A stretch of DNA of 64,000 bases from Diospyros lotus (lineage: Eukaryota > Streptophyta > Magnoliopsida > Ericales > Ebenaceae), in NCBI RefSeq assembly GCF_014633365.1, contig NC_068344.1:14275669-14339668 (forward strand), read 5' to 3'. Under the pieces are notes generated by a model. It did no database searches. It had not been told where the DNA came from and worked only from the letters and a program-made list of their open reading frames with translations. Position numbers and translations under genes: made by a program. The first letter of the stretch is position 1. Every line of letters starts with the position of its first letter. This document shows positions 1 to 64,000 of this stretch, piece by piece.

Positions 1-941
1 AAAATACACTTAAAATCATAGGAAAACCAAAAGTTTATCTACTAACTAATTTAATGTGTATTCCGGGATCTGTTCACTTTTTTTAAATCAGTTACGACGA
101 TTCAGTTTTCGACCTGAATTTTCACTACACTAAAAACTGTTTCCGATTTGATTTTTTTCGATGTCATAATAACCGTCTAGAAATTTTAGTTCGTGTCATA
201 TAAATTTTTTTAGATATCTGGGCAGCAGAGCCTTCCCTGAATCGATTCGGTTATTCGTAACTTTAACGAAAATTACGTTAAACGCCTAATCTTCAAAAGA
301 TTTTACTGACACTCCCAAACAAAAATACACTTAAAACCATAGGAAAACCAAAATTATGATCTAATAACTAATTTAAAGTGTATTCCAGGTTCTGTTCAGT
401 TTTTCGGCCTGAATTTTTGCTGAACAAAAAACTGTTTCCGATTTTATTTTTTTCGATGTCATAATAATCGTCTAGAAATTTTAGTTCATGTCATATAAAT
501 TTTTTTAGACATCTGGGCTATAGAGCCTTCCCTAGAATCGATTCGGTTATTTGTAACTGTACTGAAAATCACGTTAAGCCCCTACTCTTCTAAAGATTTC
601 ACTTACACTCCCACACAAAAATACACTTAAAACCATGGGAAAACCTAAATTTTGATATATTAACTAATTTAAAGTGTATTCCAGGTTCTGTTCACTTTTT
701 TTAAATCAATTACGACGATTCCATTTTTCGGCCTGAATTTTCGCTGCATAAGAAACTGTTTCCGATTTTATTTTTTCCGATGTCATAATAATCGTCTAGA
801 AATTTTAGTTCGTATCATATAAATGTTTTTAGATATCTGGGCTGGAGAGTCTTCCCTGGAATCGATGCGGTTATTCCTAACTGTACCGAAAATCGCATTA
901 AACCCCTAATCTTCTAAAGATTTCACTAACACTCCCAAACA

Positions 942-1262
942 AAAATACACTTAAAATCATCGAAAAACCAAAAGTTTGATCTACTAACTAATTTAAAGGG
1001 TATTCCGAGATGTGTTCACTTTTTTTAAATCAATTTTGACGATTCAGTTCTCGGCCTGAATTTTCACTGCACAAAAAACTATTTCCGATTTGATTTTTTT
1101 GGATGTCATAATAATCGTCTAGAAATTTTAGTTCGTATCATATAAACTTTTTTAGATATCTGTGCAGCAGAGCCTTCCCTGAATCAATTCTATTATTCGT
1201 AACTCTACCAAAAATCACGTTAACTCCTAATCTTCTAAAGATTTCACTTACACTCCCAAACA
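942..1262. repeat. Representative satellite monomer
   Basis: One 321 bp unit of the array, given as a reference copy. It carries an A-tract-rich start (942-985), a T-rich centre, and the landmarks common to all copies, such as the AGATATCT palindrome. Other copies differ by scattered substitutions and 1-3 bp changes in T runs. Confidence 0.85.
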
Positions 1263-2440
1263 AAAATACACTTAAAACCATAGGAAAACCTAAAGTTTGA
1301 TCTACTAACTAATTTAAAGTGTCTTCCTAGTTTTGTTCACTTTTTTTAAATCAATTACGACGATTCTATTTTTCGGCCTGAATTTTCGCTGCACAAAAAT
1401 CTGTTTCCGATTTGATTTTTTCCGATGTCATAATAATCGTCTAGAAATTTTAGTTCATATCATATAATTGTTTTTAGATATATGGGCTATAGAGCCTTCC
1501 TTGGAATCGATTCGGTTATTCGTAACTTTACCGAATATAACGTTAAACCCGTAATTTTCTAAAGATTTCATTGACACTCCCAAACAAAAATACACTTTAA
1601 ACCGTAGGAAAACCAAAATTTTGATCTACTAACTAATTTAAAGTGTATTCCAGGTTCTGTTCACTTTTTTTACATCAATTCGATTTTTCGGCCTGAATTT
1701 TCGCTGCACAAAAACTGTTTCCGATTTGATTTTTTCCGATGTCATAATAATCGTCTAGAAATTTTAGTTCTTATCATATAATTTTTTTTAGATATATGGG
1801 CTGTAGAGCCTTCCTTGGAATCGATTCGGTTATTCGTAACTTTACCGAATATAACGTTAAACCCCTAATTTTCTAAAGATTCCACTGACACTCCCAAACA
1901 AAAATACACTTTAAACTGTAGGAAATCCAAAATTTTGATCTACTAACTAATTTAAAGTGTATTCCAGGTTCTGTTCACTTTTTTTACATTAATTACGACA
2001 ATTCGATTTTTCGGCCTGAATTTTCGCTGCACAAAACACTGTTTCCGATTTAATTTTTTCCGATGTCATAATAATTGTCTAGAAATTTTAGTTCAAATCA
2101 TATAAATTTTTTTATATATCTGGGCCGCAGAGCCTTCCATAGAATCGATTCGATTATTCGTAACTATATCGAAAATCACGTTAAACCCCTAATCTACTAA
2201 AGATTTCACTTACACCCCCAAACAAATATACATTTAAAACCACAGGAAAACCAAAAGTTTGATCTACTAACTAATTTAAAGAGTATTCCAGGTTCTGTTC
2301 ACTTTTTTTAAATCAATTACGACGATTCCATTTTTCGGCCTAAATTTTCGCTGCACAAAAAATTATTTCCGATTTTATTTTTTTCGATGTCCTAATAATC
2401 GTCTAGAAATTTTAGTTCGTATCATATAAATTTTTTTAGA

Positions 2441-5100
2441 TATTTTTGCTGCAGAGTCTTCCCTGGAATCGATTCGGTTATTCATAACTGTGCCAAAAAT
2501 CACGTTAAACCCCTAATCTTCTAAAGATTTCACTTACACTCCCAAACAAAAATACACTTAAAACCACAGGAAAACCAAAAGTTTGATCTACTAACTAATT
2601 TAAAGTGTATTCCGGGTTTTGTTCACTTTTTTATATCAATTTCAGCGATTCCTTTTTTCGACCTGAATTTTCGCTGCACAAAAAACTATTTCTGATTTGA
2701 TTTTTTCCGATGTCATAGTAATCATCTGGAAATTTTAGTGCTTATCATATAAATTTTTTTGGAAATCTGGGCTTCAGAGCCTTCCCTGGAATCGATTCGG
2801 TTATTCATAACTTTACCAAATATAACGTTAAACCCCTAATTTTCTAAAGATTTCACTGACACTCCCAAATAAAAATACACTTAAAATCATAGGAAAACCA
2901 AAAGTTTGATCTACTAACTAATTTAATGTGTATTCCGGGATCTGTTCACTTTTTTTAAATGAGTTACAAGGATTCAGTTTTCGAGCTGAATTTTCACTGC
3001 CCTAAAATTGTTTCCGATTTGATTTTTTTCGATGTCATAATAACCGTCTAGAAATTTTAGTTCGTGTCATATAAATATTTTTAGATATCTGGGCAACAAA
3101 GCCTTCCCTGAATTGATTCGGTTATTCATAACTTTACCGAAAATCACGTTAAACGCCTAATCTTCAAAAGATTTTATCGACACTCCCAAACAAAAATACA
3201 CTTAAAACCATAGGGAAACCAAAATTTTGATCTACTAACTAATTTAAAGTGTATTCTAGGTTCTGTTCACTTTTTTTAAATCAATTACGACGATTTGGTT
3301 TTTTGCCCTAAATTTTCACTAAACAAAAAACTGTTTTCGATTATTTTTTTCGATGTCATAATAATCGTCTAGAAATTTTAGTTCGTATCATATAAATTTT
3401 TTTAGATATCTGGGCTACAGAGCCTTCCCTGGAATCGATTCGGTTATTCGTAACTGTACCGTAAATCACGTCAAACCCCTAATCTTCTAAATATTTCACT
3501 TACACTCCCAAACAAAAATACACTTAAACCATAGGAGAACCTAAAGTATGATCTACCAACTAATTTAAAGTGTATTCTAGGTTTTGTTCACTTTTTTTAA
3601 ATCAATTACGACGATTCTGTTTTTCGGCCTGAATTTTCGCTGAACAAAAAACTGTTTTCGATTTGATTTTTTCCAATGTCATAATAATCGTCTAGAAATT
3701 TTAGTTCTTATCATATAAATTTTTTTAGATATTTTTGCTGCAGAGTCTTCCCTGGAATCGATTCGGTTATTCATAACTGTGCCAAAAATCACGTTAAACC
3801 CCTAATCTTCTAAAGATTTCACTTACACTCCCAAACAAAAATACACTTAAAACCACAGGAAAACCAAAAGTTTGATCTACTAACTAATTTAAAGTGTATT
3901 CCGGGTTTTGTTCACTTTTTTATATCAATTTCAGCGATTCCTTTTTTCGACCTGAATTTTCGCTGCACAAAAAACTATTTCTGATTTGATTTTTTCCGAT
4001 GTCATAGTAATCATCTGGAAATTTTAGTGCTTATCATATAAATTTTTTTGGAAATCTGGGCTTCAGAGCCTTCCCTGGAATCGATTCGGTTATTCATAAC
4101 TTTACCAAATATAACGTTAAACCCCTAATTTTCTAAAGATTTCACTGACACTCCCAAATAAAAATACACTTAAAATCATAGGAAAACCAAAAGTTTGATC
4201 TACTAACTAATTTAATGTGTATTCAGGGATCTGTTCACTTTTTTTAAATGAGTTACAAGGATTCAGTTTTCGAGCTGAATTTTCACTGCCCTAAAATTGT
4301 TTCCGATTTGATTTTTTTCGATGTCATAATAACCGTCTAGAAATTTTAGTTCGTGTCATATAAATATTTTTAGATATCTGGGCAACAAAGCCTTCCCTGA
4401 ATTGATTCGGTTATTCATAACTTTACCGAAAATCACGTTAAACGCCTAATCTTCAAAAGATTTTATCGACACTCCCAAACAAAAATACACTTAAAACCAT
4501 AGGGAAACCAAAATTTTGATCTACTAACTAATTTAAAGTGTATTCTAGGTTCTGTTCACTTTTTTTAAATCAATTACGACGATTTGGTTTTTTGCCCTAA
4601 ATTTTCACTAAACAAAAAACTGTTTTCGATTATTTTTTTCGATGTCATAATAATCGTCTAGAAATTTTAGTTCGTATCATATAAATTTTTTTAGATATCT
4701 GGGCTACAGAGCCTTCCCTGGAATCGATTCGGTTATTCGTAACTGTATCGTAAATCACGTCAAACCCCTAATCTTCTAAATATTTCACTTACACTCCCAA
4801 ACAAAAATACACTTAAACCATAGGAAAACCTAAAGTATGATCTACTAACTAATTTAAAGTGTATTCTAGGTTCTGTTCACTTTTTTTAAATCAATTACGA
4901 CGATTTGGTTTTTCGGCCTAAATTTTCACTAAACAAAAAACTGTTTCTGATTTTTTTTTTCGATGTCATAATAATCGTCTAGAAATTTTAGTTCGTATCA
5001 TATAAATTTTTTTAGATATCTGGGCTACAGAGCCTTCCCTGGAATCGATTCGGTTATTCGTAACTGTACCGTAAATCACGTCAAACCCCTAATCTTCTAA
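2441..5100. repeat. Higher-order duplication inside satellite block 1 (1289 bp offset)
   Basis: The stretch from 2441 ('tatttttgctgcagagtctt') recurs almost unchanged from 3730, an offset of 1289 bp or four monomers. Shared rare variants such as 'gagttacaaggattcag' and 'cctaaaattgtttcc' follow in both copies. A second relation has a five-monomer offset of 1610 bp: 'taggagaacctaaagtatg' with 'atctaccaac' near 3531 and again near 5141. These are recent unequal-exchange or amplification products, since variants private to these monomers are shared. Confidence 0.85.
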
Positions 5101-6283
5101 ATATTTCACTTACACTCCCAAACAAAAATACACTTAAACCATAGGAGAACCTAAAGTATGATCTACCAACTAATTTAAAGTGTATTCTAGGTTTTGTTCA
5201 CTTTTTTTAAATCAATTACGACGATTCTGTTTTTCGGCCTGAATTTTCGCTGAACAAAAAACTGTTTTCGATTTGATTTTTTCCAATGTCATAATAATCG
5301 TCTAGAAATTTTAGTTCTTATCATATAAATTTTTTTAAATATATGGCTGCAGAGCCTTCCCTGGAATCGATTCGGTTATTCGTAATTTACTGAATATAAC
5401 GTTAAACCCCTAATTTTCTAAAGATTTCACTGACACTCCCAAAGAAAAATACACTTAAAACCATAGGAAAACAAAAATTTTGATCTACTAACTAATTTAA
5501 AGTGTATTCCAAGTTCTGTTCACTTTATTTAATTCAATTACGACGACTCGATTTTTCGGCTTAAATTTTTGCTGTACAAAAAATTGTTTCCGATTTCATT
5601 TTTTCCGATGTCATAATAATCGTCTAGAAATTTTAGTTCAAATCATATAATTTTTTTTAGATATCTGGGCTATAGAGCCTTCCCTTGAATTGATTCGGTT
5701 ATTCGTAACTATACCGAAAATCACGTTAAACCCCTAATCTTCTAAGGATTTCACTTACACTTCCAAACAAAAATACACTTAAAACCATAGGAAAACCTAA
5801 AGTTTGATCCACTAACTAATTTAAAGTGTATTCCAGGTTCTGTTCACTTTTTTTAAATCAATTACGACGATTCCATTTTTTGGCCTGAATTTTTGCTGCA
5901 CAAAAAACTGTTTCGAATTTTATTTTTTCTGATGTCATAATAATCGACTAGAAATTTTAGTTCGTATCTGTAATGACCCTAAATTGGGTCTAGGATTTTT
6001 TTTTATTTAATTTTAGCTCAAGGGTATTCTAAATGTGGGTTGAAGTATTTTAACAATTTATGATATATTGTTTTGATGGCATAACATGATTTTGGAATAA
6101 TATGAAATTTTCTTGATGCATGTGATCATGAATTTAAGTGTATGGGCCTATTTTTAAAATTTGGGAAATAAATGTTTTGGACTCCATTTGAATAGTTAAA
6201 TGAGTTCATGGGTTTACCAAGTTGGTTAAATAAATTGTTGGGTTTGGGCTTGGGTCCAATGGTAGAGGGGATTTAAATTGAGT

Positions 6284-6291
6284 TATATAAA
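6284..6291 (+). promoter_or_regulatory. Candidate TATA box of the outer LTR
   Basis: TATATAAA followed by a purine-rich stretch, about 315 bp into the LTR. This is a reasonable place for a U3 promoter. The call rests on the motif and position only. Confidence 0.35.
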
Positions 6292-6687
6292 AAAAAAGAA
6301 AAGAAAGAAAAGCGAAGAAAATAAATTAAATTAGCAATTGTTAATAAAACCCCTAACAATTTTTGTCTATTATATGACTAGAATGTCATTTTGGTAAAAT
6401 TTTCCTAACTTTGGCATGCAATCTGTACACAGAAATTTGCAGCCTTCTCTGTGTACAAATCTTCTAATTCTAGTGCATATCATCTCTTTCTTTTCTTCAC
6501 TTTTCTATTTCTTTCCTCATCCCCTCAGCATCATCTTATACTTCACCTCCTCCTTGTGTTTTTGTTGAATTCATTGTGTGTTGCTTTTCATTGCATTGGT
6601 AGAGTTCTCTCGCTAGCATCTTCTTCAGGCAAGTTTCTCTCTAATCTCTCTGCCGATGCCTTGTTGCAAGTTCTTCCTGCCTTCTCA

Positions 6688-6692
6688 GTTAT
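6688..6692. repeat. Target site duplication GTTAT, left copy
   Basis: Five bases directly before the nested LTR (TGTAAGG...). They are repeated exactly at 16262-16266 after the far LTR end (...GTTACA), which proves the limits of the nested element. Confidence 0.95.
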
Positions 6693-7097
6693 TGTAAGGC
6701 CCCCACCCAGGTCCCCAAAGAACCCAAGCGGGTGCCCTACTGAAATAGAAGCAACCTGATCTCAAAGGACCTATCATGCATGCTACTGATAAATATCAAA
6801 AGAAAACTGAGAAAAGAAACTTGCCATCCTGGCATGCATTTCAAAACCTCAATCTGGTATACAACAGCTGATCTCTAGGCTTACATAGCCCAGGCATGCA
6901 TGACATACATCACCGGCACACCAGCCACAAAAATAAATACAATCCATACAGACCCATATAAACTGAAGAAAACTATAGACTGGAAGCGAAAAAATGGATA
7001 AAAATAAACTCCCAGGCTGACAACTGCTAGGTCTGCATGGCCCTATACACTGTCTAACCCAGAGGTCGGGAACCGCTAGACTCGCCCATGACCGGGT

Positions 7098-7154
7098 CCT
7101 TGCCTTTACCTGGAATGAAGAGAAACAAGGTGAGTCCAAATGACTCAGCAAGCT
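7098..7154 (-). promoter_or_regulatory. Conserved LTR block (CATTCCAGGTAAAG type), 3' LTR copy
   Basis: On the minus strand this reads 'agcttgctgagtc', a short spacer, 'gactcacctt', then 'cattccaggtaaaggcaagg'. The same arrangement occurs in the outer LTR (18076-18130) and the solo LTR (20109-20165), which are otherwise diverged. Its function is not known from the sequence; the AG|GTA core looks splice-like. Confidence 0.5.
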
Positions 7155-8057
7155 CATAAGAAAGGAAGGCACAAGAATAGGCTCTAAGAATACACTTGTC
7201 TCTTAAGTACTTAACAAACTAAACTCATGCATAACATGTCATGTAGGCTCATAAACTGAAGCAGGTATCAACTGAAAAGTAACAATGCTCACATACTGGA
7301 TCTTGGGGCCCAAATAAAGAATGTACTGGCACCCAAGTCCTGATACAAACCTGCCACTGCCCTGAAGGCAGACTGTCTCTGAACTACGAGCTAAAGCTCG
7401 CTCGAGTGGGAGCGACCACACTCGCTGGCACGCATAAGCGTCCAAAATAAAAACTAGGCACGCCAAGGCGTCCTTAATAACTCGGTTCGGGAAAGCCCGA
7501 CACCGTACAGCTGTATCTCAAAACCGGCGCCAAGACTCATGCAAATGCAGCACATAAGGGTGGCGTAGTAGACTGGACAAGATACAAAGCCCCCATAAGC
7601 CAAGCATCCCGCCAAGCCTCGCCCAACTAGTAAATCACACGCCAAATGCAAATGCTTGTGCTTAACAACTAGCAAATAAATAACATGATCGTGTGACAAG
7701 CACTCAAGCCAAATGGAATCCCCCATGCATACCTCATGCCTTTACATGCATAAAAAAATAACTATAACTATTTTGAAAATAAAGGGATTCATATGCTGGA
7801 CTTTCATCCACAACAACCTCTAACAAGAACTTAGGGACTTAGCTTCATTCCTGAAATAATTAGAAGGGAGAATCAAGCCCTTCAAAGCTCACAATAATGG
7901 ACTGACCAAATATTATCCAAATGGGTTGAATTATATACCAAAACGAAGCATATCGAGTCTAGTTTACAACCCTTCAAACGGTTCTTCAATCGGAGTTTTC
8001 TACTAAAAGTTATACTTGAAACACTGGAGCATGCGCAGGCTGAAAAGGGGAAAGATC

Positions 8058-8190
8058 GGTCGACCGAAGGAAAAGATCGGTCGACCAACAGTGACCAAAA
8101 CACCTAGTTGGTCGACCGATTAAGCCCTTGGTCGACCAACAGAACCCTCTGCAACCCATCGGTCGACCGATTAAAGACATTTGGTCGACC
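8058..8190. repeat. Cluster of six GGTCGACC palindromes (3' LTR)
   Basis: The octamer GGTCGACC occurs at 8058, 8079, 8110, 8130, 8161 and 8183, six times in 133 bp, mostly flanked by C/T-GGTCGACC-G/A to form 10 bp near-palindromes. The same cluster sits in the partner LTR at 15254-15386. Confidence 0.9.
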
Positions 8191-9065
8191 AAACTCAAAG
8201 AAAAACTCCCGATCATCCCCAAATACATGCCAAAAACCCAAAATCACTTATATAAACCACTCTCCTTCAAATCCCACCACAACTCCCATGGATTATAGGG
8301 TGGAAGAGACCCTATTTGAAGTTCCAAGACACTTCAAGTGAAATAACTAAGGGTTGAGGGAGATTTACAATCCTTTCTACATAGGTATCCACATGGGTTT
8401 GGGTTTTGCAAATCATAGGGGTATTTAACTCCGAATTCTCAAATTACCAAGATCAAAGGGTGTAGAAGAGATTGAGAGGAGAAGAGCTTGCCTTTAGAAC
8501 TCCTCCTCCTTGCTAGACTTGCTTGAGATGATTTTTCTCTTCAATATACTTGATCCTACACTCAAAATGGAAGAAAAAGAAGAGAAAAAGGGAAGAGAAG
8601 AAATCTTAGCTTGATTAATCACTCTTGGAGGCTTCAAAATCTAGAAAGAATGGAAGAGGAAGAATTTACTTACCTTGGTTCTTCTCTCCCGCTCTCCCGT
8701 TCGGCTCCTCTCCCTTCTCCAATTTAATTTCTTCACTTAGGGCAAAATAAGCCTTCTCTCTCTATATATATAATTACCCTCTTTATTCATTTACCAAAAT
8801 GCCCTTTTTCATTTAATAAGCTAACTCCTTAATATGAAAGGGTAAATTAGACATTGATTAAACACCACAAGTTGCAAAGAGATAATCCGACACATACCTC
8901 AGAATATAGCGGGTCCCACTTTAACTAAGTCAAACATTTGACTTTTCCATATTTTCTTGGAAGTAACCTACAATTACACATGATAATCACCAAAACTTAT
9001 CATTCTTATATCATAGATGCCTCATTGCAAAATATAGCACCCTGACCCACTAACGGGTCGTTACA

Positions 9066-9080
9066 AATCCTCCCCCCCTT
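9066..9080 (-). other. Polypurine tract of the nested chromovirus
   Basis: On the minus strand this reads AAGGGGGGGAGGATT and directly precedes the 3' LTR start. It is the expected position and composition for the plus-strand primer. Confidence 0.9.
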
Positions 9081-9112
9081 AAATGAATTTGGTCCCCCAA
9101 ATTCGCACCTGG

Positions 9113-11074
9113 TTACTCAAAAAGTTGGGGATACTCGCGCCTCATTTCTTCTTCCAATTCCCATGTAGCTTCTTCAGGCCCATGCCGCTGCCATTGAACT
9201 TTAACATAAGGGATTGAGCGGTTTCTGAGCACTTTCTCCTTTCTGTCCACTATGCATATAGGTAACTCTACATATGAGGCATTCTTTTCCACCTGGAGGG
9301 GATGATAGTCTATGACTTGACTAGGATCCGCGATATACTTGCGTAGCATGGAGACATGAAAAACGTCATGCACGAGAGCCAACTGCGGTGGCAGGGCTAG
9401 GCGATATGCCAATGGCCCAACTCGCTCTAGAATCTCAAATGGACCGACATAACATGGACTGAGCTTGCCTGTAACCCCAAAACGTCGAATACCCTTCATA
9501 GGCATGACACGAAGAAATACGTGGTCTCCAACTGAAAACTCCAAATCTCGACGTCTCCTATCTGCATAACTCTTCTGACGATCCTGGGCGGTCTTCATTC
9601 GGGCCTTTATTAACTTGATCTTGTTCGTAGTCTCTGCCACAATGTCTGGACCTAACATGGAGTGGTCACCAACTTCAGCCCAACACAATGGAGATCTACA
9701 AGGTCTGCCATACAATGCCTCAAAAGGTACCATCTGAATGCTAGACTGGTAGCTGTTATTGTAAGCAAATTCTATCAAAGACAGATGCTCATCCCAGTTA
9801 CCATGAAAGTCTAACACACAAGCCCGGAGCATATCCTCCAAAATCCTAATAGTCCGCTCCGATTGCCCGTCTGTCTGGGGATGAAATGCAGTGCTGAAAG
9901 TCAGCTTAGTCCCCATAGCACTCTGCAACGCCTCCCAGAAACGCGAGGTAAAACGTGGATCTCGGTCTGACACGATGCTGGCTGGTACTCCATGCAGTCT
10001 CACTATTTCATCCACATACAATTTGGCTAAGCGGTGCATAGGGTAGGTCTTTTTAATCGCTAGAAAATGTGCAGACTTGGTCAACCTGTCAACAATCACC
10101 CATACTGCGTCGTGACCCCTGCTAGTACGTGGCAACCCTGATACAAAGTCCATAGCAATCCTATCCCACTTCCACTCGGGAATAGACAATGGGCGAAGCA
10201 ATCCGGCTGGCCTCTGGTGCTCAGCCTTCACCTGCTGACACACTAAACAACGAGACACAAACTCCGCCACATGCCTCTTCATGCTACTCCACCAAAACTG
10301 GCGGCGCAAGTCTTGATACATCTTGCCCTCTCCCGGATGGATAGTATAACGCGATCGATGTGCCTCTGACAATATCTCTTGTCTAAATTCTTCATCCCCT
10401 GGCACACAGATCCTGTTCTGATATAGCAACAAACCATCATCCCTCAGACTGTACCCCAAAGGCCTAAATCTATCCATGTCTGCAATGATATGCATCAACC
10501 TCTCATCACAATGTTGCCTATTACGGATCCGATTCACCAAATCTGAACGAATAGCCATGAAAGCACAATATACATCAGGAGCACTACTTGAATCTGAGAT
10601 AGTAAGCTCGCTCAACTGTTCCAATAATGACCACTCCTGAACCAACACTACTGCAGTGGACGCTCCTCGATGGCTCAAGGCGTCAGCTACCACATTCGCC
10701 TTACCTGGATGGTAGAGTATCTCACAATCATAGTCTTTCAGTAGCTCCAACCAGCGCCTTTGCCTCATATTTAATTCCTTCTGAGAGAACAAGTACTTTA
10801 AGCTCTCGTGGTCAGTGAAAATCTGTACTTTCTCACCAAATAGATAATGCCGCCATATCTTCAAAGCAAGCACCACAGCAGCAAGCTCTAAGTCATGGGT
10901 AGGGTAATTCAGCTCGTGTTTCTTTAATTGCCTAGAGGCATAAGCAACAACACGTCCCTCCTGCATCAGTACACAACCCAAACCTGAATATGAAGTGTCA
11001 CTATAAACTGCGAATAACTCGCCACTTCTAGGAATAGCCAATACTGGGGTTGAGGTTAAACGTTGCTTTAGCTC
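9113..11074 (-). CDS. pol: Chromovirus Pol, part after the TAG: RNase H, integrase, chromodomain-like tail
   Basis: Same frame as the upstream gag-pro-RT, separated only by TAG at 11075-11077, so it has no start codon of its own. Numbering residues from the TTG codon at 11041, RNase H shows acidic residues D15, E52 and D77. The integrase zinc-binding site is H228, H235, C265, C268. The catalytic core has D298, D359 and E395, with the D35E spacing of integrases. A GPF motif at 533-535 and a chromodomain-like tail at about 597-642 ([10 protein letters not shown]..., ending [10 protein letters not shown]) place it with chromoviruses, which use this tail to target heterochromatin. The frame ends at TAA 9113-9115. 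All visible catalytic residues are intact; expression would need readthrough or the absence of the nonsense codon. Confidence 0.93.
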
Positions 11075-13741
11075 CTAAAAACATTGCTCACAGGCGTCAT
11101 CCCAAATGAAAGGAACTCCCTTGCGCGTCAACTTGGTCATTGGAGAGGCTAAACGCGCAAAACCCTCGATGAAACGCCTGTAGTAACCAGCTAGGCCCAG
11201 AAAACTACGTACCTCAGTCACTGTAGTAGGTCTTGGCCAATCTAATACTGCCTTAATCTTCTCTGGATCTACTAATATACCTTCCCCAGATACTACGTGA
11301 CCTAAGAATATCACTTGAGGCTGCCAGAACTCGCACTTGGAAAATTTGGCGTATAATTGTTTCTCTCTGAGTCGCTGCAACACCATCCTCAGATGAATCT
11401 CATGATCTGCTGGGCTAGGCGAGTATACCAAGATGTCATCAATGAAAACAATGACAAAGCTATCCAAATAATCCTGGAACACCCGGTTCATTAAGTCCAT
11501 AAACACTGCTGGCGCATTAGTTAGCCCAAATGGCATAACTGTAAACTCATAATGTCCATACCTAGAGCGGAAGGCAGTTTTGGCTATATCTTCATCCCTC
11601 ACTCGGACCTGATGATATCCAGAATGTAGATCTATCTTGGAGAATACTGAGGCGCTCTGAAGTTGATCTAACAAGTCATCCACACGAGGTAATGGATACT
11701 TGTTCTTCACTGTTACTTGATTAAGCTGCCTATAGTCAATGCATAACCGCATGGAACCATCCTTCTTACGCACAAATAACACTAGTGCTCCCCACGACGA
11801 AGTACTAGGTCGGATAAAACCTTTATCTAAAAGGTCTTGCAATTGCACCTTCAACTCTTTTAATTCGTTGGGAGCCTTGCGATAAGGAGTCTTAGAAATG
11901 GGTTGAGTGCCTGGAAGTAATTCAATGGAGAAATCAATCTCCCTATAGGGTGGAACACTTGGCAACTCATCTGGAAATACATCCGAGAAATCCCGAACAA
12001 TAGGAAGGTCGATTAACTCTTTTCTCTCCTTAGAACCAACGGTCACAAATGCTAAATATGCTTCACACCCTTGCCTTATTAATTTCTCTGCTTGCATAAC
12101 TGAAATCATCGGTGTCGCAACAACTGGTTTTACTCCCCTGTATATCATCTCTGGTTGATATGGAGGCTCAAAGGTAATAATCTTACGTCGGCAGTCAACC
12201 TTGGCATAATGGCGGGACAACCAATCCATGCCTAATAAAAGATCAAAGTCTTGAATGGCTAACACCACTAAATCACCTGGCATAACTCTGTCATGGACTA
12301 TAATCTCACACTCCGGCACCATTTCCCTTCCTAATAACATACTACCACCCGGTGTTGTGATAGATAAAATGTACGGTAGATGACTACTGGAAATAGGTAC
12401 AACACGCAGAACACGGGGTGCAATGAAGGAATGGGTGGAGCCTGTGTCAAATAAAGCACGAACATCAGAGCCATAGAGTGAGAGAATACCTTGCACAGTC
12501 TCATTACCTCCCTCAGCCTCTGCTGCTGATAATGCAAACACCCTGCCTGATACCTGGGGGCTATCAGTAATGGCAGGTCGTGAAGCTGCTCCTCGCCCTC
12601 TAGTAGCTGAAGATCTCTGTGCTGGCCTCTGACCTGAACTCTGGATCCTCTGCCCCTCAACTGGTGCTGGTTGCATGCATACTCTGGATGTGTGACCTGG
12701 CTGGCCACAACGATAACACGTGATTCCCTGGCTAGGTGTTACACCAAACCTCCACGGACAATCTTTCCTCATATGACCCGGCTGCCCACAGTGGTAGCAC
12801 ACATTACCCTGTGATATCTTACATTGTCCTCGATGCCATCTCCCACATATCTTGCACTCTGAAGGCTTAACTGATTTATTACTAGAACTGGACTCCCATC
12901 TCCTCTTTTTACCACTACTTCCACTTGACTTCCCTGAGGCAACTACCTTAGCTGACTGCTCCATTCTAGCTTCTTCAATATTCTTTTCTATCGCATGAGC
13001 ACGTCTCACCACCGTAGGAAAATCATCCGCTCGAGCACCAGCCATAGCATGTCTAATCTCTGATCTCAGGCCCCTCTCAAACTTACTAACCTTGCGGGCC
13101 TCCGGTGTCACAATCTCAGGTGCGTATCTAGATAAGGCAATGAACTCTGCCTCGTACTGAGTAACTGTCATATCTCCCTGCTGTAATTCAATGAACTGGT
13201 ACACCTTTTGCTCCTTCACCCAGTCTGGTATGTACATCTCACGAAATAATGCCTCAAACTCTGCCCATGTGGGTGCTCGGTTCCCAAACTGATGTCTAGT
13301 GGTTTCCCACCAGCACCCTGCATCTCCTTTCAGAAGGAAAGTACCCAACTGAACCTTTTGATTTTCTGCACAGCCCATGGAACGCATAAGCCTCTCAACC
13401 TCAAGAAGCCAATTCTCAGCCTCGGCTACATCTACTCCTCTGAACTCTGGGGGTCGTAGTGCTACAAAAGTCTTCAGGAGAGCTGCCCCAGAGCTACCCT
13501 CGCCTGCCGATGCTACTAACTGGGATGCCTCACCTCGCCCTTGCTCTTGCTGTCCCTGCCTCAACTGAGCAGCAGTCAAGGCCTCCAAGGCACGTGCGAG
13601 ACTCGCCAGGGCAACCTGCACGTCTGGAGTACCCTGTTGTTCTGCCTCACTAGCATCTCTGGGAGCCTCAGGAGGAGGTATACTCTGCCCACGACCTCTC
13701 ATAGGTGGTCGTCCTCGTCCTCGTCCACTTCGCGTATTCAT
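11075..13741 (-). CDS. gag-pol: Chromovirus Gag-protease-reverse transcriptase polyprotein, ends at premature TAG
   Basis: 888 codons from ATG at 13739-13741. The N-terminus is Arg/Gly-rich. The capsid-like gag domain is about residues 95-255. Three zinc knuckles follow: a CX2CX3HX3C variant at 296-307 and two CCHC copies at 315-328 and 342-355, which bind genomic RNA. The aspartic protease has FDTGS with the DTG at 432-434. Reverse transcriptase spans about 615-790, with FIDDIL carrying the catalytic pair D768-D769. The connection to RNase H begins, then TAG at 11075-11077 ends the frame shortly before the first RNase H acidic residue. The next codons stay open in the same frame to 9113, so this is a single nonsense change in an otherwise intact Gag-Pol frame. 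The 5' leader from the PBS is about 130 bp. Confidence 0.95.
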
Positions 13742-13870
13742 ACTTCCTACATAAAGAACGACGCTTAGAAATAGAACGCAGCCTTAAAGATTAACTTAAC
13801 AATAAAACAACCCAACTCTACCCGACATCCTAGGTGTACAGGGACATCTTATCCTAAATGACTCCAAACA

Positions 13871-13883
13871 CGCTCTGATACCA
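13871..13883 (-). other. Primer-binding site (tRNA-iMet type) of the nested chromovirus
   Basis: On the minus strand this reads TGGTATCAGAGCG, five bases inside the 5' LTR. TGGTATCAGAGC is complementary to the 3' end of plant initiator tRNA-Met, the usual primer of Ty1/copia and many Ty3/gypsy elements, including chromoviruses. Confidence 0.9.
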
Positions 13884-14293
13884 ACAAATGTAAGGCCCCC
13901 ACCCAGGTCCCCAAAGAACCCAAGCGGGTGCCCTACTGAAATAGAAGCAACCTGATCTCAAAGGACCTATCATGCATGCTACTGATAAATATCAAAAGAA
14001 AACTGAGAAAAGAAACTTGCCATCCTGGCATGCATTTCAAAACCTCAATCTGGTATACAACAGTTGATCTCTAGGCTTACATAGCCCAGGCATGCATGAC
14101 ATACATCACCGGCACACCGGCCACAAAAATAAATACAATCCATACAGACCCATATAAACTGAAGAAAACTATAGACTGGAAGCGACAAAATGGATAAAAA
14201 TAAACTCCCAGGCTGACAACTGCTAGGTCTGCATGGCCCTGTACACTGTCTAACCCAGAGGTCGGGAACCGTTAGACTCGCCCCAGACCGGGT

Positions 14294-14350
14294 CCTTGCC
14301 TTTACCTGGAATGAAGAGAAACAAGGTGAGTCCAAATGACTCAGCAAGCT
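14294..14350 (-). promoter_or_regulatory. Conserved LTR block (CATTCCAGGTAAAG type), 5' LTR copy
   Basis: Identical in layout to 7098-7154. On the minus strand a GCTGAGTC/GACTCAC pair precedes 'cattccaggtaaagg'. GAGTC and GACTC can pair, so a small hairpin just before the AG|GTA core is possible. Confidence 0.5.
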
Positions 14351-15253
14351 CATAAGAAAGGAAGGCACAAGAATAGGCTCTAAGAATACACTTGTCTCTT
14401 AAGTACTTAACAAACTAAACTCATGCATAACATGTCATGTAGGCTCATAAACTGAAGCAGGTATCAACTGAAAAGTAACAATGCTCACATACTGGATCTT
14501 GGGGCCCAAATAAAGAATGCACTGGCACCCAAGTCCTGATACAAACCTGCCACTGCCCTGAAGGCAGACTGTCTCTGAACTACGAGCTAAAGCTCGCTCG
14601 AGTGGGAGCGACCACACTCGCTGGCACGCATAAGCGTCCAAAATAAAAACTAGGCATGCCAAGGCGTCCTTAATAACTCGATTCGGGAAAGCCCAACACC
14701 GTACAGCTGTATCTCAAAACCGGCGCCAAGACTCATGCAAATGCAGCACATAAGGGTGGCGTAGTAGACTAGACAGGATACAAAGCCCCCATAAGCCAAG
14801 CATCCCGCCAAGCCTCGCCCAACTAGTAAATCACACGCCAAATGCAAATGCTTGTGCTTAACAACTAGCAAATAAATAACATGATCGTGTGACAAGCACT
14901 CAAGCCAAATGGAATCCCCCATGCATACCTCATGCCTTTACATGCATAAAAAAATAACTATAACTATTCTGAAAATAAAGGGATTCATATGCTGGACTTT
15001 CATCCACAACAACCTCTAACAAGAACTTAGGGACTTAGCTTCATTCCTGAAATAATTAGAAGGGAGAATCAAGCCCTTCAAAGCTCACAATAATGGACTG
15101 ACCAAATATTATCCAAATGGGTTGAATTATATACCAAAACGAATCCTATCGAGTCTAGTTTACAACCCTTCAAACGGTTCTTCAATCGTAGTTTTCTACT
15201 AAAAGTTATACTTGAAACACTGGAGCATGCGCAGGCTGAAAACGGGAAAGATC

Positions 15254-15386
15254 GGTCGACCGAAGGAAAAGATCGGTCGACCAACAGTGACCAAAACACC
15301 TAGTTGGTCGACCGATTAAGCCCTTGGTCGACCAACAGAACCCTCTGCAACCCATCGGTCGACCGATTAAAGACATTTGGTCGACC
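15254..15386. repeat. Cluster of six GGTCGACC palindromes (5' LTR)
   Basis: Second copy of the six-octamer cluster, in the same order and spacing as at 8058-8190. Every octamer is intact in both LTRs. Confidence 0.9.
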
Positions 15387-15956
15387 AAACTCAAAGAAAA
15401 ACTCCCGATCATCCCTAAATACATGCCAAAAACCCAAAATCACTTATATAAACCACTCTCCTTCAAATCCCACCACAACTCCCATGGATTATAGGGTGGA
15501 AGAGACCCTATTTGAAGTTCCAAGACACTTCAAGTGAAATAACTAAGGGTTGAGGGAGATTTACAATCCTTTCTACATAGGTATCCACATGGGTTTGGGT
15601 TTTGCAAATCATAGGGGTATTTAACTCCGAATTCTCAAATTACCAAGATCAAAGGGTGTAGAAGAGATTGAGAGGAGAAGAGCTTGCCTTTAGAACTCCT
15701 CCTCCTTGCTAGACTTGCTTGAGATGATTTTTCTCTTCAATATACTTGATCCTACACTCAAAATGGAAGAAAAAGAAGAGAAAAAGGGAAGAGAAGAAAT
15801 CTTAGCTTGATTAATCACTCTTGGAGGCTTCAAAATCTAGAAAGAATGGAAGAGGAAGAATTTACTTACCTTGGTTCTTCTCTCCCGCTCTCCGGTTCGG
15901 CTCCTCTCCCTTCTCCAATTTAATTTCTTCACTTAGGGCAAAATAAGCCTTCTCTC

Positions 15957-15972
15957 TATATATATATAATTA
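15957..15972 (-). promoter_or_regulatory. Candidate TATA box of the chromovirus 5' LTR
   Basis: A (TA)n run followed on the minus strand by a purine-rich, then AT-poor leader. The run is slightly longer here than in the 3' LTR (near 8761-8776), which has an extra TC dinucleotide instead. Motif and position only. Confidence 0.35.
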
Positions 15973-16261
15973 CCCTCTTTATTCATTTACCAAAATGCCC
16001 TTTTTCATTTAATAAGCTAACTCCTTAATATGAAAGGATAAATTAGACATTGATTAAACACCACAAGTTGCAAAGAGATAATCCGACACATACCTCGGAA
16101 TATAGCGGGTCCCACTTTACTAAAGTCAAACATTTGACTTTTCCATATTTTCTTGGAAGTAACCTACAATTACACATGATAATCACCAAAACTTATCATT
16201 CTTATATCATAGATGCCTCATTGCAAAATATAGCACCCGGACCCACTAACGGGTCGTTACA

Positions 16262-16266
16262 GTTAT
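16262..16266. repeat. Target site duplication GTTAT, right copy
   Basis: Exact repeat of 6688-6692, directly after the ...GTTACA end of the nested element. Confidence 0.95.
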
Positions 16267-16469
16267 ATTATGTAAATTCTGTGTATTTGATCTCTTCTTG
16301 GGTTATTGTCTGTTGCTTAGATTAATGTAAAATTCTATATCCTTACTAACTTCTCCTCCTTCCTCCTCTTGCTATATAACATCACTTACTTTTTACTTTA
16401 TGCGAATGGCTACCTTTGTTTCAGTCAATACAGCAGCCTTGTTCATCTCTGTATCAAAAAAAAAAAATT

Positions 16470-17400
16470 AGCTACATGTATATATATACACCTATATACA
16501 TATATGTATATTCACACCAGATGAGTAGCCTCTTACTTGGATATATAGCCGTATAGATATATGCTTCATGCGGATCACCATTTGTATACGTACACGCACA
16601 CCTCCCCTAAAATGCTCCCTGTTTCAATCAACCACTTGACCCATTTATATATATATATACACATGTATACACTTTGTTACACTTGCCATTCCAATGCCCT
16701 GCTCCTATTCGGCCACCCACATATTCATATATACATAAGCAAATCTGAATGCTCCCTTGTTCTAGCCTACCCACCCACATATATATACTTATATAGTTAT
16801 ACTCATCAGAGCAGCCAGTTGAATGGGAGCACTCCCTCTGCCTCTACCCATACATATATATAATATTATACGCTGAAAGTGCAGCTGTGTATCAGGGAAG
16901 CAGTGGTAGTGTAGCTGCTTACTGGAAGCCTTCCCTCTCTTTGTCCAAACCACTTGTCTATATATATATATATATATATATGCGCACCAGTAGAAAGAGA
17001 AAGTGAGGGCATTAAAATCCAAGGAAATAAAAAAATACATATATGTAAACCCATTCACGCACCAGCTCCACAAACCCACTTATAATTATATATATATATG
17101 CAACCTAATTACATTTATATATATGTATATATAACCACATGTCATTGGATGCAAACTTATTTACATTCATTTATATATATATATTATATATATACACATT
17201 CAAGCCAAAGCCATGGATGCTCTGTTCCAAGCAACCCACTTATATATAGATATATTTATACACTTAAGTCTTTAAATATCCATGCCTCCCTGAGTACACG
17301 CCATCATTACCCATTTAATTATATTATATATATATTATCCCTTTTGTTATTGTTATTCCATAAATAATGTAAATCATATATCAAATATATATATATATAA
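16470..17400. repeat. TA-rich degenerate minisatellite in the outer LTR
   Basis: Repeated pattern of 'acccacttatatatatata' separated by more complex spacers, roughly every 60-100 bp (for example near 16636, 16767, 17070 and 17225), with a pure (TA)n run at 16961-16982. Low-complexity DNA within the LTR. Confidence 0.7.
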
Positions 17401-18075
17401 AAAAACTTGGGCTCATTTAAATAAATTGTAAAGAATTTATGAGCTTCTTGGAAATTGATTAAATAAATTCTTGGGTAAATTATTGTGTCTCGTGTGCATA
17501 ATTGATGTGAGTGGGAAACTATCAAGTATTGTGAGATAGACAAAAAAATATATATAAGTATAGCAATAGTTGTGAGTCGAAATTTCATGATATTTATATG
17601 GAAATGAATGCATGTCACGTTTGTACATACTCAGTATGTTCATGTTATGATGTTTCGTATTACTTAGCTTTGCGCACCTATTATTTTGCGCGGAGGGAAA
17701 GGGTACCCTAGAGTACCTAGCGCGGGACGAGGTGGCCATAGCCCGACAGGTTAGCTCCATATTTATTTGTGAGGTTTATGAAACTTATGCACTCTCGCAT
17801 GCATTGATTTATGGCTTGAGAGCCAGGGATATTGATATTAGTAATGAAATGATGCACTCTTGCATGTATTGATTGATGGCTTGCGAGCCTGTGAGAATTA
17901 ATAATGATATTGAAATTTTATGCACATTTGCATAGTGATACATGGTGACATGATATATTGAGTTGAATTAATAAATTCATAAATTATGAATCTTGTATAT
18001 AATTGTGGAGTCCTTGATTACTCTTCTTGGTGTCATCATGTTCTTGGATCCTATATATTGTTCCTTGTTTCTCGA

Positions 18076-18130
18076 ACTTGCTGAGCCTTGTGGCTCACTT
18101 GATCTTCTTTGCCATTCCAGGTAAAGGAAA
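18076..18130 (+). promoter_or_regulatory. Conserved LTR block (CATTCCAGGTAAAG type), outer LTR
   Basis: Reads 'acttgctgagcc', a spacer, 'ggctcacttg', then 'gccattccaggtaaaggaaag'-like sequence. It shares its layout with the nested and solo LTRs although the surrounding LTR sequence is different. It lies about 310 bp before the LTR end. Confidence 0.5.
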
Positions 18131-18442
18131 GACAGTTATTAGGGGCGAGTCCAATAGGACTGCAACCCAGGGATAGTGGTGCATGGAGACACGTCCTAGC
18201 TTTAAAGATCCTAGTTAGTGATTTGGTGAGGTTTGTAATAATGAGAATTTATTATGTATGGGCATTTGAGCCTCTTATTATTTTGTATGGCCATTGAGCC
18301 TAGAGTTATGAGATATTGGGAATATAATTAAATCTTATTTAAATTTCCACTGCTAGAAATGAAATGAGTTGAGTTCAGTTTTGTTCTATATCATCTATGT
18401 AAGGACCTTCTTTCGGGTATTCGGAAGCGGGCCTTACAATTT

Positions 18443-18455
18443 TGGTATCAGAGAG
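18443..18455 (+). other. Primer-binding site (tRNA-iMet type) of the outer element
   Basis: TGGTATCAGAGAG, four bases after the LTR end at 18438. It matches the initiator tRNA-Met complement in its first eleven bases. This fixes the outer element's orientation (plus) and its LTR end. Confidence 0.85.
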
Positions 18456-18561
18456 TAAGTTAGGGGTAAATGGAGTCTTTGTACACCTAGGAGTGATGGG
18501 TAGAGTTAGGACTATGATTAGCAGTCCAAAATTTAGAAGTGTATTAGAATAATATCCAAAA

Positions 18562-19353
18562 ATGGCTAGGAATGAGAAAAATGGGTGCTCATGGCAAGAA
18601 GCCACTAACTTGAGGGCAAGGTTAGAACACCCCCCTTGTATACATATATATATATATATATGTAAGTATTCTTGTCATCCCATAGGAATGGTTAGGAGGG
18701 TATTAGTAATAAGGCGTATGTGTTCTAATTATGGTGCTCAGGAGAAATGGTCTACTTTGGTAAGGGATTTGACACTTGACCTTGCATGCAGATTTTGGGA
18801 ACACCTTAGCATGGATTCTGGAGAACCAAGATGGTGGATGCTAGAAACAAGTCTTGGGGAACTAGATTTGCTTTGGCATCGCTGGGAGGAAGAGCTACTC
18901 TTGGTACGTGGAGGAAGGCAACAAGAGGATGAGCCCGTGATGAGTTATCTGGACCGAGTGGAAACAGTATTTCAGTTGGGTACACGTGAACCCCTGTGGG
19001 GCCTTTCGGAGAAGCAGGTCTTGTTCACAAAGAAGTTCATGAATGAAGCATGGGGACAGCTTACTAGAGTCATGATGCTGGATATGCATCTTCGATTCCA
19101 TTTTGATGATTTTACTAGGGCGGTGAGGCAACAAGCTGAGCTATGGGAACCTTGTCAAACCCTACCTTATGACTCAACCGAAGGCAAGACCATTTGTGGG
19201 GACATTCCTTCAGAGGCCGTGGAATGGGGACCAACTTATCAGAGGAAGGAAACTATTGGACCGGAATCAAGTATAGGCAGTGATGGGTACTTAGATTGCT
19301 GGGCAGATAAGGCCACGTCCCGTGCTGAGGGGGATGCGGAGAGCATTGTTTAG
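18562..19353 (+). CDS. Gag-like ORF of the outer element (degenerate or partial)
   Basis: 263 codons from ATG, 107 bp after the PBS, where gag should be. No strong family motif is preserved. Residues about 100-215 have the pattern of a Ty3/gypsy capsid domain: Trp-rich start (FWEHL, PRWWML, LLWHRWEEEL), then DEPVMSYLDRVETVFQLG, LSEKQVLFTKKFMNEAWGQL and DDFTRAVRQQAEL, which resemble the helices that end in the ...A...E segment before the zinc knuckle. No CCHC knuckle, protease or RT follows. A (TA)n run near 18648-18662 lies inside the N-terminal part and encodes Ile/Tyr repeats, so the true start may be later, for example Met at 18688. Probably a remnant or a non-autonomous element's gag; it could also be chance coding of degraded sequence. 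Confidence 0.45.
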   Translation: MARNEKNGCSWQEATNLRARLEHPPCIHIYIYICKYSCHPIGMVRRVLVIRRMCSNYGAQEKWSTLVRDLTLDLACRFWEHLSMDSGEPRWWMLETSLGELDLLWHRWEEELLLVRGGRQQEDEPVMSYLDRVETVFQLGTREPLWGLSEKQVLFTKKFMNEAWGQLTRVMMLDMHLRFHFDDFTRAVRQQAELWEPCQTLPYDSTEGKTICGDIPSEAVEWGPTYQRKETIGPESSIGSDGYLDCWADKATSRAEGDAESIV

Positions 19354-19738
19354 TAGCAGTGTTGTATCGAAAAATTTGTAATTGTTAGCTTGAATCTATG
19401 TAGTAATGGAAATATGAATGGAATGTATTGAATGTAGAAGCGAAATGTACCAAAAACTTTGTTTTGTCACAACTAAGACCATTTATGAATATTAGTTGTG
19501 TAGAAATTATCATACATGTATGGAAGGGTGAATGAATGGTATGTCATGATGTTGGATTGGATAGATTATATTTTGGTTAACTGGTATGTTTGAAGCAAAC
19601 ACAACCTAAGGGTGGCATGTTAACTCTCGAGGCCTTAAAAAGTGAAAGGATCGCTCTCATGAGAAAGGGAGCTAGACGAATCGAGTGTCACCAAATTATT
19701 ATCATGGGTTAATGGACGCAACATATGGACAGTATAAC
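19354..19738 (+). other. Outer element internal remnant, non-coding
   Basis: 385 bp between the gag-like ORF and the solo LTR. No open frame of note and no recognised pol motif. Its last bases, ATAAC (19734-19738), are the probable target duplication of the solo LTR. Confidence 0.5.
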
Positions 19739-20108
19739 TGTAGGACCCCAACCCAGGTCCCCCAGACTAGCCATAGAACCCGAGCAGGTGTCCCAATAAC
19801 GAATACAAAACCTATCATGCATGCATCTCATATTCAAATATACGTAATCATGAATCTGAAAAAAATCAGAAACAAAATCCAAAACACCTCATGCATAACA
19901 AAACACCACAGGCCCAACAAGGTTACATTTACAATCCCTGGCCAAAGACAAATCCAAACCACAAAACAAACCACAACCCGCCACAGAAGACGTCGTAATC
20001 CCCAAAGTCTCAAAGTACAAAAAGCCATAAGATAAAGCTAACTTAACCTGCCCTGTACACCAACTACGGAGAAGTTAGACTTCACTGGGACCATCCCCAA
20101 ACTTGCCC

Positions 20109-20165
20109 TTGCCCTTACCTGGAATGAAGAGAAGCAAAAAAGTGAGTCACAAGACTCAGCAAGCT
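20109..20165 (-). promoter_or_regulatory. Conserved LTR block (CATTCCAGGTAAGG type), solo LTR
   Basis: Minus strand: 'agcttgctgagtc', then 'gactcactttttt', then 'cattccaggtaagggcaagg'. Third family showing the same block. Confidence 0.5.
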
Positions 20166-22418
20166 CATACGAAAGGATCGGATAATAAGAATAAGCACTA
20201 CAGAGAACCCTGCACCTAACATGCAGTATCCATGCAAAGCATATCCATGTCAACAAACAAATGCCAGGTATCTCGTGCATAAAAGAAATGCGCACATACA
20301 GGGTCTTGGGGCCCACAAAAGAAAACAATGGCGCCCAAACCCATGATATATACCTGAATGAGCCAGTGCAGACTAAACCTGCAACCTGTAAAGAAAACCT
20401 CAAGTGAGAGCGACCTCACTGAGTCACAACACGCTAACCCAAAAGAACTCGCGTGTGTGGAAATATAACCATCGCGGTGTACCCGACACTATCACAGTTG
20501 TGGTCTCAATCTCAATCAAAAGCCGGCATCAAACAACAAGTAAATGCACACGTATAAAATGCAATGGCACATGGGCAGAAACCTGATACAAGGCCCCCAT
20601 AAAACCAAGCATCAAGTCACGCCTACCCACATAGGCAAATACACTCAATGCAGTGCTCATGACTAGCTAACTATTGGATAAAGTAAACAGCAATGTATGC
20701 ACGTGGCCAAACGTTCAGTTACATGAGTCCCCCAATGGATGCAGCCCAAATCCTGGCACACAATACCCTAATATGCAAGATGTAAAAAAGGTGGGTGACT
20801 GACAGTATTAGCTGCCCTGGTTCGTCTGTGGCCAGTCATGATAGTCGATAGTTGGGCCCATATCACCAACCATCATCTACCAGGACGTAACGGTCGACAA
20901 CTAGTAGCTTAAGACTCGTCACCATAATAGAGCACCCTCTCGGAGGGAGAACATGACCACACCTAGAGACTTGGCCATCCCTAAAACCAAACTCGGCCCT
21001 AGGTTGGATATTACCCCGAGAATAACCTAACTTCATTCCGCTTAGGAAGTAGAGAGTGAACAAACTCTCTAGAAATGCAGTCAAGACACGCTGGGTATAT
21101 TTACAATCTCTATGGTTTTATTAAACTATACCTTTATTTTTATAATAACTCAATGAGTTACCACATATAATACATAACTATTAAGAATAAATTATAATAT
21201 ATATATATAATTTAATGAATTATGACACGCAGTATTTATTATTTACTAATATTATTTCTATTATTATTTTTAAGAAAGAAAGATAATAATAAAAATAATC
21301 TTTACTAATATTACCAATTACTATTATTATTTATTTAGATAACTCAAATTATGCTTATAATCTTTAAGCAACATTTACATAAATGTATATATATATATAT
21401 ATATCTAAGCACTTCAAGCTCCAAGTGCACAAGGACATGCTGCTGCCTCCAATTTCATCCTTTAACATTATATATATATATATATAAATATATCACTTCA
21501 ACTTCTCCCCTCATAAACACACCTAATGAACACACCTATTAATTATCTTAAACCTTCCCTAGTGAACACACACTCACGCACACAGCAACTCACAGCGACA
21601 CACACTCACACACACAGCTAAATTAATCCATACACTGCGTGCTACTCGTCCACTGCACCGAATAAGTATTAATTAATAATATGTATATATAAGTCATCAC
21701 TTCGTGTATCACAACAACACACACACACACTGTGGACTCACGGCCAAAGGCTATTTTTCACAACTCACTATCCAAACTCAAACACGCACACAGCAAAGTC
21801 CCTCACCCACGGTTACGTTGCTGCCCACTGGAACTTATATAGATATATATATACTTGCACTCCCCAGCCATGGCAGCCACCCGAGAACCTATCGGAACTC
21901 CCATTCCCAACTACCAAACACCTTAGCATACCTCACAATCACTTGCACGAAGGCCACAGGGACCATATATACATACGTATTTAACCACCGATACCCACTG
22001 CTATATAAAACGTCTAACAACAAGAGGGAGGAGGCTGCAAAGAGGAATAACAAAGAGGCTTGGAAATCAAAGATAACTGGAAGGAGAAGAGCTTGCACAC
22101 TAGAGAAACATGAGAGGAGAGCTTGCCTGAAGATTACTTCTTCTTCTTCCTCTTCTCTGTTTCTTCTTCTTCTTCATGTCTCGGCCGAACACACTGCTTT
22201 CTCTCCCTCTCTCTCTTTTTCCACTCAAACCTCCACTAACCCTCTAACCCACCGCCTCAATCGGCTTCACAAAGTGGCTTGGGAACTTGGAGGCAAATGA
22301 TGCATTCAGCCACATTTGGAAGCTTCGGGCATACACACACACGAGCTCTCTGCCACTTGTTTAAAGCTCTTATACATAATACTTATAATATTATTATAAC
22401 TATAGATACCAACTAATG

Positions 22419-22430
22419 ATAATAATAAGA

Positions 22431-22464
<34 letters not shown>

Positions 22465-22555
22465 GTAATAATGTTAATAATAATACTAATAATAATTATA
22501 ATGAGAATAATAATAACAGTAATAGCAATACTAGTAGTAATAATAAATAAATAAA
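22419..22555. repeat. (TAA)n-type microsatellite
   Basis: Pure (AAT/TAA) units at about 22433-22464 with degenerate TAA-rich flanks, just inside the solo LTR end. Confidence 0.9.
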
Positions 22556-22569
22556 TTTGGGTCATTACA

Positions 22570-23311
22570 ATAATTGTAATCAGTTAGAAGTGCAGATACT
22601 TGTGAAGCATATGAGTAGGAGATATTTCGATAATAAATAATGAAGATTCGAGGGAAGTATAGTAACCACAAGTGAGCTAACCAGGGCGAGTACGTCGCTG
22701 TATCAATGAAAAGCTAGGATTGGGACCCTAGGAGTGGCTCGTTTAATTACTCATGGAAATAACTAATTGGGATTTTGTATCGAGAGTATGTATGCCTATG
22801 AGTATGTATATATGTAAAATATAGGTTAGCCTATAATTAGAGGAAAAATGTAATGCGAAATGGTAGGCCAGTGCGTGGTAAGGGGAAATAAGCAATGAGG
22901 TGAGAGCCTTATTTAGCATAGTAGCTGTCAACAGATGGTAAGGAGCTGTCGACCGGTCGCGAACGGTCGCCAGTGTCCCTTTCATTTGGTGACTGTGTTG
23001 ATGCTAGACTTGGTTTTCTAATACCATAGGAAATAATAATTATTGCAATAAAGTGATCTATATATAAATATACATACGAGTTTATATGGTTCGTGATATT
23101 GTAATGTACTGGTTTTGCATGGGTAAGCATATAGTAATGCGTAGCTAAGTAGAAGTCCATCATTGTTTACTTAGGGAAGAGGAAACAAGAACGTCAGGCG
23201 ATGACCTATAGTGACCTGGGAAGTGAAGGATCTATAACCAGATTGGATAAGTAAACGTGTTAAATGAGAAGGATATATTGGAAGAAATGAAGCTATAAGA
23301 GCTTATAGTGA
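22570..23311 (+). other. Outer element remnant, non-coding, ending at the satellite
   Basis: 742 bp with no convincing coding sequence. It includes 'gtcgaccggtcg' near 22948, which recalls the GGTCGACC motif of the nested LTR. The sequence stops at about 23311, where the satellite restarts; no LTR end (CA) or polypurine tract is visible at this junction. Confidence 0.5.
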
Positions 23312-26300
23312 CTTGAATTTTCGCTGCACAAAAAACTGTTTCTGATTTGATTTTTTCCGATGTCATAATAATAGTCCAGAAATTTTAGTTCTTATCATAT
23401 AATTTTTTTTAGATATCTAGGCTGCAAAACCTTCCCTGGAATCAATTCGGTTATTCATAACTTTACCGAATATAACGTTAAAACCCTAATTTTCTGAAGA
23501 TTTCATTGACACTCCCAAACAAAAATACACTTAAAAGCATAGGAAAACAAAAAGTTTGACCTACTAACTAATTTAAAGTGTATTCCGGGATCTGTTCACT
23601 TTTTTTAAATCAATTGCGACGATTCAGTTTTTCGGCCTGAATTTTTGCTGCACAAAAAACTGTTTCCGATTTTACTTTTTACGATGTCATAATAATCGTC
23701 TAGAAATTTTAGTTCGTATCATATAAATTTTTTTAGATATCTGGGCTAGCAGAGCCATCCCTGGAATCGATTCGGTTATTCGTAATTTTACCGAAAATCA
23801 CGTTAAACCCCTAATCTTCAAAAGATTTCACTAACACTCCCAAACAAAAATACACTTAAAACCATTGGAAATCCAAAATTTTGATCTACTAACTAATTTA
23901 AAGTGTATTCCAGGTTCTGTTTACTTTTTTAAAATCAATTACAATGATTCAATTTTTCGACCTAAATTTTCTGTGCACAAAAAACTATTTCCGAGTTGAT
24001 TTTTTTCGACGTCATAATAATCGTCTAGAAATTTTAGTTCGTATCATATAAATTTTTTTAGATATCTGGGCTGCAGAGCCTTCCCTGGAATCGATTCGGT
24101 TAATCGTAACTTTACCGAATATAACGTTAAACCCCTAATTTTCTAAAAATTTGATTGACACTCCCAAACAAAAATACACTTAAAACCATAGGAAAACCAA
24201 AAGTTTGATCTACTAACTAATTTAAAGTGTATTCAGGGATCTATTCACTTTTTTTAAATCAATTACAATGAATCAGTTTTCGGCCTGAATTTTTTATGCA
24301 CAAAAAATTGTTTCCGATTTAATTTTTTTCAATGTCATAATAATAGTCTAGAAATTTTAGTTCGTATCATATAAATTTTTTTAGATATCTGGGCAACAGA
24401 GCGATCCCTGGAATCGATTCGGTTATTCGTAACTTTACCAAAAATCACGTTAAACCCCTAATCTTCAAAAGATTTCACAACGACACTCCCAAACAAAAAT
24501 ACATTTAAAACCATAGGAAAACCAAAATTTTGATCTATTAACTAATTTAAAGTGTATTACAGGTTCTGTTCACTTTTTTTAAATCAATTACGACGATTCA
24601 ACTTTTCGGCGTGAATTTTTGTTGCACAAAAAACTGTTTCTGATTTTATTTTTTCTTATGTCCTAATAATCGTCTAGAAATTTTAGTTCGTATCATATAA
24701 ATTTTTTTAGATATCTGGGCTGTAGAGCCTTCCCTGGAATCAATTCAGTTATTCGTAACTGTACCGAAAATCACGTTAAACCCCTAATCTTCTAAAGATT
24801 TTACTTACACTCCCAAACAAAACTACGTTTAAAATCACAGGAATACCAAAAGTTTGATGTACTAACTAATTTAAGGTGTATTCCGGGTTCTGTTTACATT
24901 TTTTAAATCAATTACGACGATTCGATTTTTCGGCCTGAATTTTAGCTGCACAAAAAACTGTTTCCGATTTCATTTTTTCTGATATCATAATAGTCGTCTA
25001 GAAATTTTAGTTCGTAACATATAAATTTTTTTAGATATCTGGGCTGTAAAGCCTTCCCTAGAATCGATTCGATTATTCGTAATTGTACCGAAAATTACAT
25101 CAAACCCCTAATCTTCTAAAGATTTCACTTACACTCCCAAACAAAAATACATTTAAAAGCACAGGACTAACAAAAGTTTGATTGACTGACTAATTTAAAG
25201 TGTATTCCTGGTTTTGTTCACTCTGTTTAAATCAATAGCAACAATTCCATTTTTTGGCCTGAATTTTCGCTGCACAAAAAACTGTTTCCGATTTTCTTTT
25301 TTCCGATGTCATAATAATTGTCTAGAAATTTTAGTTCGGATCATATAATTTTTTTTAGATATCTGGGCTACAGAGCCTTCCCTAGAATCGATTCGGATAT
25401 TCGTAATTGTACTAAAAATCACGTTAAACCCCTAATCTTCTAAAGATTTCACTTACACTCCAAAATAAAAATACACTTAAAACCATAGGAAAGCCAAAAG
25501 TTTGATGTACTAACTAATTTAAAATGTATTCCGGGTTTTGTTCATTTTTTTAAATCAATTACGACGATTGGATTTTTCGGCCTGAATTTCTTTTGCACAA
25601 AAAATTGTTTCCGATTTGATTTTTTTCGATGTCATAATAATCGTCTAGAAGTTTTAGTTCGTACCATATAAATATTTTTACATATCTGGGTTGCAGAGCC
25701 TTCCTTGGAATCGATTTGGTTATTCATAACTTTACCGAATATAACGTTAAACCCTTAATTTTCTAAAGATTTCGCTGACACTCCCAAACAAAAATAGACT
25801 TAAAACCATAAGAATACCAAAAGTTTGAACTACTAACTAATTTAAAGTGTATTCCAGGTTCTGTTCACTTTTTTTAAATCAATTACGACGATTAGGTTTT
25901 TGGCATGAATTTTCATTGCACAAAAACTGTTTCCGATTTAATTTTTTCCGATGTCATAATAATCGTCTAGAAAGTTTACTTTCTATCATATAAATTTTTT
26001 TTGATATCTGGGCAGCAAAGCCATCCCTGGAATCGTTTCGATTATTCGTAACTTTACCGAAAATCACGTTAAACCCCTAATCTTCAAAAGATTTCACTGA
26101 CACTCCCAAACAAAAACACACTTAAAACCATAGGAAAACCAAAATTTTGATCTATTAACTAATTTAAAGTCTATTACAAGTTCTGTTCACTTTTTTTAAA
26201 TCAATTACGACGATTCAACTTTTCGACGTGAATTTTTGCTGCACAAAAAACTATTTCTGATTTTATTTTTTCTAATGCCCTAATAATCGTCTAGAAATTT

Positions 26301-29300
26301 TAGTTCGTATCATATAAATTTTTTTAGATATCTGGGCTGCAGAGCCTTCCGTGGAATCCATTTAGTTATTCGTAACTGTACCGAAAATCACGTTAAACCC
26401 CTAATCTTCTAAAGATTTCACTTACACTCCCAAACAAAAATACATTTAAAACCACAGGAATACCAAAAGTTTGATGTACTAACTAATTTAAAGTGTATTT
26501 CGGGCTCTGTTTACATTTTTTAAATCAATTACGACGATTCAATTTTTTTCGGCCTGAATTTTCGATGCACAAAAAACTATTTCCGATTTGATTTTTTCTG
26601 ATATGATAATAGTCGTCTAGAAATTTTAGTTCGTAACATATAAATTTTTTTAGATATCTGGGCTGCAGAGCCTTCCCTAGAATCGATTCGATTATCCGTA
26701 ACTGTACCGAAAATTACGTCAAACCCCTAATCTTCAAAAGATTTCACTGACACTCCCAAACAAAAACACACTTAAAACCATAGGAAAACCAAAATTTTGA
26801 TCTATTAACTAATTTAAAGTCTATTACAAGTTCTGTTCACTTTTTTTAAATCAATTACGACGATTCAACTTTTCGGCGTGAATTTTTGCTGCACAAAAAA
26901 CTGTTTCTGATTTTATTTTTTCTGATGTCCTAATAATCGTCTAGAAATTTTAGTTCGTATCATATAAATTTTTTTAGATATCTGGGCTGCAGAGCCTTCC
27001 GTGGAATCAATTTAGTTATTCGTAACTGTACCGAAAATCACGTTAAACCCCTAATCTTCTAAAGATTTCACTTACACTCCCAAACAAAAATACATTTAAA
27101 ACCACAGGAATACCAAAAGTTTGATGTACTAACTAATTTAAAATGTATTTCGAGCTCTGTTTACATTTTTTAAATCAATTACGACGATTCGATTTTTCGG
27201 CCTGAATTTTCGATGCACAAAAAACTATTTTCGATTTGATTTTTTCTGATATGATAATAGTCGTCTAGAAATTTTAGTTCGTAACATATAAATTTTTTTA
27301 GATATCTGGGCTGCAGAGCCTTCCCTGGAATCGATTCGATTATCCGTAACTGTACCGAAAATTACGTCAAACCCCTAATCTTCTAAAGATTTCACTTACA
27401 CTCCCAAAAAAAAATACATTTAAAACCATAGGAATACCAAAAGTTTGATGTACTAACTAATTTAAAGTGTATTCCGGGTTCCGTTTACATTTTTTAAATC
27501 ATTTACGACGATTCGATTTTTCGGCCTGAATTTTCGATGCACAAAAAACTGTTTCCGATTTGATTTTTTCCGATGACATAATAATCGTCCAGAAATTTTA
27601 GTTCGTACCATATAAATATTTTTACATATTTGGGCTGCAGAGCCTTCCCTGGGATCGATTCGGTTATTCGTAACTTTAACGAATATAATGTTAAACCCCT
27701 AATTTTCTAAAGATTTCGCTGACAATCCCAAACAAAAATACACTTAAAACCATAGGAATACCAAACGTTGGAACTACTAACTAATTTAAAGAGTAATCCG
27801 GGATATGTTCACTTTTTTAAATCAATTACGACGATTCCGTTTTTCGACCTGAATTTTTGCTGCACAAAAAATTGTTTCCGATTTTATTTTTTCCGATGTC
27901 ATAATAATCGTCTAGAAATTTTAGTTCTTATCATATAAATTTTTTGAGATATCTGGGATGCAAAACCTTCCCTGGAATCGATTCGGTTATTCATAACTTT
28001 ACCGAATAAAACGTTAAACCCCTAATTTTCTAAAGATTTCATTGACACTGCCAAACAAAAATACACTTAAAAATATAGGAAAACCAAAAGTTTGATCTAC
28101 TAAATAATTTAAAGTGCATTCCGGGATCTATTCACTTTTTTAAATCAATTACGACGAATCGATTTTTGGGCCTGAATTTTTGTTGCATAAAAAATGTTTC
28201 CGATTTAATTTTTGTCGATGTCATAATAATTGTCTAGAAATTTTAGTTCGTATCATATAAATTTTTTTAGATAACTGGGCAGCATAGCCATCCTTGGAAT
28301 CGAATCGGTTATTCGTAACTTTACCGAAAATCACGTTAAACCCCTAAACATCGAAAGATTTGACTGACACTCCCAAACAAAAATACACTTAAAACCATAG
28401 GAAAACTAAAATTTTGATCTGCTAACTAATTTAAAGTGTACTACAGGTTCTGTTCACTTTTTTTAAATCAAATACGACGATTCGATTTTTCGGCTTGAAT
28501 TTTCGCTACACAAAAAACTGTTTCCGATTTGATTTTTTCATATGTCATAATAATCGTCTAGAAATTTTAGTTCGTATCATATAAATTTTTTTAGATATCT
28601 GGGCTGCAGAGCCTTCCCTGGAATCGATTCGGTTATTCGAAACTTTACCAAATATAACGTTAAACCCCTAATTTTCTAAAGATTTCATTGACACTCCCAA
28701 ACAAAAATACACTTAAAAATATAGGAAAACCAAAACTTTGATCTACTAAATAATTTAAAGTGTATTCCGGGATCTGTTCACTTTTTTTAAATCAATTACG
28801 ACGAATCGATTTGGTTATTCGTAACTTTATCGAAAATCACGTTAAACCCCCAATCTTCAAAAGATTTAACTAACACTCCCAAACAAAAATACCCTTAAAA
28901 CCATAGGAAAACCAAAATTTTGATCTACTAACTAATTTAAAGTGTATTACAGGTTTTGTTCACTATTTTTTAAATCAATTACGACGATTCAATTTTTCGA
29001 CATGAATTTTCGCTGCATAAAAAACTGTTTCCTACTGGATTTTTTCCGTTGTCATAATAATCTTCTAGAAATTTTAGTTCATATCATATAAATTTTTTTA
29101 TATATCTGGGCTGCAGAGCCTTCCCTGGAATGAATTCGGTTATTCGTAAGTTTACCGAATATAACGTTAAACCCCTAATTTTCTAAAGATTTCATTGACA
29201 CTCCCAAACAAAAATACACTAAAAACCATAGGAAAACCAAAATTTTGATCTACTAACTAATTTAAAGTGTATTACAGGTTTTGTTCACTATTTTTTAAAT

Positions 29301-30599
29301 CAATTACGACGATTCAATTTTTCGACATGAATTTTCGCTGCAAAAAAAACTGTTTCCTACTGGATTTTTTCCGTTGTCGTAATAATCTTCTAGAAATTTT
29401 AGTTTATATCATATAAATTTTTTTATATATCTGGGCTGCAGAGCCTTCCCTGGAATGAATTCGGTTATTCGTAAGTTTACCGAATATAACGTTAAACCCC
29501 TAATTTTCTAATGATTTCATTGACACTCCCAAACAAAAAAACACGTAAAACCATAAGAAAACCAAAATTTTGATCTACTAACTAATTTAAAGTGTATTAC
29601 AGGTTCTATTCACTTTTTTTAAATCAATTACGACGATTCGATTTTTCGGCCTGAATTTTCGCTGCACAAAAACTGTTTCTGATTTGATTTTTTCATATAT
29701 CATAATACTCGTCTAAAATTTTAGTTCGTATCATATAAATTTTTTTAGATATCTGGGCTGCAGAGCCTTCCCTGGAATCGATTCGGTTATTCGAAACTTT
29801 ACCGAAAATCACGTTAAACCCCTAAACATCGAAAGATTTGACTGACACTCCCAAACAAAAATACACTTAAAACCATAGGAAAACTAAAATTTTGATCTGC
29901 TAACTAATTTAAAGTGTACTACAGGTTCTGTTCACTTTTTTTAAATCAAATACGACGATTCGATTTTTCGGCTTGAATTTTCGCTGCACAAAAAACTCTT
30001 TCTGATTTGATTTTTTCATATGTCATAATAATCGTCTAGAAATTTTAGTTCGTATCATATAAATTTTTTTAGATATCTGGGCTGCAGAGCCTTCCCTGGA
30101 ATCGATTCGGTTATTCGAAACTTTACCGAATATAACGTTAAACCCCTAATTTTCTAAAGATTTCATTGACAATCCCAAACAAAAATACACTTAAAAATAT
30201 AGGAAAACCAAAACTTTGATCTACTAAATAATTTAAAGTGTATTCCGGGATCTGTTCACATTTTTTAAATCAATTACGACGAATCGATTTACGGCCTGAA
30301 TTTTTGTTGCACAAAAAACTGTTTCCCATTTAATTTTTTCGGATGTCATAATAATCGTCTAGAAATTTTAGTTCGTATCATATAAATTTTTTCAGATATC
30401 TGGGCAGCAAAGCCATCCCTGGAATCGATTTGGTTATTCGTAACTTTATCGAAAATCACGTTAAACCCCCAATCTTCAAAAGATTTAACTGACACTCCCA
30501 AACAAAAATACCCTTAAAACCATAGGAAAATCAAAAATTTGATCTACTAAATAATTTAAAGTGTATTCCGGGATCTGTTCACTTTTTTTAAATCAATTA

Positions 30600-33500
30600 C
30601 GACGAATCGGTTTACGGCCTAAATTTTTGTTGCACAAAAAACTGTTTCCCATTTAATTTTTTCGGATGTCATAATAATCGTCTAGAAATTTTAGTTCGTA
30701 TCATATAAATTTTTTTAGATATCTGGGCAGCAAAGCCATCCTTGGAATCGATTTGGTTATTCGTAACTTTACCGAAAATCACGTTAAACCCCCAATCTTC
30801 AAAAGATTTAACTGACACTCCCAAACAAAAATACCCATAAAACGATAGGAAAACCAAAATTTTGATCTACTAACTAATTTAAAGTGTATTACAGGTTCTG
30901 TTCACTTTTTTTTAAATCAATTACGACGATTCAATTTTTGGACGTGAATTTTCACTGCACAAAAAACTCTGTTCGATTTGATTTTTTCCGTTGTCATAAT
31001 AATCGCCTAGAAATTTTAGTTCATATCATATAAATTTTTTTATATATCTGGGCTGTAGAGCCTTCCCTGGAATGAATTCGGTCATTCGTAAGTTTACCGA
31101 ATATAACGTTAAACCCCTAATTTTTTAAAGATTTCATTGACACTCCCAAACAAAAATACACTTAAAACAATAGGAAAACCAAAATTTTGATCTACTAACT
31201 AATTTAAAGTGTATGACAGGTTCTATTCACTTTTTTAAATCAATTACGACAATTCGATTTTTCGGCCTAAATATTCGCTGCACAAAAACTGTTTCTGATT
31301 TGATTTTTTAATATGTCATAATACTCGTCTAGAAATTTTAGTTCGTATCATATAAATTTTTTTAGATATCTGGGCTGCAGCGCCTTCCCTAGAATCGATT
31401 CGGTTATTTGTAACTTTACCGAATATAACGTTAAACCGCGAATTTTCTAAAGATTTCATTGACACTCCCAAACAAAAATACACTTAAAAATATAGGAAAA
31501 CCAAAAATTTCATCTACTAAATAATTTAAAGTGTATTCCGGGATCTGTTCACTTTTTTTAAATCAATTACGACGAATCGGTTTACGGCCTGAATTTTTGT
31601 TGCACAAAGAACTGTTTCCCATTTAATTTTTTCGGATGTCATAATAATCATCTAGAAATTTTAGTTCGTATCATATAAATTTTTTTAGATATCTGGGCAG
31701 CAAAGCCATCCCTGGAATCGATTTGGTTATTCGTAACTTTACCGAAAATCACGTTAAACCCCCAATCTTCAAAAGATTCAACTGACACTCCCAAACAAAA
31801 ATACCCATAAAACGATAGGAAAACTAAAATTTTGATCTACTAACTAATTTAAAGTGTATTACAGGTTCTGTTCACTTTTTTTTAAATCAATTACAACGAT
31901 TCAATTTTTCGACGTGAATTTTCACTGCACAAAAAACTCTGTTCGATTTGATTTTTTCCGTTGTCATAATAATCGCCTAGAAATTTTAGTTCATATCATA
32001 TAAATTTTTTTATCTATCTGGGCTGTAGAGCCTTCCCTGGAATGAATTCGGTTATTCGTAAGTTTACCGAATATAACGTTAAACCCCTAATTTTTTAAAG
32101 ATTTCATTGACACTCCCAAACAAAAATACACTTAAAACAATAGGAAAACCAAAATTTTGATCTACTAACTAATTTAAAGTGTATTACAGGTTCTATTCAC
32201 TTTTTTAAATCAATTACGACGATTCGATTTTTCGGCCTGAATTTTCGCTACACAAAAACTGTTTCTGATTTGATTTTTTCATATGTCATAATACTCGTCC
32301 AGAAATTTTAGTTCGTATCATATAAATTTTTTTAGATATCTGGGCTGCAGAGCCTTCCCCGGAATCGATTCGGTTATTTGTAACTTTACCGAATATAACG
32401 TTAAACCCCTAATTTTCTAAAGATTTCATTGACACTCCCAAACAAAAATACACTTAAAAATATAGGAAAACCAAAAATTTCATCTACTAAATAATTTAAA
32501 GTATATTCCGGGATTTGTTCACTTTTTTTAAATCAATTACGACGAATCGATTTACGGCCTGAATTTTTGTTGGACAAAAAATTGTTTCCCATTTAATTTT
32601 TTCCGATGTCATAATAATCGTCTAGAAATTTTAGTTCGTATCATATAAATTTTTTTAGATATCTGCGCAGCAAAGCCATCCCTGGAATCGATTTGGTTAT
32701 TCGTAACTTTATCGAAAATCACGTTAAACCCCCAATCTTTAAAAGATTTAACTGACACTCCCAAACAAAAATACCCTTAAAACCATAGGAAAACCAAAAT
32801 TTTGATCTACTAACTAATTTAAAGTGTATTACAGGTTCGGTTCACTTTATTTTAAATCAATTACGACGATTCAATTTTTCGACGTGAATTTTCGCTGCAC
32901 AAAAATCTGTTTCCGATTTGATTTTTTCCGTTGTCATAATAATCGTCTAGAAATTTTAGTTCATATCATATAAATTTTTTTATATATCTGGGCTGCAGAG
33001 CCTTCCCTGGAATGAATTCGGTTATTCGTAAGTTTACCGAATATAACGTTAAACCCCTAATTTTCTAAAGATTTCATTGACACTCCCAAACAAAAAAACA
33101 CTTAAAACCATAGGAAAACCAAAATTTTGATCTACTAACTAATTTAAAGTGTATTACAAGTTCTATTCACTTTTTTAAATCAATTACGACGATTCGATTT
33201 TTCGGCCAGAATTTTCGCTGCACAAAAACTGTTTCTGATTTGATTTTTTCATATGTCATAATACTCGTCTAAAATTTTAGTTCGTATCATATAAATTTTT
33301 TTAGATATCTGGGCTGCAGAGCCTTCCCTGGAATCGATTCGATTATTTGTAACTTTACCCAATATAACGTTAAACCCCTAATTTTCTAAAGATTTCATTG
33401 ACACTCCCAAACAAAAAATACACTTAAAAATATAGGAAAACCAAAAATTTCATCTACTAAATAATTTAAAGTGTATTCCGGGATCTGTTCACTTTTTTTA

Positions 33501-34520
33501 AATCAATTACGATGAATCAGTTTACGGCCTGAATTTTTGTTGCACAAAAAACTGTTTCCCATTTAATTTTTTCCGATGTTATAATAATCGTCTAGAAATT
33601 TTAGTTCGTATCATATAAATGTTTTTAGATATCTGGGCAGCAAAGAAATCCCTGGAATCGATTTGGTTATTCGTAACTTTACCGAAAATCACGTTAAACC
33701 CCCAATCTTCAAAAGATTTAGCTGACACTCCCAAACAAAAATACCCTTAAAACCATAGGAAAACCAAAATTTTGATCTACTAACTAATTTAAAGTATATT
33801 ATAGGTTTTGTTCACTTTCTTTCAAATCAATTACAACGATTCAATTTTTCGACGTGAATTTTCGCTGCATAAAAAACTGTGTCCGATTTGATTTTTTCCG
33901 TTGTCATAATAATCATCTAGAAATTTTAGTTCATATCATATAAATTTTTTTATCTATCTGGGCTGTAGAGCCTTCCCTGGAATGAATTCGATTATTCGTA
34001 AGTTTACCGAATATAACGTTAAACCCCTAATTTTCTAAAGATTTCATTGACACTCGCAAACAAAAATACACTTAAAACGATAGGAAAACCATAATTTTGA
34101 TCTACTAACTAATTTAAAGTGTATTACAGGTTCTATTCACTTTTTTTAAATCAATTACGACGATTCGATTTTTCGGCCTGAATATTCGCTGCATAAAAAC
34201 TGTTTCTGATTTGATTTTTTCATATGTCATAATACTCGCCTAGAAATTTTAGTTCGTATCATATAAATTTTTTTAAATATCTAGGCTGCAGAGCCTTCCC
34301 TGGAATCGATTCGGTTATTTGTAACTTTACCGAATATAACGTTAAACCCCTAATTTTCTAAAGATTTCATTGACACTCCCAAACAAAAATACACTTAAAA
34401 ATATAGGAAAACCAAGAATTTGATCTACTAAATAATTTAAAGTGTATTCCGAGATCTGTTCACTTTTTTTAAATCAATTACGACGAATCGGTTTACGGCC
34501 TTAATTTTTGTTGCACAAAA
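30600..34520. repeat. Three-monomer higher-order repeat, ~970 bp
   Basis: The type-A marker 'tttacggcc' falls at 31581, 32551, 33521 and 34492, spaced 970, 970 and 971 bp, with types B and C in fixed order between. The next marker at 35784 is 1292 bp on, a four-monomer variant. This is a typical higher-order repeat with copy-number slips. Confidence 0.85.
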
Positions 34521-37289
34521 AACTGTTTCCGATTTTATTTTTTCCGATGTCATAATAATCGTCTAGAAATTTTAGTTCGTATCATATAAATGTTTTTAGA
34601 TATCTGGGCAACAAAGCCATCCCTGTTATCGATTTGGTTATTCGTAACTTTACCGAAAATCACGTTAAACCCCCAATCTTCAAAAGATTTAACTGACCCT
34701 CCCAAACAAAAATACCCTTAAAACCATAGGAAAACCAAAATTTTGATCTACTAACTAATTTAAAGTGTATTACAGGTTCGGTTCACTTTTTTTTAAATCA
34801 ATTACGACGATTCAATTTTTCGACGTGAATTTTCGCTGCACAAAAAACTGTTTCCGATTTGATTTTTTCCGTTGTCATAATAATCGTCTAGAAATTTTAG
34901 TTCATATCATATAAATTTTTTTATATATCTGGGCTGCAGAGCCTTCCCTGGAATGAATTCGGTTATTCGTAAGTTTACCGAATATAATGTTAAACCCCTA
35001 ATTTTCTAATGATTTCATTGACACTCCCAAACAAAAAAACACGTAAAACCATAGGAAAACCAAAATTTTGATCTACTAACTAATTTAAAGTGTATTACAG
35101 GTTCTATTCACTTTTTTTAAATCAATTACGACGATTCGATTTTTCGGCCAGAATTTTCGCTGCACAAAAACTGTTTCTGATTTGATTTTTTCATATGTCA
35201 TAATACTCGTCTAAAATTTTAGTTCGTATCATACAAATTTTTTTAGATATCTGGGCTGCAGAGCCTTCTCTGGAATCGATTCGGTTATTCGAAACTTTAC
35301 CGAAAATCACGTTAAACCCCTAAACATCGAAAGATTTGACTGACACTCCCAAACAAAAATACACTTAAAACCATAGGAAAACTAAAATTTTGATCTGCTA
35401 ACTAATTTAAAGTGTACTACAGGTTCTGTTCACTTTTTTTAAATCAAATACGACGATTCGATTTTTCGGCTTGAATTTTCGCTGCACAAAAAACTCTTTC
35501 TGATTTGATTTTTTCATGTCATAATCATCGTCTAGAAATTTTAGTTCGTATCATATAAATTTTTTTAGATATCTGGGCTGTAGAGCCTTCCCTGGAATCG
35601 ATTCGGTTATTCGAAACTTTACCGAATATAACGTTAAACCCCTAATTTTCTAAAGATTTCATTGACACTCCCAAACAAAAATACACTTAAAAATATAGGA
35701 AAACCAAAATTTTGATCTACTAAATAATTTAAAGTGTATTCCGGGATCTGTTCACTTTTTTTAAATCAATTACGACGAATCGATTTACGGCCTGAATTTT
35801 TGTTGCACAAAAAACTGTTTCCCATTTAATTTTTTCGGATGTCATAATAATCGTCTAGAAATTTTAGTTCGTATCATATAAATTTTTTCAGATATCCGGG
35901 CAGCAAAGGCATCCCTGGAATCGATTTGGTTATTCGTAACTTTATCGAAAATCACCTTAAACCCCCAATCTTCAAAAGATTTAACTAACACTCCCAAAGA
36001 AAAATACCCTTAAAACCATAGGAAAACCAAAATTTTGATCTACTAACTAATTTAAAGTGTATTACAGGTTTTGTTCACTATTTTTTAAATCAATTACGAA
36101 GATTCAATTTTTCGACATGAATTTTCGCTGCACAAAAAACTGTTTCCAATTTGATTTTTTCATATGTCGTAATACTCGTCTAGAAATTTTAGATCGTATC
36201 ATATAAATTTTATTAGATATCTGGGCTGCAGAGCCTTCCCTGGAATCGATTCGGTTATTTGTAACTTTACCAAATATAACGTTAAACCCCTAATTTTTTA
36301 AAGATTTCATTAACACTCCCAAAGAAAAATACACTTAAAAATATAGGAAAACCAAAAATTTGATCTACTAAATAATTTAAAGTGTATTCCCGGATCTGTT
36401 CACTTTTTTTAAATCAATTACGACGAATCGGTTTACGGCCTGAATTTTTGTTGCACAAAAAACTGTTTCCCATTTAATTTTTTTGGATGTCATAATAATC
36501 GCCTAGAAATTTTAGTTCGTATCATATAAATTTTTTTAGATATCTGGGCAGCAAAGCCATCCCTGGAATTGATTTGGTTATTCGTAACTTTACCGAAAAT
36601 CACGTTAAACCCCTAATCTTCAAAAGATTTAACTGACACTCCCAAACAAAAATACACTTAAAAATATAGGAAAACCAAAAATTTCATCTACTAAATAATT
36701 TAAAATGTATTTCGGGATCTGTTCACTTTTTTTAAATCAATTACGACGAATCGGTTTACGGCCTGAATTTTTGTTGCACAAAGAACTGTTTCCCATTTAA
36801 TTTTTTCGGATGTCATAATAATCATCTAGAAATTTTAGTTCGTATCATATAAATTTTTTTAGATATCTGGGCAGCAAAGCCATCCCTGGAATCGATTTGG
36901 TTATTCGTAACTTTACCGAAAATCACGTTAAACCCCCAATCTTCAAAAGATTTAACTGACACTCCCAAACAAAAATACCCTTAAAACCATAGGAAAACCA
37001 AAATTTTGATCTACTATCTAATTTAAAGTATATTATAGGTTCTGTTCACTTTTTTTTAAATCAACTACGACGATTCAATTTTTCGACGTGAATTTTATAT
37101 GCACAAAAAACTGTGTCCGATTTGATTTTTTCCAATGTCATAATAATCGTCTAGAAATTTTAGTTCATATCATATAAATTTCTTTATATATCTGGGCTAC
37201 AGAGCCTTCCCTGGAATGAATTCGGTTATTCGTAAGTTTACCGAATATAACGTTAAACCCCTAATTTTCTAAAGATTTCATTGACACTC

Positions 37290-37930
37290 CCAAACAAAAA
37301 TACACTTAAAACGATAGGAAAACCAAAATTTTGATCTACTAACTAATTTAATGTGTATTACAGGTTCTATTCACTTTTTTTAAATCAATTACGACGATTC
37401 GATTTTTCGGCCTGAATTTTCGCTGCATAAAAACTGTTTCTGATTTGATTTTTTCATATGTCATAATACTCGTCTAGAAATTTTAGTTCGTATCATATAA
37501 ATTTTTTTAGGTATCTGGGCTGCAGCGCCTTCCCTGGAATCGATTCGGTTATTTGTAACTTTACCGAATATAACGTTAAACCCCTAATTTTCTAAAGATT
37601 TCATTGACACTCCCAAACAAAAATACACTTAAAACGATAGGAAAACCAAAATTTTGATCTACTAACTAATTTAATGTGTATTACAGGTTCTATTCACTTT
37701 TTTTAAATCAATTACGACGATTCGATTTTTCGGCCTGAATTTTCGCTGCATAAAAACTGTTTCTGATTTGATTTTTTCATATGTCATAATACTCGTCTAG
37801 AAATTTTAGTTCGTATCATATAAATTTTTTTAGGTATCTGGGCTGCAGCGCCTTCCCTGGAATCGATTCGGTTATTTGTAACTTTACCGAATATAACGTT
37901 AAACCCCTAATTTTCTAAAGATTTCATTGA
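37290..37930. repeat. Recent single-monomer duplication
   Basis: Two adjacent type-C/B hybrid monomers are near-identical with an offset of about 322 bp. They share the rare variants 'actaatttaatgtgtattacagg', 'ttaggtatctgggctgcagcgcc' and 'cataaaaactg'. Confidence 0.8.
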
Positions 37931-38819
37931 CACTCCCAAACAAAAATACACTTAAAACCATAGGAAAACCAAAATTTTGATCTACTAACTAATTGAAAGT
38001 GTATTACAGGTTCTATTCACTTTTTTTAAATCAATTACGACGATTCGATTTTTCAGCCTGAATTTTGGCTGCATAAAAACTGTTTCTGATTTGATTTTTT
38101 CGTATGTCATAATACTCGTCTAGAAATTTTAGTTCGTATCATATAAATTTTTTTAGATATCTAGGCTGTAGAGCCTTCCCTGGAATCGATTCAGTTATTT
38201 GTAAGTTTACCGAATATAACGTTAAACCCCTAATTTTCTAAAGATTTCATTGACACTCCCAAACAAAAATACACTTAAAAATATAGGAAAACCAAGAATT
38301 TGATCTACTAAATAATTTAAAGTGTATTCCGGGATCTGTTTACTTTTTTTAAATCAATTACGACGAATCGGTTTACGGCCTGAATTTTTGTTGCACAAAA
38401 AACTGTTTCCGATTTAATTTTTTCCGATGTCATAATAGTCGTCTAGAAATTTTGGTTCGTATCATATAAATTTTTTTAGATATCTGCGCAGCAAAGCCAT
38501 CCCTGGAATCTATTTGGTTATTCGTAACTTTACCGAAAATCACGTTAAACCCCCAATCTTTAAAAGATTTAACTGACACTCCCAAACAAAAATACCCTTA
38601 AACCATAGGAAAACCAAAATTTTGATCTACTAACTAATTTAAAGTGTATTACAGGTTCGGTTCACTTTTTTTTAAATCAATTACGACGATTCAATTTTTC
38701 GACGTGAATTTTCGCTGCACAAAAAACTATTTCCGATTTGATTTTTTCCGTTGTCATAATAATCGTCTAGAAATTTTAGTTCATATCATATAAATTTTTT
38801 TATATATCTGGGCTGCAGA

Positions 38820-38824
38820 GCCTT
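38820..38824. repeat. Target site duplication GCCTT, left copy
   Basis: Part of the satellite landmark 'gagccttccctgg', repeated exactly at 47243-47247. Removing the element and one copy restores an uninterrupted monomer. Confidence 0.97.
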
Positions 38825-39027
38825 TGATTAGTGATCAATTTTGTAAAAATTTTATTATAATTTCACCCTTATTTTGATCTTAAAATAGTTTAAATTGAAT
38901 ATTATTATGCATTTTGTGATTTTGTGCATGTTTAAAATATTAATATAAAAATATATATAAAATATATAAAATATAAAAAAAAATAAATATAATATATATA
39001 ATAATATAATAATATAAAAATATGGAA

Positions 39028-39142
39028 AGCCCAGGCCCAAGCCCAACACAAGGAAGGCCCAAGCCCAAGCCCAACACAAGGAAGGTTCAAGCCCAAGCCC
39101 AACACAAGCAAGGCCCAAGCCCAAAAATATGAAAAGCCCAAG
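39028..39142. repeat. GCCCAAGCCCAACACAAG short tandem repeats
   Basis: Three to four imperfect units of about 30 bp. In the other LTR (from 45810) the same tract differs by an extra 'ctagt' variant, one of the few LTR differences. Confidence 0.8.
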
Positions 39143-39155
39143 TCTCACAAATTGA

Positions 39156-39270
39156 TGACATCATCGCTTACATCATTGGTTGGAGTGACATCATCGCTTA
39201 CATCATGGGTTGGAGTGACATCATCGCTTACATCATGAGTTGGAATTACATCATCGCTTACATCATTAAT
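39156..39270. repeat. Four 30 bp tandem repeats upstream of the TATA box (5' LTR)
   Basis: TGACATCATCGCTTACATCA begins at 39156, 39186 and 39216, with a variant (TTACATC...) at 39246; the spacing is exactly 30 bp. They lie 60-170 bp upstream of the TATA box, where enhancer repeats are expected. The copy in the other LTR is at 45939-46053. Confidence 0.85.
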
Positions 39271-39328
39271 TAGATATTTTGTATTATTAAATTATATAAT
39301 TGAATAGTTTCCATTACATTTTCTAGCC

Positions 39329-39337
39329 TATAAATAG
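39329..39337 (+). promoter_or_regulatory. TATA box of insertion B 5' LTR
   Basis: TATAAATAG, a near-ideal plant TATA box about 505 bp into the LTR and just downstream of the 30 bp repeats. Transcription should begin about 30 bp on, near 39360. Confidence 0.7.
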
Positions 39338-39510
39338 AGCACTTAGGGTGCATTTGTAAGAATTGGATTTTCTTATAATGAAAGTATAATTGTGATCTTT
39401 AGATTTCTCTCTTAAATTTTCAACTTTAGTTTCTATATAGTTTTGTTCTTAGAATTTCTCTCTTAAATCTTTAACCTTTGTTTCCATATAGTTGTATTAT
39501 GTTATTCATA

Positions 39511-39690
39511 TTGTCTTTTTATTATATACTGCCTATATGGTCGGTTCAAAATAGTCTTTCAATTATTGTCTTTCAATTACATACCGCCTATATGGTCGGT
39601 TAAAAATTAGTCTTTCAATTATTGTCTTTTCATTATATATCGCCTATATGGTCGATTAAAAAATAGTCTTTTAAATACTGTCTTTTAATT
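39511..39690. repeat. Three-copy ~55 bp repeat in the 5' LTR
   Basis: 'gcctatatggtcggtt' occurs at 39531, 39586 and 39642 (the last with one change), each followed by 'aatagtctttcaattattgtc'-type sequence. It is repeated in the 3' LTR at about 46294-46475. Confidence 0.8.
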
Positions 39691-40464
39691 CTCGTTATTT
39701 AAATTCCTGCCAATTTATTTTAAAATGAAGATGAGTAGCTAAATCCATTCTTGGGTTAAGGCAAGGACAGTGTCCAACGCCAATGATTTCCAAAGAAAGC
39801 TGCGCTTAAAATATGTAATATTAATCTGATTTAATTTGAGCAGTGTGCGTTGTATCTTTAAGTTTGGATTAGAGCATAAGCCTAACTTAGAATTTTCATG
39901 CCACGTATGGAGATTGCTAGATCTGGAAACGTTTTCATACCCAAGCCTAAATGATTAATCTATATCTATAAATTTTGTCTATGGAATATAGTTCAATTTA
40001 TGGTAATTGCTTAACTTAGAATTTCCATGCCATGTATGGATATTGCTTAAACAAGAATTACCATTATCTTGAACTAAATTTACTAACAGAGCTGTAAAAC
40101 TTAATTCAGATGAATATTGCTGACCTTTTCTATCAAATTGGGAATTAATTGGTTTTGACACTGAAATTATCTTGACCCAAGCTACTTAAATTCAGTATTA
40201 GTTTAGCTTTAATTATTGTCTTTAGATCATCTTAATTACCTCCTAAACTCAAATATTTTATGATTTTTACTTTCAACCATAAATAATCTCCATGTGAACC
40301 GACTCGGACTCACCGAAATATAAATTTAAAATTGTACTACATGCACACTCGCACACTGGCGAGTATAATCGCCCTACACCTGCTTTAATAAGAGGATTGA
40401 CGTTAGATGAATTTGGTTGTAGTTTTGATAAATAAATGTGCAGGGTAGTGTAGCAGTCAGTTTT

Positions 40465-40482
40465 TGGCGCCGTTGCCGGGGA
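40465..40482 (+). other. Primer-binding site (tRNA-Asp) of insertion B
   Basis: TGGCGCCGTTGCCGGGGA, complementary to the 3' end of plant tRNA-Asp, five bases after the LTR end. This primer is characteristic of Athila and some Tat-group elements. Confidence 0.95.
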
Positions 40483-40821
40483 GATTAAATTTGGTTGAAT
40501 TTTGTTATTTAAAAAATATTAAAAAAAATAATTAAAAAAATTATTTTCAAAAAATATATATATAAAATATATATTTGAAAAAAATACTAAAAAAATAATA
40601 AAATAATAAAAAAATATAAATTAAAAAATAATAAAAAATATAAATTAAAAAATAATAAAAAATATAAATTAAAAATAATTTAAAAAATTAAATTTTAAAA
40701 AAATTTAGATAACTTTTAGTTACTAAACAGTGCAAGAGATTACGGTCAGGTATGATTATTGAAACATTAATTGATTCATTAGCATCATTATCTGCCGTTG
40801 AATTGTCATTCCATATTCTCT
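40483..40821 (+). other. AT-rich leader of insertion B, non-coding
   Basis: Almost entirely A and T, with repeated 'aaaaaataataaaaaatataaatt' units around 40600-40680. No coding capacity. It separates the PBS from the gag-like ORF. Confidence 0.7.
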
Positions 40822-41826
40822 ATGTCTCAGTATTTTAGCATGTCTGTGACTTCTAATGCATTTGGCCATCCCGATCCCAGTGAGGGGAGGTTTTCTTTTG
40901 ACCAGAGTCAGAGGGAGAATTCTTATATGTCGGGCTACAACCCAGATCTTTACACTGATTACCCCAATTCCTGTGATCATTGGAATTATCCTTGGAACAA
41001 TGACTCTGTGTTCCAATCTCATGAGCCTTTTCCTCCACCACCTCACCAATTTGAGTTAGAACAAGGGGTTAGATCTAATGCTTATCAACCTCAGGATGAA
41101 AAATTTTTAGAGGACACCCTTCAGGAGTTTATGCAAGGTCAAATGAGTTTTAACGCACAAGTGGTTGAACTTCAAGAACAAACCACTAAGGCCATAGGTG
41201 ACATTTTAGAACAATTGACCGAGTTTACACAGACCTTGAGCGTGAGTGAACTTGGCGAGTTTCCAAACCAACCCAGTCAAAATTTCATAGGTCAATGTCT
41301 TGGGGAGGAATCGTCATTCAATGCACCCATAGGTCAAGAGTTGGTCCAATCTATACCCATCCCTAGGAATGATGAATCAATTGAGAGACTTGATGACCCT
41401 AGGATGGTACGAGCAATCATAGAAGAAAAATTGGGCCAAAATGATGTGAGAAAAGAAGAAGCCTGGGAGAAAGAAAAGGATAAAACCCAAGAGCCCAAAT
41501 GTGAAGATACCATGGGCCTAGCCAAACTTGAGCCTAAATTTATGTCTTTTAGGCTAGTCTATATTATTGGGGATCAAATTAAACTAGACATGTGTGAAGT
41601 GTTTGTGCGAATTGATGTGTCGTACTCTAATGTAATAAAGCCAACACCTCCAGATGACATATTTTCAAAATATGTATGTGCATTTATGAGAAAAATCAAT
41701 TTACATAATTTTGAAAATAACTTTAAAAGTGGTGTAATGAATGAGAGTTATTATACGAATAGGTGGGCAACCACTTATTTGATTCTTAACTGGAAGAAAA
41801 GAAAAAAACTCTTAAAAAATATTTAA
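40822..41826 (+). CDS. Gag-tail-like protein of insertion B
   Basis: 334 codons from the first ATG (40822); the frame is open slightly upstream but without ATG. Residues about 90-165 (FLEDTLQEFMQGQMSFN..., QTTKAIGDILEQLTEFTQTL, then GEFPNQPSQN) match the coiled-coil-like gag tail of Athila/Tat elements, where a helical segment is followed by a GK(L/F)PxQ-type stretch. The N-terminal part is Ser/Tyr/Pro-rich. A charged stretch near residues 200-225 (EEKLGQNDVRKEEAWEKEKDK) is followed by a C-terminal 110 residues I do not recognise (LVYIIGDQIKLDMCEVFVRI...). The capsid core and zinc knuckle of a full gag are missing. It may be a packaging protein of a non-autonomous element or simply a decaying fragment. 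Confidence 0.6.
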   Translation: MSQYFSMSVTSNAFGHPDPSEGRFSFDQSQRENSYMSGYNPDLYTDYPNSCDHWNYPWNNDSVFQSHEPFPPPPHQFELEQGVRSNAYQPQDEKFLEDTLQEFMQGQMSFNAQVVELQEQTTKAIGDILEQLTEFTQTLSVSELGEFPNQPSQNFIGQCLGEESSFNAPIGQELVQSIPIPRNDESIERLDDPRMVRAIIEEKLGQNDVRKEEAWEKEKDKTQEPKCEDTMGLAKLEPKFMSFRLVYIIGDQIKLDMCEVFVRIDVSYSNVIKPTPPDDIFSKYVCAFMRKINLHNFENNFKSGVMNESYYTNRWATTYLILNWKKRKKLLKNI

Positions 41827-42176
41827 AAATATATAATAAAATAAAATTTGTTTTTGTAATAAATAAATATAAATATATATATATACACAAAAGAAAAAAA
41901 GATAGAGAAAAGAGGGAGACAGACATATCGCTGACGGCAACCACTTTTCTGGGGCAGTGCAATCACATTGCCCTATAAAGAAAAAGGACACAATACCCTA
42001 TAAAGAAAAAGAAACATCTAGCGTTGAAAAATAAACGCCGAAAGTTGAAAAAGGAGACGCCGAAAGTTGTAAAAGGAGATGCCGAATGTTGAAAAAAGGA
42101 GACGCCAGACGTGACCCTACACTTGTGGCACGCCTCGAGCCAAGTGTGGTTGTTGGAATGGTGACTAGCACAGCCC
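41827..42176 (+). promoter_or_regulatory. Promoter-like region upstream of the cargo genes
   Basis: After an AT run (to about 41905) the base composition rises sharply and short direct repeats appear. 'ccctataaagaaaaaggacac' and 'ccctataaagaaaaagaaac' lie near 41971 and 41995, followed by a 22-23 bp minisatellite (42034-42110). TGACG/ACGTGAC-like (as-1-type) cores occur at about 41932 and 42108. A TATA motif follows at 42177. The density of repeats plus the TATA box suggests an internal promoter separate from the LTR. It recalls plant DNA-virus promoters in style, but that is only an impression. Confidence 0.45.
42034..42110. repeat. 22-23 bp minisatellite (GACGCCGAAAGTTGAAAAAGG)
   Basis: Three full units and a partial fourth: 'aacgccgaaagttgaaaaagg', 'gacgccgaaagttgtaaaagg', 'gatgccgaatgttgaaaaaagg' and 'gacgccaga'. 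Confidence 0.85.
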
Positions 42177-42182
42177 TATAAG
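42177..42182 (+). promoter_or_regulatory. Candidate internal TATA box
   Basis: CCCTATAAGAG, with a CT-rich leader 30-75 bp downstream ('cagtcttctctcatttgtgttgttctcc'). It would start an mRNA near 42207, ahead of both cargo genes. Confidence 0.4.
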
Positions 42183-42256
42183 AGACCTGTATCTGCATGA
42201 GGCAAGCCACACTTCTTTGAGCTCAGTCTTCTCTCATTTGTGTTGTTCTCCGATCA

Positions 42257-42259
42257 GGT
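42257..42259 (+). other. Candidate 5' splice site (CAG|GTA)
   Basis: Exon end ...GATCAG, then intron start GTACTC. With the acceptor at 43036 it would remove a 779 nt intron containing the whole cysteine-rich gene, leaving the LOG ATG as first AUG candidate. Predicted from motif only. Confidence 0.35.
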
Positions 42260-42461
42260 ACTCTCGTTCCTTTTGTAAGATTCATAATTTTGTTTTATTT
42301 CTCTTTTACTATAGTTCTGTTTTAAAAAAATGGATCTTCAGCTCTTGAAAATTCGCAAGTACTATCCATCTCTCCCACAAAATGATTTAAGAAAGATTTA
42401 TGCCACTAGGTGTGAAAGACTTCGAATGTTGATGTATAAAAATATCCCTGAGGATATTCGC

Positions 42462-42464
42462 TAG
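42462..42464 (+). other. In-frame TAG in the cysteine-rich gene
   Basis: 'gatattcgc TAG ttaattgaa'. Sequence on both sides stays open and continues the same helical segment, so this looks like a single nonsense change rather than a true end. Confidence 0.8.
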
Positions 42465-42675
42465 TTAATTGAAGCAAAAGTTCGATTTCTTGGCGAAACC
42501 TCACCTTGTTTTAAGCATTTTCCAGGATTGGGAAAGAGTAGTTTTTCGAAAAAAAGAAGAGCGAAAAGATTAAATGGTTGTCACAAATGTGCTCGATGGA
42601 CTTGTAACACACGATGCAAATCTGTGGGGTTTACTTCCATAAATCGAGATGATAAAATTTGTTTCATAAAGGATG

Positions 42676-42725
42676 GGCTGAGTAAGGAGTCTTTGGATGA
42701 TATCCGATTGACTCTTGAGACGCAT
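42676..42725 (+). repeat. Hairpin motif copy 1 (within the cysteine-rich gene)
   Basis: 'ggctgagtaaggagt' ... 'gactcttgagacgcat'. GAGTC (42687-42691) can pair with GACTC (42710-42714), and GGAT (42695-42698) with ATCC (42702-42705) inside. Copies 2 and 3 keep the outer words but have a shorter loop. Confidence 0.7.
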
Positions 42726-43030
42726 CCGTGTGGAATAGTGCAGCGAGAAATTCTTGCTTTATGGACCCAATTTAGAAGTGACCATCAACGCTATAGTCTT
42801 GGGAATCTGACTATAATTGACCCTGTTTGCCAATCTATAAGAAAATTGGATGGGAAGCCTATCCCCGCTTCATAGAAGGTGTTTAAGCCGTTTCTGGACG
42901 TAAAACCAGAGGAAGATGTGAGCCACAATCACAACTACTTGTATATACGCATGATTTTTGTTTATGTTTATTTATTGTTGAATTTCTATGTAGTTACTTT
43001 TGATTGCCAAACCTCTTTAACCAGTTCTAC

Positions 43031-43036
43031 TTTCAG
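43031..43036 (+). other. Candidate 3' splice site before the LOG start
   Basis: 'ctttaaccagttctactttcag|ggc': pyrimidine-rich tract and TTTCAG, 24 bp before the LOG ATG at 43061, with a TTAAC branch-like sequence upstream. Confidence 0.4.
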
Positions 43037-43060
43037 GGCATACATAAAGAACTAACATAA

Positions 43061-43720
43061 ATGGAAGGCCAGCCAGTTCGTCGAATCAATACCATATGTG
43101 TACTATGTGGCTCTCAACCTGGGAGCGATATTTGTTACACACTTGCAGCAAGCGAACTTGGCATAAAATTGGGAGAGAGAAAAATTAATTTTGTCTATGG
43201 AGGGGGAAGTCGTGGATTGAATGGATGTGTTTCACAGGCTGCACATCTTGGGCAATCATATGTGGTAGGTATTATGCCAATCCCTTTGGCTGATCCACAG
43301 ATTTCCGGGTACACACGAGGTCAACTTATAAGAACGACTTCTATGTCTGAGCGCATGGCTTGTAAGATTTATCAGTCAGACGCCTTCATTGCTTTGCCAG
43401 GAGGTTTTGGTACACTTGAAGAAATCTTTTGTATAATCTCCTGGGCCAAGAGCAATCTCCATACCAAACCCATTGGACTTTTAAATATTAACCATTTTTT
43501 TGATGGGTTGCTCTCTTTTCTTGATCAGGCTGTGGAACAAAAGTTCATTTCTCTTTCTGCAAGAAATATTCTCATTTTCGCATCCACCATTGAGGAGTTA
43601 CTAGAGAAATTACACACTTATGTTCCACAGCATGATCCTTACGAGCCTCGGATAGACTGGTCTAAGGTAATTGGAAGCAAGCGCAAAAGGGGTCCGATTA
43701 ATTTAGATTTATCCCTCTAA
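43061..43720 (+). CDS. LOG-like: LOG-type cytokinin riboside 5'-monophosphate phosphoribohydrolase carried by a retrotransposon
   Basis: 219 codons, intact, from ATG 43061 to TAA 43720. LOG enzymes release active cytokinin base from its nucleotide, splitting off ribose 5-phosphate, in cytosol and nucleus. Visible family signatures: VLCGSQPG at 14-21 (phosphate-binding start of the Rossmann fold), VYGGGSRGLNG at 45-55, and PGGFGTLEE at 113-121, the diagnostic PGGxGTxxE with catalytic Glu121. Arg98 in SERMACK is the conserved catalytic Arg; the next residue is Met where plant LOGs usually have Lys. Then SWAK, KPIGLLN and YVPQHDP follow as in plant LOGs, and length is normal (about 210-220). Host LOG genes have several introns; this one has none, so it was captured through RNA. 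The tail adds KRKR (207-210) and LDLSL (215-219), an EAR-type LxLxL motif. Enzymatic activity is likely but unproven. Confidence 0.92.
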   Translation: MEGQPVRRINTICVLCGSQPGSDICYTLAASELGIKLGERKINFVYGGGSRGLNGCVSQAAHLGQSYVVGIMPIPLADPQISGYTRGQLIRTTSMSERMACKIYQSDAFIALPGGFGTLEEIFCIISWAKSNLHTKPIGLLNINHFFDGLLSFLDQAVEQKFISLSARNILIFASTIEELLEKLHTYVPQHDPYEPRIDWSKVIGSKRKRGPINLDLSL

Positions 43721-43726
43721 GGAGAG

Positions 43727-43811
43727 CAAGTCTATGATAACATGGCTGAGTAAGGAGTACTTTTCTGTACTCTTGAGACGCATCTGTTTATTTTGACTTG
43801 CATGAATTTAT
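43727..43811 (+). repeat. Hairpin motif copy 2 (after the LOG stop)
   Basis: 'caagtctatgataacatggctgagtaaggagtac' with perfect stem GAGTAC (43755-43760) / GTACTC (43767-43772), then 'ttgagacgcat' and 'gacttgcatgaattt'. Starts seven bases after the LOG stop codon. Repeated 124 bp downstream. Confidence 0.85.
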
Positions 43812-43850
43812 TTTATGTTTTGTTTTAAAAAATTATGGAATGTTGTTAGG

Positions 43851-43936
43851 CAAGTCTATGATAAGATGGCTGAGTAAGGAGTACTTTTTGTACTCTTGAG
43901 ACGCATTTCTTTATTATATGACTTGCATGAATTTTT
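43851..43936 (+). repeat. Hairpin motif copy 3
   Basis: 'caagtctatgataagatggctgagtaaggagtac', stem GAGTAC (43879-43884) / GTACTC (43890-43895) with a five-T loop, then 'ttgagacgcat' and 'gacttgcatgaattt'. Nearly identical to copy 2 in an 85 bp unit. Confidence 0.85.
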
Positions 43937-44090
43937 CTTATTTCAGTGTGAAAAAAAATAAAAATAAAATATAAAAAAATATATGTAGAGTATTCTCACT
44001 TGTTTGTTGAAGATTTAGCAGTTCACAATAAACTTACAGACTCGTGGAGTTACAGGTATTCCTAACAACCCTATTTTATTACTGCAATTC

Positions 44091-44108
44091 AAGTTGGGGG
44101 GAGTAAGG
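44091..44108 (+). other. Internal polypurine-tract-like sequence
   Basis: AAGTTGGGGGGAGTAAGG. Its first eleven bases match the true polypurine tract at 45596 (AAGTTGGGGGGTG). It may mark the original end of the gag-pol/3'-UTR boundary of the ancestral element or serve as a second plus-strand primer. Confidence 0.6.
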
Positions 44109-44861
44109 TATATTTATGAATTATCTAGTCCATGTTTAATTGTGAATTTGTAACTGCATGCTTGTAGTTTTATGTGAATTATTTACTTTTATCTACTCCT
44201 ATTAAAAATTAAAAAAATTGTGTGTGCTTTAAATAATGCTATCCCTAAAGCTTTGGAGTTATAAACTGATAGCTAGTTGAATTTGCAGTATGAATCATGA
44301 ATGCATTAATTTCGTATTTGAAAACGTACATGTATGGGATTAGAATAAGTGATTTGCATGCATCGGAAGTTCAATAATTAGAAATTGGTTTATCGGTCAT
44401 AAAGTCAAAGGTAATGGTAATTAGCACACTGCATGATCCCTTAACAGAAGTGGAGACTATTACTCGAGTGAGTGTTTGAGCCTAATGATCATTAATTCTG
44501 AGTGAAATAACACTTATTCTAAATGCGCTTTATTGTTGATCTCATATTTTCAATAGCTTCAAAACATCAATTTGCTTTGAATGTCTAGTATGATGGCGGA
44601 TGAATTTGGCTGATTTCAAACTCTGAATTAGTTGACTGAGTAACATCGTTTTATAGAAGCATGATAGGGGATCAATTTCTTTCAATTTGGACCTATTAAC
44701 CTTTTTCTTTCTTCACATTAACCCCCTTGCTAGCCCATTTGAGCTGTTCTTAGCATAATTCCTTTCATTACCCTCGTCTAACCTAGAACCATATGAAGTT
44801 TATCCAACCTGGTGTGTTTTTAGGAATCAGTCTATCTCGGCACTTTCATATTAAAAAGAAA

Positions 44862-45018
44862 CAAAAAAAAAAAAAAAAAAAAAGAAAAAAAAAAGAAAAA
44901 AAGAAAAAATGGAAGTTCTCTTAGCTTTTCAGCACGAGTGTTTCAAAATAAATGCTGAAGAAAAAAATGTCTAATTTGATATTAGTGTCAAAAAAAAAAA
45001 GAGAAAAAAAAAAAAAAT
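44862..45018. repeat. A-rich tracts
   Basis: Runs of A broken by single G or C at 44862-44910 and again at 44988-45018. Simple sequence. Confidence 0.85.
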
Positions 45019-45595
45019 CCCAACACACCCTTTGCACACTTTACCCTTTTCTCTGACAACCCGTATTAACCTCATAGCCCCATTACAACCCAGTCTGGTC
45101 CCTCTTGATGCTATAAATCATGTGACCTTAGGATTCGAGTTCAGAGTAAAGAATTCTGTTTAAATTCATAAGTTATTTATCTATGGCATTATTCCAGTCA
45201 TCAAGCTATGTTAAATTCCCTATTCTTTCATGAAAATACGTTCTTTGTATTGGGGACGACACCGAGTTTGAACTTGTTTTGCATTTACTCTTAAAACGGT
45301 GGCTCCCTTGTGTGTACACCCGAGGAATCATTTTTTTTATTTGAGAAAAAATCCATAGTAAGGTTTGAAGTTGAAACTTCAAGGGAATAAGGTAGAATAA
45401 TGATCATCCTAATTGCCATTCCTAAGATTGTATAACCTTTGACCGAAATCTAATTTAGAATATTCGACTGTATGACAGATGGCTTGTTCTGTTCTATGTA
45501 TTTCCGTTTTGAATTTGAAATTTTTATATTCATGTGATTATTGTGAATAAATCTGGCCAGTGTAAAGTTTAATTGCTATGGGACTAGCAATGTTT

Positions 45596-45608
45596 AAGTT
45601 GGGGGGTG
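45596..45608 (+). other. Polypurine tract of insertion B
   Basis: AAGTTGGGGGGTG immediately before the 3' LTR start TGATTAG at 45609. This is the form usual in Athila/Tat-group elements. Confidence 0.93.
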
Positions 45609-47242
45609 TGATTAGTGATCAATTTTGTAAAAATTTTATTATAATTTCACCCTTATTTTGATCTTAAAATAGTTTAAATTGAATATTATTATGCATTTTG
45701 TGATTTTGTGCATGTTTAAAATATTAATATAAAAATATATATAAAATATATAAAATATAAAAAAAATAAATATAATATATATAATAATATAATAATATAA
45801 AAATATGGAAAGCCCAAGCCCAAGCCCAACACTAGTAAGGCCCAAGCCCAAGCCCAACACAAGGAAGGTTCAAGCCCAAGCCCAACACAAGCAAGGCCCA
45901 AGCCCAAAAATATGAAAAGCCCAAGTCTCACAAATTGATGACATCATCGCTTACATCATTGGTTGGAGTGACATCATCGCTTACATCATGGGTTGGAGTG
46001 ACATCATCGCTTACATCATGAGTTGGAATTACATCATCGCTTACATCATTAATTAGATATTTTGTATTATTAAATTATATAATTGAATAGTTTCCATTAC
46101 ATTTTCTAGCCTATAAATAGAGCACTTAGGGTGCATTTGTAAGGATTGGATTTTCTTATAATGAAAGTATAATTGTGATCTTTAGATTTCTCTCTTAAAT
46201 TTTCAACTTTAGTTTTTATATAGTTTTGTTCTTAGAATTTCTCTCTTAAATCTTTAACCTTTGTTTCCATATAGTTGTATTATGTTATTCATATTGTCTT
46301 TTTATTATATACCGCCTATATGGTCGGTTCAAAATAGTCTTTCAATTATTGTCTTTCAATTACATACCGCCTATATGGTCGGTTAAAAAATAGTCTTTCA
46401 ATTATTGTCTTTTCATTATATATCGCCTATATGGTCGGTTAAAAAATAGTCTTTTAAATACTGTCTTTTAATTCTCGTTATTTAAATTCCTGCCAATTTA
46501 TTTTAAAATGAAGATGAGTAGCTAAATCCATTCTTGGGTTAAGGCAAGGACAGTGTCCAACGCCAATGATTCCCAAAGAAAGCTGCGCTTAAAATATGTA
46601 ATATTAATCTGATTTAATTTGAGCAGTGTGCGTTGTATCTTTAAGTTTGGATTAGAGCATAAGCCTAACTTAGAATTTTCATGCCACGTATGGAGATTGC
46701 TAGATCTGGAAACGTTTTCATACCCAAGCCTAAATGATTAATCTATATCTATAAATTCTGTCTATGGAATATAGTTCAATTTATGGTAATTGCTTAACTT
46801 AGAATTTCCATGCCATGTATGGATATTGCTTAAACAAGAATTACCATTATCTTGAACTAAATTTACTAACAGAGCTGTAAAACTTAATTCAAATGAATAT
46901 TGCTGACCTTTTCTATCAAATTGGGAATTAATTGGTTTTGACACTGAAATTATCTTGACCCAAGCTACTTAAATTCAGTATTAGTTTAGCTTTAATTATT
47001 GTCTTTAGATCATCTTAATTACCTCCTAAACTCAAATATTTTATGATTTTTACTTTCAACCATAAATAATCTCCATGTGAACCGACTCGGACTCACCGAA
47101 ATATAAATTTAAAATTGTACTACATGCACACTCGCACACTGGCGAGTATAATCGCCCTACACCTGCTTTAATAAGAGGATTGACGTTAGATGAATTTGGT
47201 TGTAGTTTTGATAAATAAATGTGCAGGGTAGTGTAGCAGTCA
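45609..47242 (+). repeat. 3' LTR of insertion B
   Basis: 1634 bp copy of 38825-40459 with about a dozen differences by eye and one A-run length change. It contains the same 30 bp repeats (45939-46053), TATA box (46112-46120) and 55 bp repeats (about 46294-46475). Confidence 0.95.
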
Positions 47243-50200
47243 GCCTTCCATGGAATGAATTCGGTTATTCGTAAGTTTACCGAATATAACGTTAAACCCC
47301 TAATTTTCTAAAGATTTCATTGACACTCCCAAACAAAAAAACACGTAAAACCATAGGAAAACCAAATTTTTGATCTACTAACTAATTTAAAGTGTATTAC
47401 AGGTTCTATTCACTTTTTTTAAATCAATTACGACGATTCGATTTTTCGGCCAGAATTTTCGCTGCATAAAAACTGTTTCTGATTTGATTTTTTCATATGT
47501 CATAATACTCGTCTAAAATTTTAGTTCGTATCATATAAATTTTTTTAGATATCTGGGCTGCAGAGCCTTCCCTGGAATCGATTCGGTTATTTGTAACTTT
47601 ACCGAATATAACGTTAAACCCCTAATTTTCTAAAGATTTCATTGACACTCCCAAACAAAAATACACTTAAAAATATAGAAAACCAAAAATTTCATCTACT
47701 AAATAATTTAAAGTGTATTCCCGGATCTGTTCACTTTTTTTAAATCAATTACGACGAATCGGTTTACGGCCTCAATTTTTGTTGCACAAAAAACTGTTTC
47801 CCATTTAATTTTTTCCGATGTCATAATAATCGTCTAGAAATTTTAGTTCGTATCATATAAATGTTTTTAGATATCTGGGTAGCAAAGCCATCCCTGGAAT
47901 CGATTTGGTTATTCGTAACTTTACCGAAAATCACGTTAAACCCCCAATCTTCAAAAGATTTAACTGACACTCCCAAACAAAAATACCCTTAAAACCATAG
48001 GAAAACCAAAATTTTGATCTACTAACTAATTTAAAGTATATTATAGGTTCTGTTCACTTTTGTTCAAATCAATTACGACGATTCAATTTTTCGACGTGAA
48101 TTTTCGCTGCACAAAAAACTGTGTCCGATTTGATTTTTTCCGTTGTCATAATAATCATCTAGAAATTTTAGTTCATATCATATAAATTTTTTTATCTATC
48201 TGGGCTGTAGAGCCTTCCCTGGAATGAATTCGGTTATTCGTAAGTTTACCGAATATAACGTTAAACCCCTAATTTTCTAAAGATTTCATTGACACTCGCA
48301 AACAAAAATACACTTAAAACGATAGGAAAACCATAATTTTGATCTACTAACTAATTTAAAGTGTATTACAGGTTCTATTCAATTTTTTTAAATCCATTAC
48401 GACGATTCGATTTTTTGGCCTGAATATTCGCTGCATAAAAACTGTTTCTGATTTGATTTTTTCATATGTCATAATACTCGTCTAGAAATTTTAGTTCGTA
48501 TCATATAAATTTTTTTAGATATCTAGGCTGCAAAGCCTTCCATGGAATCGATTCGGTTATTTGTAACTTTACCGAATATAACGTTCAACCCCTAATTTTC
48601 TAAAGATTTCATTGACACTCCCAAACAAAAATACACTTAAAAATATAGGAAAACCAAGAATTTGATCTACTAAATAATTTAAAGTGTATTCCGAGATCTG
48701 TTCACTTTTTTTAAATCAATTACAACGAATCGGTTTACGGCCTGAATTTTTGTTGCACAAAAAACTGTTTCCGATTTAATTTTTTCCGATGTCATAATAA
48801 TCGTTTAGAAATTTTAGTTCTTATCATATAAATGTTTTTAGATATCTGGGCAACAAAGCCATCCCTGTTATCGATGTGGTTATTCGTAACTTTACCGAAA
48901 ATCACGTTAAACCCCCAATCTTCAAAAGATTTAACTGACACTCCCAAACAAAAATACCCTTAAAACCATAGGAAAACCAAAATTTTGATCTACTAACTAA
49001 TTTAAAGTGTATTACAGGTTCGGTTCACTTTTTTTTAAATCAATTACGACGATTCAATTTTTCGACGTGAATTTTCGCTGCACAAAAAATTGTTTCCGAT
49101 TTGATTTTTTCCGTTGTCATAATAATCGTCTAGAAATTTTAGTTCATATCATATAAATTTTTTTATATATCTGGGCTGCAGAGCCTTCCCTGGAATGAAT
49201 TCGGTTATTCGTAAGTTTATCGAATATAACGTTAAACCCCTAATTTTCTAATGATTCATTGACACTCCCAAACAAAAAAACACGTAAAACCATAGGCAAA
49301 CCAAAATTTTGATCTACTAACTAATTTAAAGTGTATTACAGGTTCTATTCACTTTTTTTAAATCAATTACAACGATTCAATTTTTCGGCCAGAATTTTCG
49401 CTGCACAAAAACTGTTTCTGATTTGATTTTTTCATATGTCATAATACTCGTCTAAAATTTTAGTTCGTATCATATAAATTTATTTAGATATCTGGGCTGC
49501 AGAGCCTTCCCTGGAATCGCTTCGGTTAATCGAAACTTTACCGAAAATCACGTTAAACCCCTAAACATCGAAAGATTTCACTGACACTCCCAAACAAAAA
49601 TACACTTAAAACCATAGGAAAACTAAAATTTTGATCTGCTAACTAATTTAAAGTGTACTACAGGTTCTGTTCACTTTTTTTAAATCAAATACGACGATTC
49701 GATTTTTCGGCTTGAATTTTCGCTGCACAAAAAACTGTTTCCGATTTGATTTTTTCATATGTGATAATAATCGTCTAGAAATTTTAGTTCGTATCATATA
49801 AATTTTTTTAGATATCTGGGCTACAGAGCCTTCCCTGGAATCGATTCGGTTATTCGAAACTTTACCGAATATAACGTTAAACCCCTAATTTTCTAAAGAT
49901 TTCATTGACACTCCCAAACAAAAATACACTTAAAAATATAGGAAAACCAAAACTTTGATCTACTAAATAATTTAAAGTGTATTCCGGGATCTGTTCACTT
50001 TTTTTAAATAAATTACGACGAATCGATTTACGGCCTGAATTTTTGTTGCACAAAAAACTGTTTCCCATTTAATTTTTTCGGATGTCATAATAATCGTCTA
50101 GAAATTTTAGTTCGTATCATATAAATTTTTTCCGATATCTGGGCAGCAAAGCCATCCCTGGAATCGATTTGGTTATTCGTAACTTTACCGAAAATCACGT

Positions 50201-53200
50201 TAAACCCCAATCTTCAAAAGATTTAACTGACACTCCCAAACAAAAATACCCTTAAAACCATAGGAAAACCAAAATTTTGATCTACTAACTAATTTAAAGT
50301 ATATTATAGGTTCTGTTCACTTTTGTTCAAATCAATTACGACGATTCAATTTTTCGACGTGAATTTTCGCTGCACAAAAAACTGTGTCCGATTTGATTTT
50401 TTCCGTTGTCATAATAATCATCTAGAAATTTTAGTTCCTATCATATAAATTTTTTTATCTATCTGGGCTGTAGAGCCTTCCCTGGAATGAATTCGGTTAT
50501 TCGTAAGTTTACCGAATATAACGTTAAACCCCTAATTTTCTAAAGATTTCATTGACACTCGCAAACAAAAATACACTTAAAACGATAGGAAAACCAAAAT
50601 TTTGATCTACTAACTAATTTAAAGTGTATTACAGGTTCTATTCACTTTTTTTAAATCAATTACGACGATTCGATTTTTCGGCAAGAATTTTCGCTGCACA
50701 AAAACTGTTTCTGATTTGATTTTTTCATATGTCATAATACTCGTCTAAAATTTTATTTCGTATCATATAAATTTTTTTAGATATCTGGGCTACAGAGCCT
50801 TCCCTGGAATCGCTTCGGTTAATCGAAACTTTACCGAAAATCACGTTAAACCCCTAAACATCGAAAGATTTCACTGACACTCCCAAACAAAAGTACCCTT
50901 AAAACCATAGGAAAACCAAAATTTTGATCTACTAACTAATTTAAAGTATATTATAGGTTCTGTTCACTTTTGTTCAAATCAATTACGACGATTCAATTTT
51001 TCGACGTGAATTTTCGCTGCACAAAAAACTGTGTCCGATTTGATTTTTTCCGTTGTCATAATAATCATCTAGAAATTTTAGTTCCTATCATATAAATTTT
51101 TTTATCTATCTGGGCTGTAGAGCCTTCCCTGGAATGAATTCGGTTATTCGTAAGTTTACCGAATATAACGTTAAACCCCTAATTTTCTAAAGATTTCATT
51201 GACACTCCCAAACAAAAATACACTAAAAACCATAGGAAAACCAAAATTTTGATCTACTAACTAATTTAAAGTGTATTACAGGTTCTATTCACTTTTTTAA
51301 ATCAATTACGACGATTCAATTTTTCGGCCTGAATTTTCGCTGCACAAAAACTGTTTCCAATTTGATTTTTTCATATGTCATAATACTCGTCTAGAAATTT
51401 TAGATCGTATCATATAAATTTTATTAGATATCTGGGCTGCAGAGCCTTCCCTGGAATCGATTCGGTTATTTGTAACTTTACCAAATATAACGTTAAACCC
51501 CTAATTTTTTAAAGATTTCATTAACACTCCCAAACAAAAATACACTTAAAAATATAGGAAAACCAAAAATTTGATCTACTAAATAATTTAAAGTGTATTC
51601 CAGGATCTGTTCACTTTTTTTAAATCAATTACGATGAATCGGTTTACGGCCTGAATTTTTGTTGCACAAAAAACTGTTTCCCATTTAATTTTTTCGGATG
51701 TCATAATAATCGCCTAGAAATTTTAGTTCGTATCATATAATTTTTTTTAGATATCTGGGCAGCAAAGCCATCCCTGGAATCGATTTGGTTATTTGTAACT
51801 TTACCGAAAATCACGTTAAACCCCTAATCTTCAAAAGATTTAACTGACACTCCCAAACAAAAATACCCTTAAAACCATAGGAAAATCAAAAATTTGATCT
51901 ACTAAATAATTTAAAGTGTATTCCGGGATCTGTTCACTTTTTTTAAATCAATTACGACGAATCGGTTTACGGCCTAAATTTTTGTTGCACAAAAAACTGT
52001 TTCCCATTTAATATTTTCGGATGTCATAATAATCGTCTAGAAATTTTAGTTCGTATCATATAAATTTTTTTAGATATCTGGGCAGCAAAGCCATCCCTGG
52101 AATCGATTTGGTTATTCGTAACTTTACCGAAAATCACGTTAAACCCCCAATCTTCAAAAGATTTAACTGACACTCCCAAACAAAAATACCCTTAAAACCA
52201 TAGGAAAACCAAAATTTTGATCTACTAACTAATTTAAAGTATATTATAGGTTCTGTTCACTTTTGTTCAAATCAATTACGACGATTCAATTTTTCGACGT
52301 GAATTTTCGCTGCACAAAAAACTGTGTCCGATTTGATTTTTTCCATTGTCATAATAATCGTCTAGAAATTTTAGTTCGTATCATATAAATTTTTTTAGAT
52401 ATCTGGGCAACAAAGCCATCCCTGTTATCGATTTGGTTATTCGTAACTTTACCGAAAATCACGTTAAACCCCCAATCTTCAAAAGATTTAACTGACACTC
52501 CCAAACAAAAATACCCTTAAAACCATAGGAAAACCAAAATTTTGATCTACTAACTAATTTAAAGTATATTATAGGTTCTGTTCACTTTTGTTCAAATCAA
52601 TTACGACGATTCAATTTTTTGACGTGAATTTTCGCTGCACAAAAAACTGTGTCCGATTTGATTTTTTCCATTGTCATAATAATCGTCTAGAAATTTTAGT
52701 TCGTATCATATAAATTTTTTTAGATATCTGGGCAACAAAGCCATCCCTGTTATCGATTTGGTTATTCGTAACTTTACCGAAAATCACGTTAAACCCCCAA
52801 TCTTCAAAAGATTTAACTGACACTCCCAAACAAAAATACCCTTAAAACCATAGGAAAACCAAAATTTTGATCCACTAACTAATTTAAAGTGTATTACAGG
52901 TTCGGTTCCCTTTTTTTTAAATCAATTACGACGATTCAATTTTTCGACGTGAATTTTCGCTGCACAAAAAACTGTTCCCGATTTGATTTTTTCCGTTGTC
53001 ATAATAATCGTCTAGAAATTTTAGTTCATATCATATAAATTTTTTTATATTACTGGGCTGCAGAGCCTTCCCTGGAATGAATTCGGTTATTCGTAAGTTT
53101 ACCGAATATAACGTTAAACCCCTAATTTTCTAATGATTTCATTGACACTCCCAAACAAAAAAACACGTAAAACCATAGGAAAACCAAAATTTTGATCTAC

Positions 53201-56200
53201 TAACTAATTTAAAGTGTATTACAGGTTCTATTCACTTTTTTTAAATCAATTACGATGATTCGATTTTTCGGCCAAAATTTTCGCTGCACAAAAACTGTTT
53301 CTGATTTGATTTTTTCATATGTCATAATACTCGTCTAAAATTTTAGTTCGTATCATATAAATTTTTTTAGATATCTGGGCTGCAGAGCCTTCCCTGGAAT
53401 CGATTCGGTTATTTGTAACTTTACCGAATATAACGTTAAACCCCTAATTTTCTAAAGATTTCAATGACACTCCCAAACAAAAATACACTTAAAAATATAG
53501 GAAAACCAAAAATTTGATCTACTAAATAATTTAAAGTGTATTCCAGGATCTGTTCACTTTTTCTAAATCAATTACGAGGAATCGGTTTACGGCCTGAATT
53601 TTTGTTGCACAAAAAACTGTTTCCCATTTAATTTTTTCGGATGTCATAATAATCGTCTAGAAATTTTAGTTCGTATCATATAAATTTTTTTAGATTTGTG
53701 GGCAGCAAAGCCATCCCTGGAATCGATTTGGTTATTCGTAACTTTACCGAAAATCACGTTAAACCCCCAATCTTCAAAAGATTTATCTGACACTCGCAAA
53801 CAAAATTACCCTTAAAACCATTGGAAAACCAAAATTTTGATCTACTAACTAATTTAAAGTGTATTACAGGTTTTGTTCACTTTTTTTTAAATCAATTACG
53901 ACAATTCAATTTTTCGACGTGAATTTTCGCTGCACAAAAAACTGTGTCCGATTTCATTTTTTCCGTTATCATAATAATCGTCTAGAAATTTTAGTTCATA
54001 TCATATAAATTTTTTTATATATCTGGGCTGCAGAGCCTTCCCTGGAATGAATTCGGTTATTCGTAAGTTTACCGAATATAACGTTAAACCCCTAATTTTC
54101 TAAAGATTTCGTTGACACTCCCAAACAAAAATACACTTAAAACCATAGGAAAACCAAAATTTTGATCAACTAACTAATTTAATGTGTATTACAGATTCTA
54201 TTCTCTTTTTTTAAATCAATTTCGAGGATTCGATTTTTCGGCCTGAATTTTCGCTGCACAAAAACTATTTCTGATTTGATTTTTTCATGTGTCATAATAC
54301 TCGTCTAGAAATTTTAGTTCGTATCATATAAATTTTTTTAGATATCTGGGCTGCAGAGACTTCCCTAGAATCGATTCGGTTATTTGTAACTTTACCGAAT
54401 ATAACGTTAAACCCCTAATTTTCTAAAGATTTCATTGACACTCCCAAACAAAAATACACTTAAAAATATAGGAAAACCAAAAATTTGATCTACTAAATAA
54501 TTTAAAGTGTATTTCTGGATCTTTTCACTTTTTTTAAATCATTTACGACGAATCTGTTTACGGCCTGAATTTTTGTCACACAAAAAACTATTTCCCATTT
54601 AATTTTTTCGGATGTCATAATAATCGTCTAGAAATTTTAGTTCATATCATATAAATTTTTTTAGATATCTGGGCAGCAAAGCCATCCCTGGAATCGATTT
54701 GGTTATTCGTAATTTTACCGAAAATCACGTTAAACCCCCAATCTTCAAAAGATTTAACTGACACTCCCAAACAAAAATACCCTTAAAACCATAGGAAAAC
54801 CAAAATTTTGATCTACTAACTAATTTAAAGTATATTACAGGTTCTGTTCACTTTTTTTTAAATCAATTACGACGATTCAATTTTTCGATGTGAATTTTTT
54901 CTGCACAAAAAACTGTTTCCGATTTGATTTTTTCATATGTCATAATACTCGTCTAAAAATTTTAGTAAGTATCATATAAATTTTTTTAGATATCTCGGCT
55001 GCAGAGCCTTCCCTGGAATCGATTCGGTTATTTGTAACTTTACCGAATATAACGTTAAACCCCTAATTTTCTAAAGATTTCATTGACACTCCCAAACAAA
55101 AATACACTAAAAACCATAGGAAAACCAAAATTTTGATCTACTAACTAATTTAAAGTGTATTCCGGGATCTGTTCACTTTTTCTAATCAATTACGACGATT
55201 CAATTTTTCGCCCTGAATTTTCGCTGCACAAAAACTGTTTCCAATTTGATTTTTTCATATGTCATAATACTCGTCTAGAAATTTTAGATCGTATCATATA
55301 AATTTTATTAGATATCTGGGCTGCAGAGCGTTCCCTGGAATCGATTCGGTTATTTGTAACTTTACCAAATATAACGTTAAACCCCTAATTTTCTAAAGAT
55401 TTCATTAACACTCCCAAACAAAAATACACTTAAAAATATAGGAAAACCAAAAATTTGATCTACTAAATAATTTAAAGTGTATTCCAGGATCTGTTCACTT
55501 TTTTTAAATCAATTACGATGAATCGGTTTACAGCCTGAATTTTTGTTGCACAAAAAACTGTTTCCCATTTAATTTTTTCGGATGTCATAATAATCGCCTA
55601 GAAATTTTAGTTCGTATCATATAATTTTTTTTAGATATCTGGGCAGCAAAGCCATCCCTGGAATCGATTTGGTTATTCGTAACTTTACCGAAAATCACGT
55701 TAAACCCCTAATCTTCAAAAGATTTAACTGACACTCCCAAACAAAAATACCCTTAAAACCATAGGAAAATCAAAAATTTGATCTACTAAATAATTTAAAG
55801 TGTATTCCGGGATCTGTTCACTTTTTTTAAATCAATTACGACGAATCGGTTTACGGCCTAAATTTTTGTTGCACAAAAAACTGTTTCCCATTTAATATTT
55901 TCGGATGTCATAATAATCGTCTAGAAATTTTAGTTCGTATCATATAAATTTTTTTAGATATCTGGGCAGCAAAGCCATCCCTGGAATCGATTTGGTTATT
56001 CGTAACTTTACCGAAAATCACGTTAAACCCCCAATCTTCAAAAGATTTAACTGACACTCCCAAACAAAAATACCCATAAAACGACAAGAAAACCAAAATT
56101 TTGATCTACTAACTAATTTAAAGTGTATTACAGGTTATGTTCACTTTTTTTAAAATCAATTACGACGATTCAATTTTTCGACGTGAATTTTATCTGCACA

Positions 56201-59200
56201 AAAAACTGTGTCCGATTTGATTTTTTCCAATGTCATAATAATCGTCTAGAAATTTTAGTTCATATCATATAAATCTCTTTATATATCTGGGCTGCAGAGC
56301 CTTCCCTGGAATGAATTCGGTTATTCGTAAGTTTACCGAATATAACGTTAAACCCCTAATTTTCTAAAGATTTCATTGACACTCCCAAACAAAAATACAC
56401 TTAAAACGATAGGAAAACCAAAATTTTGATCTACTAACTAATTTAAAGTGTATTACAGGTTCTCTTCACTTTTTTTAAATCAATTACGACGATTCGATTT
56501 TTCGGCCTGAATTTTCGCTGCACAAAAACTGTTTCTGATTTGATTGTTTCATATGTCATAATACTCGTCTAAAAATTTTAGTTCGTATCATATAAATTTT
56601 TTTAGATATCTGGGCTGCAGAGCCTTCCCTGGAATCGATTCGGTTATTTGTAACTTTACCGAATATAACGTTAAACCCCTAATTTTCTAAAGATTTCATT
56701 GACACTCCCAAACAAAAATACACTTAAAAATATAGGAAAACCAAAAATTTCATCTACTAAATAATTTAAAGTGTATTCCGGGATCTGTTCACTTTTTTTA
56801 AATCAATTACGACGAATCGGTTTACGGCCTGAATTTTTGTTGCACAAAAAATTGTTTCCCATTTAAATTTTTCCGATGTCATAATAATCGTCTAGAAATT
56901 TTAGTTCGTATCATATAAATTTTTTGGGATATCTGGGCAGCAAAGCCATCCCTGGAATCGATTTGGTTATTCGTAACTTTACCGAAAATCACGTTAAACC
57001 CCCAATCTTCAAAAGATTTAACTGACACTCCCAAACAAAAATACCCTTAAAACCATAGGAAAACCAAAATTTTGATCTACTAACTAATTTAAAGTATATT
57101 ATAGGTTCTGTCCACTTTTGTTCAAATCAATTACGACGATTCAATTTTTCGACGTGAATTTTCGCTGCACAAAAAACTGTGTCCGATTTGATTTTTTCCA
57201 TTGTCATAATAATCGTCTAGAAATTTTAGTTCGTATCATATAAATTTTTTTAGATATCTGGGCAACAAAGCCATCCCTGTTATCGATTTGGTTATTCGTA
57301 ACTTTACCGAAAATCACGTTAAACCCCCAATCTTCAAAAGATTTAACTGACACTCCCAAACAAAAATACCCTTAAAACCATAGGAAAACCAAAATTTTGA
57401 TCCACTAACTAATTTAAAGTGTATTACAGGTTCGGTTCCCTTTTTTTTAAATCAATTACGACGATTCAATTTTTCGACATGAATTTTCGCTGCACAAAAA
57501 ACTGTTTCCGATTTGATTTTTTCCGTTGTCATAATAATCGTCTAGAAATTTTAGTTCATATCATATAAATTTTTTTATATACCTGGGCTGCAGAGCCTTC
57601 CCTGGAATGAATTCGGTTATTCGTAAGTTTACCGAATATAACGTTAAACCCCTAATTTTCTAATGATTTCGTTGACACTCCCAAACAAAAATACACTTAA
57701 AACCATAGGAAAACCAAAATTTTGATCAACTAACTAATTTAATGTGTATTACAGATTCTATTCTCTTTTTCTAAATCAATTACGACGAATCGGTTTACGG
57801 CTGAATTTTTGTTGCACAAAAAACTGTTTCCCATTTAATTTTTTCCGATGTCATAATAATCGTCTAGAAATTTTAGTTCGTATCATATAAATTTTTTTAG
57901 ATATCTGGGCAGCAAAGCCATCCCTGGAATCGATTTGGTTATTCGTAACTTTACCGAAAATCACGTTAAACCCCCATTCTTCAAAAGATTTAACTGACAC
58001 TCCCAAGCAAAAATACACTTAAAACCATAAGAAAACCAAAATTTTGATCTACTAACTAATTTAGAGTGTATTACAGGTTCTATTCACTTTTTTTTAAATC
58101 AATTACGACAATTCAATTTTTCGACGTGAATTTTCGCTGCACAAAAAACTGTGTCCGATTTCATTTTTTCCGTTATCATAATAATCGTCTAGAAATTTTA
58201 GTTCATATCATATAAATTTTTTTATATATCTGGGCTGCAGAGCCTTCCCTGGAATGAATTCGGTTATTCGTAAGTTTACCGAATATAACGTTAAACCCCT
58301 AATTTTCTAAAGATTTCGTTGACACTCCCAAACAAAAATACACTTAAAACCATAGGAAAACCAAAATTTTGATCAACTAACTAATTTAATGTGTATTACA
58401 GATTCTATTCTCCTTTTTTAAATCAATTTCGAGGATTCGATTTTTCGGCCTGAATTTTCGCTACACAAAAACTATTTCTGATTTGATTTTTTCATGTGTC
58501 ATAATACTCGTCTAGAAATTTTAGTTCGTATCATATAAATTTTTTTAGATATCTGGGCTGCAGAGCCTTCCCTAGAATCGATTCGGTTATTTGTAACTTT
58601 ACCGAATATAACGTTAAACCCCTAATTTTCTAAAGATTTCATTGACACTCCCAAACAAAAATACACTTAAAAATATAGGAAAATCAAAAATTTGATCTAC
58701 TAAATAATTTAAAGTGTATTCCGGGATCTGTTCACTTTTTTTAAATCATTTACGACGAATCTGTTTACGGCCTGAATTTTTGTCACACAAAAAACTATTT
58801 CCCATTTAATTTTTTCGGATGTCATAATAATCGTCTAGAAATTTTAGTTCATATCATATAAATTTGTTTAGATATCTGGGCAGCAAAGCCATCCCTGGAA
58901 TCGATTTGGTTATTCGTAATTTTACCGAAAATCACGTTAAACCCCCAATCTTCAAAAGATTTAACTGACACTCCCAAACAAAAATACCCTTAAAACCATA
59001 GGAAAACCAAAATTTTGATCTACTAACTAATTTAAAGTATATTACAGGTTCTGTTCACTTTTTTTTAAATCAATTACGACGATTCAATTTTCGATGTGAA
59101 TTTTTTCTGCACAAAAAACTGTTTCCGATTTGATTTTTTCCGTTGTCATAATATTCGTCTAGAAATTTTAGTTCCTATCATATAAATTTTTTTATATATC

Positions 59201-62200
59201 TGGGCTGCAGAGCCTTCCTTGGAATGAATTTGGTTATTCGTAAGTTTACCGAATATAACGTTAAACCTCTAATTTTCTAAAGATTTCATTGACACTCCCA
59301 AACAAAAATACACTTAAAACCATTGGAAAAACCAAAATTTTGATCTACTAACTAATTTAAAGTGTATTACAGGTTCTATTCACTTTTTTTAAATCAATTA
59401 CGACGATTCAATTTTTCGGCCTGAATTTTCGCTGCACAAAAACTGTTTCTGATTTGATTTTTTCATATGTCATAATACTCGTCTAGAAATTTTAGTTCGT
59501 ATCATATAAATTTTTTTATATATCTCGGCTGCAGAGCCTTCCCTGGAATCGATATAGTTATTTGTAACTTTACCGAATATAACGTTAAACCCCTAATTTT
59601 CTAAAGATTTCATTGACACCCCCAAACAAAAATACACTTAAAAATATAGGAAAACCAAAAATTTGATCTACTAAATAATTTAAAGTGTATTCCGGGATCT
59701 GTTCACTTTTTCTAAATCAATTACGACGAATCGGTTTACGGCTGAATTTTTGTTGCACAAAAAACTGTTTCCCATTTAATTTTTTCCGATGTCATAATAA
59801 TCGTCTAGAAATTTTAGTTCGTATCATATAAATTTTTTTAGATATCTGGGCAGCAAAGCCATCCCTGGAATCGATTTGGTTATTCGTAACTTTACCGAAA
59901 ATCATGTTAAACCCCCATTCTTCAAAAGATTTAACTGACACTCCCAAGCAAAAATACACTTAAAACCATAAGAAAACCAAAATTTTGATCTACTAACTAA
60001 TTTAGAGTGTATTACAGGTTCTATTCACTTTTTTTTAAATCAATTACGACGATTCAATTTTTCGACGTGAATTTTCGCAGCACAAAAAACTGTTTCTGAT
60101 TTGATTTTTTCCGTTGTCATAATAATCGTCTAGAAATTTTAGTTCGTATCATATAAATTTTTTTAGATATTTGGGTTGCAAAGCCAACCCTGGAATCGAT
60201 TTAGTTATTCGTAACTTTACCGAAAATCACGTTAAACCCCTAATATTCAAAAGATTTAACTGACACTCCCAAAAAAAAAATACACTTCAAACCATACGAA
60301 ATCCAAAATTTTGATCTACTAACTAATTAAAGTGTATTCTAGGTTCTGTTCACTTTTTTTAAATCAATTGCGACGATTCCGTTTTTCGGCCTGAATTTTC
60401 GCTACACAAAAAACTGTTTCCGATGTCATAATAATTGTCTAGAAATTTTAGTTCGAATCATATAAATTTTTTTAGATATCTGGGCTACAGAACCTTCCCC
60501 GGAATCAATTTGGTTATTCGTAACTGTACTAAAAATCACGTTAAACCCCTAATCTTCTAAAGATTTCACTTACACTCCCAAATAAAAATACACTTAAAAT
60601 TATAGGAAAGCCAAAAGTTTGATGTACTCACTAATTTAAAGTGTATTCCGTGTTCTGTACACTTTTTTCAAGTCAATTACGACTATTCAATTTTTTAGCC
60701 TGAATTTTTTCTGCACAAAAATCTGTTTTCGATTTGAATTTTTTCGATGTCATAATAATCGTCTAGAAATTTTAGTTCATACCATATAAATATTTTTAGA
60801 TATCTAGGCTGCAGAGCCTTCCTTGGAATTGATTCGGTTATTCGTAACACTACCGAAAATCACGTTAAACCCCTAATCTTCTAAAGATCTCACTTGCACT
60901 CCCAAACAAAATTACATTTAAAACCTCAAGAATACCAAAAGTTTGATGTACTAACTAATTTAAAGTGTATTCCGAGTTCTGTTTACTTTTTTTAAATCAA
61001 ATACGACGATTCAATTTTTTGGCCTGAATTTTCGCTGCACAAAAAAACTATTTCCGATTTGATTTTTTCCGATGTCATAACAATCATCTAGAATTTCCGT
61101 TCGTACCATATAAATGTTTTTAGATATCTGGGCTGTAGAGCTTTCCCTGGGATCGATTCGGTTATTCGTAACTTTAACGAATATATCGTTAAACCCCTAA
61201 TTTTCTAAAGATTTCGCTGACACGCCCAAACAAAAATACACTTAAAACCATAGGAATACCAAAAGTTAGAACTACTAACTAATTAAAAGAGTAATCCGGG
61301 ATCTATTCACTTTTTTTAAATCAATTAGGACGATTCAATTTTTCGACGTGAATTTTCGCTGCACAAAAAATTGTTTCCGATTTGATTTTTTCTGATGTCA
61401 TAATAATCGTCTAGAAATTTTAGTTCTTATCATATAAATTTTTTTATATATCTGGGCTGCAGAGCCTTCCCTGGAATCGATTCGGTTATTCGTAACTTTA
61501 CCGAATATAACGTTAAACCCCTAATTTTCTAAAGATTTCATTGACATTCCCAAACAAAAATACACTTAAAAATAGAGGAAAACCAAAAGTTGATCTACTA
61601 AATAATTTAAAGTTTTTCCGGGATCTGTTCAATTTTTTTAAGTCAATTACCACGAATCGGTTTACGGCCTGAATTTTTGTTGCCCAAAAAACTGTTTCCC
61701 ATTTAATTTTTTCCGATGTCCTAATAATCGTCTAGAAATTTTAGTTCGTATCATATAAATTTTTTTAGATATCTGGGCAGCAAAGCCATCCCTGGAATCG
61801 ATTTGGTTATTCGTAACTTTACCAAAAATCACTTTAAACCCCTAATCTTCAAAAGATTTAACTGACACTCCCAAACAAAAATACACTTATAACCATAGGA
61901 AAACCAAAATTTCGATCTACTAACTAATTTAAAGTGTATTACAGGTTCTGTTCACTTTTTTTAAATCAATTAAGACGATTCAATTTTTCGACGTGAATTT
62001 TCGCTGCACAAAAAACTGTTTCTGATTTGATTTTATCCAATGTCATAATAATCGTCTAGAAATTTTAGTTCTTATCATATAAATTTTTTTACATATCTGG
62101 CCTGCAAAGCCTTCCCTGGAATCGATTCGGTTATTCGTAAGTTTACCGAATATAACGTTAAACCCCTAATTTTCTAAAGATTTCATTGACACTCCCAAAC

Positions 62201-64000
62201 AGAAATACAGTTAAAAATATAAGAAAACCAAAACTTTGATCTACTAACTAATTTAAAGTGTATTCTGGGATCTGTTCACTATTTTTAAATCAATTAGGAC
62301 GAATCGGTTTACGGCCTGAATTTTTGTTGCACAAAAAACTGTTTCCGATTTAATTTTTTCTGATGTCATAATAATCGTCTAGAAATTTTAGTTCGTATCA
62401 TATAAATTTTTTTAGATATCTGGGCAGCAAAGCCATCCCTAGAATCGATTTGGTTATTCGTAACTTTACCGAAAATCACGTTAAACCCCTAATCTTCAAA
62501 AGATTTAACTGAATCTCCAAAACAAAAATACACTTAAAACCATAAGAAATCCAAAATTTTGATCTACTAACTAATTTAAAGTTTATTCTAGGTTCTGTTC
62601 ACTTTTTTTAAATCAATTGCGACGATTCCGATTTTTGGCCTGAATTTTCGCTACACAAAAAACTGTTTCCGATTTTGTTTTTTTCGATGTCATAATAATC
62701 GTCTAGAAATTTTAGTTCAAATCACATAAATTTTTTTAGATATCTAGGCTACAGAACCTTCCCTGGAATCGATTCGGTTATTCGTAACTGTACTAAAAAT
62801 CACGTTAAACCCCTAATCTTCTAAAGATTTCACTTACACTCCCAAATAAAAATACACTTAAAACCATAGGAAAGCCAAAAATTTGATGTACTAACTAATT
62901 TAAAGTGTATTCCGGGTTCTATTCACTTTTTTCAAATCAATTACGACGATTCGATTTTTCAGCCTGAATTTTCTCTGCACAAAAATTTGTTTTCGATTTG
63001 AATTTTTCCGATGTCATAATAATCGTCTAGAAATTTTAGTTCATACCATATAAATATTTTTAGATATCTAGGCTGCAGAGCCTTCCTTGGAATCGATTCG
63101 GTTATTCGTAACATTACCAAAAATCACGTTAAATCCCTAATCTTCAAAAGATTTCACTTACACTCCCAAACAAAAATACATTTAAAACCTCAAGAATACC
63201 AAAAGTTTGATGTACTAACTAATTGAAAGTGTATTCCCGGTTCTGTTCACTTTTTTTAAATCAAATACGACGATTCGATTTTTCGGCCTGAATTTTCGCT
63301 ACACAAAAAATTGTTTCCGATTTGATTTTTTCCGATGTCATAATAATCATCTAGAAATTTTCATTCGTACCATATAAATGTTTTTAGATATCTGGGCTGT
63401 AGAGCTTTCCCTGGGATCGATTCGGTTATTCGTAACTTTAACGAATATAACGTTAAACCCCTAATTTTCTAAAGATTTCGCGGACACTCCCGAACAAAAA
63501 TACACTTAAAACCATAGGAATACCAAAAGTTTGAACTACTAACTAATTTAAAGAGTAATCCGGGATCTGTTCACTTTTTTTTAAATCAAGTACGACGTAT
63601 TGGTTTTTCGCCTGAATTTTGGTTGCACAAAAAATTGTTTCCGATTTAATTTTTTTCGATGTCATAATAATCGTCTAGAAATTTTAGTTCGTATCATATA
63701 AATTTTTTTAGATATTTGGGCATCATAGCCATCCCTGGAATCGATTCGGTTATTCATAAATTTACCGAAAATCACGTTAAACCCCTAATCTTCGAAAGAT
63801 TTGACTGACACTCCCAAACAAAAATACACTTAAAACCATAGGAAAACCAAAATTTTGATCTACTAACTAATTTAAAGTGTATTACAGGTTCTGTTCACTT
63901 TTTTTAAATCAATTACGACGATTCAATTTTTTGGCGTGAATTTTTGCTGCACAAAAAACTGTTTCTGATTTTATTTTTTCTGATGTCCTAATAATCGTTT
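47243..64000. repeat. Satellite array block 3
   Basis: About 52 monomers of the ~321 bp family, running off the right edge. It resumes in exact phase with block 2 after one GCCTT copy (47243-47247). Types A, B and C continue to about 60 kb with mixed three-, four- and five-monomer spacing: type-A markers fall at about 47763, 48734, 50027 and 51643. From about 60.2 kb the monomers are more diverse and resemble those at 23-28 kb. No genes; short open frames such as 49877-50068 and 55908-56096 are satellite sequence. Confidence 0.96.
51350..58810. repeat. Overlapping multi-kilobase duplications inside block 3
   Basis: Rare variants recur at multi-monomer offsets. 'tagatcgtatcat' with 'attttattagat' is at 51401 and 55285 (3884 bp, twelve monomers). 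'gatccactaact' with 'ttcggttccc' is at 52871 and 57401 (4530 bp, fourteen monomers). 'tttttgtcacac' is near 54571 and 58777 (4206 bp, thirteen monomers). The changing offset shows several separate exchange events. Confidence 0.8.

Follow-up and report, generated by a model that had tools for sequence, protein, structure and literature searches.

How does a full-length gene of the LONELY GUY (LOG) type come to lie inside a young LTR retrotransposon of Diospyros lotus, and does it belong to the host or to the element? Enzymes of this type activate cytokinin, and the one from rice functions in the shoot meristem. We examined the question in a 64,000-nucleotide stretch of contig NC_068344.1 (positions 14,275,669 to 14,339,668, forward strand), hereafter the window. 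A first-pass annotation, made from the letters of this stretch, had proposed an intact LOG gene, captured through RNA by a recent and possibly multi-copy element.

The LOG gene and the element around it

The LOG frame starts with ATG and contains 0 stops and 0 introns. The first-pass annotation had staked its reading on the LOG profile PF03641, and a Pfam scan matched that profile at 113.6 bits (E=9.4e-33; cut-off 27). The segments VLCGS, VYGGGSRGL and PGGFGTLEE were all found in the protein, the last corresponding to the PGGxGTxxE signature of the LOG family; the arginine upstream of it, R98, is presumably the family's upstream arginine with a functional role in LOG. The signatures, standard length and uninterrupted frame described earlier were therefore upheld. 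In a PDB sequence search, the nearest solved structure was AtLOG3 (2a33, E=8.2e-54), and the AlphaFold model (mean pLDDT 87.2) aligned to 2a33_B with a TM score of 0.96 by target length in a fold search, the predicted fold being that of AMP-bound LOGs. Fold, length and PGGxGTxxE motif are common to AtLOG3, AtLOG8 and the window LOG, but the latter differs from both in sequence (44-48% identity), in being intronless, in its basic and EAR-like tail and in being borne by a transposable element.

Table 1. Coordinates of the element's features within the window
Feature	Position	Strand	Basis or remark
Target-site duplication GCCTT, left	38820..38824	.	LTR analysis
5' LTR, 1635 bp	38825..40459	+	99.33% identity to 3' LTR, K2P 0.0068
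Primer binding site TGGCGCCGTTGCCGGGGA, 5 nt past LTR	40465..40482	+	LTR analysis
gag-like ORF fragment, 342 aa	40798..41826	+	Homologous to residues 345-624 of L039 gag frame
CAG/GTACTC, candidate splice donor before NABP	42255..42263	+	29/30 copies, L035, L036, L037
NABP-like coding region, relative of carlavirus nucleic-acid-binding/cysteine-rich proteins	42330..42875	+	Pfam, copy comparison
Pyrimidine-rich tract ending CAG, candidate splice acceptor just before LOG ATG	43020..43036	+	Copy comparison
LOG-type phosphoribohydrolase ORF, 219 aa / 219 codons	43061..43720	+	ORF list, Pfam, PDB, AlphaFold
LOG C-terminal tail: basic cluster SKRKRG and terminal EAR-like LDLSL	43661..43717	+	Sequence, motif counts
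Polypurine tract region AAGTTGGGGGGTG	45596..45608	+	Purine-rich run before 3' LTR
3' LTR, 1634 bp	45609..47242	+	LTR analysis
Target-site duplication GCCTT, right	47243..47247	.	LTR analysis

The LOG frame lies between the gag-like ORF and the polypurine tract, as first described, in an element with a perfect GCCTT duplication and near-identical LTRs (11 mismatches and one gap column, 99.33% identity, TG...CA ends). All hallmarks of an LTR retrotransposon were present, namely paired LTRs, target-site duplication, primer binding site and polypurine tract. At rates of 1.3e-8 to 4.7e-9 per site per year, the K2P distance of 0.0068 between the LTRs dates the insertion to about 0.26-0.72 million years ago. 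We take the letters of the primer binding site to be complementary to tRNA-Asp. According to the available text of PMC1142308, a primer binding site of the tRNA-Asp type, 5 nt after the LTR, occurs in Calypso and Diaspora, relatives of Athila, and this type and spacing are common to Athila, Calypso, Diaspora and the window element. Judged by these two features, the latter is probably an Athila-type LTR retrotransposon.

An autonomous Ty3/Gypsy element has gag and pol domains; the copy in the window lacks pol altogether and retains just a fragment of gag. The gag-like ORF named in the first-pass annotation did show gag homology (35% identity to residues 345-624 of the open gag frame at L039, a locus discussed below; E=1.4e-39), but it is a diverged fragment in which a Pfam scan matched no gag family, and the copy is therefore non-autonomous. 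The element is inserted within a 323-bp satellite array. Tandem satellite of about 323 bp extends over much of the window (395-5968, 23314-38824 and 47242-63998) and could be centromeric; centromeric satellites are a frequent home of Athila elements. Elsewhere in the window (9113-13741, minus strand), two long ORFs of 642 and 888 aa resemble, by eye, another Ty3/Gypsy gag-pol element.

Genomic copies and an NABP-like partner

Searching the 630-Mb assembly (43 contigs, the window lying on contig C7) with the window LOG gave 1,141 first-look candidates. The best 150 were scored, and each proved to hold one match, 86-100% identical to the query and covering at least 212 of its 219 residues, so the further copies that had been anticipated do exist. 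At least 150 LOG copies is a lower bound, because a query with the D. lotus host gene LOG1, which returned first 150 single-frame copies (46-49% identity, frames of 219-237 codons), found places outside the first 150. By hand count, 119 of the 150 best-scored places were free of stops and 31 had them, a share that favours intact copies because these places are the best-scoring ones. A separate query with a piece of the NABP-like region gave 905 candidates, of which 150 were scored.

This NABP-like region precedes the LOG frame. In the window it is broken by a single in-frame TAG at codon 45 (42462-42464). A Pfam scan of the piece at 42528-42872 matched PF05515 (26.0 bits, cut-off 23) and PF01623 (22.5 bits, cut-off 20.9), and the 44-codon piece ahead of the stop matched no Pfam family. 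A database search found 490 relatives, with identities of up to 89% among the best 120 listed, which include proteins from Populus, Acer, Xanthoceras, Rhamnella and Parasponia. Both profiles matched all 24 aligned relatives at E-values up to 0.01 (best 1.1e-8 for PF05515 and 1.7e-7 for PF01623). For PF01623, one relative (P0122) scored 23.3 bits against the cut-off of 20.9; the NABP of copy L035 lay above the cut-off for PF05515 and below it for PF01623 (19.6 against 20.9). The cysteine spacing C-x2-C-x4-C-x3-C was present in 111 of the 120 listed relatives. Likeness to the viral proteins was measured against the Pfam models, and an AlphaFold model of P0122 (mean pLDDT 54.9) was too poor for a fold search. 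The element's NABP resembles the carlavirus NABPs or cysteine-rich proteins (CRPs), for example p12 of chrysanthemum virus B (CVB), in its PF05515 and PF01623 matches, basic stretch and cysteine cluster. It differs from them in that its gene is chromosomal and belongs to a retrotransposon, and in having a long C-terminal part conserved within the transposable element family. An endogenous RNA virus was rejected as the source of the region because the LTR element that houses it has relatives with gag-pol and because Pfam scans of the window element's ORFs showed no further viral family. None of the IMG/VR viral contigs encoded an NABP relative, and one showed faint LOG similarity (42% over 52 residues). 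The NABP-like region, the EAR-like tail of the LOG protein and the many genomic copies are points that the first-pass annotation missed.

The 30 best of the 150 LOG places were fetched as subfamily 1 (L005-L034). The NABP region lay upstream of LOG in all 30, on 12 contigs (in L006 its first 27 bases had no match), and also in four of four hand-picked longer regions. A misassembly where the LOG gene meets the LTR element, a concern raised at first reading, is therefore very unlikely, and we regard the junction as genuine. Of the 30 subfamily-1 copies, 29 had an uninterrupted LOG frame and 22 an uninterrupted NABP frame of full length; a shorter open frame persists in L006, one of the eight with a disrupted NABP. 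Directly 3' of LOG in the window is a 124-bp unit in about 1.9 tandem copies (43726..43956, plus strand). By eye, it shares 15-16-nt words with a part of the NABP frame near 42673-42731 and may fold into a short hairpin. The 124-bp stretch was almost complete in 29 of the 30 fetched copies and partial in L034.

Upstream of NABP and LOG, copy L035 has a 1,143-codon open frame for pol that includes reverse transcriptase, RNase H and integrase. The adjoining locus L039 encodes gag (PF03732, E=1.9e-19), in the frame of pol by coordinates, and the LTRs of this L035/L039 copy (1,990 bp, one mismatch and one gap, 99.9% identical) are accompanied by the duplication GGCTT. A long open pol frame was also found in L036; L037 is a second pol-less copy (LTRs 97.8% identical, duplication GCAGA), and L038 is degraded. 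The window-type gag-like fragment was present upstream in 17 of the 30 subfamily-1 copies. Two of the other 13 (L016 and L020) were examined further upstream, through L040 and L041, and both matched pol. From the pol-bearing relatives and the shared gag-like fragment, it follows that the window element is a pol-less derivative. The LOG family is thus multi-copy and has recently transposed in this genome, confirming that a full-length, intronless LOG sits in a mobile, multi-copy LTR element. At G000:C14:18448121-18471026, four LOG copies follow one another at a spacing of 7.2-7.5 kb, suggesting a tandem array of elements.

The reading we prefer, with a probability of roughly 60%, is that NABP and LOG form a two-gene accessory module of an Athila-type Ty3/Gypsy lineage, in the env-like position between pol and the 3' LTR. 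Outside D. lotus, NABP and LOG relatives come from shared genera and from contigs of equal size (8723, 4511 and 2128), which is suggestive of the same linkage, some such equalities being expected by chance.

Ancestry, selective constraint and the C-terminal tail

We built a careful LOG tree of 54 proteins, hand-picked from 240 listed proteins and other loci and rooted on one Agrobacterium LOG. It placed 33 element-type LOGs in one clade (support 98/97) and 20 host-type LOGs, including D. lotus LOG1 (P0356) and a gymnosperm protein, in another (100/97). The host sample consisted of the 120 best matches of a LOG3/LOG8 profile and so covers LOG1/3/4- and LOG8-like proteins only; two proteins from the list of LOG relatives (P0074 and P0119) were assigned to the host group following their placement in a quick tree. 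Named members of the element-type clade come from Populus, Xanthoceras, Diplodiscus, Reevesia, Rehmannia, Primulina and Diospyros. The clade, whose members are called element-type by their position in it, has both asterid and rosid members. Among five LOG-like proteins of Xanthoceras (P0005, P0007, P0008, P0069 and P0105), three have a partly duplicated LOG domain.

Recent acquisition of a host LOG of this species by way of its mRNA, as first proposed, would fit an intronless, full-length ORF in a young element, but is so improbable that we discard it: the tree separates the window LOG from the sampled host LOGs, D. lotus LOG1 included, a constraint uniting the window group with host LOG1 is rejected (AU p=8.5e-6), identity to LOG1 is just 47%, the gag-pol-bearing copies of this genome carry the same LOG type, and rosid as well as asterid species hold relatives. 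The intronless state does fit capture through RNA, but that capture would have been old rather than recent. The window LOG is an inherited gene of the Athila-type lineage, also present in gag-pol-bearing copies of this genome.

A comparison of dN/dS between retrotransposon copies had been proposed at the outset, and its outcome bears on whether LOG and NABP are inert cargo that the element has multiplied. Between the window LOG and that of L035, the NG86 dN/dS was 0.30 (28 synonymous and 32 nonsynonymous differences; Fisher p=1.5e-5), and it was 0.30 and 0.30 against L036 and L037. For NABP, L007 gave 0.15 against L035 (Fisher p=1.3e-10) and 0.18 and 0.17 against L036 and L037. The comparison of L035 with L037 gave 0.21 for LOG and 0.09 for NABP, and pairs with the degraded L038 gave 0.33-0.45 and 0.24-0.32, respectively. 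At the nucleotide level, the window and L035 are 91% identical in the LOG coding region and 89.6% in that of NABP, 78% in the 3' region and 69-78% in the aligned pieces of the LTRs. Both LOG and NABP are therefore under protein-level constraint between subfamilies. Within subfamily 1, where the pooled pairs are not independent, the 29 LOG copies gave a ratio of 0.37, and the 14 open NABP copies with exactly the window's first ten bases gave 0.35. Pooled pN/pS for LOG was 0.225 in the 17 window-type, pol-less-type copies and 0.73, from few differences, in the 13 other subfamily-1 copies; because of this last value, neutrality is possible for those 13, which look near neutral in LOG. Passive carriage of both genes would agree with that value, with the stops in 31 of the 150 best-scored LOG places and with the disrupted NABP frame in 8 of 30 copies. 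It sits poorly with the low ratios between subfamilies and in the pol-less-type copies, and with the retention of the active-site motif PGG.GT.E[EQ] in 110 of 120 listed LOG relatives and of the NABP cysteine spacing in its 111 of 120, both sets being protein-search results that favour intact frames. We consider it very unlikely.

The C-terminal tail distinguishes the element-type protein from host LOGs. The short motif LxLxL lies within the last 12 residues of 91 of the 120 listed LOG relatives against 0 of 120 host-type LOGs, and a basic cluster within the last 25 residues of 106 against 1; the two occur together in 88 against 0. Some of the 29 relatives without LxLxL are fragments or host-type LOGs. 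All 30 subfamily-1 copies and L035-L037 end in LxLxL, and L038 ends in LDLSV. EAR repressors are defined by LxLxL and DLNxxP in the available text of PMC6479872, and the LDLSL C-terminus of the window LOG has the first of these forms. Pathogen effectors reported to interact with TOPLESS include HaRxL21 and Jsi1. By its motifs, the tail may be a nuclear, TOPLESS-recruiting addition to LOG.

The tail also bears on whether the element-type clade could be a host LOG subfamily, an unsampled paralogue that elements captured repeatedly. Several members are named LOGL10 by NCBI, the host sample is restricted as described above, and two Xanthoceras members (P0069 and P0105), which branch first in the clade, have no EAR tail. 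Set against this, a single clade, a common tail and the linkage to NABP in this genome favour one origin in one element lineage, and repeated capture of a host paralogue is improbable. Somewhat less improbable, although still unlikely, is a repurposed LOG, in which a nuclear, EAR-tailed Rossmann scaffold would recruit TOPLESS and hormone chemistry would be secondary or lost. The joint occurrence of basic cluster and LxLxL in relatives and its absence from host-type LOGs speak for this, as does the motif in all 30 subfamily-1 copies, but the catalytic motif is kept in most relatives and the modelled fold matches AMP-bound LOGs.

Known elements and a proposed role for the two genes

LOG-like domains in plant Gypsy elements are already known; the viral-type partner, the tail and the amplification appear, in the literature searched, to be new. 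Athila-like elements with LOGL4-like extra ORFs were reportedly described by Steinbauerova et al. (2011, Genetica). The available text of PMC9289625 reports, in passing and citing that study, a YgdH (LOG-family) domain in Ty3/Gypsy consensus sequences of Citrus sinensis, C. clementina and Populus trichocarpa. These elements and the D. lotus family have a LOG-family extra ORF in common; relative to what that text describes, D. lotus adds the NABP partner, the EAR-like tail and the tests of selection. The text of PMC9289625 makes no mention of nucleic acid binding or carlavirus, and the main texts of PMC7264820 and PMC6317226 contain none of YgdH, LONELY, lysine decarboxylase, nucleic acid binding and carlavirus. 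A literature search of titles and abstract openings, with few subscription papers, found neither an NABP-like gene or EAR tail in a plant retrotransposon nor amplification of a LOG-bearing family. Athila, Calypso and Diaspora have an env-like ORF where the D. lotus family has NABP and LOG instead. Orchid Gypsy elements with an RNA demethylase ORF likewise carry an enzymatic accessory gene, of a domain type that also occurs in plant RNA viruses (PMC9289625, available text), but the enzyme and the element lineage are different.

In the same text, the extra ORFs of plant LTR elements are mostly without known domains. The LOG ORF has a testable predicted enzymatic activity on a central hormone and at least 150 copies in one genome. 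In D. lotus its linked neighbour is kin to a viral protein whose part in pathogenicity has been studied in depth, and the LOG protein itself has a conserved motif for which a host target is named. With these properties, direct tests become possible of the reasons for which retrotransposons retain accessory genes.

Expression of the module could involve splicing. An acceptor-like TTTCAG was found in 29 of the 30 fetched copies, and the donor- and acceptor-like sites have counterparts in L035-L037 despite differing surrounding sequence. Splicing from the candidate donor to the candidate acceptor would excise NABP and make LOG the first ORF, and the conservation of these sites hints that both proteins could be translated from spliced 3' RNAs. 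The 3' env-like ORF of Bagy2 is expressed by splicing (PMC7264820, available text). Once made, LOG would release active cytokinin from its nucleotides, and the cytokinin could push expressing cells to division or a meristem-like state, and so into lineages that reach the gametes, while the tail would bring the protein to the nucleus and to TOPLESS-type co-repressors. NABP might act like its viral relatives, in silencing suppression, transcriptional activation or both: in the available text of PMC12172455, viral CRPs suppress silencing and CVB p12 is a transcription factor that induces hyperplasia. The window copy, with no pol, part of gag, LOG intact and NABP broken, would move solely with help in trans.

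Taken together, these points suggest that the accessory module may promote proliferation and counter silencing in the cells that transmit the element, and the retrotransposon lineage may manipulate its plant host through the two genes. The broader proposal, in which a eudicot-wide lineage uses a two-protein cassette, the NABP relative of a viral silencing suppressor and transcription factor together with a nuclear, EAR-tailed LOG, to keep host cell lineages with active copies of the element dividing and its own transcripts unsilenced, much as a virus or gall-forming pathogen does, is tentative, and we hold it with less than even confidence. If true, it would amount to a transposable element acting on hormone signalling, and the element might have given the NABP gene to carlaviruses or received it from them.

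One element-type LOG (P0001) is annotated in D. lotus as the host gene LOGL10. Counts of LOG genes in plants may therefore be too high where copies in elements have been annotated as belonging to the host.
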